Below are positions 1 to 56,554 of a stretch of 56,554 bases of DNA, in pieces. The position numbers and the translations under genes are program-made. How positions within the stretch are numbered: position 1 is the first letter of the stretch; each line of letters begins with the position of its first letter. The notes under the pieces were generated by a model. That model saw nothing but the letters and a program-made list of their open reading frames with translations. It made no database searches and was not told the origin of the DNA. Where the stretch lies: contig CAIXEA010000201.1 in assembly GCA_903918315.1 (NCBI GenBank), positions 1 through 56,554 of the forward strand, in the 5' to 3' direction. The stretch is from an uncultured Acetobacteraceae bacterium (GTDB lineage Bacteria; Pseudomonadota; Alphaproteobacteria; Acetobacterales; Acetobacteraceae).

Positions 1-1623
1 CATCACCAGCTGGATCACGGCCAGCGCGGCGACGTAGCCGGAGCTGCGTTCACTCAGAATCACCATCGCGACGCTGATGGTCTCCGTGCCCTGGGCATAG
101 AGCAGGATGGTGGCGCCGAGTTCGCGGATGAAGATCACGAACAGCATCAGCCAGGCCGCGACCAGCGACGGCTTGAGCAAAGGCAGCACGATCAGGCGCA
201 TGGTCTGCAGCCACGATGCACCCGAAGACCGGGCGCTTTGCTCCAGTTCGGGGTTGATCGCCAGGAACATGGCGGTGACGGTGCGGGTGGCGAAGGGGAA
301 GAACCGCGCGATATAGGCGATCAGGATGATCGTCAGCGTCGAATAGAGCGGCGTGCGAATCGCCATGATCAGGAAGCCGAGGCCCAGGATGATGCCGGGG
401 ATTCCCAGCGGCAGCGACAGCAGCGCGTCCACCAGCGCGCGGCGTTTGGGATTGCCGCGCGTCAGGGCGTAGCTTTGCAGCACGCTCAGCGCGACCCCCA
501 GCGTAGCCCCGGTCAGGGCCAGAAACAGGCTGTTGCCGATGGCCGTGCGGGTGAGGTCGTATTTCGTCAGCACATACTCGAAATTGCCGAGCGTGGCGGT
601 GCGCCACACGAAGTGGCCCATCCAGAGTCGGGAAAACGCCACCATCAACAGCGCCATCGTCGGCAGCACCACGGCCCCGCCGATATAGAAGGCCTCCAGC
701 GTCAGGGCGCCGAACCGGCCCCAGCCGCGCAGGTGAATGAGCCGCGGGCGGTAGCCCTTGCCGGTGATGGTGTCGAAGCGCCGGTTGGCGATGAAACGCC
801 GCTGCAGCAGGGTCATCAGCACGGTGAAGGTGAGCACCACCACCCCAAAGGACGCCGCCCGCCCGAGATCGGATGGATATTGCACCAACGAGAAGATCTC
901 CGTCGGCATGAACCGGATCCCGCGCGGGGACCCCAGCGCCAGCGGCACATCGAACAAGCCGGCGGAGGTCACGAACACGATCAGCGCCGCCGAAAGCAAC
1001 GCCGGCAGCACCAGGGGCAAGGTGATGTGGCGCATGGTGTAGCCGAAGGACGCGCCATGCACCCGGGCGGCGTCCTCAAACGCCGCATCCATCTGGCGCA
1101 GCGGGCCGATGACGAACAGGTAGACATAGGGGGTGTAGAACAGGGTGAGCACCCAGATGACCCCGGGAATGCTGTAGATGTTGATGGCATCGAGGGAGAT
1201 GCCAAACCAGTTCCGCGCCGCCCAGGGCAGCAGGCCGCCATGCGGGGCCAGCAGGTAGATCCAGGACAGCGCGCCGACATAGGGGGACAGGAAGAACGGG
1301 ATGAGGTTCCCGGTCTCCAGCCATGACCGCCCGGGCATGTCGGTCCGGGCCACGAGCCAGGCCAGCGTGAAGCCCAGCGTCATCGCCAGAACGGTCGTGC
1401 AGCCGCCGGCGATCAGGGTGTTCACGGCGGCGGCGGCGAAACGCGGGTCCGCGAACAGCCGCGCGAAATTGTCCAGCGAGACCCGGACGGCATCCCCGTC
1501 CCAGGTCAGGATGCTGCGCATGAGGGTAGCGAGGAACGGGCCGGCGATCAGCAGCACCCCCACCACCACGCCGGTGGCGGGCAAGACCGTCTGCAACCAC
1601 CGGCCATGACGGCTGGTTTCCAC
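1..1623 (-). CDS. Fused two-module ABC transporter permease (FbpB/iron(III)-type), 3' end beyond window
   Basis: An inner-membrane permease of the binding-protein-dependent transport family in which two permease modules are fused, as in FbpB-type ferric iron or phosphonate importers. The reading frame is open for 541 codons and leaves the left edge without a stop. Two EAA loops are visible: one near residues 200-225 (EDAARVHGASFGYTMRHITL) and one near residue 490 (EQSARSSGASWLQTMRLIVL), each followed by a hydrophobic pair. I chose the GTG at 1623 because an AGGGGG ribosome site lies 9 bases upstream; a GTG at 1674 is also in frame. It is divergent from the flavin oxidoreductase gene, with 118 bases between. 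The binding protein and ATPase should lie left of the window. The substrate cannot be told from this sequence. Confidence 0.85.
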   Translation of the reverse strand, partial: METSRHGRWLQTVLPATGVVVGVLLIAGPFLATLMRSILTWDGDAVRVSLDNFARLFADPRFAAAAVNTLIAGGCTTVLAMTLGFTLAWLVARTDMPGRSWLETGNLIPFFLSPYVGALSWIYLLAPHGGLLPWAARNWFGISLDAINIYSIPGVIWVLTLFYTPYVYLFVIGPLRQMDAAFEDAARVHGASFGYTMRHITLPLVLPALLSAALIVFVTSAGLFDVPLALGSPRGIRFMPTEIFSLVQYPSDLGRAASFGVVVLTFTVLMTLLQRRFIANRRFDTITGKGYRPRLIHLRGWGRFGALTLEAFYIGGAVVLPTMALLMVAFSRLWMGHFVWRTATLGNFEYVLTKYDLTRTAIGNSLFLALTGATLGVALSVLQSYALTRGNPKRRALVDALLSLPLGIPGIILGLGFLIMAIRTPLYSTLTIILIAYIARFFPFATRTVTAMFLAINPELEQSARSSGASWLQTMRLIVLPLLKPSLVAAWLMLFVIFIRELGATILLYAQGTETISVAMVILSERSSGYVAALAVIQLVM

Positions 1624-1741
1624 CTTCGGACGCCCCCTGCTTGCGCGGTGTCCCGCGCTCTTTATGATCGACACCAAGCTTACGCAGACTTCCGGCGCCC
1701 GGCCAAGGGTGACCGGAATCGATCATACAGGGAGAGTGGCT

Positions 1742-2776
1742 ATGAAATTCGGCCTGTTTGGTGCCGCGACCGCGCAACGCAATGCCAACCCCGACGTCGA
1801 CAGCGCCGCCGGCTTCAAAGACTACATCGACTACGTGATCGAGGCGGAGTCGCTGGGCTACCACAGCTCCTTCATCGTCGAGCACCATTTCACCGGCTTC
1901 GGCCAGGTCTCGGCCACGCTCAACCTCCTCACCTGGATCGGCGCGCGCACGACGACGCTGCGGCTGGGCACGGCGGTGATCGTGCTGCCCTGGCACAACC
2001 CGGTCTTGCTGGCCGAACAGGCCGCCACGCTGGACCTGCTGTCGGGCGGGCGGCTGGATTTCGGGGTGGGCAAGGGCTACCGCCACAACGAATACGCCAG
2101 CTTCCGCATCCCGATGGAAGACGGCCAGGCCCGCTTCGAGGAAGCGATCGACATCATCACCAAATCCTGGACGTCGAATGAGCGATTCTCGTTCCATGGC
2201 AAGTTCTGGCAATATGACGACATCATCGTCGAACCCCCGACTGTGCAGCGCCCCAATCCGCCGTTCTGGCAGGGGGCCGGGCATCCGGAGTCGATCCGGC
2301 GGGTGGCCGCGCGCGGGCATAATCTGTTGCTCGACCAGTTCGCCTCCATGGATGACACGATTGCCCGGTTCAACATCTACCGCGATGCGATGACGGCCAA
2401 TGGCTTCGGCTTCAAACCCGCCCAGGTCGGGGTGGCGCGGGCGTTCTATGTCGCCAAGGATGAAGCCGATAAGCAGGCCGCGATCGATCGCCGCATCGCC
2501 GGCCAGCGCCGCCTGCACGATATCAGCCAGCGGCCGGACGGCAACAACACCGCCAGCATCATGGCCTTCTCCGACACGCGGGAGGCGAGCGAAGAAAGCG
2601 CGTTGTATGGCAGCCCCGACGAGATCTGCCGCAAGATCGAACGCCTCCAGGCCGCGGGCGTCGAATACCTGCTGCTGAACGGCGGCGGCACATCGCGGGA
2701 GAATCTGCGCCGCTTCGCGCGAGAGGTGATGCCGCATTTCCAGGATAAGGCACCCGTCCAGGCAGCGGCTGAATAG
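1742..2776 (+). CDS. LLM-class flavin-dependent oxidoreductase (bacterial luciferase-like)
   Basis: A 344-residue protein of the luciferase-like monooxygenase family, which uses reduced FMN or F420 to oxidise small organic substrates in the cytoplasm. Family marks are the start MKFGLFGAA, the segment SLGYHSSFIVEHHFTG (residues about 37-52), the strand-turn LRLGTAVIVLPWHNPVLLAEQ, and the flavin/phosphate region GGRLDFGVGKGYRHNEY. The ATG at 1742 follows GGGAGAG by a few bases; the in-frame ATG at 1664 has no ribosome site and would add an unconserved leader. It is divergent from an ABC permease, so a link to uptake of its substrate (for example a phosphonate, sulfonate or chelator) is possible but unproven. 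The specific reaction is unknown. Confidence 0.85.
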   Translation: MKFGLFGAATAQRNANPDVDSAAGFKDYIDYVIEAESLGYHSSFIVEHHFTGFGQVSATLNLLTWIGARTTTLRLGTAVIVLPWHNPVLLAEQAATLDLLSGGRLDFGVGKGYRHNEYASFRIPMEDGQARFEEAIDIITKSWTSNERFSFHGKFWQYDDIIVEPPTVQRPNPPFWQGAGHPESIRRVAARGHNLLLDQFASMDDTIARFNIYRDAMTANGFGFKPAQVGVARAFYVAKDEADKQAAIDRRIAGQRRLHDISQRPDGNNTASIMAFSDTREASEESALYGSPDEICRKIERLQAAGVEYLLLNGGGTSRENLRRFAREVMPHFQDKAPVQAAAE

Positions 2777-2782
2777 GCGGAT

Positions 2783-2802
2783 CGAACAGCCGCTGCTGTT
2801 CG
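2783..2802. terminator. Bidirectional hairpin between convergent genes
   Basis: A perfect 8-bp stem (CGAACAGC / GCTGTTCG) with a CGCT loop lies in the 37-base gap between the oxidoreductase stop codon and the pbpC stop codon, which read towards each other. There is only a weak T-rich tail on either strand. The position suits a shared terminator. Confidence 0.5.
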
Positions 2803-2813
2803 TCGTCTCCCCG

Positions 2814-4754
2814 TCAATCCGCGACCAGCCGCACATCGGCCGAGGCCGCGCGCCCGTCGCGGTCGGTTACGGTCAGATGCGCGAAGCCTGGGCCTGACGC
2901 GGTCCAGTTCGCCCGCCCGGACCCCGATGCCAGCGGCGCCCCATCCACCAGCCACCGATAGGGCGGTGTGCCCCCCGCCGCCCGCAAATCGATCGGCCTG
3001 TCCGGCGCGAAGGCCAGATCGACGTCCCCCGGTGGAAACAGAATCCGCAGCCGCGTCTGGTCCGCCATCCGTCGCAGGCCGGGCGCGAGGGGCCTTGCCA
3101 CCGGCTGAGGGCGGGGCATCGGCGCCTCGGGCGGCAGCAAGCCAAACAGGCGGACCAACAAGGGGGCGGCGGCGTCGCGCCCGGTCACCCCTGGCATCGG
3201 GGCGCCATCCCGCCGCCCCACCCAGACCACGATCGTATACTCGGGCGTGAACCCGGCCGCCCAGCCGTCCCGGAACCCGTAGGAGGTTCCGGTTTTATAG
3301 GCGATGGGATGCTCGGCTGTGCCGGCCATGCCTGGTGGCGCCGGCTGGCGGCGCAGGATCTCGCTGACCTGATCCGCCGCCGCACGGGACACCAACGCGC
3401 CGTGCCGCACCGGTTCCGTTTCGCGCCAATGGGGCGCCTGCGCCGCGCCGCCATCCGCGAGGCTGGCATAAAGTCCGGCGAGGTCGAACAGCGTCACGCC
3501 CACCCCGCCCAGCGCCAGGGCGGCCGAAGCCGCGCCCCCGCGCCCCAGCCGCGGATTGGCCCCGGCCTGGCGCAAGGCGGCGGCGAACCGGGCCGGGCCG
3601 ATCCGCGCCAGCAGCCGCACGGCCGGCCGGTTCAGCGACAGCAGCAGGGCGTCGGCGGCGGTGCGCGGTCCGTGGGTGAGGCGATCGAAGTTGCGCGGCG
3701 CATAGGTGCCCAGACGCAGGGCCTCGTCATCCAGCAGCGTGGCCGGGCTCGCCAGACCTTCGTCGAAGGCCATAGCATAGATGAACGGCTTGAGCGTGGA
3801 GCCCGGGGATCGAACCGCGCGCACGCGATCGACCATGCCGGCGGAGGCGAAGTAGCGCGTGCCCCCGATATAGGCCAGCACGGCTCGGTCGCGGTTGCGC
3901 AGGATCAGCGCGGCGGTATCGGCGTCGGGTCCGAACCATTGCACCTCCCGCAGGGCCAGCGCTTCCGCGGCGCTCTGCAAGGGGCCATCGAGCGTGGTGC
4001 GGTTGCGTCCGCTCAGGTGCTGGGCCAGATGCCGGGCCAGGGCGGGCAGCGGCGCCCGGGTGATCGGCTCCGCGACGATCGCGGTCCCGTCGCCGGCAGC
4101 CATCAGCACCCGTTCGGCCGCCCGCCACGCGGCGTCGGGAAAGCGATCCGGCCGGCGGCGCGTGGGGCTTTGGGGCAAGGCGACCAGCAAGGCCGCCTGG
4201 TCGCGGGTAAGGGCCGCGGGTTCGCGCCCGAAATAGAGCAGGGCGGCCGCGCGCACGCCCTCGATATTCCCGCCCATCGGCGCCAGGGTCAGATACAGGC
4301 GCAGGATTTCCGATCGTCCGAGATGGGCCTGCAACTGCAGGCCCCGGATGATGTCATGCGCCTTGCCCCACAGCGTATGGGGATGCGGTTCCAGGAGCCG
4401 CGCCACCTGCATCGCGATCGTGGACCCGCCGGAGATCACACGCCCCTGCGCGATGCGTTGCGCCGCCGCCCGCAGCAGGGCCAGGGGATCGACTCCGGGA
4501 TGGGTCCAGAACCGCCGATCCTCTCGGGACAGGAGAAGCGGGATGAGGTCGGGGCCGGTCGCATCGGGTGGCAGTCGGATCATGCCATCGTATGTCACGC
4601 GCAGGTTCAGCACATGGTCCGCCGAATCCCGCAACTCCGCCGACAGGGTCTGTGCCCGCGTCAGGTCGGGCGGATAGAGCCGGTCCAGCGCCAGGACGCA
4701 GCCGGCCAGGATGGCCGGGATGGCGCAGACCCGCGCGATCCGCCGGAGCGACAT
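2814..4754 (-). CDS. pbpC: Penicillin-binding protein 1C (bifunctional peptidoglycan synthase)
   Basis: A class A penicillin-binding protein of 646 residues, close to the usual PBP1C length. It has one N-terminal membrane anchor (about residues 8-24). A GT51 glycosyltransferase domain follows, with the catalytic SRED at Glu78 and the GGSTIAMQ motif. The transpeptidase domain has the active-site S319-T-L-K322, an SLN motif and K487-T-G-T. The C-terminal part (from about residue 560) matches the BiPBP_C extension typical of PbpC. The ATG at 4754 overlaps the yfhM stop by one base (TGATG), so the two are translationally coupled. The same yfhM-pbpC pairing is known in E. coli, where the pair is thought to act in periplasmic protease trapping and wall repair. 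All catalytic motifs are present, so it should be active. Confidence 0.95.
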   Translation of the reverse strand: MSLRRIARVCAIPAILAGCVLALDRLYPPDLTRAQTLSAELRDSADHVLNLRVTYDGMIRLPPDATGPDLIPLLLSREDRRFWTHPGVDPLALLRAAAQRIAQGRVISGGSTIAMQVARLLEPHPHTLWGKAHDIIRGLQLQAHLGRSEILRLYLTLAPMGGNIEGVRAAALLYFGREPAALTRDQAALLVALPQSPTRRRPDRFPDAAWRAAERVLMAAGDGTAIVAEPITRAPLPALARHLAQHLSGRNRTTLDGPLQSAAEALALREVQWFGPDADTAALILRNRDRAVLAYIGGTRYFASAGMVDRVRAVRSPGSTLKPFIYAMAFDEGLASPATLLDDEALRLGTYAPRNFDRLTHGPRTAADALLLSLNRPAVRLLARIGPARFAAALRQAGANPRLGRGGAASAALALGGVGVTLFDLAGLYASLADGGAAQAPHWRETEPVRHGALVSRAAADQVSEILRRQPAPPGMAGTAEHPIAYKTGTSYGFRDGWAAGFTPEYTIVVWVGRRDGAPMPGVTGRDAAAPLLVRLFGLLPPEAPMPRPQPVARPLAPGLRRMADQTRLRILFPPGDVDLAFAPDRPIDLRAAGGTPPYRWLVDGAPLASGSGRANWTASGPGFAHLTVTDRDGRAASADVRLVAD

Positions 4755-7700
4755 CAGCGTGGCGCGATGTCGATCGCGGCGGCGGCGGTGCGCGCGGTGA
4801 CCTGCGGGCTGTACATGTCCTCCACCACGGTTTCCGGGCGCACGTAATGCCCCGGTGTCACCGCGCGCACGACATAGGCGACACGGAATTCCGTTTCCTC
4901 CAGCGGCAGTTTCACATCGTCGTTGACCTCTCGGAACCATGCCTTGCTGCCGGTTTCGAAGGCAGCGATGAACCGGTCGTCGCGTTGCTCATGCGCCCGC
5001 AAGGCGGAGAGCTGGCCGATAAACGGATAGGTGTCGTCTTTGAGGATGGCGGCCTCGATCTCCAACCCCGCCGGAAGCGGATCCAGCACCACCGCCCGGC
5101 GGAACGCGGATCCGCTGGCGCGGCCGGACAGCACCACGATGAAGCGATCGGTCTGGCGCAGGCGCTTGTCATCCAGCCGATCGCCGTTCAGCGCGAACGT
5201 CTCCCGCCGCAGGGTGAAGCCCTGTGACATCGCGGGCGGTGCGACGACCGGGGCGCCGCGCAGCGTGACGGTGCGGAAGATCGGCCGGGTGTCGGCGTTG
5301 CGCACAGTCAGACCGCGCGCGAGCGCATCGGCCGCCGGCGACAGCGCGAAGGGGAGGGGAACGGAGTCCGGCGCGGCCGCGTCCACCGCCAGCGCGCGGG
5401 TTCCGCCTTGTTTGTTCAGCGCATGGGCCGCGGCGAGCAGCCAGGCCTTTTCCTGGGTGCTCATGCGCTCGGGGTCCGGATGGTCGCGGCTGATCCGTTC
5501 CAGCAGCGGCGCGGCGGCATCGGCATGCCCGGTTTCCGCCGCGATCGCCAGGATCCCAGCGGTATCGCGCAGGCGGGACCAGTAATACGCATGGGACCAC
5601 CAGTCCGGCGGCTTCTTGCCGTCCAGATTGGCCAGGGCCAGCCGGAATGACGTCGCCGAACCCGCCGCATCGCCCATCAGCGACTGGGCCCCGGCCAGTT
5701 GCGCCAGAGCGAGGGCGGGCGCCAGGGCCTTGCCGCCCCAGGTGACCCGCGCGGGGGTGATGACGCCGCCTTTTTCCTCCCATTGCAGATCGCGGCTGAG
5801 CGCGCGGAGCCCGGCCGGGTCGGTGCGGCTGGTCCGCGCCAATACGTACGCGGCATAGGCCCGGGTGGGTTGCGCCGGTTCGGCATAGGCGCCGGATGTG
5901 TCGATCTCATTGGATCGCAGTTGTTGCTCGATCCAGGCGGCGGCCCGGGCCGTCGCGGCATCGGGCACGGAAAGGCCGGCTTCGCGCGCATGCAGCAGGA
6001 AATCCAGCGCGAACACGTTCAGCCACACCGACGCCGCGCCGTCGCCCACCCGCCACAGGCCGAACCGGCCTTCCGCGTCCTGGCGATCCACGATGGTGGC
6101 GATGGCGGTTTGGACCCGCGCCCGGACGGCCGGGTCGCCGGCTGGTTTCCCCAGCAGGCGGGCATCATCGAAATACAGCAGCGGGAATGCCGCCGCCGCC
6201 ACCTGCTCCGTGCAGCCATAGGGATAGGTGTAGAGCGACTGCAACAGCCCTGGCACGTCCAGACCACCGAGGGCGGAATAGCCGATGGTCACCTGAACGC
6301 TGCCGGGGGTGAAGGGTTTCAGCAAGGCCGGATCGAAGCTGTAGACGGCGTTCGGGGCCTGGGCCTCGGTCTGGCTGACCACCAGGGCCGGATGCGGTGA
6401 GCGCACCGCGATGTCCCAGGCGTGCTCGACCCTCAGATGGTCCGGGCCGGTCAGGACGGCCTGGACATGCCCGATGCCGACGGACTGGCCCGTCAGGGAC
6501 ACCCGCGTCTCCTGCCGCTGCCCGGCATCGAGGTGCATGTCGAGCCCGGACACCCCGTTGAGGGCGATCGCGCCGGTGACACGGAGGGCCAGGTGATAGT
6601 CCCCCGCCGCCCCATCGACGTTGTTGAGCGAAATGCCGATGCCCGCGACATCGCCGGGTGCGAGGAAGCGCGGCAGCGCCAGGTCCGCGACCACGGGATC
6701 GCGGACGGTCAGGGTCCCGACGGCGTGTCCGGCGGCCTCATGATCATAGGCGACGGCCATCAGCCGCAGCGCGCCGGCGAAATCCGGGATATCCAGGTCG
6801 ATGACCGCGTCGCCATGGGCATCCAGGGCCACGGGGCCGTGGAACAGCGCGACCGTCCGGGTCGTTGTCACGGCCAGGCCCTCGCCCCCCAAGGCGCCGC
6901 CATCGCCGCCTTCATGCGGGGCGCCGGTCTCGGCCTTGCCCTCCAGCAGACGGCCGTAATCGTCGCGCATGTCCAGGCCGAGGCGCGTGCGGCCGAGCAG
7001 GGTGCCGACGGGATCGGGGCTGACGAAGCGGGTGAGTTGCAGGATGCCCTCATCCACCGCCGCCAGGGTCACGAAGGCCGCGCCGCTTGCCCCCGTGACA
7101 TGGATCGGCAGTTTGATGTTCTGGCGCGGGGTGATCTGGCTTGGGCCCGCGAGGGTCACACCGAGGGTGCGTGGGGCCGGATCGCTGGCGATCCAGGTCA
7201 GGCCAACCGCGCGCACGGGATCATGCGGCCTGGAGGGGGCCAGCAGCGGGCGGTAGGCGGTGGCGAGCACGTGCACGCCCGCGCCCCAGGCATCCGAGGC
7301 CGTCAGCGGCAGCGTCAGTCCCTCCGCCGGCAGGTCGGCGCGCAGGGTTTGCAGGACCTGGCCATTACTTTCGACGGTCACCTCCGCCGGGCCGGCGAAG
7401 GGGCCGCGCAGGTGCAGGCGCGCGGTCTGTCCGGGCGCGAGGACCGGGCGGTCGGTGGAGACTTCCAGCCGATCGGGCACATCGGCGGCGGCGTCTCCAC
7501 CACCCCAGCCGACCGCGAAGCGGATGCTGGTGGCTGCCCCGCTTTGGGCATCGGTCACGATCAGGCGGTAATCGCCCCAATCGAGCGCCTTCGTCAGGCT
7601 CGCCGGGCGTTCGGCCGGGACGTCCACCGCCCCTTTGGTGACGGGGACATCGACGGTATGGAAATGCCAGGTCCAGGCGGAACCGGCGCCATTCTCCCGC

Positions 7701-9637
7701 CACCAGTCCCAGCGGCGGTCTTCGCGGATCAGTTCCCAGGTCAGGCCGGGCCGGGCGATGGGGGCGCCGGCGGCACTGAAGGCGCGGATATCGAAGCCCG
7801 CGTCCTCACCCTCGTTCACCCGGTCATTGAACCGGGGATGGATGCCGATGAGCGTGGCATGCGTCCGCACGGGGATCGACAGCGTCTCCCGCACCGTGCG
7901 GCCGGTGGGCTCGGTCAATCCCGCATCCAGTTCGACCCGCAAGGGGGAGGCGAGGCCGCCCGGGATCGTCAGGGGCACGTCGATGGCGAGGTGGCCCTTG
8001 TCGTCGGCATCATCCAATGTCAGCGGGGAGACCGGATCGCCGATCGTTTCATCGACCAGGCCGAAGCGGTAGCCGGCGGCATCGGGGACGGGGTGCTCGT
8101 CGCGCAGGAGGCGGATTTCGCCTTCGCCATGCAAGCCGGCGGCCGGGGCGCCATACAGGAAGCGGCCATCGATCGACGCGGTCAGCCGGGTGGTCACCGG
8201 GCCGGTGGGGCCGGTGAGCGTGACCTTCAACTGCTGCGGGACGAAGTCCTGAACCATGATCGTGGTTCGGCCAACGGGGGGCAGGGTCGGGTCGGTCAGG
8301 ACTTCGATGGTCCAGGCGCCCTGGGCGGCGGTGGCGCTGAGCGGCACGGCCCAATGGAACCCCGCGGCGGGTTGCGGGGGCAGGGTGGCGCGGCTGGCCT
8401 CCACCCCGTCCGGCCGGCGCAGCACCAGGGTCAGGGCCGCGTCATCCACCGCCGTCAGGCCCCGGGTCCGCAACAGGGCCATGGTTTGCACCGTCTCCCC
8501 CGGGCGGTAGATGCCCCGGTCGGTGTAGACATAGGCCTCGATCGGCCCCGGCGTGACCCGGCCATCGGCGCCGCGATCGGACAGGTCGAAGGCCGGCCCG
8601 GTCAGGTCCTGGGCCGCGAGGTCGCCCTGTGGTGTGGAGGCAACGAGCATGGCGGCCGCGGCGCCGCGCTTGCCGCGCAGCAGGCCCGGCGGGAACAGGG
8701 CCTCGCCGGCGGCGCCGGTCGTGACCTCCGCCAGGACATCCTGGCCGCGCGAGAGAAGTTGCAGCCGCACCCCGGCCAGCGGCGCGGCGGTGCCGAGCGA
8801 ACGCACCGAGGCGTGCAGCCCGTCCTGCCCCTTCAGCGTGCTGAGCCCGAGATCGGTGCTGAGCACCCAATGCCCGGCGATGGCCGCGTCGGCATCGGCG
8901 TGGTTCCAGGCGGTGTCGTCATCCTGGACCAGCCGGGCCGCCGGATGGGCGGCGTCCTCCGCCAGGACGATATAGGCGCCGGGCCTGGCGGGATCGACGA
9001 TGCCGGCCAGCGGAAAGCCGGTCTCGACCAGGCGGTGGGCGCCGGGGCTGGCCTGCATCGTGCCGGACCAGATCTCGGTGGCGGTGCCGCGCGTCAGATT
9101 TTGGATCTCCCATGGGCTGAAGCTGGTCTTGGCCGGGTCGGGCGTCACCCCGCCGCCGGTCAGCCGACGGGCGGACACGCGCAGCACATGGATCCGGATG
9201 ACGGGGACATCGATGCTCTGGATGGTCACGCCGGTGGCGCCCTGGCGCGGCAGGATCCAGCCCCGACCGGCGATGGCGACCATCGGGTCGCGGGGCGGGA
9301 TGTCCAGGGCGGTAGCCGCCGCGGCGGTCGTGGCACCGCCGCCCGCGAGGGGAAGGCCGGGTTTGACGGTGACCGTGTAATGGGTGCCGAAGGCCAGCCC
9401 GCTCAGGCAGAGCTTGCCGTCGGTGATTTCGATGCCCGGCCGGGTGGCGGGCTCCAGTGTCAGGAACTCGGCGCTGCGCCCCGGGTTGCTCGTGTCGATC
9501 GGCTGGTTGAAGGCCAGGCAGGCATGGCCGGAATCGCCGGCGGCCTCGGTCGTGGCGCCGGTGATGAGGGGCTGCGCCCGGGCGGCGCCGCAGGCCGAGG
9601 CGATCAGGATCGAGAGAGCAGCGAGCCGAGCGAGCAT
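4754..9637 (-). CDS. yfhM: Bacterial alpha-2-macroglobulin (YfhM-type)
   Basis: A secreted, very large (1627-residue) protease-trapping protein of the periplasm. A hydrophobic signal peptide ends near residue 20 (GAARAQP). The cysteine there is not preceded by a canonical lipobox, so it may be soluble rather than lipid-anchored like the E. coli protein. The MG2-type signature YTDRGIYRPGETV is at about residue 370. The thioester motif YPYGCTEQ is intact with Cys1142, Glu1144 and Gln1145, followed by the alpha-helical thioester domain and a C-terminal receptor-like region. The ATG at 9637 has AGG 8 bases upstream; a GTG three codons earlier is an alternative start. It is first in a two-gene unit with pbpC. 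Family knowledge: cleavage of a bait region exposes the thioester, which covalently captures the attacking protease. Confidence 0.93.
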   Translation of the reverse strand: MLARLAALSILIASACGAARAQPLITGATTEAAGDSGHACLAFNQPIDTSNPGRSAEFLTLEPATRPGIEITDGKLCLSGLAFGTHYTVTVKPGLPLAGGGATTAAAATALDIPPRDPMVAIAGRGWILPRQGATGVTIQSIDVPVIRIHVLRVSARRLTGGGVTPDPAKTSFSPWEIQNLTRGTATEIWSGTMQASPGAHRLVETGFPLAGIVDPARPGAYIVLAEDAAHPAARLVQDDDTAWNHADADAAIAGHWVLSTDLGLSTLKGQDGLHASVRSLGTAAPLAGVRLQLLSRGQDVLAEVTTGAAGEALFPPGLLRGKRGAAAAMLVASTPQGDLAAQDLTGPAFDLSDRGADGRVTPGPIEAYVYTDRGIYRPGETVQTMALLRTRGLTAVDDAALTLVLRRPDGVEASRATLPPQPAAGFHWAVPLSATAAQGAWTIEVLTDPTLPPVGRTTIMVQDFVPQQLKVTLTGPTGPVTTRLTASIDGRFLYGAPAAGLHGEGEIRLLRDEHPVPDAAGYRFGLVDETIGDPVSPLTLDDADDKGHLAIDVPLTIPGGLASPLRVELDAGLTEPTGRTVRETLSIPVRTHATLIGIHPRFNDRVNEGEDAGFDIRAFSAAGAPIARPGLTWELIREDRRWDWWRENGAGSAWTWHFHTVDVPVTKGAVDVPAERPASLTKALDWGDYRLIVTDAQSGAATSIRFAVGWGGGDAAADVPDRLEVSTDRPVLAPGQTARLHLRGPFAGPAEVTVESNGQVLQTLRADLPAEGLTLPLTASDAWGAGVHVLATAYRPLLAPSRPHDPVRAVGLTWIASDPAPRTLGVTLAGPSQITPRQNIKLPIHVTGASGAAFVTLAAVDEGILQLTRFVSPDPVGTLLGRTRLGLDMRDDYGRLLEGKAETGAPHEGGDGGALGGEGLAVTTTRTVALFHGPVALDAHGDAVIDLDIPDFAGALRLMAVAYDHEAAGHAVGTLTVRDPVVADLALPRFLAPGDVAGIGISLNNVDGAAGDYHLALRVTGAIALNGVSGLDMHLDAGQRQETRVSLTGQSVGIGHVQAVLTGPDHLRVEHAWDIAVRSPHPALVVSQTEAQAPNAVYSFDPALLKPFTPGSVQVTIGYSALGGLDVPGLLQSLYTYPYGCTEQVAAAAFPLLYFDDARLLGKPAGDPAVRARVQTAIATIVDRQDAEGRFGLWRVGDGAASVWLNVFALDFLLHAREAGLSVPDAATARAAAWIEQQLRSNEIDTSGAYAEPAQPTRAYAAYVLARTSRTDPAGLRALSRDLQWEEKGGVITPARVTWGGKALAPALALAQLAGAQSLMGDAAGSATSFRLALANLDGKKPPDWWSHAYYWSRLRDTAGILAIAAETGHADAAAPLLERISRDHPDPERMSTQEKAWLLAAAHALNKQGGTRALAVDAAAPDSVPLPFALSPAADALARGLTVRNADTRPIFRTVTLRGAPVVAPPAMSQGFTLRRETFALNGDRLDDKRLRQTDRFIVVLSGRASGSAFRRAVVLDPLPAGLEIEAAILKDDTYPFIGQLSALRAHEQRDDRFIAAFETGSKAWFREVNDDVKLPLEETEFRVAYVVRAVTPGHYVRPETVVEDMYSPQVTARTAAAAIDIAPR

Positions 9638-9724
9638 GGAACACACCTGGGCCGGGGCGCCATCATTGGCACCCCGGATGTGTATCGGTATTGCCCGGGC
9701 GGTGGAAGCGCAAGCCGTGCCGCC

Positions 9725-10711
9725 TCAACCGGGCCCCTCCGCCAGATGGCAGGCCACGTCCCGGCCGCCGCCGAAATCCCGCAAGGCGGGCATCTCGGTG
9801 CCGCATCGCGCCACCCCGACCGGGCAGCGGCCGTAGAACCGGCAGGCGTTGGGATCGGGGTCGATGGGGCTGCGCGGATCGCCGACGAGGCGGGGCGCAT
9901 CGGGCCGCGGGCCATCGAGGCGGGGCACCGCCGCGACCAGGCTGCGCGTGTAGGGGTGCAACGGCGTCTCGAACACCGCGCGGGCCGGGCCGGTTTCCAC
10001 GATCCGCCCGAGATACATCACCACCACCCGGTCACACAGCAGCCGCACCACGTTCAGGTCGTGCGAAACGAAGATATAGCTCAGCCCCAGATCGACCTTG
10101 AGCGTCTGCAACAGCTTCAGCACCGTCACCTGCACGGACACATCCAGCGCCGCCGTCGGCTCATCGAGGATCAGCAGCCGGGGCCGGGTGCCGATGGCGC
10201 GGGCGATGCCGACGCGCGCGCGCTGCCCGCCGGAGAGCTGGTGCGGGAAGCGTCCGAGGAGTTCCAGCGGCAGGCCGCATTGCAGGGCCGCTTCCTCGAT
10301 CCGGCTCCGCAGGGCCGCGCCGCGCAGCCCCAGCAGGCGCCGCAACGGATCCGCGATGGCATCGGCGGCGGTGAAGCGGGGATTGATGCTCTCCCCGGCG
10401 TCCTGGAACACCATCTGGATATGGGCGCGGTCGTCGTCGCGGGCGAAGAGCCGGGCCGGAACCTCCGCCAGTTCCCGCCGGTTGAACCAGATTTTGCCGC
10501 CGGTGACATCCAGCAGGCGGGTGATCAGCCGCACCAGGGTGGATTTGCCGCAGCCGGATTCCCCGACCAGGCCGAGGGTTTCACCCGGCTGCACCGCCAG
10601 GCTCACATCGTCGACCGCATGCACGAATGAGGGCGCCGCCTTGGACGGCCAGCCCGTCCGCCCGACGGGAAAATGCTTGCGGAGGTTTTCCAGCTCCAGC
10701 AGCGCGGTCAT
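9725..10711 (-). CDS. Oligopeptide/dipeptide ABC transporter ATP-binding protein (OppF/DppF-type)
   Basis: A 328-residue cytoplasmic ATPase subunit of a peptide-type importer. It has the Walker A motif GESGCGKS, the signature LSGGQRARVGIARAI, Walker B LLILDEPTAALD and the switch VSHDLNVVR. The C-terminal Cys-rich extension (CRFYGRCPVGVARC) is typical of OppD/F proteins, where it can hold an Fe-S cluster. The ATG at 10711 overlaps the preceding gene's stop (ATGA). It is last in a five-gene transport operon. The substrate could be peptides, nickel chelates or other small molecules carried by this family and cannot be assigned from the ATPase. Confidence 0.92.
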   Translation of the reverse strand: MTALLELENLRKHFPVGRTGWPSKAAPSFVHAVDDVSLAVQPGETLGLVGESGCGKSTLVRLITRLLDVTGGKIWFNRRELAEVPARLFARDDDRAHIQMVFQDAGESINPRFTAADAIADPLRRLLGLRGAALRSRIEEAALQCGLPLELLGRFPHQLSGGQRARVGIARAIGTRPRLLILDEPTAALDVSVQVTVLKLLQTLKVDLGLSYIFVSHDLNVVRLLCDRVVVMYLGRIVETGPARAVFETPLHPYTRSLVAAVPRLDGPRPDAPRLVGDPRSPIDPDPNACRFYGRCPVGVARCGTEMPALRDFGGGRDVACHLAEGPG

Positions 10712-11682
10712 AGCGGGTTCCAACAGGCAACGGCATGGCCGGGTGCGGCCGGGCGCATGGTGAGGACGGCATCGCAGGCGTCCTGCCGCCGCTCACAGCG
10801 GCCGGCATAGCGGCAATGCAGCCGATCGGCTTGGCGGAGATCGGGGAGCCCGCCCGGCACCGATTGCAATGAAGCGAGGCTGCCGGCGGCTGTCGGTGTC
10901 GCCGCGATCAGGCGCGCGGTATAGGGGTGGCGGGGCCGTGCCAGAAGGGTGGCGGTATCGGCTTCCTCCACCATGTGCCCGGCATGCATGACCGCGATCC
11001 GGTTGGCGCGTTCGGCGGCCAGCGCGAGGTCGTGGGTGATCAGGATCGTCGCCATGCCGCTGCCGCGGGCCATGGCCCCGATCAGATCCATCACCACGGC
11101 CTGGGTGGTGACGTCCAGGCCGGTGGTGGGCTCATCGGCGATCAGCAGGTCCGGGCGCGCCGCGACGGCGATGGCGATCATGACGCGCTGGCACATGCCC
11201 CCTGACAGTTCAAATGGATAGGCCTTGGCGCGGCGGGCGGGATCGGGGATGCCGACGGCGCGCAGGGCCTCGATGGCGCGGTCGCGGGCGTTGGAGCGGG
11301 TGGCGCCGCCATGGCGCAGCAGCACGTCGGCTATCTGCTTGCCCACGGCGCGGATGGGGTTCAGGGCGGCGCGCGGGTTCTGGAAGATCATGGCGATGCG
11401 CCGGCCGCGGATGCGGGCCATCGTGCGCGGCGGCGTGGCGAGCAGGTCGGTCTGCCCGAGGAAGGCCCGCCCGCCGGTGACGCGACCGGCGGTTTCCAGC
11501 AGCCCCATCACGGCATAGGCGGTGACGGATTTGCCCGACCCGGATTCCCCCACCAGCGCCATGGTCTGGCCGGCGCCGACGGTGAAGCCGACGCGGTCCA
11601 AAGCGCGGACGAGGCCGCCGCGGGTTTGGAAGGCGACGGACAGATCCTCCACCCGCAGCACGTCGGTCGTGGGCGCCATCAT
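10708..11682 (-). CDS. Oligopeptide/dipeptide ABC transporter ATP-binding protein (OppD/DppD-type)
   Basis: A 324-residue ATPase partner of the downstream OppF-type protein. It has Walker A GESGSGKS, the signature LSGGMCQRVMIAIA, Walker B LLIADEPTTGLD and the switch ITHDLALAAE. The C-terminal CRYAGRCERRQDAC is a Cys-rich OppD/F tail. The ATG at 11682 overlaps the permease stop by four bases (ATGA). A second ATG directly follows it and could be used instead. The two ATPases form the expected heterodimer for Opp/Dpp importers. Confidence 0.92.
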   Translation of the reverse strand: MMAPTTDVLRVEDLSVAFQTRGGLVRALDRVGFTVGAGQTMALVGESGSGKSVTAYAVMGLLETAGRVTGGRAFLGQTDLLATPPRTMARIRGRRIAMIFQNPRAALNPIRAVGKQIADVLLRHGGATRSNARDRAIEALRAVGIPDPARRAKAYPFELSGGMCQRVMIAIAVAARPDLLIADEPTTGLDVTTQAVVMDLIGAMARGSGMATILITHDLALAAERANRIAVMHAGHMVEEADTATLLARPRHPYTARLIAATPTAAGSLASLQSVPGGLPDLRQADRLHCRYAGRCERRQDACDAVLTMRPAAPGHAVACWNPL

Positions 11683-12542
11683 GTACGTCTCCGGGGATCG
11701 ACGATGTCGCGCAGCCCGTCGCCGAGCAGGTTGAAGCAGAACACCGCCAGCATCAGGGTCGCGCCGGGGAATAGGGCGATCCACCATTCGCCGGACACGA
11801 TGAAGCTCGCGCCCTCCGCGACCATGATGCCCCATTCCGCGGTGGGCGGACGCACGCCCAGGCCGATGAAGGACAGGCCGGCCGCGTTCAAAATCGCGTA
11901 GCCCATCGTCAGCGACATCTGCACCACCATGATGGGCATGATGTTGGGCAGCACCTGGGTCAGCAGCAGCGCGCCGTCGCGGTGACCGGACAGGCGGGCG
12001 GCGTCGACGAACCCGGCCTCCCGCCGGGTCATGGTTTCGGCGCGGGCCACCCGGGCGTAGAGGGGGAAGTTGATGATGGCGGTGGCGAGCACGATGTTGG
12101 GGATGGTGTTGCCCAAAGCGGCGACGATGCCCATGGCCAGGATGAACAGCGGAAAGGCCATGATGTTATCGGCGATGCGCCCGATCACCGCGTCCACCCA
12201 GCCGCCGAAAAATCCCGCCGCCAGCCCCGCCAGCCCCCCGGCCGCGAAGACCAGGGTGACCGAGGCCAGAGCGATCCCGATATCCACCCGCGCGGCCACG
12301 ATCACCCGGCTCAGGATATCCCGCCCCAGCTGGTCGGTGCCGAACCAGTGTTGCCATGTCGGCGCCTGCAAGGCGCGCATGGTGTCGCTGGCGAGCGGGT
12401 CGTAAGGCGCGAGCACGCCCCCGGCCGCGGCCATGACGAGAAAGGCCGCGAAGAGCATGGCCGCGCCGAGGGTGACGGGGTTTTCCCCCAGCACGAAGCG
12501 GATATGGCTGACGGTGGCGTTGATGGTGCTGGTGCTGGTCAT
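11679..12542 (-). CDS. Peptide-type ABC transporter permease (OppC/DppC-type)
   Basis: A 287-residue inner-membrane permease. The N-terminal OppC domain has one membrane helix followed by a short periplasmic loop with WFGTDQLGRDILSR (residues about 64-77), a hallmark of OppC/DppC. The EAA loop region ETMTRREAGFVDAARLSG is near residue 175. Five to six hydrophobic segments are visible. The ATG at 12542 overlaps the OppB-type stop (ATGA), and its own stop overlaps the start of the OppD-type gene, so the operon is tightly coupled. Confidence 0.92.
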   Translation of the reverse strand: MTSTSTINATVSHIRFVLGENPVTLGAAMLFAAFLVMAAAGGVLAPYDPLASDTMRALQAPTWQHWFGTDQLGRDILSRVIVAARVDIGIALASVTLVFAAGGLAGLAAGFFGGWVDAVIGRIADNIMAFPLFILAMGIVAALGNTIPNIVLATAIINFPLYARVARAETMTRREAGFVDAARLSGHRDGALLLTQVLPNIMPIMVVQMSLTMGYAILNAAGLSFIGLGVRPPTAEWGIMVAEGASFIVSGEWWIALFPGATLMLAVFCFNLLGDGLRDIVDPRRRT

Positions 12543-13549
12543 GCGCCACGCCTCGCCCGCGGGTCGATGGCGCGGTTCAGCAGGTCGATGCCCAAATTCA
12601 GCAGCACATAGAGTACCGCCATCGTCAGCACGAAGCCCTGCACGGGGGCGAAGTCGGACGCGATCAGCGCCTCCACCGCGTAGCTGCCGATGCCGGGCCA
12701 GGCGAAGACCTTCTCCACCAGCACATTGGCGCCGAGCAGGAAGGAGAACACCATGCCCAGCACCGTCACCACCGGTAGCAGCGCGTTGCGCAGGGCGTAG
12801 GTCACGACCACCGTCGGGCCGGACAGGCCGCTGGCGCGGGCGGTGCGAATGAACTCCGACCCCAGCACCGCCAGCATCGAGGCCCGCGTGATCCGCGCGA
12901 TGGGCGCCAGCGCGAACAAGGCCAGGGTGGTGGCCGGCAGCACGATCTGCGCCAGGGCGGCCCGGGCGGTGACCAGGTCGCGCGCGAGCAGGGCGTCGAT
13001 CAGAAAGAAGCCGGTGACCGCGTGCGGCGGGGTGGCGAAGGCGTCGAGCCGCCCGAGCGGGGCGGGCATCCAGCCGAGGCGGAAGTAGAACACATAGACC
13101 AGCAGCAGCCCGGTGAAGAACACGGGCAAGGAGACCCCGGCGGTGGCCACCACCCGGCAGATATGGTCGATCCAGGACCCCTGGCGCACCGCCGCCGCGA
13201 CCCCCAGCGGCACCGCGATGCCGATGGCCAGGATCAGCGCGCACAAGGTCAACTCGGCTGACGCCGGCAGGCGCGCGATGATCTCCGCCCGCACGGGCTG
13301 GCCGGTGGTCAGGGACATGCCGAGGTCGCCATGAACCAGCGCCACGCCATAGCGCCAGAACTGCTCCGGCAGCGGCCGATCGAGGCCCAGGCTGGCTTTG
13401 ATCTGGGCGATGGATTCCGCGCTGGCGGTGGGGCCGGCGAAATAGGTGGCGGTATCGCCGGGCAGCACCCGGGTCAGCAGGAAGGTCACCACCACCACGC
13501 CACAGAGCGTGGGGAGCGCGCCGGCCAGACGCAACAGGACGGCGCGCAT
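12539..13549 (-). CDS. Peptide-type ABC transporter permease (OppB/DppB-type)
   Basis: A 336-residue inner-membrane permease. The N-terminus has the usual OppB pattern: a first helix (VVVVTFLLTRVLPGD) and then the periplasmic stretch IKASLGLDRPLPEQFWRY. The EAA region near residues 215-235 reads ARITRASMLAVLGSEFIRTA. It starts 6 bases after the binding-protein stop and pairs with the OppC-type permease. No unusual features were seen. Confidence 0.92.
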   Translation of the reverse strand: MRAVLLRLAGALPTLCGVVVVTFLLTRVLPGDTATYFAGPTASAESIAQIKASLGLDRPLPEQFWRYGVALVHGDLGMSLTTGQPVRAEIIARLPASAELTLCALILAIGIAVPLGVAAAVRQGSWIDHICRVVATAGVSLPVFFTGLLLVYVFYFRLGWMPAPLGRLDAFATPPHAVTGFFLIDALLARDLVTARAALAQIVLPATTLALFALAPIARITRASMLAVLGSEFIRTARASGLSGPTVVVTYALRNALLPVVTVLGMVFSFLLGANVLVEKVFAWPGIGSYAVEALIASDFAPVQGFVLTMAVLYVLLNLGIDLLNRAIDPRARRGA

Positions 13550-13555
13550 CGCCGG

Positions 13556-15163
13556 TCAGGCGCTTTTGACGAGGAACCGGAAGTCGGGCTCCCGGCATGG
13601 CCAATAGGTGTAGCCGCTCATGTATTTCTGCATCGCGACGTCGTGGAAGGGCTGGCAGATCGGGATCATGGGGATCTCGTCCATGCCCATTTGCAGAAAG
13701 CCGCGTACCTGCTGTTCGTAGCTGGCGGCGTCGGGGGCGAAGCGGGCGCCGTCGATCAGCGCGTCCATCGCCTTGTTCTGATACGAGGCGACATTGAAAA
13801 TCGAATTGCGGCCATGGTAGTTCCAGAAGAAGAAGTAATCCGGCCAGTCCAGCCAGCCGCCGAAGCGGTTGATGACCATGGGCGCGGTTTTCTTGTTCAG
13901 CTCGCCGCGGAAATTCGCGCCGGGAATCTTGTTGATTTCGACCTTGATGCCGATCTGAGCGAGGCTTTCCTGCACCAGGACGGCCATGGGTTCGGCGATG
14001 GTGGCGGATCCGGCGTCGAAGACCAGCGTGGTGGCGATTTCGGTGCCGCCGGTGACGGCGGCGACCATGGCTTTGGCTTTTTCGATATTGGTGGAATAGG
14101 GGGAGGGCACCGGCCAGCCGATCTTGCCGACTTTTTCGGGCCCGCCGAACATTGGCACGCCGCGGCCGAACAGAGCGGCGGTCATGATTTTTTCATAAGG
14201 GATGGCCCAGGCAATGGCCTGGCGCAGGCGCACATCGTTGAACGGCGGGTTGGCGCTGTTCAGGGCGACGTACCAGATCGCATTCGGGACCGGAACGGCG
14301 GCGACCCGGATCTTGCCGGCCTCGGCCAGGTCTTTGAAGTCTTTCGGCGGCAGGCCGTAAGACATGTCGGCGTCGCCGCGTTCGATCAGCGCGCGGCGGG
14401 TGGAGGGGGAGGGGATGTCGCGCGCGATCACCCGGCGCAATTGCGGCAGGGGGCCGCATTTCCAGGCGTCGTTGCGGACGTAAATGGTCTCCGTCCCGGG
14501 TTTCCAGCTTTCCACCTTGAAGGCGCCGCTGCCGGCGACGTTGTTTTTCAGGTAATCCTTGGCCCAGGGGTCGCCGCCGGAATTGGCGATGGCGGTTTCG
14601 CTGTCGATCACGAAAGGAATGGTGACGCCGAGATCGGGCATGGTCAGCTTGTCGCGCCGGACGAAATCGATACGGAAGGTTTTGTCATCGACGGCGACGA
14701 ATTGTTCCGGCTTTTCCAGGCTGCCGGCGGCCATCTGGGTGGTGGCGAAGCCCCCGATGGACACCGCGCGATCCATCGACCATTTCACGTCCTTGGCCGT
14801 GACGGGGCGGTTGCTGTGAAAAGTAGCATCGTCACGCAGTTTAAACGTGCAGCTCATGCCGTCGCTGGCGATCTGCCAGCTGGTGGCCAGGCCGGGTTCG
14901 TAATCCTTGAGGTCATGGGTCATGATTCCCTCGGCGTAGGGAACCCGCTTGAAGCGCAGCAGCGTGTCATAGCAGTTGAGCGAGACGCCGTTGCTGGGCT
15001 GGGAGGCGCCGATGCCCTGCATATCCATGCTGTTGGGGCCGTATTCCTGCACCAATATCAGCGTTTCATTGCGGGTGGGCGCGGGCTGCGCGGCGGCGGG
15101 GCGGATCGCGGGTGCGGCCAGGGCGGCGCTGGCGGCGGTCTTGACGAACGTTCTGCGTTGCAT
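13556..15163 (-). CDS. Peptide-type ABC transporter substrate-binding protein (SBP_bac_5 family)
   Basis: A 535-residue periplasmic binding protein and first gene of the five-gene importer operon. The N-terminus has a twin-arginine signal (MQRRTFVKTAASAALAAPA, cleaved near AAAQP), so export is probably by Tat. The mature part follows the family 5 pattern: YDTLLRF near residue 65, LATSWQIASDGMSCTFKLRD near 93-112, and AKDVKWSMDRAV. Family members carry peptides, nickel, opines or sugars; the ligand is not evident. A toxin-antitoxin locus lies directly upstream and is divergent. Confidence 0.9.
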   Translation of the reverse strand: MQRRTFVKTAASAALAAPAIRPAAAQPAPTRNETLILVQEYGPNSMDMQGIGASQPSNGVSLNCYDTLLRFKRVPYAEGIMTHDLKDYEPGLATSWQIASDGMSCTFKLRDDATFHSNRPVTAKDVKWSMDRAVSIGGFATTQMAAGSLEKPEQFVAVDDKTFRIDFVRRDKLTMPDLGVTIPFVIDSETAIANSGGDPWAKDYLKNNVAGSGAFKVESWKPGTETIYVRNDAWKCGPLPQLRRVIARDIPSPSTRRALIERGDADMSYGLPPKDFKDLAEAGKIRVAAVPVPNAIWYVALNSANPPFNDVRLRQAIAWAIPYEKIMTAALFGRGVPMFGGPEKVGKIGWPVPSPYSTNIEKAKAMVAAVTGGTEIATTLVFDAGSATIAEPMAVLVQESLAQIGIKVEINKIPGANFRGELNKKTAPMVINRFGGWLDWPDYFFFWNYHGRNSIFNVASYQNKAMDALIDGARFAPDAASYEQQVRGFLQMGMDEIPMIPICQPFHDVAMQKYMSGYTYWPCREPDFRFLVKSA

Positions 15164-15241
15164 GGGACCCTCGATGTTCTCTGCGAAGGTCGCAGCAAGA
15201 AGCGTGCCGGTTTTCCTGGCTCTGCGCCTTCGTATCGGCGT

Positions 15242-15292
15242 AAGCGATAATATCGCTTTCTTTTGAGGCGGAATTTGACGATATTATCGCTT
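15242..15292. promoter_or_regulatory. Paired palindromic operator-like sites of the toxin-antitoxin locus
   Basis: The 17-base palindrome AAGCGATAATATCGCTT is at 15242-15258. A second copy of its half and core, CGATATTATCGCTT, is at 15279-15292, with centres about 34 bases apart (roughly three helical turns). The second site lies at the toxin start. This layout suits autoregulation by the XRE-type antitoxin. The palindromes are visible; the binding role is inferred. Confidence 0.6.
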
Positions 15293-15544
15293 ATAAAAAC
15301 GGTCATCCTCACGCTGAGCGCCGCGAAAGACCTCGATGCTCTGCCTCGAGATGCGCGGGAGCAGGTTGAAGACGGGCTCAACCGGTACGCCATGACGGGG
15401 CAGGGCGACGTCAAGGCCCTTCAGGGCCGAGACGGTTACCGCCTTCGTATCGGCCGCTATCGGGTGCTCTTCGATGAAGACGCAATCACGATCCTGGCGA
15501 TCTACATCGGTCGCCGAACCACAACGACCTACAGGAGAAACTGA
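15275..15544 (+). CDS. RelE/ParE-superfamily toxin (toxin-antitoxin system)
   Basis: A small protein (about 89 residues) of the RelE/ParE fold. It has the typical ILTLSAAKDLDALP start, the central LQGRDGYRLRIGRYRVLF and the C-terminal strand ILAIYIGRRTTTTY. Members either cleave mRNA at the ribosome or poison gyrase; the subtype is not clear. No ATG exists near the start. The TTG at 15275 has a GAGG site 6 bases upstream and is preferred to the TTG at 15263, though either could be used. The toxin gene precedes the antitoxin gene, as in higBA-like loci, with a 4-base gap. Confidence 0.75.
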   Translation: MTILSLIKTVILTLSAAKDLDALPRDAREQVEDGLNRYAMTGQGDVKALQGRDGYRLRIGRYRVLFDEDAITILAIYIGRRTTTTYRRN

Positions 15545-15548
15545 CACC

Positions 15549-15926
15549 ATGGCGACGCCGCAGATCATTCGGACACCAGGCGGTGAAGAACTGGTGGTGA
15601 TCACCCGAGCCGAATATGACGCACTCCTTCATCGCGCTGATCATGAGGCGGAGGAGGATGCAGATGATATCGCCGTTTACGACGCTCGAAAGGCTGAAGC
15701 GGTGGACATATTGCCCCAGGCCGTGAGTGCCGGGGTTCTGCGGGGCGAAAGCCGGTTGAAAGCCATTCGCCATTGGCGCGGCGAAACGCAGCTCTATTTA
15801 AGTTTCAAAACAGGGATCGGTCAGGGTTATCTCTCCGATCTGGAGAATCGGCGACGCGCTGGAACCCCTGAGACGATCGCGAAACTCGCACAAGCACTGG
15901 ATGTTCCGGTGGATTGGCTTTCATAG
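15549..15926 (+). CDS. XRE-family antitoxin with C-terminal helix-turn-helix
   Basis: A 125-residue antitoxin. The first 40 residues (IIRTPGGEELVVITRAEYDAL) form the acidic region that usually neutralises the toxin. The last 60 residues form a Cro/C1-type helix-turn-helix (TGIGQGYLSDLENRR, then TPETIAKLAQALDVPVDWL). The ATG at 15549 is preceded by AGGAG about 12 bases upstream. It probably represses its own operon through the palindromes upstream of the toxin gene. The locus separates two transport operons, consistent with insertion between them. Confidence 0.8.
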   Translation: MATPQIIRTPGGEELVVITRAEYDALLHRADHEAEEDADDIAVYDARKAEAVDILPQAVSAGVLRGESRLKAIRHWRGETQLYLSFKTGIGQGYLSDLENRRRAGTPETIAKLAQALDVPVDWLS

Positions 15927-15997
15927 TTTGTAGTCTGGCATAGCTTGTATTCGGAGACCCGCCGCCCGATCTGGTTGTTTCGAGTCAAGAGACCCGA

Positions 15998-17524
15998 TTA
16001 CCCATGCCCCAGCATATGTTTGCCAATCTCCTGCGGGTCCGCGCCGGCCGCCGGCATTTCGTGCACGACCTTGCCGCCATGCATCACCACGATCCGGTCC
16101 GACAATTCCATGATCTCATCAAGGTCTTCGGAAATCAGCAGCACCGCGGTGCCGGCGTTGCGTGCCGCCATGATCCGGGCGCGGGTTTCCGCCACCGCTT
16201 TCACGTCCAGCCCGAAGCAGGGATTGGCCACGATCAGCAGGCGGACCACGCCGTCCAATTCCCGCGCCAGCACGCAGCGCTGCACATTGCCGCCGGACAG
16301 GACGCCGATGGGCACCTCGGCGGAAGGCGCGCGGATGCCATAGGCCTGGATCATGCTCCGCGCCCGCGCCGCCATGCCGGCGCGATCCAGCCAGCGGCGG
16401 GGGGTTTTGGTTTCGCCGCGGTCGAAGCTGCGCAGGGCCAGATTGTCCACCACGCTCATGCCCGGCACGCAGCCATTGCGTAATGGTTCCTCCGGCAGGA
16501 CGCGGACATGCAGCGCCTGGGATTCGGCGCGGGTCGCGCCATAGGGGGTGCCATCCACCGCGATCGTGCCGGATTGCATCGGTTGCTGGCCGCCGAGGAC
16601 CTCCAACAGATCCTTCTGCCCGTTGCCGGATACGCCGGCGATGCCGACGATCTCATGCGCGTTGACGGTCAGGTGATCGACGGACAGGCCGGCCCGGCCG
16701 CCATCATTGGCCGTTCGCAGATCCCGCACTTCCAACCGGACCTCATTCACCGGCGCGCCCAGCCGTTCCGGATCAGCGGGGGCATGCGGTTCGCCGATCA
16801 TCATCGCGGTCAGGTCGGTGGGGCCGAGGCTGCGCACGAGGCCGGCGCCGGCGAATTTGCCGCGGCGCAGAACCGTGACCTCATCGACGAATTTCGCGAC
16901 CTCTTTCAATTTGTGGGTGATGATGACGATGGTCAGCTGCCCGGAATGCGCGAGGTCGCGCACCAGGCCCAGCATTTCATCCGCTTCCTGCGGTGTCAGA
17001 ACAGAGGTCGGTTCGTCGAGCACCAGAAACCGGCGTTGCAGATAAAGCTGTTTGACGATTTCGGTTTTCTGCCGTTCGCCGGCCGCGAGCGATCCGGCCT
17101 CGACGGTCAGGGGGACTTTGAACGGCATGCCGCGCATGAAGTCTTCAAGCTGCGCCAGCTCGCTGCGCCAATCGATCACGCCGGGCACGTTGCGGCGCGC
17201 CATGACCAGGTTTTCGGCGACCGTCATCGATGGGACCAGGGTGAAATGCTGGTAGACCATGCCGAGACCGAGCGCATCCGCGTCCGCCGGGCGTTCGATC
17301 GTGACCTCTTTGTCATCGACCAGCAGCGAGCCCTCATCGGCGCGGTAATAGCCGAGCAGGCATTTCACCAGCGTCGATTTGCCGGCCCCGTTTTCGCCGA
17401 GCAGGCCGTGCACCGTCGCCGGATGCACTTTCATCGAAACGTCTGACAGGGCGTTGAAGGCGCCGAAGCGCTTGCCGATGCCGATGGCTTCGACGCCGAT
17501 GGCATGCATGGTCGCGTCGTTCAT
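15998..17524 (-). CDS. BMP-type purine/nucleoside ABC importer, ATP-binding protein (double NBD)
   Basis: A 508-residue cytoplasmic ATPase with two nucleotide-binding domains, as in sugar and nucleoside importers of the BMP/Rbs type. NBD1 has GENGAGKST, the signature region [16 protein letters not shown] and Walker [13 protein letters not shown]2 (from about residue 250) has the degenerate P-loop GVSGNGQ and [17 protein letters not shown]. Its Walker B lacks the usual acidic pair ([10 protein letters not shown]), which is normal for the second half in this family. The ATG at 17524 overlaps the BiuH-like gene's stop (ATGA). It ends the operon 20243-21364, 19123-20232, 18209-19123, 17521-18204, 15998-17524. 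The substrate is likely a purine, nucleoside or ureide by context. Confidence 0.9.
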
Positions 17525-18204
17525 GACAGGGCCGCCAGCAGCATGGCGCTGGTTCCCACGGCGCCGAACACACCGCCTTGCATTTTTACCATCTTGATGG
17601 CCGCCGCGTGGTTGCCGGGATCGGTCGCGCCGCAGCAATCCTCCACCAGCAGGCATTCGAAGCCGCGGTCATTGGCCTCCCGCATGGTGGTGTGGACGCA
17701 GACATCGGTGGTGATGCCGGTGAGGATGATATTGGTGATGCCGCGGGTGCGCAGGATCAGCTCCAGGTCGGTGGCGCAGAAGCTGCCCTTGCCCGGCTTA
17801 TCGATCACGATTTCCCCCGGCAGGGGGGCGAGTTCGTCGATGATCGCCCATCCCGGTTCGCCCCGCACCAGGATGCGCCCGCAGGGGCCGGGATCGCCGA
17901 TGCCGGCGCCGATACGGCGGGACCGCCAGCGCTTGTTGTCCGGCAGGTCGGACAGGTCGGGACGATGGCCTTCGCGGGTATGGATGATGGTGAACCCCGC
18001 CGGGCGCATCGCCGCCAACAGCGCTTTGATCGGTTCGATCGGCGCCCGGGTCAGCGACAGATCGTAGCCCATCGTGTCGACATAGCCGCCCTTGCCGCAG
18101 AAATCGGTCTGCATGTCGATCACGATCAGCGCGGTTTTCGCCGGCTCCAGGGAGCCGTCGAAGGGCCAGGGATAGGGATCAGCGTCGATGGTCTTTCCGC
18201 TCAT
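17521..18204 (-). CDS. biuH: Biuret amidohydrolase-like cysteine hydrolase (isochorismatase fold)
   Basis: A 227-residue cytoplasmic amidohydrolase. The Asp-Lys-Cys triad is intact: Asp30 (IVIDMQ), Lys136 (DKPGKGSF) and Cys169 (TTDVCVHTT), plus Gln209 (KMQGG). These spacings match, as I recall them, the D36-K142-C175-Q215 set of Rhizobium BiuH, and the surrounding text ([38 protein letters not shown]) is also very BiuH-like. BiuH converts biuret to allophanate and ammonia. It sits inside a BMP importer operon, between a permease (4-base gap) and the ATPase (ATGA overlap), so the imported compound or a product of it is probably the substrate. An upstream in-frame TTG at 18219 is a possible alternative start. 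No allophanate hydrolase gene is in the window. Confidence 0.75.
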
Positions 18205-18208
18205 GACA

Positions 18209-19123
18209 TCACCGTCCAATCGAGAGTTGCCCGGGCATGCCGCGCAGGGACTGCCCGCCCTTGGCGGTGATGATCAGCACCACCAGCGTGACGACATAGG
18301 GGGCGGCGTAGAACAGGTAGTAGCCCCAGGTGAAACCGACCGTCTGCAAGGACGGGCCCAGCGCCCCGGCGGCGCCGAACAGCAGGGACGCGTAGACGCA
18401 GTTGATCGGGTTCCAGCGGGCGAAGACCACGAGCGCGACGGCCATGAGGCCCTGACCGGACGACAGGCCCTCATTCCAACTGCCGGGGTAGCAGAGCGAC
18501 AGGAAGGCCCCGCCAATGCCCGCCAGCGCGCTGCCGCACCCCGTCGCCAGCAGCCGGGTGCGGTTGATCGGCAAGCCGAGTGCCAGCGCCGCGTCCTGGC
18601 TGTCGCCGACGATGCGGATGCGCAGGCCCATGCGGGTGGTGCGGAAAAACCAGTGCAGCGCGAAGGCCGCCGCGACGCCGAGGATGAACAGCGGGCTGAC
18701 CATCAGCGCATTGGCGAAGCGCGGGGACTCCAGCCAGAAGCCGAAGGGAATGCCGGGCAGCAGCGGCGCGCTCGGCTGCACATAGGGTTTGCCGAAGAAG
18801 AAGGCGATGCCGGTGCCCGCCAGCATGAAGGCGATGCCCATGGCGACGTCGTTGATGCGGGTCATCGAGCAGATCGCCCCATGCAGCCCGCCCAGCAGCA
18901 GCCCGGCGAAGGCCGCGGCCAGGACGCCGCACCAGGGGCTGCCGGTTTCGTAGGATGTCGCGTAGGCGACCATGGCGCCGAGGACCAGCGCGCCCTCATT
19001 GCCGAGGTTGATGCGGCCGGATTTCTCGGTCAGGCACTCGCCCAGGCTGACAAACAGAAAGGGTGTGCTGACGCGCAGGCTGCCGGCCAGCATGGCGACG
19101 ATGACGGTGGCGAGCGAGTCCAT
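18209..19123 (-). CDS. BMP-type ABC importer permease (second permease)
   Basis: A 304-residue inner-membrane permease of the BPD_transp_2 class (RbsC/nucleoside type), almost wholly hydrophobic with 8-9 membrane segments. The cytoplasmic loop [24 protein letters not shown] (residues about 27-50) is typical of the smaller permease in BMP importers. Its ATG at 19123 shares one base with the upstream permease stop (TGATG). Confidence 0.9.
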
Positions 19124-20232
19124 CAGCCATTCCCCCGCGGTTGGAACCAGCGGATGCGGCCATAGAAGGTCTCACTCGCCAGGATGGAGACGAAGATCAT
19201 GCCCTGCAGCACCTGCACGGTCGCATCCGGCAGACCCATGCGCCGTTGCAGCAAGCCCCCCGCGGCGCCGAGGCCGCCCAGCAGCACCGCCATGGGCAGA
19301 ATGGCGATCGGGTTGAACCGGGCCAGGAAGGCGATGAGGATGCCGGTATAGCCGTAGCCGGCGGCCAGGGAGGCATTGGCGCGGCCATACTCTGCGGCGA
19401 CCTCGATCGTGCCAGCGAGGCCGGCGCAGGCGCCGCCGAGCACGCAGGAGGCGATCATCAGCGCCGACACCGGCAGGCCCTGCAGCCTGGCCGCGCGTAG
19501 ATTGCCGCCCGTCACCCGCCCGGCGAAGCCGGCGCTGCTGCGAAACACCAGCACCCAGCAGGCGATACAGACGATGATGCCGACGGGAATGCCGGGATGC
19601 ACCTCCAGCACCGGAATGGCGCCGAGCATGTTGCCGTCGCCGATGCCATAGGTGGAGGGTTTGTTCAGGCTGGCGGGGTCGCGGAACGGACCCTCCACCA
19701 GATGGTTGAAGATCGCCATGCCGATATAAGCGAGCACCAGGCTGGCGATGGTCTCATTGACCCCCAGCCGGGCGCGCAGCCAGCCGGTGAGACCGATCCA
19801 AAGACCGCCCATGGCGGAGCCGGCCAGCGCCATGAGGGGGAGGACGATGAAGGGGCCGGCGCCGGCGACGGGCAGGGCGATCAGGGTCGCGGCCAGACCG
19901 CCGAGGACGACCGCGGCCTCCCCGCCGATGATGACCAGGCCGAGCTGACCCGGGAGCGCGACACAGAGCGCGGTCAGCAGCAGGGGCGCGGCCCGTTGCA
20001 GCGTGTTCTGCCAGGAGAACCAACTGCCGAAGGCGCCGCGCCAGACCAGGTCCACGAAGTCGAGGGGGGACTGGCCCAGGGCCAGGAGAAAGACAGAAAA
20101 GAGCGACGCGGCGACCGCCAGCGCCAGCATGGGCGCCACCAGTGCTTCCAGCAGATGCCGGATGGGGTAGAGCGCGTCCCCGCCTCCGGTCGCAACCGTT
20201 GGTGGGGTCGTGGCGATCACCGCGTCGGTCAT
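19123..20232 (-). CDS. BMP-type ABC importer permease (first permease)
   Basis: A 369-residue inner-membrane permease of the BPD_transp_2 class, the larger of the pair. It has many membrane helices and the conserved loop LPGQLGLVIIGGEAAVVLG near residue 95. The ATG at 20232 was chosen over an upstream in-frame start at 20298, which would lie inside the binding-protein gene. It starts 10 bases after the binding-protein stop. It pairs with the downstream permease and the double-NBD ATPase. Confidence 0.9.
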   Translation of the reverse strand: MTDAVIATTPPTVATGGGDALYPIRHLLEALVAPMLALAVAASLFSVFLLALGQSPLDFVDLVWRGAFGSWFSWQNTLQRAAPLLLTALCVALPGQLGLVIIGGEAAVVLGGLAATLIALPVAGAGPFIVLPLMALAGSAMGGLWIGLTGWLRARLGVNETIASLVLAYIGMAIFNHLVEGPFRDPASLNKPSTYGIGDGNMLGAIPVLEVHPGIPVGIIVCIACWVLVFRSSAGFAGRVTGGNLRAARLQGLPVSALMIASCVLGGACAGLAGTIEVAAEYGRANASLAAGYGYTGILIAFLARFNPIAILPMAVLLGGLGAAGGLLQRRMGLPDATVQVLQGMIFVSILASETFYGRIRWFQPRGNG

Positions 20233-20242
20233 GCTGTGTGTC

Positions 20243-21364
20243 CTATCCGATGGAGCCGAGAACGCCTTCCACGAGGTAGTTCTGCGATTCCAACTCAACG
20301 GCGGTTTCGACGAGGGCCTTGCCGGCGGGAACGACCATGTTGCCCTTGTTGTCCTTCAGCGGCCCTTTGAAGACCGAGAACCCGCCCTTGAGGATTTCGG
20401 CCTTCGCCGTATCGACCGCCTTGCGGCCGGCGGGGGAGAGGCCGGGTCCATAGGGGGACATCTTGACGAAGCCCTCCGCCAGGCCGCCGCGCACGAAGTT
20501 GCCGGGCGCCTTGCCCGCCTGGGTGTCGGCGATGAACTTCTTATAGACGGTGATCCAGTTCCATTCCGCGCCCGTCAGGTACCCTTTCGGCGCCAGCTTC
20601 GACTGATCCGCGTGATAGCCGCAGGCGAAGATCTTGCGGCGTTCGGCGGTTTCCATGATCACCTTGGGGCCATCGACATGGCAGGTGACGACGTCGATGC
20701 CCTGATCCGCGAGGCTGTTGGCGGCTTCGGCTTCCTTGACCGGCATCGACCATTCACCGGTAAAGATGACGGTGGTGGTGATGGACGGATCGACCGATTT
20801 CGCCCCCAGCGCGAAACTATTGATATTGATCAGCACCTGCGGGATCGGCTTCGCGGCGATGAAGCCGATCTTTTTGGATTTGGTGGCGTGGGCGGCGGCG
20901 ATGCCATTGAGGTACTGGCCCATGCCGATATAGCCGAAATAGGACCCGGTGTTCATCGGGTGCTTGTCCTTGGACCACAGCCCGCCGCAATGGCGGAACT
21001 GAACGTCTTTGTATTTGGCAGCCATTTTCAGCATGTACGGGTCGAAATAACCGAAGCTGGTCGGAAACATCAGCGAGGCGCCATCGAGCTTGATCATGCT
21101 CTCCATGGTTTTGGAGACGTCGTCGGTTTCCGGCACCTTTTCTTCTTCGAGAATTTTCACGCCGGGCATCTTCTTCAGGACGGCGGCGGCCTCGGCATGG
21201 GCCTGGTTGTAGCCGTAGTCGTCCTTGGGCCCGACATAGATGAAGCCGACGGTGAGGTCCTTGGCGAAGGCCGGCTGGGTGGACAGGCCGGTGGTCGCGG
21301 CGAAGCCCGCGGCCCCGAGGCCCGTCAGAGCGGTTCGACGCGAGATGAGTGAGTCGCTGGTCAT
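20243..21364 (-). CDS. BMP-family substrate-binding protein (basic membrane lipoprotein/purine nucleoside type)
   Basis: A 373-residue periplasmic binding protein, first in the five-gene importer/hydrolase operon. The N-terminus carries a Tat-type signal (ISRRTALTGLGAAGFAATT, cleavage near AFA). The BMP start of the mature protein, KDLTVGFIYVGPKDDYGYNQAH, is clear. The protein lacks a lipobox. Relatives bind nucleosides, purines or autoinducers. A sigma-54 promoter match lies about 90 bases upstream of the start. It is a distant paralogue of the second BMP protein at 31589-32671. Confidence 0.9.
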   Translation of the reverse strand: MTSDSLISRRTALTGLGAAGFAATTGLSTQPAFAKDLTVGFIYVGPKDDYGYNQAHAEAAAVLKKMPGVKILEEEKVPETDDVSKTMESMIKLDGASLMFPTSFGYFDPYMLKMAAKYKDVQFRHCGGLWSKDKHPMNTGSYFGYIGMGQYLNGIAAAHATKSKKIGFIAAKPIPQVLININSFALGAKSVDPSITTTVIFTGEWSMPVKEAEAANSLADQGIDVVTCHVDGPKVIMETAERRKIFACGYHADQSKLAPKGYLTGAEWNWITVYKKFIADTQAGKAPGNFVRGGLAEGFVKMSPYGPGLSPAGRKAVDTAKAEILKGGFSVFKGPLKDNKGNMVVPAGKALVETAVELESQNYLVEGVLGSIG

Positions 21365-21454
21365 ACAGTCTTCCCCTTGTTGGCGCTGTCTGTCGTTGGT
21401 CGATGAGGCATCGCAGAGCGCGCGGATGGGCCGCCATTGACCCTGTGTGTATGT

Positions 21455-21470
21455 TGCAAAGGCTGTGCCA
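21455..21470 (-). promoter_or_regulatory. Sigma-54 (-24/-12) promoter of the first BMP importer operon
   Basis: Reading the minus strand from 21470, TGGCACAGCCTTTGCA matches the RpoN consensus TGGCACG-N4-TTGCW at all but one fixed position, with the correct GG-to-GC spacing. Transcription would start near 21444, leaving a leader of about 80 bases before the ATG at 21364. Confidence 0.75.
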
Positions 21471-21530
21471 GGGTTTTGCCCGATATGACCATCTTCTGGG
21501 CATAAAAGTGCCGCGAATTTGTAATGGAAT

Positions 21531-21547
21531 TGGCTATAAAATAGCCA
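21531..21547. promoter_or_regulatory. Perfect palindrome, candidate activator site
   Basis: TGGCTATAAAATAGCCA is a 7-bp inverted repeat with a 3-base centre. It lies about 60-75 bases upstream of the minus-strand sigma-54 promoter at 21455-21470, a distance that suits an enhancer or repressor site. No protein can be named. Confidence 0.4.
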
Positions 21548-21717
21548 TACGAATTATAAATAACCAAAATAGATGGATTTTGAGAATGAAATGCCGAAAT
21601 ACAATCCGATTTCAGCGGGCGCGTTGCGCTGCCACACTGCTGTTCGGTGGTCAGGGTCCGTGATTGTTCGTGAATTAGGCAATTTAAACGCCGATGGCGG
21701 GTTGATCAGGCAAATTG

Positions 21718-21742
21718 GGTCAAAATAGACCATTATTTGGTC
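21718..21742. promoter_or_regulatory. GGTC/GACC/GGTC half-site array, candidate enhancer
   Basis: GGTC (21718), GACC (21728) and GGTC (21739) recur every 10-11 bases. The last two form the inverted repeat GACCATTATTTGGTC. The array lies about 90-113 bases upstream of the plus-strand sigma-54 promoter, the usual distance for an enhancer-binding activator. A related site is at 25844-25858. Confidence 0.4.
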
Positions 21743-21830
21743 ATTTTTCGGCGTATCGGCCGATTTCAGCCGTGCTGAGTGTGGCAAAATAGCATCATAC
21801 TGGCGTACTGATGTTCATTGTCCCGAAGTC

Positions 21831-21845
21831 TGGCATATCATTTGC
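21831..21845 (+). promoter_or_regulatory. Sigma-54 (-24/-12) promoter of the Tsx-like/puuD/uraDH unit
   Basis: TGGCATATCATTTGC matches TGGCACR-N4-TTGC with one mismatch (T for C at position 6) and correct spacing. The predicted start is near 21857, giving a leader of about 147 bases to the ATG at 22004. Confidence 0.65.
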
Positions 21846-22003
21846 GTAGTGGGTAGTCGTCTCTGCCAAAAATTCGGCAGTCTGTGGCGCGCAGCACGCG
21901 CGCCGCCAGCGCGGGCGCGGGGTCCGTGACGACGGTCAAAGCGAAGCCTCAAACCACGAGGGTGCGAGGCGGGGGTCAACAAGAACAGAAGGAAAGGCGG
22001 ACT

Positions 22004-22843
22004 ATGAAGCGTTTTCTCATGGCGGCACTGATCGCCCTGACGGCCAGCCAGGCCAAGGCCTATGACTTCGCTGACAACAGCGTGTCGCTGACTTATGGTC
22101 CCACCTACAGGGAGCCCTCGATCCAGGCCAGCATCCCGAAATACACACTGACGTTCACCCATTTCGATGCCGGCAAATGGGGCACCAATTTCATCAACAT
22201 CGACGGCCTCTTCTCCGATCGGCATGATCCATCCAAGGGATCCACCGGCGGCGCGGTCGAAGTCTACGCGATCTATCGCGGCAACCTCAGCGGCAATGCC
22301 GTGTTCGGCGGCACACCCTTCACCTTCGGTCCGGTGAAAGACATCCGGTTCGAACTGGGCGGCGATTTCAATACCAAGAATGACTTCTTCGCACCCGCCA
22401 AGAAGCTGATCGTCGCCGGTCCGAATATCGCCTTCGACGTGCCGGGCTACCTCAATGTCGGGCTCCATATTGCCCATGAATGGAACCACAACGGCATTCC
22501 CGGGGCGATCCGCAGCGAAGTGAGCTTCGACCCCACGTTCGAGATGGAAGTCGTGTGGATGCAGCCGCTGTCCTTCACCGGCCTGCCGCTGAAGTTCGAC
22601 GGATTCTTCAACCTCGTCGCGCCGAAGGGCAAGGACGGGTTCGGCAATCAGACCGCGACCGAAATTCTGACCCAGCCCCGCCTGGTTCTGGATGTCGGCG
22701 CGCTGGCGATGAAGAAACCCAATTTCATCGATGCCTATGTCGGCTATCAATACTGGATGAACAAGTTCGGTAACGACAGCAACATCACCCATGCCGGCGC
22801 CATCGCGCAGACGGTGTTCGTTGGCACCTCGCTCCACTTCTAG
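22004..22843 (+). CDS. Tsx-like nucleoside-specific outer-membrane channel
   Basis: A 279-residue outer-membrane beta-barrel protein. It has a clear signal peptide (MKRFLMAALIALTASQAKA) and alternating strands ending in a C-terminal phenylalanine (FVGTSLHF), the mark of outer-membrane insertion. Features resembling the Channel_Tsx/OmpK family are YGPTYREPSI near the N-terminus, the strand FTHFDAGKWGTNFINID and FGPVKDIRFELGGDF. Tsx proteins admit nucleosides, which fits a purine cluster. The ATG at 22004 has GGAAAGG upstream. A hairpin and 93 bases separate it from puuD. Another small porin family remains possible. Confidence 0.65.
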   Translation: MKRFLMAALIALTASQAKAYDFADNSVSLTYGPTYREPSIQASIPKYTLTFTHFDAGKWGTNFINIDGLFSDRHDPSKGSTGGAVEVYAIYRGNLSGNAVFGGTPFTFGPVKDIRFELGGDFNTKNDFFAPAKKLIVAGPNIAFDVPGYLNVGLHIAHEWNHNGIPGAIRSEVSFDPTFEMEVVWMQPLSFTGLPLKFDGFFNLVAPKGKDGFGNQTATEILTQPRLVLDVGALAMKKPNFIDAYVGYQYWMNKFGNDSNITHAGAIAQTVFVGTSLHF

Positions 22844-22864
22844 TTCGATCCGCGCCAACGCGAT

Positions 22865-22891
22865 CCCGGCACGGGCGCGCCCCGTGCCGGG
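22865..22891 (+). terminator. Strong hairpin between the Tsx-like gene and puuD
   Basis: An 11-bp perfect stem (CCCGGCACGGG / CCCGTGCCGGG) with a 5-base loop starts 21 bases after the Tsx-like stop. There is no T tract, so it may attenuate or protect the upstream message rather than fully terminate, allowing high channel and lower enzyme expression. Confidence 0.5.
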
Positions 22892-22936
22892 CCATCGCCG
22901 AACCATCCCCTGATCATTGCGAATGGCCACACGACC

Positions 22937-24154
22937 ATGATCCTACTCCGGTCGCTCGACTGGGCTATCCTGCTCGATTGGGCCAGTCTCCTGTTACGCT
23001 GGACCCACGTGATCGCCGGGATCGCCTGGATCGGCTCGTCATTCTACTTCATCGCCCTCGATGCCAGTCTCAGGCCCAATGCCCGGCTCGATCCGCGGGT
23101 CAGCGGCGATGCCTGGCAAGTGCATGGCGGCGGCTTCTACCAAATTCAGAAATACATGGTCGCACCGGAGTTTCTGCCCGGTCACCTGACCTGGTTCAAA
23201 TGGGAAGCCTATTCCACCTGGATCTTCGGTTTCGCGTTGCTGGTCACGACCTATTACGCCAATCCCGCGCTCTATCTGCTCGATGCCTCCGTCTCCAGCA
23301 TCGAACCGCTGGATGCCGTGCCGCTGGCGCTGTTCTCCCTGGTCCTGGGCTGGATCGCTTACGACCAGCTTTGCAAATCCCCCATCGGCGACAACACCGC
23401 CCGCCTGGCCTTCACGGGGTTCGCGCTGCTGACCCTGATCACCTTCGGGTTCTGCCATATTTTCAGCGGCCGCGGCGCCTTTCTCCAGGTCGGGGCGCTG
23501 GTCGGATCGATCATGGTGGGCAACGTCTTCTTCATCATCATGCCGAACCAACGCAAGACGATCGCCGAACTGATCGCCGGGCGCGAACCCAACCCGGCCT
23601 GGGGCAAGCAGGCGAAGCAGCGCTCGGTGCACAATAATTATCTGACGCTGCCGGTGGTGTTCGTGATGCTGAGCAACCACTATTCGTTCACCTACCAGAC
23701 GCGCTGGAACTGGCTGATTTTGACCTGCATTTTCGTGTCCAGCTTTATGATCCGGCATTATTTCAACACCATGCACACGGGGGCCGAACCCGATTGGCGG
23801 CTATGGCCGGCGGCGGCGGTGCCCATCGCGGGGGCGGCGCTGATCACCCTGGCCGGCACCTATGCGCCGCCATCCGCCGCTGGCGAAAAACCCGCCAGCT
23901 TCGCGGAAATCCGCTCGATCATCGACCAGCGCTGCCACACCTGCCACGCCGTGCACCCAACCTTCGCGGCTTTTTCCGATCCGCCCAAAGGGGTCATGTT
24001 CGACACACCGGCCCAGATCCGGCTCTATGCGAAACCGATCTACGAACAGGCGGTGAAAACACACACGATGCCGCTGAATAATCTGACAGAGATCACCGAT
24101 ACCGAACGGGGCGCCATCGGATCGTGGTTCAAAGCGGGGGCGAAACTCAATTGA
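22937..24154 (+). CDS. puuD: Membrane-bound urate oxidase (PuuD) with C-terminal cytochrome c domain
   Basis: A 405-residue inner-membrane enzyme that oxidises urate to 5-hydroxyisourate. It differs from cofactor-free uricase by having eight or so membrane helices (about residues 15-310) and a periplasmic c-type cytochrome domain that passes electrons to the respiratory chain. The N-terminal Urate_ox_N pattern is clear (WTHVIAGIAWIGSSFYF, GGGFYQIQKYMVAP). The haem site C333-H-T-C336-H337 is intact, followed by a Met in the TMPLNNLTE segment as a likely axial ligand. Length matches the family. The next gene overlaps its stop, so urate oxidation and the two following steps are translated together. 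Confidence 0.93.
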   Translation: MILLRSLDWAILLDWASLLLRWTHVIAGIAWIGSSFYFIALDASLRPNARLDPRVSGDAWQVHGGGFYQIQKYMVAPEFLPGHLTWFKWEAYSTWIFGFALLVTTYYANPALYLLDASVSSIEPLDAVPLALFSLVLGWIAYDQLCKSPIGDNTARLAFTGFALLTLITFGFCHIFSGRGAFLQVGALVGSIMVGNVFFIIMPNQRKTIAELIAGREPNPAWGKQAKQRSVHNNYLTLPVVFVMLSNHYSFTYQTRWNWLILTCIFVSSFMIRHYFNTMHTGAEPDWRLWPAAAVPIAGAALITLAGTYAPPSAAGEKPASFAEIRSIIDQRCHTCHAVHPTFAAFSDPPKGVMFDTPAQIRLYAKPIYEQAVKTHTMPLNNLTEITDTERGAIGSWFKAGAKLN

Positions 24155-25020
24155 ACACATCCGTTTTCGATCTGGCCGCGGTCAACAGCCTTGATATCGA
24201 GGCTTTTTCCGCCCGGCTGGGCGGCATATTCGAACATTCCCCCTGGGTTGCCCGCGCGGCCTATGCGGTGCGGCCCTTCCCCTCCATCGCGGTCCTGCAC
24301 GCGACCATGGTATCGGTGGTCGCCCATTCCGGTCCCGATCGCCAATTGGCGTTGTTACGCGCCCATCCGGAACTGGCCCGGCCCGCCTCGCTGACCGCGG
24401 CGTCCGCATCCGAACAAGGCGGCATGGGGCTCGATCGCCTCAATGCCGAGGAAGCGGCTTTGTTTGATGCGCGTAATGCCGCCTATCGTGAGAAATTCGG
24501 GTTCCCGTTCATCATCGCCGTGCGCGGTCAAAAAGACCGCGCTGCCATCCTGGCCGCGATGACCGCCCGGCTGGACCACACGGCGGAAGAGGAAATCGCC
24601 GCCGCCTTGGCCGAAGTCGCGAAAATCGCCCGTTTCCGTCTGGATGATCTGATCGTCGCGGACAAGGCGCCGGGGCCGGCGGCCGGACGCCTGACGGTGC
24701 ATGTGCTCGATACGGCGGAAGGAAAACCCGCCGCCGGGCTGCAACTCAAGCTCTACCGCCTGGCGGATGGCACGCGGATCCGGCTCGGTATCTGGCGCAC
24801 CAACGCGGATGGCCGCTGCGAGGCGCCGCTGCTATCGGGCGCGGCGCTGTTGGCTGGCACCTATGAGGTTGTGTTCGATATTCTCGGCTGGCGCGGCGTG
24901 CCCGATGTCGGCTTCTATGATCTGATTCCGATCCGGTTCCGCGTCACCGACCCGGCGGCGCATTATCATATTCCGCTGCTGCTCTCGCCGTTCGGATACA
25001 GTACATATCGGGGGAGCTGA
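24151..25020 (+). CDS. Fused OHCU decarboxylase (UraD) and 5-hydroxyisourate hydrolase (UraH)
   Basis: A 289-residue bifunctional enzyme for the two steps after urate oxidation. Residues 1-165 form the UraD domain with His72 (RAHPEL) and Glu88 in the SASEQGGMGLD motif. Residues about 178-289 form the transthyretin-like UraH domain: LTVHVLDTAEG at its start, TNADGRC, and the C-terminal HYHIPLLLSPFGYSTYRGS with the diagnostic YRGS end. UraH makes OHCU from hydroxyisourate and UraD makes S-allantoin, so the domain order is the reverse of the reaction order, as in plant allantoin synthase. The likely start is TTG 24151, overlapping the puuD stop (TTGA); GTG 24124 is an alternative. Confidence 0.9.
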   Translation: MNTSVFDLAAVNSLDIEAFSARLGGIFEHSPWVARAAYAVRPFPSIAVLHATMVSVVAHSGPDRQLALLRAHPELARPASLTAASASEQGGMGLDRLNAEEAALFDARNAAYREKFGFPFIIAVRGQKDRAAILAAMTARLDHTAEEEIAAALAEVAKIARFRLDDLIVADKAPGPAAGRLTVHVLDTAEGKPAAGLQLKLYRLADGTRIRLGIWRTNADGRCEAPLLSGAALLAGTYEVVFDILGWRGVPDVGFYDLIPIRFRVTDPAAHYHIPLLLSPFGYSTYRGS

Positions 25021-25029
25021 TCCCCCCGA
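25008..25029. terminator. Bidirectional hairpin at a convergent junction
   Basis: TCGGGGGA pairs with TCCCCCCGA (one bulged C) across a 5-base loop, overlapping the stop codon of the UraD-UraH gene and lying just before the stop of the convergent hydrolase gene. Its position suits a shared terminator. Confidence 0.5.
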
Positions 25030-25033
25030 TCCC

Positions 25034-25720
25034 TCAGGACTCCAAGGCCGCGACCAGGTCTTCACTGTCCCCGACCCAGCCGAAAATGCCGCCTTGGGCT
25101 TTGATCATGGCGAGGCCCATCTCCTGGAATTCCGGGAAATAGGACCCGACACAGTCGGCGGGGACGAGGCAGTCATAGCCGCGGTCGTTCGCCTCCCGCA
25201 CGGTGGTGTTGACGCAGACCTCGGTGGTGACACCGGTGACGACCAGGCGTGTGATGCCGGCGTTTTGCAGGATCGCGTGGAGATCGGTGGCGAAAAACGC
25301 GCCTTTGCCGGGCTTGTCGATGATGGGTTCGCCAGGCGCGGGACGGAGTTCGGGGATGATGTCATGCCCGGCTTCGCCGCGAACCAGAATGCGGCCCATG
25401 GGCCCGGGATCGCCAATACGGGTGGCCCCGCCGCCGCGGATCTTCTTCGCCAATGGCAGATCAGACAGATCGGGGCGATGGCCCTCCCGCGTGTGGATGG
25501 CCAGCAGACCGGCTCCCCGCCATGCTGCCAGAAGCCGGCGGTTGGGTTCGATGACCCGGCGCAGCTGCGACACGTCGTTGCCCAACATCGCGCCAAACCC
25601 GCCCGGTTCCAGAAAATCGCGCTGCATGTCGATGATGAGCAAAGCCGTGCAAGCGGGTTCGAAGGCGAATGGATAGGGGGCAGCGGCGACGGTCAGGGTG
25701 GGTGATGACGGAAGGCGCAT
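25034..25720 (-). CDS. Second cysteine hydrolase of the BiuH/TrtA group (possible triuret hydrolase)
   Basis: A 228-residue isochorismatase-fold amidohydrolase, a clear paralogue of the BiuH-like protein at 17521-18204. The triad is intact (Asp31 in LIIDMQ, Lys136 in DKPGKGAF, Cys169 in TTEVCVNTT), with Gln209 (KAQGG). The substrate loop differs: DFLEPGGFGAMLG replaces [13 protein letters not shown], and the region after HRPDLSDLP is shorter and changed. Such a pair fits triuret hydrolase (TrtA) working before BiuH; that assignment is inference. Other ureide or carbamoyl substrates are possible. The ATG at 25720 has GGAG 7 bases upstream, and a sigma-54 promoter match lies 38 bases upstream of it. 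Confidence 0.7.
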   Translation of the reverse strand: MRLPSSPTLTVAAAPYPFAFEPACTALLIIDMQRDFLEPGGFGAMLGNDVSQLRRVIEPNRRLLAAWRGAGLLAIHTREGHRPDLSDLPLAKKIRGGGATRIGDPGPMGRILVRGEAGHDIIPELRPAPGEPIIDKPGKGAFFATDLHAILQNAGITRLVVTGVTTEVCVNTTVREANDRGYDCLVPADCVGSYFPEFQEMGLAMIKAQGGIFGWVGDSEDLVAALES

Positions 25721-25757
25721 GGCTTGGCTCCTGCATTCGGCCTCTGCCCGTGGTGAC

Positions 25758-25772
25758 GCAAGGCACATGCCA
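25758..25772 (-). promoter_or_regulatory. Sigma-54 (-24/-12) promoter of the second cysteine hydrolase
   Basis: On the minus strand from 25772, TGGCATGTGCCTTGC matches TGGCACG-N4-TTGC with one mismatch and exact spacing. The start would be near 25746, only about 26 bases before the ATG at 25720. Confidence 0.7.
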
Positions 25773-25843
25773 CGGACGAGTCCCGGGCTGGGCCGGTTCC
25801 CGATGGAGGGGATTGCCGTGTATTGAATAATAAATACTCATAT

Positions 25844-25858
25844 GGTCTGATAATGACC
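25844..25858. promoter_or_regulatory. GGTC-N7-GACC site, candidate enhancer
   Basis: GGTCTGATAATGACC is an inverted repeat with a 7-base AT-rich spacer, 72-86 bases upstream of the minus-strand sigma-54 promoter. It resembles GACCATTATTTGGTC at 21728-21742 (shared CATTAT on one strand). Confidence 0.4.
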
Positions 25859-26058
25859 GATATTAGTACATAAAAAATGCATGATGATTCCTGATACGAA
25901 AAATACGCTCAATAATGTCTCTGTTTTATGCAAATTCAATTGCCTGGCCGCGGCCGAACCCCTATCGTTCCGAATAACAAGTGGGCACAGAAGGGCATCA
26001 TGCGACGCCAGCATTCGCCAGCAATGATCGGCACGCCAACCACGGACCGTCGCGTCTG

Positions 26059-27501
26059 ATGCATGACGCACCGGTCTTTTTGCTGGGGGACACAATCCGC
26101 CATCTGCAGGATGTCGCGCCCACGCTGACCGTGCTGGATTATCTTCGCACCATCGAAAAAATGCCTGGCACCAAGGAAGGCTGCGCGGAGGGCGACTGTG
26201 GCGCCTGCACCGTCGTGCTGGGGGAGGTCCAGGCCGGCGATGCCATCCGCTACCGCGCGGTCAATGCCTGCGTGCTGTTCGTCCCGGCTCTGGACGGGAA
26301 GCAGCTCCTGACCGTGGAACATCTCGCCGGTGCCGATGGCGCCTTGCATCCGGTGCAGGCGGCGATGGTGGACCATCACGCCTCGCAATGCGGGTTTTGC
26401 ACGCCGGGCTTCGTGATGTCGCTCTATGCGCTGTATGTCTCGGGACAACCGGCGGATCGGTCCGCGGTGAATGAGGCTCTGTCCGGCAACCTCTGCCGTT
26501 GCACCGGCTATCGCCCCATCGTCGATGCCGCCCTGGCGTCCTGTGCGGCGCCGGAGGTCCGCTCGGCTGCCACGACCGCGTTGCGGCTGCGCGGGTTGGC
26601 GAGCGACGGGATGGCGCCGATCGCGCATGGCGGGCAGACGTATTGGGCCCCGCGCAGTATTGGCGCGCTCAGCCAGATCTTCGCGCTGCACCCCGATGCG
26701 GTGCTTCTGGCCGGTGGCACGGATATCGGCCTTTGGGTCACCAAGCAGCATCGCACGCTGTCCGCGATCATCGCGTTGGATGGGGTGGCCGGGCTTGATA
26801 CGATCGAATCCACGGCCGAAACGCTCATGATCGGCGCCACGGCCCGGTATGAAGAGGTGATGCCGGCGCTTGGGGCCCATTACCCCGACGTCGCTGCTTT
26901 GTTCGGCCGCATCGGCTCCCGCCAGATCCGCAATCGCGGCACGCTTGGCGGCAATATCGGCAATGCCTCCCCGATTGGGGACACGCCGCCGGCGTTGATC
27001 GCGCTGGGGGCGGCGGTGGTGCTGCGCCAGGGGGACACGCAGCGATCGATGCCGTTGGAGGCGTTTTTCCTCGGTTACCGAACCACCGCGTTGCGCCCGG
27101 GGGAATTCATCGAACGCATTGACGTGCCCTTGCCCCGGCCGAACCAGGCGGTCCGCTGCTACAAGGTCGCCAAGCGTTTCGATCAGGATATTTCCGCGGT
27201 TTGCGCCGCCTTCAGTCTGGAACTGGCAGAGGGCGTGGTGACGCGGATCCGCATCGGGTTCGGCGGCATGGCCGCGACGCCCATGCGGGCGGAGCGGGTG
27301 GAGCAGGCGCTATTGGGCCAGCAATGGACCGAGGCCGTGGTGATGCAGGCGATGACCGTGATGGACAGCGCCTTCATCCCGCTGTCCGACCCGCGGGCGA
27401 GCGCGAATTATCGGGCCCGGGTGGCGCGCAATCTGCTGTTCAAATTCTTCCTCGAAACCAGCGACGCGGCGCCGGCGACGCGCCTGACGGTCCCGGTATG
27501 A
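26059..27501 (+). CDS. xdhA: Xanthine dehydrogenase small subunit (2Fe-2S and FAD domains)
   Basis: A 480-residue subunit that passes electrons from the molybdenum centre to FAD and NAD+. The first 2Fe-2S cluster has Cys42, Cys47, Cys50 and Cys71 (GCAEGDCGACTV). The second has Cys111, Cys114, Cys146 and Cys148 (QCGFCTPG, LCRCTGYRP). The FAD domain from about residue 195 has LLAGGTDIGLWVTKQ and RNRGTLGGNIGNASPIGD. The ATG at 26059 is chosen by homology; the ribosome site is weak, and an in-frame upstream GTG exists at 25981. It is first gene of xdhA-xdhB-xdhC-guaD with overlapping stops and starts. Confidence 0.93.
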   Translation: MHDAPVFLLGDTIRHLQDVAPTLTVLDYLRTIEKMPGTKEGCAEGDCGACTVVLGEVQAGDAIRYRAVNACVLFVPALDGKQLLTVEHLAGADGALHPVQAAMVDHHASQCGFCTPGFVMSLYALYVSGQPADRSAVNEALSGNLCRCTGYRPIVDAALASCAAPEVRSAATTALRLRGLASDGMAPIAHGGQTYWAPRSIGALSQIFALHPDAVLLAGGTDIGLWVTKQHRTLSAIIALDGVAGLDTIESTAETLMIGATARYEEVMPALGAHYPDVAALFGRIGSRQIRNRGTLGGNIGNASPIGDTPPALIALGAAVVLRQGDTQRSMPLEAFFLGYRTTALRPGEFIERIDVPLPRPNQAVRCYKVAKRFDQDISAVCAAFSLELAEGVVTRIRIGFGGMAATPMRAERVEQALLGQQWTEAVVMQAMTVMDSAFIPLSDPRASANYRARVARNLLFKFFLETSDAAPATRLTVPV

Positions 27502-29792
27502 CCGCGCCGGACCCGTTGCGCGCTGGCCGGCATGACAGCGCGGCCAAACATGTCGGCGGCACCGCCGTCTATATCGACGACATGGCGGAGCCACCGGCCT
27601 TGCTGCATGCGTTCGTGGCCCTGTCGCCGCACGCGCATGCGCGGATCCGGCGGATGGACGTCTCGGCCGTCGCCACCGCCGCTGGGGTCGCCGCGGTCAT
27701 GGTCGCGGCCGATATCCCGGGGGTGAACGATGTCGGGCCGGCCTTCATGGGCGACCCGATCTTCGCGGAGGACCTGGTTGACTATCACGGCCAGTCCCTG
27801 TTCGCCGTCGCCGCGACCAGTATCGGCGCGGCGCGCGCGGCCGCGGCGCTGGCGGTGATCGAGTATGAGGTGCTGCCCGCGATCATCACCATCGATGATG
27901 CGCTGGCCGCCGGCACGACGGTGCTGCCGACGCAGACGATGATCCGCGGTGACGCCGCCGCCGCTTTGGCTGCCGCACCGCACCGCCTGTCCGGACGCAT
28001 CGATATCGGCGGGCAGGAGCATTTCTACCTCGAAGGCCAGATCGCCATGGCCGTGCCGGGGGAGGATGGCGATATGCTCGTCCATAGCAGTACCCAGCAC
28101 CCGACGGAGGTGCAGCACCTCGTGGCGCGGGCCTTGAACGTCGCGGATCACGCGGTGATCTGTGAAACGCGGCGGATGGGCGGGGCCTTCGGCGGCAAGG
28201 AATCGCAGGCCTCCCTGCCGGCGGCGATCGCGGCGCTGCTGGCCTGGAAGACGAAGAAGCCGGTCAAGCTGCGGCTGGATCGCGACTACGACATGATCCT
28301 GACCGGCAAGCGTCACGAATTTCGCATTGATTACGATGTCGGCTTCGATGCGGACGGGCGGATCCTCGGGATCGATTTCATGCAGGCCGCGCGCTGCGGT
28401 TATTCAGCCGATCTGTCGGGTGCGATATGCGATCGGGCGATGTTTCACGCGGACAATTGTTACTACCTGGATCATGTGCGGATCGTGTCGCATCGCTGCA
28501 AGACCAACACGGTTTCCAACACCGCCTTTCGCGGCTTCGGCGGGCCGCAGGGGATGATGGGCATCGAGTGTGTGGTCGATGACATCGCCCGTTCGCTCGG
28601 CCTCGATCCGCTGGTGGTGCGCCAGCGCAATTTTTACGGCCGGGGTGAGCGTGATCAGACCCCGTATTTCATGACGGTGGAAGACAATATCGCCCCGGCG
28701 CTGACGGCCGCGCTGGCGGAACGCGCCGGCTATCAGGCCCGCCAGGAATCGGTCGCGGCGTTCAACGCCGCCAATCCCTGGATCCGCCGCGGTCTGGCGC
28801 TGGTACCGATCAAATTTGGGATTTCGTTTACGCTGACGCATATGAACCAGGCGGGGGCCTTGGTGCATGTCTATACCGATGGCAGCGCGATGCTGAGCCA
28901 CGGGGGCACCGAAATGGGGCAGGGGCTCTATACCAAGGTCGCGCAGGTGGTTGCCTCGGAATTGGGTATCGGGCTGGAACGGGTGAAGATCACCGCCACG
29001 AGCACGGCCAAGGTGCCCAATACCTCCCCCACCGCGGCGTCCTCGGGCAGCGATCTGAACGGCAAGGCGGCGCAGGCGGCGGCGGTGGCGATCCGGGACC
29101 GCATGGCGGCGGTGGTCGCGGCGGGGTTTGGAGTCGAGCCTGGCGCCATCGTCTTCGCCGGCGGCCGGGTCAGCGCCGGGGATCAGTCGATCAGCTTCGC
29201 GGAGGCCGCCAAGCGCGCCCATCGCGCCCGCGTGTCGCTGTCCAGCACCGGCTACTACGCGACCCCGAAGATCCATTACGACAGTGCGACGCTGCGCGGC
29301 CGCCCGTTCTATTATTTCTCCTACGGGGCCGCGATGGCGGAGGTGGAGATCGATACCCTGACCGGTGAATACCGGCTGCAGCGGGTCGATATCCTGCATG
29401 ATTGCGGGGAGTCCCTGAATCCCGCTTTGGATATCGGCCAGATCGAGGGTGGTTTCGTCCAAGGCATGGGCTGGCTGACCAGTGAGGAACTGGTCTGGGA
29501 CGCGCAGGGCCATCTGCGCACGCATGCGCCTTCGACCTATAAAATTCCGGCCTGCGGCGACATTCCCAAGGATTTCAACGTCGCGATCCATGCCGGCGGC
29601 CCGAATGCGGAGGACACGATCTACCGCTCCAAGGCCGTGGGCGAACCGCCGCTGATGCTGGGCATGGCGGTGTTCTACGCGCTCAAGGATGCGGTCGCCT
29701 CCCTGAGTCCAGACGGAACCGTGCCGCGCTTCGATGCGCCGGCGACGCCGGAGCGGGTGTTGCACGCGGTCACGCAGGCGCGCGGCCGATGA
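27498..29792 (+). CDS. xdhB: Xanthine dehydrogenase large subunit (molybdopterin domain)
   Basis: A 764-residue catalytic subunit that hydroxylates hypoxanthine and xanthine to urate at the Mo-cofactor. Key segments are visible: QEHFYLEGQ, RRMGGAFGGKE, NTAFRGFGGPQG (substrate Arg), GGTEMGQGLYTK, and the catalytic base Glu716 in KAVGEPPLML. All match the xanthine oxidase family. The ATG at 27498 overlaps the xdhA stop (ATGA), and its stop overlaps xdhC. Length matches bacterial XdhB. Its product urate is the PuuD substrate encoded 2 kb upstream. Confidence 0.95.
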   Translation: MTAPDPLRAGRHDSAAKHVGGTAVYIDDMAEPPALLHAFVALSPHAHARIRRMDVSAVATAAGVAAVMVAADIPGVNDVGPAFMGDPIFAEDLVDYHGQSLFAVAATSIGAARAAAALAVIEYEVLPAIITIDDALAAGTTVLPTQTMIRGDAAAALAAAPHRLSGRIDIGGQEHFYLEGQIAMAVPGEDGDMLVHSSTQHPTEVQHLVARALNVADHAVICETRRMGGAFGGKESQASLPAAIAALLAWKTKKPVKLRLDRDYDMILTGKRHEFRIDYDVGFDADGRILGIDFMQAARCGYSADLSGAICDRAMFHADNCYYLDHVRIVSHRCKTNTVSNTAFRGFGGPQGMMGIECVVDDIARSLGLDPLVVRQRNFYGRGERDQTPYFMTVEDNIAPALTAALAERAGYQARQESVAAFNAANPWIRRGLALVPIKFGISFTLTHMNQAGALVHVYTDGSAMLSHGGTEMGQGLYTKVAQVVASELGIGLERVKITATSTAKVPNTSPTAASSGSDLNGKAAQAAAVAIRDRMAAVVAAGFGVEPGAIVFAGGRVSAGDQSISFAEAAKRAHRARVSLSSTGYYATPKIHYDSATLRGRPFYYFSYGAAMAEVEIDTLTGEYRLQRVDILHDCGESLNPALDIGQIEGGFVQGMGWLTSEELVWDAQGHLRTHAPSTYKIPACGDIPKDFNVAIHAGGPNAEDTIYRSKAVGEPPLMLGMAVFYALKDAVASLSPDGTVPRFDAPATPERVLHAVTQARGR

Positions 29793-30616
29793 TCTGGCTC
29801 GATGCCCTGACCGCGCTGGATCGGGCGGATGAGGCGGGCGTGCTGGTCACGGTCGTGACCGCGCGCGGCTCCACCCCGCGTGAGGCCGGGTGCAAGATGG
29901 TGGTCACCGCGACCGCGCAGCACGACACCATCGGCGGCGGCAATCTGGAATTCACCTGCGTCACGGCGGCGCGGGCCATTCTGGGCGGGGAGGGCGAACC
30001 GGTGCTGCGGTCATTTCCTCTCGGCCCGGGTCTGGGGCAATGCTGCGGCGGCCATGTCACGGTGCTGTTCGAACCGATTGGGTCCGCGCGGCCGCCGGTG
30101 GCCGTGTTTGGCGCCGGGCATGTCGGGCGGGCGGTGGCGGCGGTGCTGGCTGGCCTGGCCATGCGGGTCACGCTGATCGATACCAGGCCCGAGGCCTTGG
30201 CCGATGCGCCCGCCGGGGTGCGCGTGTGCCTGACGGCAGACCCGGCGCGGGCGGTTGCCGCCTTGCCCGGCGGCCGCTTCGTGCTGGTGATGACCCACGA
30301 TCACCAACTGGATTTCGACATCGTCGCCGCCGCCCTTCCGCGCACCGATCTCGCCGCGGTTGGCCTCATTGGGTCCGCCACCAAGCGCGCCCGCTTTCTC
30401 GCCCGCTTGCGCCGCATCGGCCTCTCCGACACCGCCCTCGATCGGCTGATCTGCCCGATCGGGCTGGCTGGTGTCGGCGGCAAGCGCCCGGCGGAGATCG
30501 CGATCGCGGTCGCGGCCCAGTTGCTGGCGCGCCAGCTGAACCCGCGGCCGCGGCCGGAACCCATCATCGAGTTGGCTTGCGGGGCCGCCTGCACCCGGAC
30601 GGAGGTCATGGCATGA
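29789..30616 (+). CDS. xdhC: XdhC, molybdenum cofactor insertion/sulfuration chaperone
   Basis: A 275-residue accessory protein that binds molybdopterin and hands it to the large subunit. The N-terminal XdhC/CoxI region has TARGSTPREAGCKMVVT and IGGGNLE; the C-terminal Rossmann-like part has VAVFGAGHVGRAVAAVL and the conserved GLIGSATKRARFLARL. It overlaps xdhB (ATGA) and guaD (ATGA) and is needed to make active XDH in most proteobacteria. Confidence 0.92.
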   Translation: MIWLDALTALDRADEAGVLVTVVTARGSTPREAGCKMVVTATAQHDTIGGGNLEFTCVTAARAILGGEGEPVLRSFPLGPGLGQCCGGHVTVLFEPIGSARPPVAVFGAGHVGRAVAAVLAGLAMRVTLIDTRPEALADAPAGVRVCLTADPARAVAALPGGRFVLVMTHDHQLDFDIVAAALPRTDLAAVGLIGSATKRARFLARLRRIGLSDTALDRLICPIGLAGVGGKRPAEIAIAVAAQLLARQLNPRPRPEPIIELACGAACTRTEVMA

Positions 30617-31083
30617 GTGCGGACGATCATATGCGCCGGGCGATCGCATTATCGCTGGAGATGATGCGATCCGGCAAAGGCGGCCCGTTCGGCGCGGTCG
30701 TGGTCAAAGACGGCGCCATTGTCGGGGAGGGGTACAATCAGGTGACCGCCACCAACGATCCCACCGCGCATGCCGAGGTGGTGGCGATCCGCCGCGCCTG
30801 TCAGGCGCTGGAGACGTTCGATCTGACGGGCGCCGAGATCTATACCAGTTGCGAACCCTGCCCGATGTGCCTGGCGGCCATTTACTGGGCCCGCATTGGC
30901 AAAATCTATTACGCAAACGATCGTTCCGACGCCGCGGCGGCCGGGTTCCGTGATGATTATCTGTATGATGAACTGCCACTGCCGTTGGATCAGCGGGCGG
31001 TGCCGATCATGCCGCTGCTGCGGGCGGAGGGAAAGGCGGCGTTCGATGAATGGATGCTGAAGCCCGATAAGGTGCAGTATTGA
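30613..31083 (+). CDS. guaD: Guanine deaminase (cytidine deaminase-fold type)
   Basis: A 156-residue zinc enzyme converting guanine to xanthine. It matches the Bacillus GuaD type in length and in every key site: His53 and Glu55 (PTAHAEV), Cys83 and Cys86 (TSCEPCPMC), GGPFGAVVVKDG near the N-terminus, and the C-terminal DEWMLKPDKVQY, whose last Tyr is conserved in GuaD. The ATG overlaps the xdhC stop (ATGA). Xanthine made here feeds the XdhAB enzyme from the same transcript. Confidence 0.9.
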   Translation: MSADDHMRRAIALSLEMMRSGKGGPFGAVVVKDGAIVGEGYNQVTATNDPTAHAEVVAIRRACQALETFDLTGAEIYTSCEPCPMCLAAIYWARIGKIYYANDRSDAAAAGFRDDYLYDELPLPLDQRAVPIMPLLRAEGKAAFDEWMLKPDKVQY

Positions 31084-31550
31084 TGGACGATCTTGCCCAG
31101 CTCCGGATCGCCATTGAAATCGCGCGTCAGGCGCGGGCCGGGGGCAATCATCCGTTCGGCGCGACGCTGGTCGGTCCGGATGGCACGGTGTTGCTGCGAG
31201 CGGGGAACGCGCATGGCGATGCGGGGGATCGCACCGGGCATGCGGAGCGGCTGCTGATGACCCAGGCCAGCCTGGCGTTTTCGGCCGATTTTCTGGCGGG
31301 ATGCACGATGTATGCGAGCGCCGAACCCTGCGCCATGTGCGCCGGCGCGGCTTATTGGGCGGGGATCGGACGGGTCGTTTATGGCCTGTCGGAACGCGAT
31401 CTCCGCGCTCTGATCGGTCCGCATCCGGAAAACCTGACCATGGACCTTCCTTGCCGCACGGTGCTGAGCGCCGGGCAACGCGTGATCGAGGTCGTCGGGC
31501 CGTTGCTGGACGATGAAGCGAGGGAGGTGCACGCGGGATTTTGGCGTTGA
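31083..31550 (+). CDS. Second GuaD-like deaminase, substrate unknown
   Basis: A 155-residue cytidine-deaminase-fold protein, in tandem with guaD. It keeps the zinc and catalytic residues at the same positions (His53, Glu55, Cys83, Cys86) but differs around them: TGHAERLL for TAHAEVVA, SAEPCAMC for SCEPCPMC, and no GuaD-type C-terminal tail. It is a paralogue with a changed pocket. Candidates include other aminopurines or pterins; none can be chosen from sequence. The ATG shares one base with the guaD stop (TGATG). Confidence 0.8.
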   Translation: MDDLAQLRIAIEIARQARAGGNHPFGATLVGPDGTVLLRAGNAHGDAGDRTGHAERLLMTQASLAFSADFLAGCTMYASAEPCAMCAGAAYWAGIGRVVYGLSERDLRALIGPHPENLTMDLPCRTVLSAGQRVIEVVGPLLDDEAREVHAGFWR

Positions 31551-31588
31551 GCGTCTCGACCATATCTATCGAAACTCAGGAGTTTGCC

Positions 31589-32671
31589 ATGTTAAGACGT
31601 CAGTTTACCCGGCTTCTCGGCGCCGGGGCCGCCGCTTCGACGCTGCCGGGGTTGATCGGGTCCGCCAGCGCGGCCGAACCGCTGAAGGTGGGTTTCATTT
31701 ACCTCGGCCCGGTCGGGGATTTCGGCTGGACCTATCAGCACGATATCGGCCGCCAGGCGGCGGTGGCGCATTTCGGCGACAAGATCAAAACGACCTTCGT
31801 GGAGAACGTGCCGGAGGGTCCGGATTCCGAGAAGGTTCTGAACGACCTCGCCAATTCCGGCCACAAGCTGATTTTCGCGACATCGTTCGGCTATATGAAT
31901 TACGTTCTGAACTCGGCGAAGAAGCATCCGGACGTGTTTTATGAGCACGCGACCGGTTACAAGCGGTCGGCGAATGTCGCCAACTACAACATCCGCTTCT
32001 ACCAGGCGCGGTATGTGCAGGGCGTGATCGCCGGCAAGCTCAGCAAGGCCGGGCTGGCCGGCTACGTCGGCTCCATCCCAGTGCCGGAAGTGGTGCAGGG
32101 CATCAACGCCTTCATGCTGGGCATGCGTTCGGTGAACCCGAAGGCGCGGATGAAATTCGTGATGATCAACTCCTGGTATGACCCGCCGAAGGAAGGCGAT
32201 GCGGCCAAGGCGCTGATCGATCAGGGCTGCGACATCCTGACGCAGCACACGGACTCACCGGCGCCTTTGCAGGCCGCGGCCAGCCGGGGCGTGAAGGCGT
32301 TCGGACAGTCCACCGATATGTCCAAATTCGCCAAGGACACGCAGCTCAGCGCCAGCACCGACGTCTGGGCGCCCTATTACATCCGCCGCATCGATGAGGT
32401 GATGAAGGGGGCCTGGAAGAGCACCGACATCTGGGAAGGCTTTTCCGGCGGCATGCTGGAGATGTCGCCCTTCACCAATATGCCCGACGATGTGGCGGCC
32501 CTCGGCAACGCGACGGTGGCCGATATCAAGTCCGGCAAGAACAAGATCTTCGTCGGGCCGTTGATGGATCAGACCGGCGCGACCAAGGTCGCGGCCGGGG
32601 TGGCGATGGACGACGGCGCGCTGAACGGCATGCAGTGGCTGGTTCAGGGGGTTGAGGGCAAGCTGTCCTGA
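31589..32671 (+). CDS. Second BMP-family substrate-binding protein
   Basis: A 360-residue periplasmic protein. It has a signal peptide (RRQFTRLLGAGAAASTLPG, with an RR pair, cleavage near ASAAEP) and the BMP start LKVGFIYLGPVGDFGWTYQHD. The ATG at 31589 follows CAGGAG by 6 bases. It opens the second importer operon (binding protein, ATPase, two permeases, 8-oxoguanine deaminase), 38 bases after the tandem deaminases, so it may be read from the xdhA promoter as well. Confidence 0.9.
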   Translation: MLRRQFTRLLGAGAAASTLPGLIGSASAAEPLKVGFIYLGPVGDFGWTYQHDIGRQAAVAHFGDKIKTTFVENVPEGPDSEKVLNDLANSGHKLIFATSFGYMNYVLNSAKKHPDVFYEHATGYKRSANVANYNIRFYQARYVQGVIAGKLSKAGLAGYVGSIPVPEVVQGINAFMLGMRSVNPKARMKFVMINSWYDPPKEGDAAKALIDQGCDILTQHTDSPAPLQAAASRGVKAFGQSTDMSKFAKDTQLSASTDVWAPYYIRRIDEVMKGAWKSTDIWEGFSGGMLEMSPFTNMPDDVAALGNATVADIKSGKNKIFVGPLMDQTGATKVAAGVAMDDGALNGMQWLVQGVEGKLS

Positions 32672-32732
32672 CACTGATGGCGGCCGGGCCTCGCCAGCGG
32701 GTCCCAGCCGCCGCGCAACCAAGAGTATCGCG

Positions 32733-34274
32733 ATGACCGAGACCACCCCGCTGCTGACAATGACCGGGATGACCAAGCAGTATCCTGGATGCCTGGCCAA
32801 TGACCGGGTTAATCTCACCATCGCGCGCAACCAGATCCACGCTTTGCTGGGTGAAAACGGGGCCGGCAAAAGCACATTGGTCAAAATGATCTACGGTGTG
32901 GTCAAGGCCGATGCCGGCGCGGTGATCTGGGACGGCCAGCCCGTCAGTATTCAGAATCCCGGCCACGCCCAGCGGCTGGGCATTGGTATGGTGTTCCAGC
33001 ATTTCTCGCTGTTCGAGGCTTTGACGGTCACGGAAAATATTGCCCTCGGCCTGGCCAATGCCAGGGAACGCCAGGGCCTGCGCGAGCGCATCGTCCGGAT
33101 TTCCAACGAATACGGCCTGCCGCTCGATCCTGACAGGGTCGTGCATGATCTGTCGGTGGGAGAACGCCAGCGTATCGAGATTGTGCGCTGCCTGCTGCAA
33201 AATCCGAATCTGCTGATCATGGATGAGCCGACATCGGTGCTGACGCCGCATGAGGTGCAGACGCTCTTCGTGACGCTGCGGCGCCTGGCGGCGGAAGGCT
33301 GCTCGATCCTCTATATCAGCCATAAGCTGGAGGAAGTGCGGGCGCTGTGTTCCATCGCGACGATCATGCGCCTTGGCCGGAATGTCGCGTCTTGCGCGCC
33401 GGCGGAGAAATCGGTGAAGGAACTGGCGGAGATCATGATCAACGCCGATCTGCATGCGCCGACACCGCGGCCGCGGGCGGTGGGGGAGGCGGGGGCGAAG
33501 CTGGTGCTGAACCGGTTGACCGTGCGTTCGCCGCATCATTTCGGGACGGATTTGAAGGACATTTCCCTGTCGATCGCCGGGGGCGAAATCCTCGGCATCG
33601 CCGGGATCGCCGGCAACGGCCAGAGCGAACTGATGGATGCGCTGTCGGGGGAGATTCTGGCGGGCCATCCGGACAATGTCGTGATTGATGGCATCCCGGC
33701 CGGACTGATGGGCCCGCGGGAGCGGCGGCGTATCGGCGGCTGTTTCATCCCCGAGGAGCGTAATGGCCATGGCGCGGTCACCACCATGACGCTGGCGGAG
33801 AACGGTTTTCTGTCGGCTTTCTCCCAGGGCGCGCTGGTGCGCTACGGGGTGATCGACAGCAAGCGCACCACCGCCTTCGCGGCGGGCGTCATCGGCCAGT
33901 TCGACGTCCGCACCACCGGCCCCAAGGCCGAAGCGCGCTCGTTGTCGGGCGGGAACCTGCAGAAATTCCTGGTGGGGCGGGAGGTGATGCAGAATCCCGG
34001 GGTGCTGATCATCAACCAGCCGACATGGGGCGTGGACGCGGGGGCGGCGCTGGCGATTCATGAGGCGGTGATGGCCCTGGCGGCGGCCGGTGCGGCGGTG
34101 CTGGTGATTTCTCAGGACCTCGATGAGATCTTCGTGCTGGCGGACCGGATCGCGGTGATCGCGGGCGGAAGGGTGTCCGAACCCGCCGTCACGCGGGCGG
34201 TCACGATCGAAGCCATCGGCCGCCTGATGGGCGGCATCACCCCGGCGGCACAGGATCACCCGGCGCATGTTTAA
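32733..34274 (+). CDS. BMP-type ABC importer ATP-binding protein (double NBD), second system
   Basis: A 513-residue ATPase with two nucleotide-binding domains. NBD1 has GENGAGKST (Lys46), the signature LSVGERQRIEIVRCL and Walker B LLIMDEPTS. NBD2 has GIAGNGQSE, SLSGGNLQKFLVGRE and the degenerate Walker B LIINQPTWGVDAGA. The ATG at 32733 follows AAGAG. It overlaps the next permease by 8 bases. It parallels the ATPase at 15998-17524 but is clearly diverged. Confidence 0.9.
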   Translation: MTETTPLLTMTGMTKQYPGCLANDRVNLTIARNQIHALLGENGAGKSTLVKMIYGVVKADAGAVIWDGQPVSIQNPGHAQRLGIGMVFQHFSLFEALTVTENIALGLANARERQGLRERIVRISNEYGLPLDPDRVVHDLSVGERQRIEIVRCLLQNPNLLIMDEPTSVLTPHEVQTLFVTLRRLAAEGCSILYISHKLEEVRALCSIATIMRLGRNVASCAPAEKSVKELAEIMINADLHAPTPRPRAVGEAGAKLVLNRLTVRSPHHFGTDLKDISLSIAGGEILGIAGIAGNGQSELMDALSGEILAGHPDNVVIDGIPAGLMGPRERRRIGGCFIPEERNGHGAVTTMTLAENGFLSAFSQGALVRYGVIDSKRTTAFAAGVIGQFDVRTTGPKAEARSLSGGNLQKFLVGREVMQNPGVLIINQPTWGVDAGAALAIHEAVMALAAAGAAVLVISQDLDEIFVLADRIAVIAGGRVSEPAVTRAVTIEAIGRLMGGITPAAQDHPAHV

Positions 34275-35340
34275 AATCGAAGCGCGCGGCCAGGAGTCGA
34301 CGGTCTGGCGCTATGCCTCCCCGCTTCTGGCGCTGCTGCTGACGGGCGCGACGGCGGGTCTGATTTTCGCTCTGATGGGTCGTCCGCCCTTGCTGACGGT
34401 CTATACCTTCCTGATCGCACCGCTGATCCAGCAGGACGGGATCGATGCGCTGGTGGTCAAGGCGGCGCCGCTGATCATGATGGGGGTGGGGCTGTCCTTG
34501 GCCTACCGCGCCAATGTCTGGAATATCGGCACCGATGGGCAGTTCACCCTGGGCGCGATCTGCGGCGGCGGGGTGGCCTTGGCCTTCCCCGATGCGCCGG
34601 CCTGGTGCCTGTATCCGGCCATGATGTGTGTCGGCGCGGCGGGCGGCATGCTCAGCGCCGGGCTCGTCGCCTGGCTGCGGGTCAGCTTCAACGCCAATGA
34701 GATCCTGACCAGTCTGATGTTCGCCTATATCACGCAATATCTGCTGGTCTGGCTGGTGACGGGGCCGTGGCGCGACCCGATGGGGTTCGGCTTTCCGCAG
34801 ACGGCGATGTTTTCCGACACCGCCCTGGCGCCGCGGTTGATCGCGGATAGCAACGTCCACATCGGTATCGTGCTGGCGCCGCTGGCCGCGCTCGGGCTGT
34901 GGTTCATGCTGGAAAAGACGCTGCTGGGCTTTCAGTTCCGCGTCCTTGGCCAATCCGCCCGGGCGGCGCGGTTCGCCGGCTTCAGCGAAAGCCGGCTGGT
35001 CTGGATCGCGATGGCGGTCAGTGGCGGCCTGGCGGGCCTGGCGGGCCTGCTGGAGGCGACGGGCACGCTCGGGCAGCTCACCACCACGCTCTCCCCGGGA
35101 TATGGCTTCACCGCCATCATCGTGGCCTTCCTGGGGCGGTTGAATCCGCTGGGTGTGATCCCGGCCGGGCTGCTGTTGGCCTTGACCTATCTGGGCGGCG
35201 ACGCGGCGCAGATCAATCTGGGTCTGCCGAACGCCATCACCGGCATCTTCCAGGGCATTCTCCTGTTCTGGCTGCTGGGCTGCGACATTCTGTTGTTGAA
35301 CCGGATCCGCTGGATCCCCGTCGTGAGGGCCGCCCGATGA
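34267..35340 (+). CDS. BMP-type ABC importer permease, second system (first permease)
   Basis: A 357-residue inner-membrane permease of the BPD_transp_2 class with about ten hydrophobic segments. The conserved loop LSLAYRANVWNIGTDGQFTLGA (residues about 78-99) is typical of nucleoside/purine importers. The start overlaps the ATPase gene by 8 bases and the stop overlaps the next permease (ATGA). Confidence 0.9.
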   Translation: MFKIEARGQESTVWRYASPLLALLLTGATAGLIFALMGRPPLLTVYTFLIAPLIQQDGIDALVVKAAPLIMMGVGLSLAYRANVWNIGTDGQFTLGAICGGGVALAFPDAPAWCLYPAMMCVGAAGGMLSAGLVAWLRVSFNANEILTSLMFAYITQYLLVWLVTGPWRDPMGFGFPQTAMFSDTALAPRLIADSNVHIGIVLAPLAALGLWFMLEKTLLGFQFRVLGQSARAARFAGFSESRLVWIAMAVSGGLAGLAGLLEATGTLGQLTTTLSPGYGFTAIIVAFLGRLNPLGVIPAGLLLALTYLGGDAAQINLGLPNAITGIFQGILLFWLLGCDILLLNRIRWIPVVRAAR

Positions 35341-36260
35341 CCGCAATCCTGGTGGCTTTCCTCGTCAGCACCATCGCCGCCGCCACGCCCTTGCTGCTGG
35401 CCGCGGTGGGGGAGCTGGTGGTGGAGAAAGTGGGTGTCCTGAACCTGGGGGTGGAGGGGATGATGCTGGCCGGCGCCATCGCCGCCTTCGCCACCGCCAA
35501 TGAGACCGGGGTCACCTCGCTGGGGGTGCTGGCGGCGCTGCTGGCGGGGATCGTGATGGCGCTGCTGTTCGCGGTGGTGTCGTTGACCCTGCAGGCCAAC
35601 CAGACCGCGACCGGCCTGGCGCTGACCATCTTCGGGCGCGGCTTCAGCGCTCTGGCCGGGGCGGGCTATGTGGGCATTCCCGCGCCGACGCTGCCGAAGC
35701 TGCATGTGCCGCTGCTGTCGGATATTCCGGTCCTGGGGCCGGTGCTGTTTGGCCATGACGTGCTGGTCTATCTGTCGCTGGTCATCCTGGCGGCGGTGGC
35801 GTGGAGCATCCGCTCCACCCATCTGGGGCTGATTTTGCGGGCGGTGGGCGACTCGCATGATGCGGCGCATGCCTTGGGCTATCCGGTGATCCCCATCCGC
35901 TATGCCGCGGTGGCTTTCGGGGGCGCGCTGGCGGGATTGGCCGGGGCCTATATGTCGCTGGCCTATACCCCGCTCTGGGCGCAGGACATGACCGCCGGGC
36001 GCGGCTGGGTGGCCGTCGCTCTGGTCACCTTCGCCGCCTGGCGGCCGTTCTGGCTGCTGATCGGCGCCTGGTTCTTCGGGGCGCTGATGTATCTTTCGCT
36101 CTATGTGCAAGCGCTGGGGGTGGCGATCCCCTCGGCGTTTTTGTCGGCTCTGCCGTATATCGGGACGGTGGTGGTGCTGGTGCTGATCTCCCGCGACGCG
36201 CGGCGCATCCGGCTGCACCGCCCGGCCATGCTCGGCCGCCCCTTCCAGGCGCGGGTGTAG
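35337..36260 (+). CDS. BMP-type ABC importer permease, second system (second permease)
   Basis: A 307-residue inner-membrane permease with 8-9 helices. The loop VGELVVEKVGVLNLGVEGMM (residues about 24-43) matches the smaller permease of BMP-type nucleoside importers. It ends two bases before the deaminase start, so transport and 8-oxoguanine deamination share one message. Confidence 0.9.
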   Translation: MTAILVAFLVSTIAAATPLLLAAVGELVVEKVGVLNLGVEGMMLAGAIAAFATANETGVTSLGVLAALLAGIVMALLFAVVSLTLQANQTATGLALTIFGRGFSALAGAGYVGIPAPTLPKLHVPLLSDIPVLGPVLFGHDVLVYLSLVILAAVAWSIRSTHLGLILRAVGDSHDAAHALGYPVIPIRYAAVAFGGALAGLAGAYMSLAYTPLWAQDMTAGRGWVAVALVTFAAWRPFWLLIGAWFFGALMYLSLYVQALGVAIPSAFLSALPYIGTVVVLVLISRDARRIRLHRPAMLGRPFQARV

Positions 36261-36262
36261 CG

Positions 36263-37603
36263 ATGCGGGCGCTTTGGATCCGCAATCCGCTGGGCATTCT
36301 CGCTGAGAATGCCGCCGGCGGGATCGTGGTGCGCGGCGGGGTGGTCGAGGCGTTGGTACCCGCCGGCGGGGTGCCCGGCATCCCCGATATGGCGGTGTTC
36401 GACGCCAGCGCGCATGTGGTGATTCCCGGCCTGATCAACACGCATCACCATTTCTACCAGACGCTCACCCGCGCCTGCGCCAGCGCCATGAACCAGCCAC
36501 TGTTCGGCTGGCTAACCGCGCTCTACCCCATCTGGGCCCGCCTGACGCCGGAGGCGCTGGATGCCGCGGCGACGCTGGCCCTGACCGAATTATTGCTGTC
36601 GGGCTGCACCACGACGACGGACCATCATTACGTCTTTCCCCCCGGCCTGGATCACGCGATCGATATCGAGATCGCCGCCGCCCAGCGGCTGGGCATGCGG
36701 GTGACGGTGACCCGCGGATCGATGAACCGGTCCCAGAAGGATGGCGGCCTGCCGCCGGACTCGGTGGTGCAGGATGAGGACACCATTCTCGCGGACAGCG
36801 CCCGGCTGGTGGCGCGCTACCACCAGCCGGGGCCGGACGGTCTGGTGCGGGTCGCCCTGGCCCCCTGCTCCCCCTTCAGTGTGACGACGTCGCTCATGAA
36901 GTCCAGCGCCGCGCTGGCGGCCCGGCTGGGGGTGCGTCTGCACACCCATCTGGCGGAAACCGAGGACGAAAACCGCTTTTGCCAGGAGACCATGGGGTGC
37001 CGCCCGCTGGACTATCTGGAGGAATGCGGCTGGCTGCATGACGGCACCTGGCTGGCGCATGGGGTGCATTTCAACGCCTCCGAGATCGCGCGCCTGGCCA
37101 AGGCGGGCACGGCGGTGACGCATTGCCCGTGCAGCAACCAGATCCTGTTCTCCGGCTATTGCCCGGTCTGCGACATGGAGCAGGCGGGGATGCGGGTGGG
37201 GCTGGGCGTGGATGGTTCGGCGTCGAACAATGCGTCGAACCTGATGCAGGAGGTCCGTGCCGCCTTCCTGTTGCAGCGCGGGCGCTACGGGGTTGAGCGG
37301 GTGAGCCATCTCGATGCGATCCGCTGGGCCACCACCGGCTCCGCCGCCTGCATCGGCCGTCCGGAGCTGGGGCGAATCGCGGTCGGGGCGCAAGCCGATC
37401 TGGCGTTGTATCGGTTGGATGAATTGCGGTTTTCGGGGGCGGGGGATCCGCTGGCGGCGCTGGTGCTGTGCGGCGCGCATCACGCGGACCAGGTGATGGT
37501 GGGCGGGCGCTGGGTGGTCGAGGATGGGATGGTGCCGGGGCTGGATATCCGGGCGCTGATGCGACGCCACGGCGCGGCGGCGCGGGCTCTGGTGGCGGGT
37601 TAG
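36263..37603 (+). CDS. 8-oxoguanine deaminase (amidohydrolase superfamily)
   Basis: A 446-residue metal-dependent deaminase of the ATZ/TRZ group. Metal ligands are visible: His61-His62-His63 (NTHHHFYQTL), His227/His229 with Glu232 (HTHLAE), and Asp317 (GVDGSASNN). Context and the N-terminal text (LWIRNPLGILAENAAGG) fit the Pseudomonas Pa0142-type enzyme, which converts 8-oxoguanine to urate and ammonia; guanine or isoguanine activity is possible. It ends the second importer operon and would supply urate to PuuD directly, bypassing XDH. A terminator hairpin overlaps its stop. Confidence 0.85.
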   Translation: MRALWIRNPLGILAENAAGGIVVRGGVVEALVPAGGVPGIPDMAVFDASAHVVIPGLINTHHHFYQTLTRACASAMNQPLFGWLTALYPIWARLTPEALDAAATLALTELLLSGCTTTTDHHYVFPPGLDHAIDIEIAAAQRLGMRVTVTRGSMNRSQKDGGLPPDSVVQDEDTILADSARLVARYHQPGPDGLVRVALAPCSPFSVTTSLMKSSAALAARLGVRLHTHLAETEDENRFCQETMGCRPLDYLEECGWLHDGTWLAHGVHFNASEIARLAKAGTAVTHCPCSNQILFSGYCPVCDMEQAGMRVGLGVDGSASNNASNLMQEVRAAFLLQRGRYGVERVSHLDAIRWATTGSAACIGRPELGRIAVGAQADLALYRLDELRFSGAGDPLAALVLCGAHHADQVMVGGRWVVEDGMVPGLDIRALMRRHGAAARALVAG

Positions 37604-37614
37604 GCGAACCCGCC
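37594..37614 (+). terminator. Terminator hairpin after the 8-oxoguanine deaminase gene
   Basis: GGCGGGTT pairs perfectly with AACCCGCC across a 5-base loop that contains part of the stop codon. It ends the purine cluster 18 bases before the attachment site. There is no long T run. Confidence 0.6.
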
Positions 37615-37631
37615 GAATAATCGGACATCCG

Positions 37632-37679
37632 TGGTGAGCCCGCAGGGATTCGAACCCTGGGCCCCAAGATTAAAAGTCT
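37632..37679 (-). other. Attachment site: 3' half of a tRNA-Lys(UUU) gene
   Basis: On the minus strand this is the 3' part of a tRNA: an anticodon loop CTTTTAA (anticodon TTT), a variable region, a T-arm CAGGG-TTCGAAT-CCCTG, the acceptor strand CGGGCTC and a CCA end at 37632. Upstream of the anticodon (37680 on) the sequence no longer folds as a tRNA, so the D-arm and 5' acceptor strand are missing. This is what integration into a tRNA 3' end leaves at one junction. The intact tRNA-Lys should sit at the other end of the element, to the right of this window. Confidence 0.8.
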
Positions 37680-37857
37680 CAGGAATATATCCGACACAAG
37701 ACGCCACCGACGGACGCGGACCCACAAAACCATCGGTAAACTGCCATTTATCTTGCATAGCATAAGACTTTAAGAGACACTTCCCGACATGAGGACCCGT
37801 TACCGTAGGTCCGCATAAGGTCCGCAAGATTCGCGGGCCCTGGTAACAGGGGGCGTC

Positions 37858-39150
37858 ATGGGCAAGGCATTCACACAGCGCAGCGTCGAAACGGCAACCT
37901 GTCCGCCGGGGCGGAAGGATGCCCTGCTGTTCGACGGGGAGACGCGCGGCTTTGGGCTGCGGATCACGGCGGCGGGGTCCAAGGTGTTCCTGGCCCAATA
38001 CCAGGGCGCTGTCGGCAAGCGCCGGGTCACCATCGGCCCCTTTGGGGTGCTGACCGTGGAAGAGGCCCGGAAGCGGGCGAAAGCGATCCTCGGCAACGCG
38101 GCCGATGGACGCGACCCCTTCGCCGAACGGCAAGCGACGGCAGCGGCGCAACGTTCGGCCGATGCCGCCGCGAAGGCACGGGCGGCGGAGGAAGCCTTTA
38201 CGTTCGGCGCGCTGATCGACGCATGGGAACAGGCGCGGGCCGGCGACCGGCGGGCGTCCTACCTTGCTGTCGCGACAGCAGCCATGCGGCGGCACTTCGC
38301 GGCGTGGGCGGATCGCCCCGCCAGCGGGATCACGACGGCGGAAGCGGTGCGGATGCTGGACAGCATCAAGGCGACCGTGGGGGCAACCGCTGCCAACCGC
38401 TGCCTGTCGTATGCCCGAGCGGCCTTTGGCTGGGCAGAGAAGCGGCAAGCGGTCGCCAGAAGCCCCTTGCGCGGCGTGGAAGCGCCCTCGCGTGAGAAAG
38501 CTCGGGACCGCGTGCTGGCCACCGAGGAAATTGGGCATATCTGGCGCGCGGCCGAGGCGCTGAACGAACCGGCCCGCGGTTTCGTGCGGGTGCTGTTGCT
38601 GACGCTGCAACGCCGCGATGAGGTGGCGAGCCTGCGTTGGGATGAGCTTTCCGCCGATTTGGGTACGTGGACCCTGCCGGCAGGGCGGGCGAAGAATGGA
38701 AAGGCGCATCTGATACACCTGTCCGACCCCGTTCGGAAAATCCTGGCCGGGATGCCACGGGTGCAAGGCTGCCCGTATGTGTTCGCGGCTGCCAGCGGCA
38801 AACCAGCCTCCGCCTTTTCCTTCATGAAGCGGGCGCTTGACGCGAAGATCATACGGGAGCGGACGGAAGCCGCGATTGAGCCGGCCGACCTGCCGGGTTG
38901 GACGATGCACGATTTCCGCCGCGCTGGCGTGACGGAACTGGCGGGCATGGGCTTCCCGCCGCATGTGTGCGACCGGCTGCTGAACCACGTCACTGGCGCT
39001 ATTTCCGGTGTCGCTGCGGTGTATCAACGGGCTGAGTTTCTGACCGAGCGCAAGGCCGCGTTGGATGCATGGGCGGCGCATGTCGTCCGGGTGGGCGATG
39101 GCAAAGCTGGAGCGGGAAATATCGTCATGATGCGGATGGCCGCGGCATGA
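37858..39150 (+). CDS. Tyrosine-type site-specific integrase (DUF4102 N-terminal arm)
   Basis: A 430-residue phage/island integrase. The N-terminal DUF4102-type arm-binding domain (residues 1-95) has LLFDGETRGFGLRIT. The core-binding domain spans about 105-220. The catalytic domain shows Arg252 (LQRRDEVASLRW), His351 and Arg354 (MHDFRRAG), His377 (LNHVTG) and the nucleophile Tyr389 (AAVYQRAEF). All catalytic residues are present. It lies next to the tRNA-Lys fragment, its presumed target. Its stop overlaps the next gene (ATGA). Confidence 0.93.
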   Translation: MGKAFTQRSVETATCPPGRKDALLFDGETRGFGLRITAAGSKVFLAQYQGAVGKRRVTIGPFGVLTVEEARKRAKAILGNAADGRDPFAERQATAAAQRSADAAAKARAAEEAFTFGALIDAWEQARAGDRRASYLAVATAAMRRHFAAWADRPASGITTAEAVRMLDSIKATVGATAANRCLSYARAAFGWAEKRQAVARSPLRGVEAPSREKARDRVLATEEIGHIWRAAEALNEPARGFVRVLLLTLQRRDEVASLRWDELSADLGTWTLPAGRAKNGKAHLIHLSDPVRKILAGMPRVQGCPYVFAAASGKPASAFSFMKRALDAKIIRERTEAAIEPADLPGWTMHDFRRAGVTELAGMGFPPHVCDRLLNHVTGAISGVAAVYQRAEFLTERKAALDAWAAHVVRVGDGKAGAGNIVMMRMAAA

Positions 39151-39893
39151 CTGCGGAGCAGCGTTCTGCATCGGGCGAACCGGGCGAATGTGTTTCATCA
39201 CCAACCTCATCAAATATGCTGCAAATCCCCAGTTGGGTTCCCGCCGCCGTCGCTCGATCCGCATTATCGATGTGGAATGACATGGCAGACTTCGACCAGG
39301 ATTCAGCCATGAAACTACGTCTCGTAACGCTTCAAAGGCTCATTGAGGACAAACGAATGCAAAAGGTGTGGCGCGAACTGCAAAGGATGAGTCGAGACAA
39401 GTCAAGGTTTATTAATCCGGCTGGGCAGAGTAAGAATTACCAGCCAACGCTGGAAGATCAATTCCATGGGATGGTGATCCTGCTCAATAATATTGTTGTT
39501 CAACAGGGGCATGGCAACAATCTAATTACAAAAAAGGAAATAGAGGACAAGAGGCAGGCTTTACGAATGCGAGCGAAGGACCTGGAATCTTTCGCGAGGT
39601 CCCACTTCCAATTTTCTCCCGTGATTTTTGCCAAAATCGGCGAATGCGCCAAGTCCCTAGAGTTGATATCGGAAGAAGATGTTCAATGGGGTCTGGGCGC
39701 CTCAAACCCTGCGTTAATCGTTGAGCGCCAAAGGAGCGATATGGCTCTTCGTTCATTCGTGAAATTGACCGTCCAAAATTGCCAGACAATCTTCGGGAAG
39801 CCGATGTACTCCACCGTAGCAAACGTTACGAACGTTGTCCTCACGCGGCAGGATATTGACGCCAGCAGAGTCCGTGCACTCGTCCGAGACTGA
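39147..39893 (+). CDS. Hypothetical protein coupled to the integrase
   Basis: A 248-residue protein I do not recognise. It is mainly alpha-helical and basic in its middle part, with no signal peptide or membrane segment. The gene is visibly more AT-rich than its neighbours, with codons such as TTA and AAA that are rare nearby, which suggests separate acquisition. The ATG overlaps the integrase stop (ATGA), so it is co-translated with it; a role in integration, excision or element control is possible but not shown. Confidence 0.7.
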   Translation: MTAEQRSASGEPGECVSSPTSSNMLQIPSWVPAAVARSALSMWNDMADFDQDSAMKLRLVTLQRLIEDKRMQKVWRELQRMSRDKSRFINPAGQSKNYQPTLEDQFHGMVILLNNIVVQQGHGNNLITKKEIEDKRQALRMRAKDLESFARSHFQFSPVIFAKIGECAKSLELISEEDVQWGLGASNPALIVERQRSDMALRSFVKLTVQNCQTIFGKPMYSTVANVTNVVLTRQDIDASRVRALVRD

Positions 39894-40021
39894 TCCCATC
39901 CGGGTATGGTGTTAACGTCCCCACAGTGAGCGGCCTTAAAACCAGACTGCAAGATGGAAGGCATCCCGTCTAATTCGCCTCCCGTTGGCCCGTGTCGGGC
40001 CGATACATCGGGAGACCTCAC

Positions 40022-40273
40022 ATGACGCAACCGAACCACCCAGAGCCTTCAAACGTTGAATTTTTGACCGACGCACAGTTATGCGGTTTGCTGCACGTCG
40101 ACGGACGGACCACCTTGCGTTGGCGAAACGCGGGTGGTGGCCCCCCATTCGTCCGCGTAGGCGACCGCCGGGTGCTGTACCGGCGCTGCGACGTTGAAAC
40201 GTGGATTGCCCGCCGCACCTTCGCGCATCGCGCTGCGGAGGCTGTGGCAGGCCAGCGGGGGGCCACGAAATGA
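40022..40273 (+). CDS. AlpA/excisionase-like helix-turn-helix protein
   Basis: An 83-residue protein with a MerR/AlpA-like winged helix: FLTDAQLCGLLHVDGRTTLRW, then GGGPPFVRVGDRRVLYRRCDVETWIARR. This pattern is typical of DNA-binding proteins that direct excision or activate the integrase in P4-like and other integrated elements. The ATG at 40022 follows GGGAG by 7 bases. Its stop overlaps the next small gene (ATGA). Confidence 0.8.
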   Translation: MTQPNHPEPSNVEFLTDAQLCGLLHVDGRTTLRWRNAGGGPPFVRVGDRRVLYRRCDVETWIARRTFAHRAAEAVAGQRGATK

Positions 40274-40539
40274 TAAAGTCAATCACGGGATTCGGGGACA
40301 AATACGCCCCGGAGCATGTCCGCGCGCCATGGTTCAAGACACCCGAGGGAGACCGCGAACGCCATGCGCACGCGATGGCGGACGAACTCGGGTTTCAAGT
40401 CCTTGCCGCCCGCCGCGAACTGGCCAACGCCAACATTTTCGAGGCGCCAAACAGGCCCGAACCGACGCTGGCCGAGATCGCCGCCGCCATCAAATTGCTG
40501 GCCCGCGTGTCGGCTAATCTGTGGAGGGATGCGCCATGA
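40270..40539 (+). CDS. Small hypothetical protein
   Basis: An 89-residue protein of unknown function, charged in its first half (WFKTPEGDRERHAHAMADEL) and helical in its second half (LAEIAAAIKLLARVSANLW). No motif was recognised. It overlaps the HTH gene and the following micro-gene by four bases on each side (ATGA), which supports it being translated. Confidence 0.6.
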   Translation: MIKSITGFGDKYAPEHVRAPWFKTPEGDRERHAHAMADELGFQVLAARRELANANIFEAPNRPEPTLAEIAAAIKLLARVSANLWRDAP

Positions 40540-40640
40540 AGCAAACCCCGTTCCACCCCGGCCGACTAGTGGTGCGTCTGGCGGCACTGGCCGAACCATG
40601 CGTGTTTCTGGCCCTGCTGACCATTCTTCGTTTCACATAG
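40536..40640 (+). CDS. Micro-protein with a single hydrophobic helix
   Basis: A 34-codon reading frame starting with an ATGA overlap on the previous gene. The second half (CVFLALLTILRF) is hydrophobic enough for a membrane helix. A terminator-like hairpin starts 4 bases after its stop. The coupled start is the main reason to call it real; no function can be given. Confidence 0.4.
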   Translation: MKQTPFHPGRLVVRLAALAEPCVFLALLTILRFT

Positions 40641-40643
40641 TAA

Positions 40644-40673
40644 CCGCCGGCCCCTGCTGACAGGAACCGGCGG
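40644..40673 (+). terminator. Hairpin after the small-gene cluster
   Basis: CCGCCGG / CCGGCGG form a 7-bp stem, then a 2x2 internal loop, then CCTG / CAGG with a CTGA loop. It starts just after the stop of the micro-gene and would separate it from the next unit. Confidence 0.5.
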
Positions 40674-40758
40674 CGTATCGGAATCGATGTAGTGTTGCAG
40701 CCACACCATACCGATATGACGCGGAAAATGCCAGCCCGGATGGCGGGGAGACTGTCAA

Positions 40759-41025
40759 ATGCCCCCTACTTTAACGCTCATCCCATCGAGTTTTGACCAT
40801 GGCCCATGGGCGACGCACCCTGAGCTTTCGTACCGACGGGGCGTTCAGCAGGGCGCCGCGCAGATGCTTTATGCCCTGCACCCCGGCGCTAGCCTTGACG
40901 ATCTCCGCCGCTGGGTTTTTCGTGACTTGTATGACTGGCGCTTTGGATGGACGGCCCAGGGCATCAAAGCTGCGGACCTGCCGCGCGAGATTCCGCCGTA
41001 TCCGCCCATACTGCGTCGCGGGTAA
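40759..41025 (+). CDS. Small hypothetical protein upstream of the replication ATPase
   Basis: An 88-residue protein not recognised. It contains ELSYRRGVQQGAAQMLYAL and a tryptophan-rich segment WVFRDLYDWRFGW. GGGGAG lies about 8 bases before the ATG at 40759. It ends 4 bases before the ATPase start, so the two are probably co-expressed. Confidence 0.6.
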   Translation: MPPTLTLIPSSFDHGPWATHPELSYRRGVQQGAAQMLYALHPGASLDDLRRWVFRDLYDWRFGWTAQGIKAADLPREIPPYPPILRRG

Positions 41026-41029
41026 CCTC

Positions 41030-42586
41030 ATGCCAGATTTCGGCCGCAGGCCGGGTGACAAGCCCGATCTTTTCATACGTTCCGATGACCTAACGGTGAC
41101 GGCTGTCGACCTGGCCGCGATCATCGCCCGATCAGGTCGGGTGTTCGACCGTGGCGGGCCAGTCCAGATTTTCGAACAGTCCGGCGAACCACCCAGCGTG
41201 GTGCGGTTGACTCCGGACAGCGCGGTTATCCTGGCCCACCAACTGACCCGCCCGGTTGTTTTAAACAGCGACGGCAAACCCGCGGCCAAGACCCTCTCGC
41301 TTCGTGTCGCCAATTTGTATCTGTCACTTCTCGACTGGGGATTGCAGCCGCTCCGTGGGGTCACCACCGCGCCGTTGCTTTCCGAGGCCGGGGATATCCG
41401 AACGGTGACCGGCTATGAGCCCAACTCCGGCTTCTGGTGCGTTCCGCCGCAAGGTCTCAGCGTTCCAGACCAGCCGACCCTTGAAGAAGCCCGTGACGCC
41501 TTGGCCCATCTCCGGGCGACCTTCCGGACCTTTCCATTCGCCGACTCCTTGATGATCAAACTGGACGGCTTCCCGTGCGTTGATCCCGCCACGTCGCCGG
41601 GTCAGGACGAGTCCGCGTTCCTGGCCGGACTGCTGACGGCGATCTGCCGCCCTTCATTGCCGCTTGCGCCGGGCCTCCTGATTACCGCCCCGGCCATTTC
41701 CGGCGCGGGGTCCGGCAAGGGAATTCTGGTGCGGGCTATCGCCAGCATCGCCTTCGGCATCGAACCCCGAGCCTTCACGGCCGGACGCGACATGATCGAA
41801 CTGGACAAACGTATCGGATCCGCTTTGATAGAAGCTACGCCCGTCCTGTTTCTCGACAACCTCAACGGCGAGGCCCTGCGCAGTGACCTCCTGGCCGCTG
41901 TCCTGACTGAACCCCGCGTTGACCTCAGGCCACTAGGATCAAGCCGGATGGTCCCGCTCTGCACTTCGGCCTGCGTCATGGTCACCGGCAATGGTCTCAG
42001 CATCTCCGAGGACCTCGCCCGCCGCTTCGTGGTGATCAAGCTCGACGCGCGAGTAGATGACCCCGAGGCCCGGCGGTTCCCAGCCGGTTTCCTCCGAGGC
42101 ATCGCCGCCCGCCGCGCCGCGCTTCTCTCCGAATGCCTCACGATCCTGCGCTGGGGGCGCCAGAACCTGACGACGTTGCGTCGGGGCCGGCCCGTCGGCA
42201 GCTTCGAGGACTGGGCCGAATGGGTGCGCGACCCGCTACTGACCCTCGGCTGCGTCGATCCGATCGAACGGCTGAGAGAATTGAAGGCCGAGGACCCCAT
42301 GCGCCGGATGCTCGCCGAGGTTTTCACCGAATGGAACAAGGCCCATCAGGACCGGCCCCTCCAGGTAGCCCGGCTCAGCCCCCACATCACCCGCCTCATC
42401 GATCCCCAGGACCGAGGGCGACAATTTGTGGCCAGCTTCCTTCAGCAGCATATCGGCACACGAGCCGCTGGTTTCGTGCTGACCGCACAGAAGGCCCCCG
42501 GCAAATGGGGGGCGACGACCTATGCGATCAAGCCGGTCGACGAGATGAGTGCCCCTATGCCCCCTATGCCCCCTATGCTCTCTTGA
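41030..42586 (+). CDS. P-loop ATPase, probable element replication helicase
   Basis: A 518-residue protein with a central AAA/SF3-like ATPase: Walker A GAGSGKG (Lys230), Walker B VLFLDNL (Asp276), a sensor segment MVTGNGL and DLARRF as a likely arginine finger. Similar proteins encode the replication/primase-helicase function of phage and satellite elements. No primase motif was found in the N-terminal 200 residues. The C-terminus ends in a Pro-Met repeat (APMPPMPPMPPML) produced by three copies of a 9-base DNA repeat. The ATG at 41030 was preferred to an in-frame ATG at 40793 that would overlap the 88-residue gene. Confidence 0.6.
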   Translation: MPDFGRRPGDKPDLFIRSDDLTVTAVDLAAIIARSGRVFDRGGPVQIFEQSGEPPSVVRLTPDSAVILAHQLTRPVVLNSDGKPAAKTLSLRVANLYLSLLDWGLQPLRGVTTAPLLSEAGDIRTVTGYEPNSGFWCVPPQGLSVPDQPTLEEARDALAHLRATFRTFPFADSLMIKLDGFPCVDPATSPGQDESAFLAGLLTAICRPSLPLAPGLLITAPAISGAGSGKGILVRAIASIAFGIEPRAFTAGRDMIELDKRIGSALIEATPVLFLDNLNGEALRSDLLAAVLTEPRVDLRPLGSSRMVPLCTSACVMVTGNGLSISEDLARRFVVIKLDARVDDPEARRFPAGFLRGIAARRAALLSECLTILRWGRQNLTTLRRGRPVGSFEDWAEWVRDPLLTLGCVDPIERLRELKAEDPMRRMLAEVFTEWNKAHQDRPLQVARLSPHITRLIDPQDRGRQFVASFLQQHIGTRAAGFVLTAQKAPGKWGATTYAIKPVDEMSAPMPPMPPMLS

Positions 42587-42873
42587 ACCCCAGACAGAAC
42601 CTCTCCGAACCAACAAATAATCCTCACCCTGGGATGACTTGGGGCATAGGGAGGATAGGGGGCATCGGATATGGCCTGTCCCTCCGAGCCTTTATCGACC
42701 CAAGGCAAGAGGATCGCTTGGGCATCCCGATAATGGCGTCCGTTCATAGCGTTGTGCGCCCGGCGAAGCGCAACCTGCTCCGGCGTCAGGTTCTTGATGT
42801 CGTCATAAAGGTAAGGCTGCGCATCGACCAGCGACAGCCACCCGACAATGAGCGCGATCACCAGCGCAGCCAT
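42520..42873 (-). pseudogene. Possible fragment of a secreted TPR/Sel1-like protein gene
   Basis: The minus-strand frame begins with a convincing signal peptide (MAALVIALIVGWLSLVDA, cleavage before QP). A segment resembling a Sel1/TPR helix pair follows (LRRAHNAMNGRHYRDAQAIL, then PWVDKGSEGQ). After about residue 65 the similarity stops and the frame runs into the repeat region and the 3' end of the ATPase gene. This looks like the 5' remnant of a gene cut at about 42680. The IS3-family copy begins only 23 bases upstream of its start. Confidence 0.35.
42552..42665. repeat. Triple 9-bp direct repeat with inverted copies downstream
   Basis: Three perfect copies of CCCCTATGC lie at 42552-42578, at the end of the ATPase gene. 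After about 62 bases, inverted degenerate copies follow (GGGGCATAGGGAGGATAGGG, from 42641). Together they can form a long hairpin of about 24 bp. The arrangement resembles iterons or a cis-acting replication site beside its Rep gene. The role is inferred. Confidence 0.5.
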
Positions 42874-42959
42874 TCCGGTGCGCCCCTCCGTGCCAATGAC
42901 AGTGAGACATGTACCTACCGGGAGTTTAGACCCTGAGGTGCTGAAGGATCGTCTTTCTC

Positions 42960-43376
42960 ATGCCCATGCACGACGCAGAGACCCATGCCGTGGCGGCACC
43001 CGCCGCAGCATCCCCGGAGTTTTCCGCCCGTCCCATGAGGCGGACCTTCAGTGCGAAGGAGAAGTTGCGTATCCTGAACCTGACTGATCAGGCTGCCGGG
43101 ACCGGCGAGATCGGCGCGATCCTAGACTGCGAGGGCCTTTACTCTTTCACCCTTTGCGATTGGCGCCGCCAGCGGGACGCTGGAGCGTACGACGCGCTGA
43201 CGCCCGTCAGACGCGGACCAAAAGCGGCCGACGTCAACCCGCTGGCCGCCGAGGTTGCGCTCTTACAAAGGAATAACGCCGATCTCACGCGGCGCCTGGC
43301 CCGGGAGAGAGCATCATGGACGTCCAAAAAAAAGGCGGCCTTGCTGGGGCTGACGCCGGACGGCGGCGGGTTGTGA
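42960..43376 (+). CDS. IS3-family transposase OrfA
   Basis: A 138-residue DNA-binding subunit with a helix-turn-helix region (MRRTFSAKEKLRILNLTDQA, and YSFTLCDWRRQRDAGAYDAL) and a C-terminal leucine-rich coil (LAAEVALLQRNNADLTRRLA). It overlaps orfB by 61 bases in the frame needed for -1 frameshifting. It probably makes only a regulatory OrfA now because orfB is broken. Confidence 0.8.
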   Translation: MPMHDAETHAVAAPAAASPEFSARPMRRTFSAKEKLRILNLTDQAAGTGEIGAILDCEGLYSFTLCDWRRQRDAGAYDALTPVRRGPKAADVNPLAAEVALLQRNNADLTRRLARERASWTSKKKAALLGLTPDGGGL

Positions 43377-44379
43377 CGGACGCGGTCGCGGCATTGGCAC
43401 CGCTGCCCGGAATGACCGCGGCGATCTGTGCCTCGCTCGGGGTTTCGCGGGCGACGGTCGCCCGCAAACACGCCCGGTTGAGCGCGCCACCCGCGATCGC
43501 ACGCCCAAGGCCACGTCCGGTCCGCGCGTTGAACGACGCAAAACGCCAACTGGTGCTGGGTGTTTTGCGCACGCCGCGCTTCGCCGATCAGGCACCGGCC
43601 GAGATCTATGCCGCGTTGTTGGACGAGGGCGTGTATCGCTGCTCGATCCGCACCATGTACCGGATCCTCGACGATAACGGTGAGGTCCGCGAACGCCGCC
43701 AGCAGTTGAGCCATCCGGTTTACCGAAAACCGGAACTTCTGGCGGAAAAACCCAACGAGGTCTGGTCCTGGGACATCACCAAGCTGAAAGGGCCGGAGAA
43801 ATGGAGCTACTACTATCTCTACGTCATCCTCGACATCTACAGCCGCCGTGTCGTCGGATGGTGCGTCGCCAAGGCCGAGACCGCCATGTTATTCAAGCAG
43901 TTGTTCGGCGAAACCGTGGCCAAATACAACGTGCCGCCGGGACAGCTGACGCTGCACGCCGACAACGGCGCACCGATGAAGTCCAAAGCGACTGGTTTAC
44001 TGCTGGCCGATCTCGGCGTGGCGCAGTCGCACAGGCGCCCGCACACGTCGAACGATAATCCCTATTCGGAGGCCACTTGGAGACCCTGAAGTATCAACCG
44101 GCCTTCCCCAAGCGGTTCGGGAGCATCGAAGAGGCACAGGACTTTTGCCGCGGCTTCTTCGATTGGTACAACCAGGACCATCACCATGCCGGCATTGGCC
44201 TGATGACCCCCAACCAGGTCCATTACGGTCAGGCCGATGCGGTGCATGCCCCGCGGAAGGCGACACTGGGCCAGGTGTTCGCCGCCACCCCCGAACGGTT
44301 CGTGACGAAAAACCCTGTCCCGCCCGCCAAACCGACGGCAGCCTGGATCAACCCGCCCGTCATGCAGGGAGCGCCCTGA
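43316..44379 (+). pseudogene. IS3-family transposase OrfB, frameshifted
   Basis: An rve-type DDE integrase domain: Asp in WSWDITKLKG, Asp in HADNGAPMKS and Glu in NPYSEA. Two codons after the catalytic Glu the frame ends early at 44087-44089. Restoring one C in the run at 44073-44074 would join it to ETLKYQPAFPKRF and on to 44379, giving a full-length protein. The single-base deletion removes the last 100 residues, so the transposase should be dead. Confidence 0.8.
43328..43334 (+). other. Programmed -1 ribosomal frameshift site
   Basis: The heptamer A-AAA-AAG, within a run of eight A residues (43326-43333), is in the exact orfA phase for -1 slippage. OrfB lies in the -1 frame. This is the usual way IS3 elements make the OrfAB transposase. 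Confidence 0.7.
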
Positions 44380-44403
44380 ATGCTGGCCCCGGTCCCACTG
44401 TCA

Positions 44404-44663
44404 TTGTCGATCACGTCCGTGCCGCTCCATCGCACCGCTCAAGGTTTAGCCGGTCGCCGCCGCCCATGGCTCTATGCCTTTGGGTCCGCCTCCTCGGCGT
44501 GCCGCGACGTCCCGCCTAGGATGCCTCCCACGACACGGACGACAACGGCACATGAACCGGGAACCGGCAGCCCGTGCCCTCCGTGCATATGGAAAAGCGA
44601 CAGGATAGGAACAGGGAGGTCACATGTGAACTGAAGCAAGCTTAAATATCGCAACCGGCTGTA
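44404..44663. other. Gene-free junction between the IS3 and IS66 remnants
   Basis: No convincing gene, repeat end or RNA was seen in this stretch. It lies between the IS3 right end and the broken 3' end of the IS66 transposase gene, and probably holds mixed remnants of earlier insertions and deletions. Confidence 0.5.
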
Positions 44664-45800
44664 TCAAAGTCGTTGACACGTTCCCATATCGATTTGGTCT
44701 AACGCTTCTCTTGCAACCGGCGACTTGGTGGCTTCCCACACGTCGTAGAACTTGCGACGGCAGTGAGCCCAGCGCGCGACTTCGATAATCGGACCCAGTT
44801 TGGTCCTGGCCGGACGATACAAAGCCTCGAACCCGGCATAACCTTCTGCCTGAAGGAAACCGGTGAAGCCCGCCATATCCGCTGCCGGATGTACGGCCCC
44901 ACGATCGGGACTGTAGAAGTAGGCAGCCGCCGGGGGCGCCGGACCGGCGAACAACCGGTCGTCGCCCTCATAGGCCCATAATCACCCGGTCGCCGTCCTT
45001 CCCAAACCCGGCGCCAGCACCGGAACGGTCGTATCGTCGCCGTGGATCTTTTCGGCCGCGAACACATACGTGCGGATCGCAGCGACGACCGGATCGAGCA
45101 GCCAGGCCGCCTGACCCACCCAATCGGCCGATGTCGAGCGGTCGAGATCAACCCCTTCGCGGGCGTAGATTTCGCTCTGCCGATACAGCGGCAGGTGATC
45201 AAGGAACTTCGACACCAGCACATGTGCCAGCAGGGCCGGTGTCGCACGTCGGCGCGGTGTGGGCATTGCCGGGGCCGGTGCCTGGTTGATCGCATCGCAC
45301 GCGGTGCAGGCGTATTTCGGCCGGACATGGCGGATTACCTGGAAGCGGCCGGGCACGTAATCCAGCACCTCGGTCACGTCCTCACCCAGGCGCGCCATGC
45401 CTTTCCCGCAATCGGGGCAGGTGCAGGCACCGTCGCCGGACGGTTGATGGGTAACCTCTTGCCGCGGCAGATGGTCCGGCAGTGGCTGGCGCTTCGGTTT
45501 GACTTTCTCCCGGATCACCAGCTCGGGTGCTGCGGCGTCCACCTCAGTGGCTGCTTCGGCCTCGCCGGTCTCCAACTCCTCCAGCCGCAGTTCGAGTTGC
45601 TCGATCTGACGGCTAAGCCGTTCGGAAGATCGGCCAAACTGCATGCGTCGCAGCTTGGCGAGTTGGAATTTCAGCTTCTCGACTTCTAACGCCTTCACCT
45701 GCACCGATAGCTCCGCCACCTTCAATTCGCTCTGGCAGGCCAGGGCAAAGGCGCGCAGTTCGTCGGGATCGGTGGGAAGTTCGATCGTGGCGAGCGACAT
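44664..45800 (-). pseudogene. IS66 TnpC transposase, nonsense mutation and truncated
   Basis: The N-terminal coiled region (SERLSRQIEQLELRLEELE), the Cys4 zinc-finger part (CTCPDCGKGM, YACTACDAI) and the start of the DDE domain (KIHGDDTTVPVLAPG) are intact. At 44982-44984 a TGA stands where family members have Arg (TG-R-LWAYEGDDR). The same frame then continues with transposase sequence (PAPPAAAYFYSPDRG) to EALDQI, after which similarity ends near 44690. A C-to-T change of CGA explains the stop. The missing 3' quarter means it cannot be active in any case. Confidence 0.85.
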
Positions 45801-45859
45801 AACGCTTGTTACCAAGCTCGCCGCCGGGCAACCAGAATCGAATAGGAATCGGTGCTGTG

Positions 45860-46213
45860 TCAGACCAGCATTGGTCGACGCGGCGGCTCCGGTGCGACTG
45901 TGCGGCGCCAGTCCATCGCCTCGACCAGAACCGCCAATTGCGCCGGTGTCAGCGTCAAGGCGCCATCGACGATCGGTGGCCAGACAAAGCGACCTTTCTC
46001 CAATCGCTTGGCCAGCAGCCATAATCCGGAACCATCCCAGTAGATCGCCTTAAAATAGTCACCGCGCTTGCCGCGAAATATGAACAGGTGACCGCTGAAC
46101 GGATCGGCGCCGATCACCTGTTGCGTCTTCGCGGCCAGGCCGTTGAAGCCGCTGCGTAGGTCAACCGGCCGGCAGGCGAGAAAGACTTTCGTGCCAGGAG
46201 CCAGATCGATCAT
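45860..46213 (-). CDS. IS66 TnpB (Orf2) accessory protein
   Basis: A 117-residue IS66 Orf2 protein with the family text VFLACRPVDLRSGFNGLAAK, LFIFRGKRGDYFKAIYWDG and LLAKRLEKGRFVWP. It is complete. It is required for IS66 transposition though its biochemical role is uncertain. The ATG at 46213 overlaps the tnpA stop (ATGA). Confidence 0.9.
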   Translation of the reverse strand: MIDLAPGTKVFLACRPVDLRSGFNGLAAKTQQVIGADPFSGHLFIFRGKRGDYFKAIYWDGSGLWLLAKRLEKGRFVWPPIVDGALTLTPAQLAVLVEAMDWRRTVAPEPPRRPMLV

Positions 46214-46638
46214 GCCAGTTCCCGCATCGCACGCAGCACCCGTGACAGGGCCTGCTCATCAACGAACGTATCGACCGTAACCCGGCTGCCGTTCGCCAGC
46301 GTAATCTCGATCAACCCAACTCTGCTCTTGCCACGCACCGCCGGCTGCTGCCGGGCCTCCGGACAAGGCGATGATGGCATGGCCGGTATAGGCGGCGGCA
46401 CGCCCTCGATAATCCCAGCCGGGATGAAGGCCACATTCTCCGGCGCGCCCATCGCCACGGCGGCCGCCTTACGAGCTGCCCGCCAGTTATAAAGCAGGCT
46501 CTCCGACATCCCGTGTCGTCGCGCCACTAATCGAACCTTGCCGCCTTCGGCATCGATCTCCGCCAGCAACGCAGCCTTCTCCCGCGCGCTCCATACCCGA
46601 TGCCGATCCGAAGGACTCAGAATGTCTACGTCCGCCAA
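46210..46638 (-). CDS. IS66 TnpA (Orf1) DNA-binding protein
   Basis: A 142-residue protein with an N-terminal helix-turn-helix (WSAREKAALLAEIDAEGG, then VARRHGMSESLLYNWRAA), typical of IS66 Orf1. The start is a TTG at 46638 preceded by a strong AAGGAGG site 5 bases upstream. It appears intact. Confidence 0.85.
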   Translation of the reverse strand: MADVDILSPSDRHRVWSAREKAALLAEIDAEGGKVRLVARRHGMSESLLYNWRAARKAAAVAMGAPENVAFIPAGIIEGVPPPIPAMPSSPCPEARQQPAVRGKSRVGLIEITLANGSRVTVDTFVDEQALSRVLRAMRELA

Positions 46639-46714
46639 CGATGCCTCCTTCTGGAGTCCAGAGAGAACCGCCAGAGATCAGAAACATCACCGGACGCCGC
46701 ATGCTTCGCTACAC

Positions 46715-46734
46715 GGGGAACACCGGACGCTTAC
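46715..46734 (-). repeat. Right terminal inverted repeat of the IS66 element
   Basis: On the minus strand this reads GTAAGCGTCCGGTGTTCC and two more C, with the conserved GTAAGCG terminus of IS66. It lies 77 bases upstream of the tnpA start. No partner was found on the left side. Confidence 0.7.
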
Positions 46735-46818
46735 CATCGGTCAGCGGCGCGATTGTTTTCACCGGCGTGTATCGAGCCCGCTGGCACGGTTCGGTCCCGG
46801 TGACGAACCCAACCTGTG

Positions 46819-47532
46819 TCACGGCCAATTGGTATGGGAGAGAGGCCCGGCGTTCAAATCCTCCCGAATGTGCCGCCAGTGCGGCAAACATTGGTCGAGC
46901 AGGGCGCCAAACTGCGCGTCGTGCCGTCGAACAAGCAGATGCGCCATCTCATGCACGACGATGTATTCCAGGCAGTCCGGCGCTTTGCGGGCCAGTTCGG
47001 TGTTCAGGCGAATGGCCTCCCGGGCGGGGCTGCAACTACCCCACTTCGTCTTCATTCGCTGCACGAAGAACCGCCGCACAGCCACGCCAAGCACGGGCTC
47101 CCATTTGGTGACCAGAGGGGGCACGGCGGCCTTGACCTGCTCGCGGTACCAATCCTCCAGCAGCACCCGCCGCTTTGCAGCATCGGTGCCGGGTCGGACG
47201 TGCATCACCAGCATCCGCGGCGTAAGCTCGATCGATGGGGGTGCATCAGCCTCGACCAACTTCAGCAAATAGCGTTTGCCCCACACATAATGGCTCTCCC
47301 GATCCAACAACACGCGCGGCGGCTCGCGGTCCTGTCCGCGTAGCTTCGCCTGCTGCTGCCTGATCCAGCCAAGGCGGGAGACGGCGAACACCCGGATCGT
47401 ATCCAGGCTCATCCGCCGCGGGGCGGAGATCGTCACGCGCCCATGTGGGGGGTGAACGCTCAGATGGACGTTCTTGATGTCCTTCTGCACCACCTCAACC
47501 GCGATCCCGCCAAATTCCAGCCGGGTTGCCAT
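46819..47532 (-). CDS. YgjP-like M48-type metalloprotease (DUF45) linked to type I restriction
   Basis: A 237-residue putative zinc peptidase with H194-E-M-A-H198 (VVHEMAHLL) and a further His in RRHDAQF. The conserved MKTKWGSCS segment before it is diagnostic of the YgjP/SprT-like group. Such genes often end hsd operons. Its ATG shares one base with the hsdR stop (TGATG), so it is co-translated. It may cleave HsdR or otherwise control restriction; this is inference from context. Confidence 0.88.
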   Translation of the reverse strand: MATRLEFGGIAVEVVQKDIKNVHLSVHPPHGRVTISAPRRMSLDTIRVFAVSRLGWIRQQQAKLRGQDREPPRVLLDRESHYVWGKRYLLKLVEADAPPSIELTPRMLVMHVRPGTDAAKRRVLLEDWYREQVKAAVPPLVTKWEPVLGVAVRRFFVQRMKTKWGSCSPAREAIRLNTELARKAPDCLEYIVVHEMAHLLVRRHDAQFGALLDQCLPHWRHIREDLNAGPLSHTNWP

Positions 47533-50500
47533 CAGTATTCCGTCTGCGCCTTGATGATCAGGAAGATGCGCTCCACCTCGGCCTCATCCTGCAACACGCC
47601 ATACAGTCCGGCCTTGATCACCTGCTCCCGGGCCTGAATCCCGCGCCAGCCATCCGGCCGGGTGCGCCGCACCGTCTCATCGATCTTCAACGCCAGCGCC
47701 TCATCCTGCCCAAGGTTGTTGAACAAGGCGCGCCGCCCCGGAGTATCCAAACTTGTCGGCGTGGAATCCGCCTGGCCCGCGTCCACGCGCTTCGCCAAGG
47801 CCGCGATCTTTTGCAGGTATTCCTCGTATTCAAGCGCCTTCGCCTTCCGCGCCTTGATGATCTCGTCCAGCAGCGCCGACATGGCCTCGAAATACGCGGG
47901 GTCGCTCAGGTGCTCCTTGATGATCTTGCTGCGGACGTTGTTCTCGATCGTCTCGGCAACCGCCTCCCGGTCCCCTTTCAATCCTGCCGGCAGCGTGTTG
48001 ATAGCGTTCGCGATGCCGGTCTTCACGATCAAATCCAGCAGGCTCATATTGTCGAACGGCGAAATCTTTCGCGGCTCATCCGCCTCGATATACGTGTCGA
48101 TGAGGTGCCGCATGTCGGCCTCATAGGCCTTCAGATCGAGGGTCTCCCCGCTCGCCTTCCGCACGATCTCCCGCACATTGAGGTAGTGGTCCCGCCGCTG
48201 CTTGATCCGCGCGATATCCGCGCTGCTGTATCCCGCCCGATCCAACTCGTCCGCGATGTTGGCATAGGCGCGCATCAGGCTCGCCGCGGCCTTATACAGC
48301 GCGGTGCGCTGCGGCTCCCGCGCCTGCAAATCTGCCGGAATCTCGGTATTCCCACAAAAATAGTGGATGTGCTCCAGTTCCCCCTTCGGCGGTTCCACCG
48401 GCTCGCACAACAGGTCCAGCGTCTCCAAAGCCTCGTCCAGCCGTTCCCGGCCTTTCGCCATCCGGTCCTGCACCATGACCTCGGGATCGACGCCGCCGGC
48501 CGAGTGGTCGAGTTCCGACGTGTAGACGGAAATCGCGTTCTCCACCTTCTTGAACAGGTCCTTGTAATCGACGATGTAGCCGAAATCCTTGTCCTCCCCG
48601 TCCAGTCGGTTCGTGCGGCAGATCGCCTGGAACAACCCGTGATCCTGCATCGATTTGTCGATGTAGAGGTAGGTGCAAGGCGGCGCGTCGAAGCCGGTGA
48701 GGAGCTTGTCCACCACCACCAGCAGCTTCATGTTCGCCGGCTCTTTGATGAACAGCGCCTTGGCCTGCTCCTCATAAGCCTCGGTCCGGTTCATGCCCGG
48801 CCGGTCCTCCACGTCTTTCAGCAACGCCGTGTAGGTGTTGTAGATGAACTGCTTGTCGGTCTCGGTATTGGCGCCGGTTTCCTCCAGCGTGATATCGCGC
48901 GCCTGCGGGTTGTAGGAGGTCACGACGGCACACCGCCCCTTGAACACCGTCTGCTGGAACAGCGCGAAATACCGGCATGCCTCATGGATGCTGGACGCCA
49001 CAAGGATCGCGTTGCCACGCTCATTGGATAAACGCGGCTTCACGCTGAAATCGAAGATGATGTCCGCCACCACCCGATCCATCCGCGACCGCGAACTGAG
49101 CACGTGCTGCATCGTGCCCCACTTCTTCTTCAGTTCGTCCCGCTGCCAGTCGTTCAACCCCTTGGTCTTGGCGTCGAACCAGGCGTCGATTTTATCCTCG
49201 GACCCCAGCCGCTGGTCGATGTCGCGGGCTTCGTAGATCAGGTCGAGCACGACCTCGTCCTCCACCGCCTCGCTGAATTTGTAGGTGTGGATGTAGCCGC
49301 CGAAGACCTCCAGGCTGGTCTGCTTGTCCTTCTTCAAGAGCGGCGTGCCGGTGAAGCCGATGAAGATGGCGTTGGGCATCATCGCCTTCATCACGCGGTG
49401 CAGCCTGCCGCTTTGGGTGCGGTGGCATTCGTCCACGAACACGAACACCTCCCCCACCGTCGCGCTGGGCTGGGCTTCCAGCCCCTTGATGAAGTCGTCC
49501 AGGTTGTCCACGTCGCGGCGGCCGAATTTGTGGACCAGGGAGCAAAGCAGACGCGGCGTGGCGCGGCCGAGTTGGCTCATCAGGTCGCGGCCGCTGTTGG
49601 TGCGTTTGATGGTCTCCCCCGCCTCGGAGAAGACACGCTCGATCTGTTTGTCCAGTTCGTCGCGGTCGGTGACGATGGCGACGCGGGCGTTGGCGTTGTT
49701 CTCCAGAATCCATTTGGCCAACAGCACCATCACGATGCTTTTGCCGCTGCCCTGGGTGTGCCAGATGATGCCGCCCTTCTTTTCCCTCACATGCTGTTGC
49801 GCGGCTTTGATGCCGAAATACTGATGCACGCGCGGCAGTTTTTTCCGCCCGCCGTCGAACAGCACGAAATCGTGCATCAACTCGATCAGCCGATCCTTGC
49901 GGCACATCTTCAGCAGATATTTGTCGAGTTTGAAGCGGCTGTTGTCCGCCTCGTCCTCCTTCCATCTGAGGAAGTATTTTTCCTCGGTTCCGATGGCGCC
50001 GTATTTCAACCCTTCCGAGTCGTTGCCCGCGAACACGAATTGCACGGTGCTGAAGAACCACGCGTTGAATTCCGGTTGCTGGTTGGAGAGGTTCTGCCGG
50101 ATGCCGTCGCCGATGCTGGCGCGGCTGTTCTTCAACTCCACCACGGCGATGGCGATGCCGTTCACATATAGCACGAGATCGGGGCGCCGTTCGTGCCCGC
50201 CTTTGAGCGTCACTTCCTCGGCGATGGCGAAGTCGTTCTGTTCGGGTTCGTGCCAGTCGATGAGGGGAACGGTTTCCGTGACTTTGCCCGCCTCGATCTT
50301 TACCGGCACGCCATAGCGCAGCAGGCCATAGACGGCCTGGTTGTTGTGATAGAGGTCGCGGTTGTGGTTGTTCGCCTCGGTACGCAGCTTGTGCAGCGCC
50401 ACGGCGATCTGCGCCGGGGTGTAGCCGCGTTTCGTTAGCCAAGCCGAAAGCAGGCTTTCCTCGACGTTGCTGTTGCCCGCGCGGTCGATCCAATCGCCCA

Positions 50501-50582
50501 GGGAGCGGTAGCCCAGTTCGTCCCGGAACAAGGCAATGACGCGGTTTTGCGTGGCGCGTTCGGATTGGCCGATGGGGGTCAT
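47532..50582 (-). CDS. hsdR: Type I restriction enzyme, R (endonuclease/translocase) subunit
   Basis: A 1016-residue motor-nuclease subunit. The N-terminal nuclease domain carries RRPDLVLYVNGIAIAVVELK, which holds the PD-(D/E)xK residues. The SF2 translocase follows with Walker A WHTQGSGKS, the DEAD-box form VDECHRTQSG and GFTGTPLL. Further helicase motifs (VVVDKLLTGFDAPPC, AICRTNRL) and a C-terminal coupling region complete the usual layout. The ATG at 50582 overlaps the hsdS stop (ATGA). Nothing suggests inactivation. Confidence 0.95.
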   Translation of the reverse strand: MTPIGQSERATQNRVIALFRDELGYRSLGDWIDRAGNSNVEESLLSAWLTKRGYTPAQIAVALHKLRTEANNHNRDLYHNNQAVYGLLRYGVPVKIEAGKVTETVPLIDWHEPEQNDFAIAEEVTLKGGHERRPDLVLYVNGIAIAVVELKNSRASIGDGIRQNLSNQQPEFNAWFFSTVQFVFAGNDSEGLKYGAIGTEEKYFLRWKEDEADNSRFKLDKYLLKMCRKDRLIELMHDFVLFDGGRKKLPRVHQYFGIKAAQQHVREKKGGIIWHTQGSGKSIVMVLLAKWILENNANARVAIVTDRDELDKQIERVFSEAGETIKRTNSGRDLMSQLGRATPRLLCSLVHKFGRRDVDNLDDFIKGLEAQPSATVGEVFVFVDECHRTQSGRLHRVMKAMMPNAIFIGFTGTPLLKKDKQTSLEVFGGYIHTYKFSEAVEDEVVLDLIYEARDIDQRLGSEDKIDAWFDAKTKGLNDWQRDELKKKWGTMQHVLSSRSRMDRVVADIIFDFSVKPRLSNERGNAILVASSIHEACRYFALFQQTVFKGRCAVVTSYNPQARDITLEETGANTETDKQFIYNTYTALLKDVEDRPGMNRTEAYEEQAKALFIKEPANMKLLVVVDKLLTGFDAPPCTYLYIDKSMQDHGLFQAICRTNRLDGEDKDFGYIVDYKDLFKKVENAISVYTSELDHSAGGVDPEVMVQDRMAKGRERLDEALETLDLLCEPVEPPKGELEHIHYFCGNTEIPADLQAREPQRTALYKAAASLMRAYANIADELDRAGYSSADIARIKQRRDHYLNVREIVRKASGETLDLKAYEADMRHLIDTYIEADEPRKISPFDNMSLLDLIVKTGIANAINTLPAGLKGDREAVAETIENNVRSKIIKEHLSDPAYFEAMSALLDEIIKARKAKALEYEEYLQKIAALAKRVDAGQADSTPTSLDTPGRRALFNNLGQDEALALKIDETVRRTRPDGWRGIQAREQVIKAGLYGVLQDEAEVERIFLIIKAQTEY

Positions 50583-51835
50583 ACGAGGCGTATCCTCCCG
50601 GTGAGGAGTTCCTGCATCATCCCCTGCTTGAGGGCGCGGGCTTTGGCGAGCTTGGCCTCCAACATCGCGATGTCTGTGTCCATGTCGGAAAGGATCGCGG
50701 CGATGGCGGTCTGTTCACGTTTGGTCTCAGGTAATCGAACTTCATATCCGATAAGCTGGGTTTTGCCGATTTCGAGAAAAGTGCTGCCGCCGCAAAGGCT
50801 GACAAACCCCTGCTTCTGAGTCATCAGGAGATAATACAGAAACTCCGTGTCACAGAATTCATAAGTAACAAAATTCTTAAACCCCTGATTGGTCGAAACT
50901 GGAACTGTGTTGATTGCGCACTCGCCAATGGTAGCGCGAGATGTCATCACTATCGACTGGGGTGGGATCATTTCGGCTGAGCTGTTTTTTAGACCATCTT
51001 GTGTGATCCTCCGGTTGGTCTCTTGGAGGTATTTGTGGCCGTCCAACGCGGTGATGTCCGTCGGAGTACACCAGAGAATATCTCCATCCCAAAACGCCGA
51101 CTGTGCGGTGCTCGGTGTGCCCCCGCTACGAATGTCCGCAAGTTCTCCCAACCGCATCACCTTCCACTCCCCACTGAACCCCGGCAGACGCTTTTTTCCG
51201 GTGAGCAATTTCTGCATGGCGCCTTGTTTGATGTGGCGCTTCTTGGCGAGGAGTTGCTCCAGGGATTCGATGAGGGTATCCGCGTCGCTCAACGCCTCGG
51301 CGATGGCTTCTTGTTCGGCTTTGGTGGGTGGGAGGGGGATCAGGAACTTCTCTAGGTCGCCACAATTCAATCCCGGTTGCGCTCCGCCCTTGATATAATT
51401 CTGAACCTGCCGGGTTCCGTACCAGCTTGAGAGGACATAGCTGCAATATGCACTGCTTGCCCGGGCATTGTTAATAGCAATCCTTGCAGTTGTCTGCGTT
51501 AGATTGGCATCGTCAAGCCAGCTCGGTACCACGGCTATTCTACCAGTGCTGGCTCCGACAATCGTGATTAAGATATCACCTGTTCTTATGCGGGCGTTGG
51601 CGTATCGCTCTTCTATGATTGAGCCGACTCGAAACAATTCGGATGGATCAACCCACCCACGAGAATAGTCCTGACCTCGAACCAAGTAGCGACCACGCGG
51701 GTCAAATTTTCCTGGTTGGACAATGCCGTATCGAATTGACCTCGAAGAATCAACCATATGTTCAAGGATCTCCGCGGACCAATCCGCCGGAATCACTCCT
51801 AGTTCAGTCTTCTGGACGCCGGTTATTACGTCCAT
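50579..51835 (-). CDS. hsdS: Type I restriction enzyme, specificity subunit
   Basis: A 418-residue protein with two target-recognition domains (about 15-150 and 215-370). Each is followed by a conserved helical spacer (EQEAIAEALSDADTLIESLE and EQTAIAAILSDMDTDIAMLE). Both recognition domains are coded by DNA visibly richer in A/T than the spacers, a usual sign of exchange between hsdS alleles. The first 10 bases overlap hsdM. The DNA target cannot be predicted. Confidence 0.93.
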   Translation of the reverse strand: MDVITGVQKTELGVIPADWSAEILEHMVDSSRSIRYGIVQPGKFDPRGRYLVRGQDYSRGWVDPSELFRVGSIIEERYANARIRTGDILITIVGASTGRIAVVPSWLDDANLTQTTARIAINNARASSAYCSYVLSSWYGTRQVQNYIKGGAQPGLNCGDLEKFLIPLPPTKAEQEAIAEALSDADTLIESLEQLLAKKRHIKQGAMQKLLTGKKRLPGFSGEWKVMRLGELADIRSGGTPSTAQSAFWDGDILWCTPTDITALDGHKYLQETNRRITQDGLKNSSAEMIPPQSIVMTSRATIGECAINTVPVSTNQGFKNFVTYEFCDTEFLYYLLMTQKQGFVSLCGGSTFLEIGKTQLIGYEVRLPETKREQTAIAAILSDMDTDIAMLEAKLAKARALKQGMMQELLTGRIRLV

Positions 51836-54225
51836 GAGAAACCCATCCGTTCCAGATGCCTGTTCACTCTGGCCTCCAGTTCGGCAACACGGCCAATCAT
51901 CTCCGGCAGCGGCCTCTCGTACCGATCACCTAGTTCCTTCACGCGCTGGGTAAGCTGCTGGCTCACGCGGTCCATCTCGCCATGGATGGCGGCATCGAGC
52001 GCGGCCAACCATTTATCGTCCACCACCAGCGCCTTGATCTCGACCTCGCTCAACCTGGGGTAATGGGCATAAGCCTTCGCGTCGAGCGCGGCCTCGGCGT
52101 CCTTGACGCGCCTTTTGAGATCCGCCTCCTCGGTGTTCTGCTTGAGCCAATCATTCAACGCGCCGGCTTCGTCTTTGGCCTCCTTGTCGCCCTTGATCTC
52201 CTTCAATCGGGCGGCGACGTTGGCTTTGGTCACCTTGTCGAGTTCGGCGAAGGCGCCGTCCTCGCCGCCGTGTTCCTCCACCAGTTCGGTCATGCGAGCG
52301 GTCACGCTTTCAAGGTCGGCGGCAAGCTGGTCGATTTCCGCCTGCGCCTTCCCATAGAAGCGCGCAACGATCAGGGGTTTGGGGATCAGATCGCAGGCCC
52401 AGCCCTTGTCCTTCTCCTTGCCCTGCTTGGTCTTCTCGATGACGCGATATGTCTCGGCCTTCCAGCCATCGGCGGCGATGAGATAGCAATCGTCCTGCAT
52501 GAGCTCATCCCAGTAGTCCAACAAATGTTGATAGATGTCGTAGGGGTCGATCAGCGGCTTGCCGCCATAATGGCTCAGCAAATCCTCGGCCAGCGCGGCG
52601 ATGACCTCCTTCGGATGGCAGCCGGGCCGCAGCGCCTTGAGCGTGGCGGCGGCGCGATCCCGCCAGACCGCGAAGTGCGCGTTCATGCCTGACATGAATG
52701 TCGAAAATTCGGGGTGCTCGTAAATCGCGGTCTTGATCGCGGCCTTCTCCACGATCAGGTCGAGATAGCCGGGCCGGTTGGGCCGGAACAACGAATCCCG
52801 CAGCCCAGGGCAGACGGCCCAATAGGGGGCGAGGGCATCGATATCGGCGGCGGGAATGCCGCCGCGCAGATGGGCGTCGATGTCCTGCCGGTCCTCCGGC
52901 GTCTGGCTGTCGATGTAGCGGGGAAGATTGAGGTTGAACTCGTTCTTCTCGATCTCCTCGACGCTGACCATGCGCGCGTAACGCGGCACATCCAGCCGCC
53001 GCGTGAACACGTCCACGATCCGATGGATGTCCTGGGCGCGCAGGCGGTTCTTCGGCCCGTCCTTCATGAAGCCGCCGCTGGCGTCGATCATGAAGATTCC
53101 CTTGCGGGTGTGGGCGTCCTGCTTGTCGATCAGGATGATGCAGGCGGGAATGCCGGTGCCGTAGAACAGGTTGGCGGGCAGGCCGATGATGCCCTTGATG
53201 TAGCCCCGGCGGATCAAGGCGCGGCGGATATCGGCCTCGGCATTGCCCCGGAACAGCACACCATGCGGCAGGATGCACGCGCCCTTGCCGGTGGATTTCA
53301 GGGAACGGACGATGTGCAGCAAATAGGCGTAATCGCCCTGTTTCCCCGGCGGCGTGCCGAAGGGTTTGAACCGCTCGTGCGGATCGTCCAGCGGCACGAT
53401 CCCCGTGCTCCAGCGTTTGTCGGAGAATGGCGGATTGGCGACGACATAATCGAAGGTCTTGAGCGTGCCGCCGTCCAGGAATTTGGGGTCGGCCAGCGTG
53501 TTGCCTTGGAAGATCAGCGCCGTGGGGTTGTCGTGCAGGATCATGTTCATCCGGGCGAGGCCGCTGGTCGCCGCGTCCTTCTCCTGCCCATACAAAGTGA
53601 CCGGTGTCCGCGCCTCATCCGCCACCTTCAGCAGCAAGGAACCGGAGCCGCAGGTCGGATCGTAGACCGTGGTGTCGTTGCTGGTCGCCGCGTTCCGAAT
53701 ACCGAGCACCTGGGCGATGATGCGGCTGACCTCGGCGGGGGTGTAGAACTGGCCCTTGCTCTTGCCGCTCTCGGTCGCGAAGTGCCGCATGAGGTATTCG
53801 TAGGCGTCGCCCAGGATGTCATCGCCCTCGGCCCGGTTCTTGGAGAAATCGAGGGCGGGGTTTTCGAAGATGGCGATCAGGTTGGTGAGCCTGTCCACCT
53901 TCTCCTTCCCGTCGCCGAGTTTGGTGGCGTCGTTGAAGTCCGGGAAGTCGGAGAGTTGGTTGGCGTTGGCCAGGGGGCCGATGATCTTCTTGTTGATGTC
54001 GTCGCCGATATTGGGCGTGCCCTTGAGGGCCACCATGTCCTTGAAGCTGGCGCCGGGCGGGATGGTGATCGGGGCGAAGGGCTGGCTCGCGTATTTGTCG
54101 CTGACGTATTTGATGAACAGCAGCACCAGGACGTAGTCCTTGTACTGGCTGGCATCCATGCCGCCCCGCAGCTCATCGCAGCCGGCCCAGAGGGACGAAT
54201 AGAGTTCAGACTTCTTGATGGCCAC
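51826..54225 (-). CDS. hsdM: Type I restriction enzyme, methyltransferase subunit (long form)
   Basis: A 799-residue adenine methyltransferase. It has an HsdM N-terminal domain (SLWAGCDELRGGMDASQYKD), the AdoMet-binding motif DPTCGSGSLLL and the catalytic NPPF motif (VVANPPFSDKRW). It is about 280 residues longer than classical HsdM. The extension (from about residue 620) is rich in charged helices likely to form a coiled coil (TARMTELVEEHGGEDG, DRVSQQLTQRVKELGDRYER). This long form is known in some operons. It is first in the hsdM-hsdS-hsdR-ygjP operon. Confidence 0.94.
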   Translation of the reverse strand: MAIKKSELYSSLWAGCDELRGGMDASQYKDYVLVLLFIKYVSDKYASQPFAPITIPPGASFKDMVALKGTPNIGDDINKKIIGPLANANQLSDFPDFNDATKLGDGKEKVDRLTNLIAIFENPALDFSKNRAEGDDILGDAYEYLMRHFATESGKSKGQFYTPAEVSRIIAQVLGIRNAATSNDTTVYDPTCGSGSLLLKVADEARTPVTLYGQEKDAATSGLARMNMILHDNPTALIFQGNTLADPKFLDGGTLKTFDYVVANPPFSDKRWSTGIVPLDDPHERFKPFGTPPGKQGDYAYLLHIVRSLKSTGKGACILPHGVLFRGNAEADIRRALIRRGYIKGIIGLPANLFYGTGIPACIILIDKQDAHTRKGIFMIDASGGFMKDGPKNRLRAQDIHRIVDVFTRRLDVPRYARMVSVEEIEKNEFNLNLPRYIDSQTPEDRQDIDAHLRGGIPAADIDALAPYWAVCPGLRDSLFRPNRPGYLDLIVEKAAIKTAIYEHPEFSTFMSGMNAHFAVWRDRAAATLKALRPGCHPKEVIAALAEDLLSHYGGKPLIDPYDIYQHLLDYWDELMQDDCYLIAADGWKAETYRVIEKTKQGKEKDKGWACDLIPKPLIVARFYGKAQAEIDQLAADLESVTARMTELVEEHGGEDGAFAELDKVTKANVAARLKEIKGDKEAKDEAGALNDWLKQNTEEADLKRRVKDAEAALDAKAYAHYPRLSEVEIKALVVDDKWLAALDAAIHGEMDRVSQQLTQRVKELGDRYERPLPEMIGRVAELEARVNRHLERMGFSWT

Positions 54226-54334
54226 GGTTACCGGACCCTTCGGCGTTGGACAGGGGCGGGACGCTGAATAAACCTGGGTGTCATGCGATCGTCTTTACCT
54301 GCCGGCGCCGAGTCACGCCAATCCGGCCAGACCA

Positions 54335-54435
54335 TGATCGTTTGAAGTTGGGTCAAGATACGTGTTCGATCATGATCTGGCTCTTTGTCTTGTCGCGTGA
54401 TTCACGTTTTCGGGCGATTCCGCTTCAAACGATCA
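54335..54435. repeat. Inverted-repeat element between hsdM and the helicase gene
   Basis: TGATCGTTTGAAG (54335-54347) and its complement CTTCAAACGATCA (54423-54435) bound a 101-base segment with partial inner complementarity. It is like the short palindromic repeats found scattered in alphaproteobacterial intergenic DNA. It ends 4 bases before the stop codon of the helicase gene and lies about 110 bases upstream of hsdM, so it might also affect termination or folding of transcripts. Only one copy is visible here. Confidence 0.5.
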
Positions 54436-54439
54436 CGCT

Positions 54440-56554
54440 CTAGGCACCCACGGTGCGCGCGAACAGGTCTTGCGCGTCCGCCTGGTCAGGCTCACCCGGC
54501 AGCAGCACATCGCGCGTCAGCCGGCGCTTGCGTTCCAGCAGCTCGTTCAGATTCTCATCGAATGACGCCTGACCGGTCGGCAGCGTGGCAATGGGGACAT
54601 GCACATGCACGACACGATCCTGCCCAATGCGCAGGGCACGGCCGGTGCATTGATCCTCCACCGCCGGATTCCACCAGCGATCGAGGTGGATGACATGGTT
54701 GGCACGGGTGAGCGTCAGACCGACACCACCGGCCCGGGGCGACATGACCATAACGTCGAAGCCGTCAGGCGCGGACTGGAACCGATCGACCCGCTCCTGC
54801 CGCTTGGAGCCGGCGACCGTGCCGTTGATGATCTCCGGCGTGGCGGGCAGGCGGTAGCGGCGTTGGATGATCGTCGCGAGGCGGGGTTGCAACCGCACAT
54901 TGTCCAGGAAGATCAGGGCCCGCTCCCCGGCCGCCACAATTCCGTCCAGGGCCGTGAAACAGGCCAAGAGGCGCGCGGAGGCGCCGATGAAGTCCGCATC
55001 GCTGGCCTCCATCTCCGTATCCGGATGCAGGGAGATCGCACGGAAACGCTGCAGCGCCAGGAGGACGGCGCCGGGCGTCGTCCGGGCACTTTCGAGCACC
55101 TCAGTGTAGGCCTCCATCTGGATCCTGGGCATGGGCGTCCGGCCGACATGCGTCTGCGCGGTGGGTAACTCCGGCAGATGGTCCTCTTTCATGCGCCGGA
55201 GGAGGAGCGGCGGAACCCCCGCCGACGGCTCATCCAGGCGGCGGCGCAGGTCGCGCAAGGTCGGCAAGTCGGCTATCGCCTCATAGGTCTGGCTGAAGAC
55301 GCTGAGCGACCCGAGGCAGCCGGGCCGCACGCCATCGACGATGCACCAGAGATCGGCGAGACGGTTCTCGACCGGCGTGCCCGTCATGGCGATGCGGAAA
55401 TCCACCTTCATACCCTTCAGCGCGTCGGTGATGCGCACACCTGGGGTTTTCACCTTCTGCGCCTCATCGGCGAGCAGCACGGCGAAGCGGACGGCGCCGA
55501 AGTCCGGGCTGTGGTCGCGCAAGGTCTCGTAGGTCGTCAGCACCCAATCGGCGGCCGACAGTTGCTTGCGATCCAGTTCGGGCCCGGCCCCACGCCGCAA
55601 CGCCCGCAAGCCGGCGCCGAAGGCAGACAGACAGGTGCCCAGCCCGATGCCGGACAGATGCCGAGCGTGCTCAGCCGACCAGTTGGCGAGTAAACCGGTG
55701 GGGGCGACGATAAGGAGGGGCGCGTGCGGGATCCGGCCTTGCTCCATTCCTTCACGAAGCCAGGCGAGGAAGGCGAGGCCCTGAAGCGTTTTCCCCAGTC
55801 CCATGTCATCGGCAAGCAGGACGCCCGGGGCGCCGGACCGCCAACTGTCCTGCAACCAGCGCAAGCCGTCCCGCTGGTGCGGTTTGGGCGTGGTATCCAG
55901 GCAGGCGGGGATACCAGGTGGAAGATCCGGACGCGCGACGAAGGTCTGCTCGTGCTCGACCTCGTTCTCGTTGGTCAGGATCAGGAGCACGACCGGGGCA
56001 GAGTCTGGTTTGTCGGCGTTGGCTTTGACGATGCGGTTCAGTTGCTCCACCTGCGCCTTGGTTGCGGGGATGGAGACCGGCGGTTCGTCTGGTGAGGCAC
56101 CGGGTGGGCGAAAGGTGACATATTTCTCGCCGGCCGCGATGGCTGTTTGCAGGCGACCGCGCAGGGTCTCCGCTTCGGCGGCGTTGAGGGGAACGGACGG
56201 GGGCGCGCCGGGGGGGCGCGGCGCGTCTGTGGCGGCGAACCAATTGACGGGGGTTCGGGCGACCCAGGGGAGGCTGCGCTTCTCCCACAGACCCAGGCCG
56301 ATGACCCGGTCGGAATAGGCTGGTGTATCGACGAACACCTGCTCGACCTGCTCCAACAGTGTGGGATCATCGTCCGCTTCCAGCGCGACCCGCAGATGGC
56401 GGCGTGGGGCTGCCAGGATGGCGCGCTTGGTGGCGATGGACGCCGTCTGATGGCGTCGTACTTCGCTGAGCGCCCGATGCAGGACCGGCGCCAGGACGAG
56501 AAAGGTGCCACCGCTGAGAGAATACATGGTCCGCGCGTCGCTGTAGCGATTGAA
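54440..56554 (-). CDS. SNF2-family helicase/ATPase, 5' end beyond window
   Basis: A large ATPase of the SNF2/Rad54 type; 704 codons are visible. The SF2 core starts near residue 225 (counting from ATG 56527): PHQRDGLRWLQDSW, Walker A ADDMGLGKTLQ, LIVAPTGLLANW, the DEAQ-box LLADEAQKVKTP, and MTGTPVENRLADLW. The C-terminal half has MSPRAGGVGLTLTRANHVIHL and CTGRALRIGQDR. The frame stays open through 56554 with plausible sequence (FNRYSDART before the first Met), so the real start is to the right. Such helicases occur in Zorya (ZorD) and DISARM (DrmD) defence systems, and as stand-alone genes in islands. Its place beside hsd genes fits defence. Confidence 0.85.
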   Translation of the reverse strand, partial: FNRYSDARTMYSLSGGTFLVLAPVLHRALSEVRRHQTASIATKRAILAAPRRHLRVALEADDDPTLLEQVEQVFVDTPAYSDRVIGLGLWEKRSLPWVARTPVNWFAATDAPRPPGAPPSVPLNAAEAETLRGRLQTAIAAGEKYVTFRPPGASPDEPPVSIPATKAQVEQLNRIVKANADKPDSAPVVLLILTNENEVEHEQTFVARPDLPPGIPACLDTTPKPHQRDGLRWLQDSWRSGAPGVLLADDMGLGKTLQGLAFLAWLREGMEQGRIPHAPLLIVAPTGLLANWSAEHARHLSGIGLGTCLSAFGAGLRALRRGAGPELDRKQLSAADWVLTTYETLRDHSPDFGAVRFAVLLADEAQKVKTPGVRITDALKGMKVDFRIAMTGTPVENRLADLWCIVDGVRPGCLGSLSVFSQTYEAIADLPTLRDLRRRLDEPSAGVPPLLLRRMKEDHLPELPTAQTHVGRTPMPRIQMEAYTEVLESARTTPGAVLLALQRFRAISLHPDTEMEASDADFIGASARLLACFTALDGIVAAGERALIFLDNVRLQPRLATIIQRRYRLPATPEIINGTVAGSKRQERVDRFQSAPDGFDVMVMSPRAGGVGLTLTRANHVIHLDRWWNPAVEDQCTGRALRIGQDRVVHVHVPIATLPTGQASFDENLNELLERKRRLTRDVLLPGEPDQADAQDLFARTVGA

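Follow-up and report, generated by a model that had tools for sequence, protein, structure and literature searches.

Why should genes that appear to break down triuret and biuret lie among genes for urate oxidation? The question is raised by the DNA analysed here, a stretch of 56,554 nucleotides (56.6 kb) from an uncultured Acetobacteraceae bacterium, referred to below as the window. The initial annotation had described two Asp-Lys-Cys amidohydrolases flanking urate oxidase genes. Both ORFs were recovered where it had placed them, both contained the triad, and PuuD and a single UraD-HiuH fusion ORF were situated between them. We consider it likely (probability about 0.7) that the stretch constitutes one nitrogen-limitation regulon, or superlocus, joining urate oxidation to triuret and biuret salvage.

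Gene content of the locus

Judged by sequence, the superlocus comprises a BMP-type transporter operon containing biuH, a divergent Tsx-like/PuuD/UraD-HiuH run, trtA, the xdh genes and an 8-oxoguanine deaminase gene.

9725..15163 (-): putative Opp/Dpp-type ABC transporter (PF08352 in 9725-10723 and 10708-11835)
15998..17524 (-): putative ATPase of BMP-type ABC transporter, fifth gene of the biuH operon (ORF and place in alphaproteobacterial biuH operons; inferred start)
17521..18219 (-): biuH, predicted biuret hydrolase, fourth gene of the ABC-transporter operon (NF050097, residues, tree)
18209..19123 (-): putative ABC permease, BMP type (conserved gene order BMP-perm-perm-biuH-ATPase)
19123..20298 (-): putative ABC permease, BMP type (conserved gene order; true start inside the ORF)
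20243..21364 (-): BMP-family substrate-binding protein, first gene of the biuH operon (PF02608, 129.6 bits)
21456..21470 (-): sigma-54 -24/-12 type core TGGCACAGCCTTTGC, upstream of the biuH operon (exact match)
21831..21845 (+): sigma-54 -24/-12 type core TGGCATATCATTTGC, upstream of tsx-like/puuD/uraD-hiuH (exact match)
22004..22843 (+): Tsx-like outer-membrane channel (predicted structure)
22937..24154 (+): puuD, predicted membrane urate oxidase with c-type haem motif (PF06181, CHTCH)
24124..25020 (+): uraD-hiuH fusion, OHCU decarboxylase and HIU hydrolase (TIGR03164, TIGR02962)
25034..25720 (-): trtA, predicted triuret hydrolase (PDB 6XIX, residues, tree)
25758..25772 (-): sigma-54 -24/-12 type core TGGCATGTGCCTTGC, upstream of trtA (exact match)
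25981..27501 (+): xdhA, xanthine dehydrogenase small subunit, divergent to trtA (TIGR02963, 619.1 bits; cut-off 467)
27495..29792 (+): xdhB (TIGR02965, 1217.6 bits; cut-off 849.5; ORF open from 27201, start approximate)
29789..30616 (+): xdhC (TIGR02964, 276 bits; cut-off 161.6)
36263..37603 (+): 8-oxoguanine deaminase (NF006055, 660.3 bits; cut-off 532)

The trtA ORF is open to 25768, and the start at 25720 was preferred because of the sigma-54 type site at 25758-25772.

PuuD matched PF06181 (Urate_ox_N) with 418 bits and carried the haem motif CHTCH at residue 333, although Pfam itself gave no cytochrome c domain. These features identify it as a predicted urate oxidase with a Urate_ox_N domain and a C-terminal cytochrome c. 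The UraD-HiuH fusion exceeded the cut-offs of both TIGR03164 (179.8 bits) and TIGR02962 (113.6 bits) and contained PF09349 and PF00576 domains. Pfam gave no match for ORF 22004..22843. Its AlphaFold2 model (mean pLDDT 78.5) had Tsx, 1tlw, as the top PDB match (TM 0.63-0.72, 15-16% identity), and the protein is predicted to be a Tsx-like outer-membrane channel. Agrobacterium fabrum likewise has a membrane urate oxidase with a cytochrome c domain, which reportedly raises no peroxide stress; unlike the window, the available part of that account mentions no triuret genes (PMC4562309).

The two amidohydrolases and the predicted route to ammonia

The first amidohydrolase, ORF 17521-18219(-), passed the NCBI cut-off for biuret amidohydrolase (NF050097, 426.5 bits against 370). 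The triad and 11 further published positions were all as in 6AZO (14/14), the discriminating positions showed the consensus Y, Y, S, D, T and V, and the protein fell within a 35-row clade with 6azo and 6xjm (97/86). The curated HMM, the active-site residues and the tree thus support its assignment as a biuret hydrolase, and the proposed match to BiuH across the active site was borne out.

The second, ORF 25034-25720(-), scored 268.8 bits with NF050097, under the cut-off. Its closest solved relative was PDB 6XIX, which is TrtA (PMC7948467). The triad and 11 further published positions were again fully retained (14/14 as in 6XIX), and the TrtA consensus F35, N41, A134, E160, Y187 and I205, plus Q202, was complete. 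Changes at F35, N41, Y187 or Q202 are described as leaving less than 10% of TrtA activity (PMC7948467). The ORF lay within a 61-row clade with 6xix (97/97), on a branch separate from the assayed Herbaspirillum enzyme. Residues and tree support a triuret hydrolase, as the initial annotation had tentatively proposed.

Both placements come from a second tree of 97 rows, kept from 101 after removal of L003, L172_9220, L228_13479 and L091_9366; the last had BiuH letters despite a TrtA best-hit label. A first quick tree was distorted by very long rows, and TrtA did not form one clade there. With characterised BiuH, TrtA and RutB included, each ORF fell in its own clade and RutB lay outside. A RutB identity was rejected on scores as well (TIGR03614, 126.5 and 106.9 bits against a cut-off of 377.95), and the residues also argue against it: E. 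coli RutB agrees with TrtA at the triad and at none of the other 11 positions. Nicotinamidase was dismissed on weak scores far under the cut-off.

The remaining enzymes were located elsewhere in the genome. An allophanate hydrolase had been described as missing. This held for the window, within which no AtzF was found, but not for the genome, where a search detected one on another contig (G000:C25:84001-85611; 643 bits against a cut-off of 511), together with atzG and atzE. AtzE scored 662.9 bits against 461, AtzG was recognised by PF13318, and AtzEG is a known carboxybiuret hydrolase (PMC6219798). Urea carboxylase exceeded the cut-off in none of the 33 genus genomes, and a role of AtzF in urea carboxylase breakdown was rejected accordingly. 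A route to ammonia is supported, because the genome encodes both AtzF and AtzEG and no urea carboxylase is over the cut-off in those 33 genomes.

Under nitrogen shortage, sigma-54 and NtrC would turn on the units together. Urate would be converted to allantoin via PuuD, HiuH and UraD, while triuret and biuret would either be imported or arise through attack of reactive oxygen or nitrogen species on urate. TrtA would convert triuret to carboxybiuret and ammonia. Carboxybiuret could then lose CO2, the reaction of the decarboxylase TrtB, to give biuret, the presumed substrate of BiuH, or be deaminated by AtzEG. Both branches would lead to allophanate, which AtzF would split to ammonia and CO2.

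The enzymes match, by residues and tree, those of the TrtA/BiuH/AtzF pathway described in Herbaspirillum sp. BH-1 and Rhizobium leguminosarum (PMC7948467). R. leguminosarum resembles the window in having a BMP-type transporter operon with biuH inside. Relative to that published pathway, the window has puuD, uraD-hiuH and xdh in between and trtA outside the transporter operon, and its genome adds AtzEG as a second branch from carboxybiuret. The atzDGEHF cyanuric acid operon of Pseudomonas sp. ADP also places AtzEG and AtzF downstream of carboxybiuret, but there carboxybiuret comes from AtzD, whereas here it would come from TrtA (PMC6219798). No AtzH (DUF3225) was found among the eight scanned neighbour ORFs of atzFGE, in contrast to atzDGEHF.

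Linkage and predicted sigma-54 promoters

In seven of the ten genus genomes with biuH, its operon and the tsx-like/puuD operon are arranged face to face. In five of ten extracted loci trtA adjoins xdhA; in the other five it is not beside urate or xdh genes, and in a further 11 trtA genomes puuD is absent or on a different contig. A congener, G704, has a triuret cluster without puuD. Of 14 genomes with puuD, 7 have atzF no more than 25 kb away from it, and atzF, atzE and the 8-oxoguanine deaminase gene are adjacent in six congeners. The Opp/Dpp-type transporter neighbours the biuH operon in G698 and G704 as well, and in some members of the family it is found next to trtA or atzEF. Six congeners retain the adjacency, and in five of them PuuD identity is down to 65-70%. 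Five flanking window genes (PBP1C, alpha-2-macroglobulin and three from 47.5-56.5 kb) had no match in the extracted genus loci, a comparison that included further stretches beside the G480, G683 and G579 clusters.

Outside the genus, urate linkage was rejected as a general feature of trtA. PuuD, UraD, HiuH or XdhB matches were found in none of the 80 named trtA loci (the best 80 of at least 571), many of which had flanks shorter than 10 kb; among uricases, this comparison covered PuuD. One of these loci, L083, is G704 itself (same contig, 47,760 bases, same layout) and counts with it as one observation, so that the 80 include one congener; further named loci likewise come from genomes already covered by the family search. 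BiuH, AtzF or AtzE lay beside trtA relatives in 48 of these best 80. Operons with the order BMP-perm-perm-biuH-ATPase-trtA and no urate genes made up 20 of 39 class loci, and the R. leguminosarum BMP operon is annotated in the same order, with formamidase and atzD in between. Weaker exceptions were UraD 9.5 kb from trtA in G283, and PuuD at 16 kb in G361 and 31 kb in G051. Stray single matches were XdhA in L161, XdhC in L113, UraD in L189 and XdhB in L169 (26%) and in L080 and L081 (26-27%). As far as seen, trtA and urate genes are neighbours in part of this genus only.

The sigma-54 promoter type often serves genes turned on by nitrogen shortage, and the consensus used was TGGCAY-N5-TTGC. The window contained four exact cores where 0.37 were expected, and none of 100 shuffles reached four. 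Three were at the correct place and strand, upstream of the biuH operon, tsx-puuD and trtA; the fourth (18571-18585) lies inside a permease gene and was taken as chance. With RpoN present in the genome, consensus, place and strand mark these three units as having predicted sigma-54 promoters. Exact cores preceded the biuH operon in 9/9 testable genus loci, the tsx-puuD operon in 11/11, trtA in 7/10 (one mismatch in the remaining three), atzF in 6/14 and BMP2 in 2/4. The atzF of the window's own genome, on another contig, also has a sigma-54 type core. No exact core was found at 130 starts of 16 other marker genes in the genus loci, or at any of 11 xdhA starts, and across the class trtA has its own site in just 2 of 38 cases. 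The reversed motif matched none of 36 upstream regions, a set that took in only those six atzF loci with a site; 27 of the 30 others were positive. Permuted motifs matched 0.03 regions on average; one near-identical permutation, matching part of the same sites, reached 15/36 and the next one three. The new observation is the sigma-54 promoter type common to the biuH, tsx-puuD, trtA and some atzF units.

Reports from other bacteria touch on both linkage and control. In ammonia oxidisers, trtA-trtB-biuH-atzF-bmpA-nupABC contigs, beside allFGHK in comammox, likewise bring together the triuret route and late steps of purine degradation; the purine genes there are for oxalurate, whereas the window carries urate-forming and urate-oxidising steps (PMC12625717). 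The terms "urate oxidase" and "xanthine dehydrogenase" do not occur in the main text of that paper. Sigma-54 and NtrC target urate oxidase and xdh in Burkholderia cenocepacia, while xdhA here has no site; biuret genes are not named among those targets in the available text (PMC5491218). Growth of an ntrC mutant of that species on biuret and on uric acid was improved rather than impaired (PMC5491218), which counts against the nitrogen-regulon explanation.

Origin of the triuret

The link of triuret and biuret genes to urate genes is real: some members of the genus retain it, and both gene sets have the same promoter type. The two islands might nevertheless be chance neighbours from an ancestor within the genus, with no functional tie. 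This would fit an adjacency seen in part of the genus only and in none of the named loci (the best 80 of at least 571), as well as the G704 cluster lacking puuD. We regard it as unlikely, given one promoter type on all three units, an adjacency kept despite PuuD divergence to 65-70% identity while the tested flank genes are unshared, and a second joining, in which atzF and atzE lie with purine genes in no fewer than seven genomes, of which G699 and G701 have no biuH match. The second enzyme could also act on another purine ureide or amide, such as an oxalurate or ureidoglycolate derivative, with AtzEG and AtzF serving that route. It does adjoin uraD-hiuH, the assayed TrtA belongs to a different branch, and some genomes with this branch give only one match in the search. 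The retention of all 14 published TrtA positions, including F35, N41, Y187 and Q202, the company of BiuH, AtzF or AtzE in 48 of the best 80 of at least 571 named loci, and the known activity of AtzEG on carboxybiuret (PMC6219798) make this reading improbable.

A more serious contender, to which we give somewhat less than even odds, is that the biuret and triuret genes serve outside sources such as fertiliser impurities or cyanuric acid, and that the urate genes share the locus as another nitrogen source under the same control. It overlaps with the regulon explanation and denies the urate origin of triuret. The urate-free operons in 20 of 39 class loci, which can include atzD as in R. leguminosarum, are in its favour, and shared sigma-54 control by itself would favour clustering. 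However, AtzD is absent from the window and the extracted congener loci, and shared control alone would not require triuret-route genes to have entered the purine locus of one genus repeatedly. Nitrogen recovery from oxidatively damaged urate had been proposed initially; of this, the urate linkage stood, but a damaged-urate substrate would account for the clustering only as well as shared nitrogen-limitation control does. Peroxide stress, moreover, is reportedly not increased by PuuD (PMC4562309). In its strong form, purine breakdown would routinely yield triuret as oxidants in or around the cell attack urate, and TrtA, BiuH, AtzEG and AtzF would be a second, oxidative-damage branch of urate catabolism, wired into the purine locus under common sigma-54 control. 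We find this rather doubtful; if true, the 8-oxoguanine deaminase would, in parallel, give oxidised purines an entry point.

As the natural source of triuret, the discoverers of TrtA hypothesised oxidised uric acid (PMC7948467). In this genus the genes for urate oxidase, triuret hydrolase and biuret hydrolase occupy a single locus, which in seven genomes also takes in the one for allophanate hydrolase, and most of the units have the same type of promoter. This arrangement lends genetic support to the oxidised-uric-acid idea and offers a concrete place to test it. The regulon explanation also predicts that triuret and biuret breakdown would be under nitrogen control, which bears on the use of triuret as a slow-release fertiliser.

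Identity of the two hydrolases

Two related hydrolases flank the urate oxidase gene puuD, as the initial annotation had described:

17521-18219, minus strand, first isochorismatase-like hydrolase (biuH), ORF in the window
25034-25768, minus strand, second isochorismatase-like hydrolase (trtA), ORF in the window

The first protein scored 426.5 bits on the NCBI equivalog model for biuret hydrolase (cut-off 370), with 6AZO and its variants as top solved relatives. The second reached 268.8 bits on this model, below the cut-off, and its top solved relative was 6XIX, the triuret hydrolase TrtA of Herbaspirillum (available text of PMC7948467). A RutB identity was rejected for either protein, since both scores fell far below the RutB cut-off. 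Catalytic and discriminating positions were taken from the available text of PMC7948467 and transferred by alignment. The first protein carried the BiuH letter at all 14 positions, and the second carried the TrtA letter at all 14 (D24, F29, F35, N41, E72, K129, K132, A134, T158, E160, C162, Y187, Q202 and I205). Among relatives in the fetched loci, the exact six-letter TrtA pattern occurred in 167 of 186 TrtA-labelled rows and the exact BiuH pattern in 53 of 70 BiuH-labelled rows, the labels being best-hit labels of which a few are wrong, with a few rows distant.

A carefully built 97-row tree contained a single TrtA clade (61 rows, 97/97) with the window TrtA and the solved reference, and a single BiuH clade (35 rows, 97/86) with the window BiuH and the solved references. 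E. coli RutB fell outside both. TrtA did not form one clade in a preceding quick tree that included distant rows. The match of the first protein to biuret hydrolase throughout its active site was borne out, and the second is retained as a candidate triuret hydrolase. The assayed Herbaspirillum enzyme is not part of the supported 16-row branch to which the window TrtA belongs; we therefore infer the substrate of the window enzyme from sequence.

The initial annotation had regarded the allophanate hydrolase as missing and proposed a genome search for an AtzF-type enzyme. The window indeed lacks one, but the search found it on contig C25 of the same genome (643 bits, cut-off 511), followed downstream by AtzG (PF13318) and AtzE (662.9 bits, cut-off 461). 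Carboxybiuret, the TrtA product, could therefore have two exits, through biuret and BiuH or directly via AtzEG, whose handling of carboxybiuret is described in the available text of PMC6219798. Allophanate hydrolase is also known to partner urea carboxylase, which exceeded its cut-off in none of the 33 genus genomes.

Gene order and its conservation

The biuH gene is the fourth of a five-gene minus-strand operon encoding a BMP-family binding protein (PF02608), two permeases, BiuH and an ATPase. Facing away from this operon on the plus strand are genes for a beta-barrel protein, PuuD (PF06181, CHTCH motif at residue 333) and a UraD-HiuH fusion, followed by trtA (minus) and xdhABC. The beta-barrel protein had no match in a Pfam scan; the best structural match of its AlphaFold2 model (mean pLDDT 78.5) was the nucleoside channel Tsx. 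Beyond xdhABC lie two deaminase-like ORFs (PF00383), a second BMP-type transporter, whose binding protein gave a weak NCBIfam match, and an 8-oxoguanine deaminase (36263-37603). Because this deaminase scored well over its curated cut-off (660 versus 532 bits), oxidised guanine may feed the urate cluster. The right flank (43316-54225) looks mobile, with an integrase-core gene, an IS66 transposase, a YgjP-like metallopeptidase, and type I restriction-modification genes assigned by reading of the sequence only. At 2814-9646, a penicillin-binding protein with a BiPBP_C domain adjoins a bacterial alpha-2-macroglobulin.

Within the genus, trtA-type genes occurred in 21 of 33 genomes and puuD in 14. 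The biuH operon faced the tsx-like gene and puuD on a single contig in 7 of 10 biuH genomes; a contig break fell at this junction in G687 and G688, and puuD lay away from the operon in G704, where atzE and atzF adjoin puuD. xdhA adjoined trtA in 5 of 10 fetched genus trtA loci (G000, the window's own genome, and G480, G697, G698 and G702). In the 11 trtA genomes with unfetched loci, puuD was absent or on a different contig. For five window genes outside the cluster, the fetched loci of the genus gave no match, although they extended 40 kb to left and right in G480 and took in additional sequence from G683 and G579. The joining of urate and triuret/biuret genes is real, and it survived a fall of PuuD identity to 65-70% in five of the six congeners keeping the adjacency. 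The atzF gene was present in 25 of 33 genus genomes and in all 14 with puuD, in seven of which it lay within 25 kb of puuD on the same contig. In six genus genomes atzF, atzE and the 8-oxoguanine deaminase gene were adjacent to each other; in one of these, G579, the order was xdhABC-deaminase-atzF-atzE-8-oxoguanine deaminase. In G683 (L249:4254-12268), the xdh genes are separated from atzF by a pyruvate:ferredoxin-oxidoreductase-like gene, a redox partner and an NMT1-type ABC transporter.

The order BMP protein-permease-permease-biuH-ATPase, then trtA, recurred in 20 of 39 class loci. R. leguminosarum has the same BMP-transporter/biuH/trtA order, but with formamidase and atzD in between, and nitrifier contigs with bmpA-nupABC, biuH, trtA and atzF are already published (available text of PMC12625717). 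In the named set (the best 80 of at least 571 trtA loci, flanks up to 10 kb; one, L083, on the same contig as genus member G704), BiuH, AtzF or AtzE was near trtA in 48 loci, PuuD, UraD, HiuH and XdhB in none, and a weak XdhA match in one. The closest case outside the genus was G283, with UraD 9.5 kb off and purine-type genes in between. As far as seen, the urate/triuret joining is confined to the window's clade. An Enterobacter hormaechei plasmid typed as mobilizable carries, flanked by IS1 elements (L244:1659-13400), atzF, formamidase and biuH genes together with a BMP-type transporter and a trtA-like gene.

Many trtA loci (e.g. L164:9005-10585, L231:4482-6062, L050:10417-12024) encode a membrane protein of ~510-590 aa, whose gene immediately follows trtA in 62 of the 80 named loci (again the best 80 of at least 571). 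In the window, by contrast, uraD-hiuH abuts trtA, and a search of its genome for a homologue, run without a positive control, gave no match. Sequence searches of Pfam, NCBIfam and PDB with the members tried gave no hit of useful score, and plasmid records label relatives 'regulator', 'xanthine permease' or hypothetical. The AlphaFold2 model (pLDDT 85.6) resembles the transporters SVCT1, SLC26, UraA and UapA. The protein is a probable triuret permease, apparently of no described family.

Sigma-54 type promoter sites

The sigma-54 -24/-12 type consensus is TGGCAY-N5-TTGC. The window has four exact sites against 0.37 expected, a number reached in 0 of 100 shuffles. The biuH operon, the tsx-puuD operon and trtA are each preceded by one of these sites, oriented towards the gene. 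Across the genus loci, exact matches stood before the binding-protein gene of the biuH operon (BMP1) in 9/9, the tsx-like gene in 11/11, trtA in 7/10 (the remaining three with one mismatch), the binding-protein gene of the second transporter (BMP2) in 2/4 and atzF in 6/14. None was found at 130 starts of 16 other marker genes (atzF apart) in these loci, and xdhA had none (0/11 starts); 31 of the 35 exact sites in genus loci were accounted for. Chosen upstream regions held a site in 33 of 36 cases, or 27 of 30 without the atzF loci picked for having one, and never in reverse orientation. Permuted motifs matched a mean of 0.03 regions, and one near-identical permutation matched 15. Exact sites were also present outside the genus: BMP1 10/20 and trtA 2/38 in the class set, trtA 10/53 and atzF 5/22 in the family set, and trtA 18/80 and atzF 3/28 in the named set (best 80 of at least 571 loci).

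RpoN is encoded in the window's genome. The sigma-54/NtrC regulon of B. cenocepacia includes urate oxidase and xdh, but growth of an ntrC mutant on biuret and uric acid was improved in that species (available text of PMC5491218). We found no report in the open-licence literature of sigma-54/RpoN control of biuret hydrolase or biuret use.

Source of triuret and overall reading

Triuret arises from urate by peroxynitrite in published chemistry, as cited in the available text of PMC7948467. Foremost among the points that we infer here is urate as the origin of triuret. PuuD itself is an unlikely source of the oxidant, because it reportedly does not raise catalase, whereas soluble uricase in its place does (available text of PMC4562309). 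Shared nitrogen control could by itself explain the clustering. In the accessible portions of the open-licence literature we found no description of a urate oxidase gene next to trtA or biuH, and the term 'urate oxidase' occurs nowhere in the main text of PMC7948467 and PMC12625717.

Gene identities, order, conservation and promoter sequences were established at the sequence level. They are best accounted for by a nitrogen-limitation superlocus, whose units would be co-expressed and, acting on the substrates assigned to them, would couple the oxidation of urate to the salvage of triuret and biuret.
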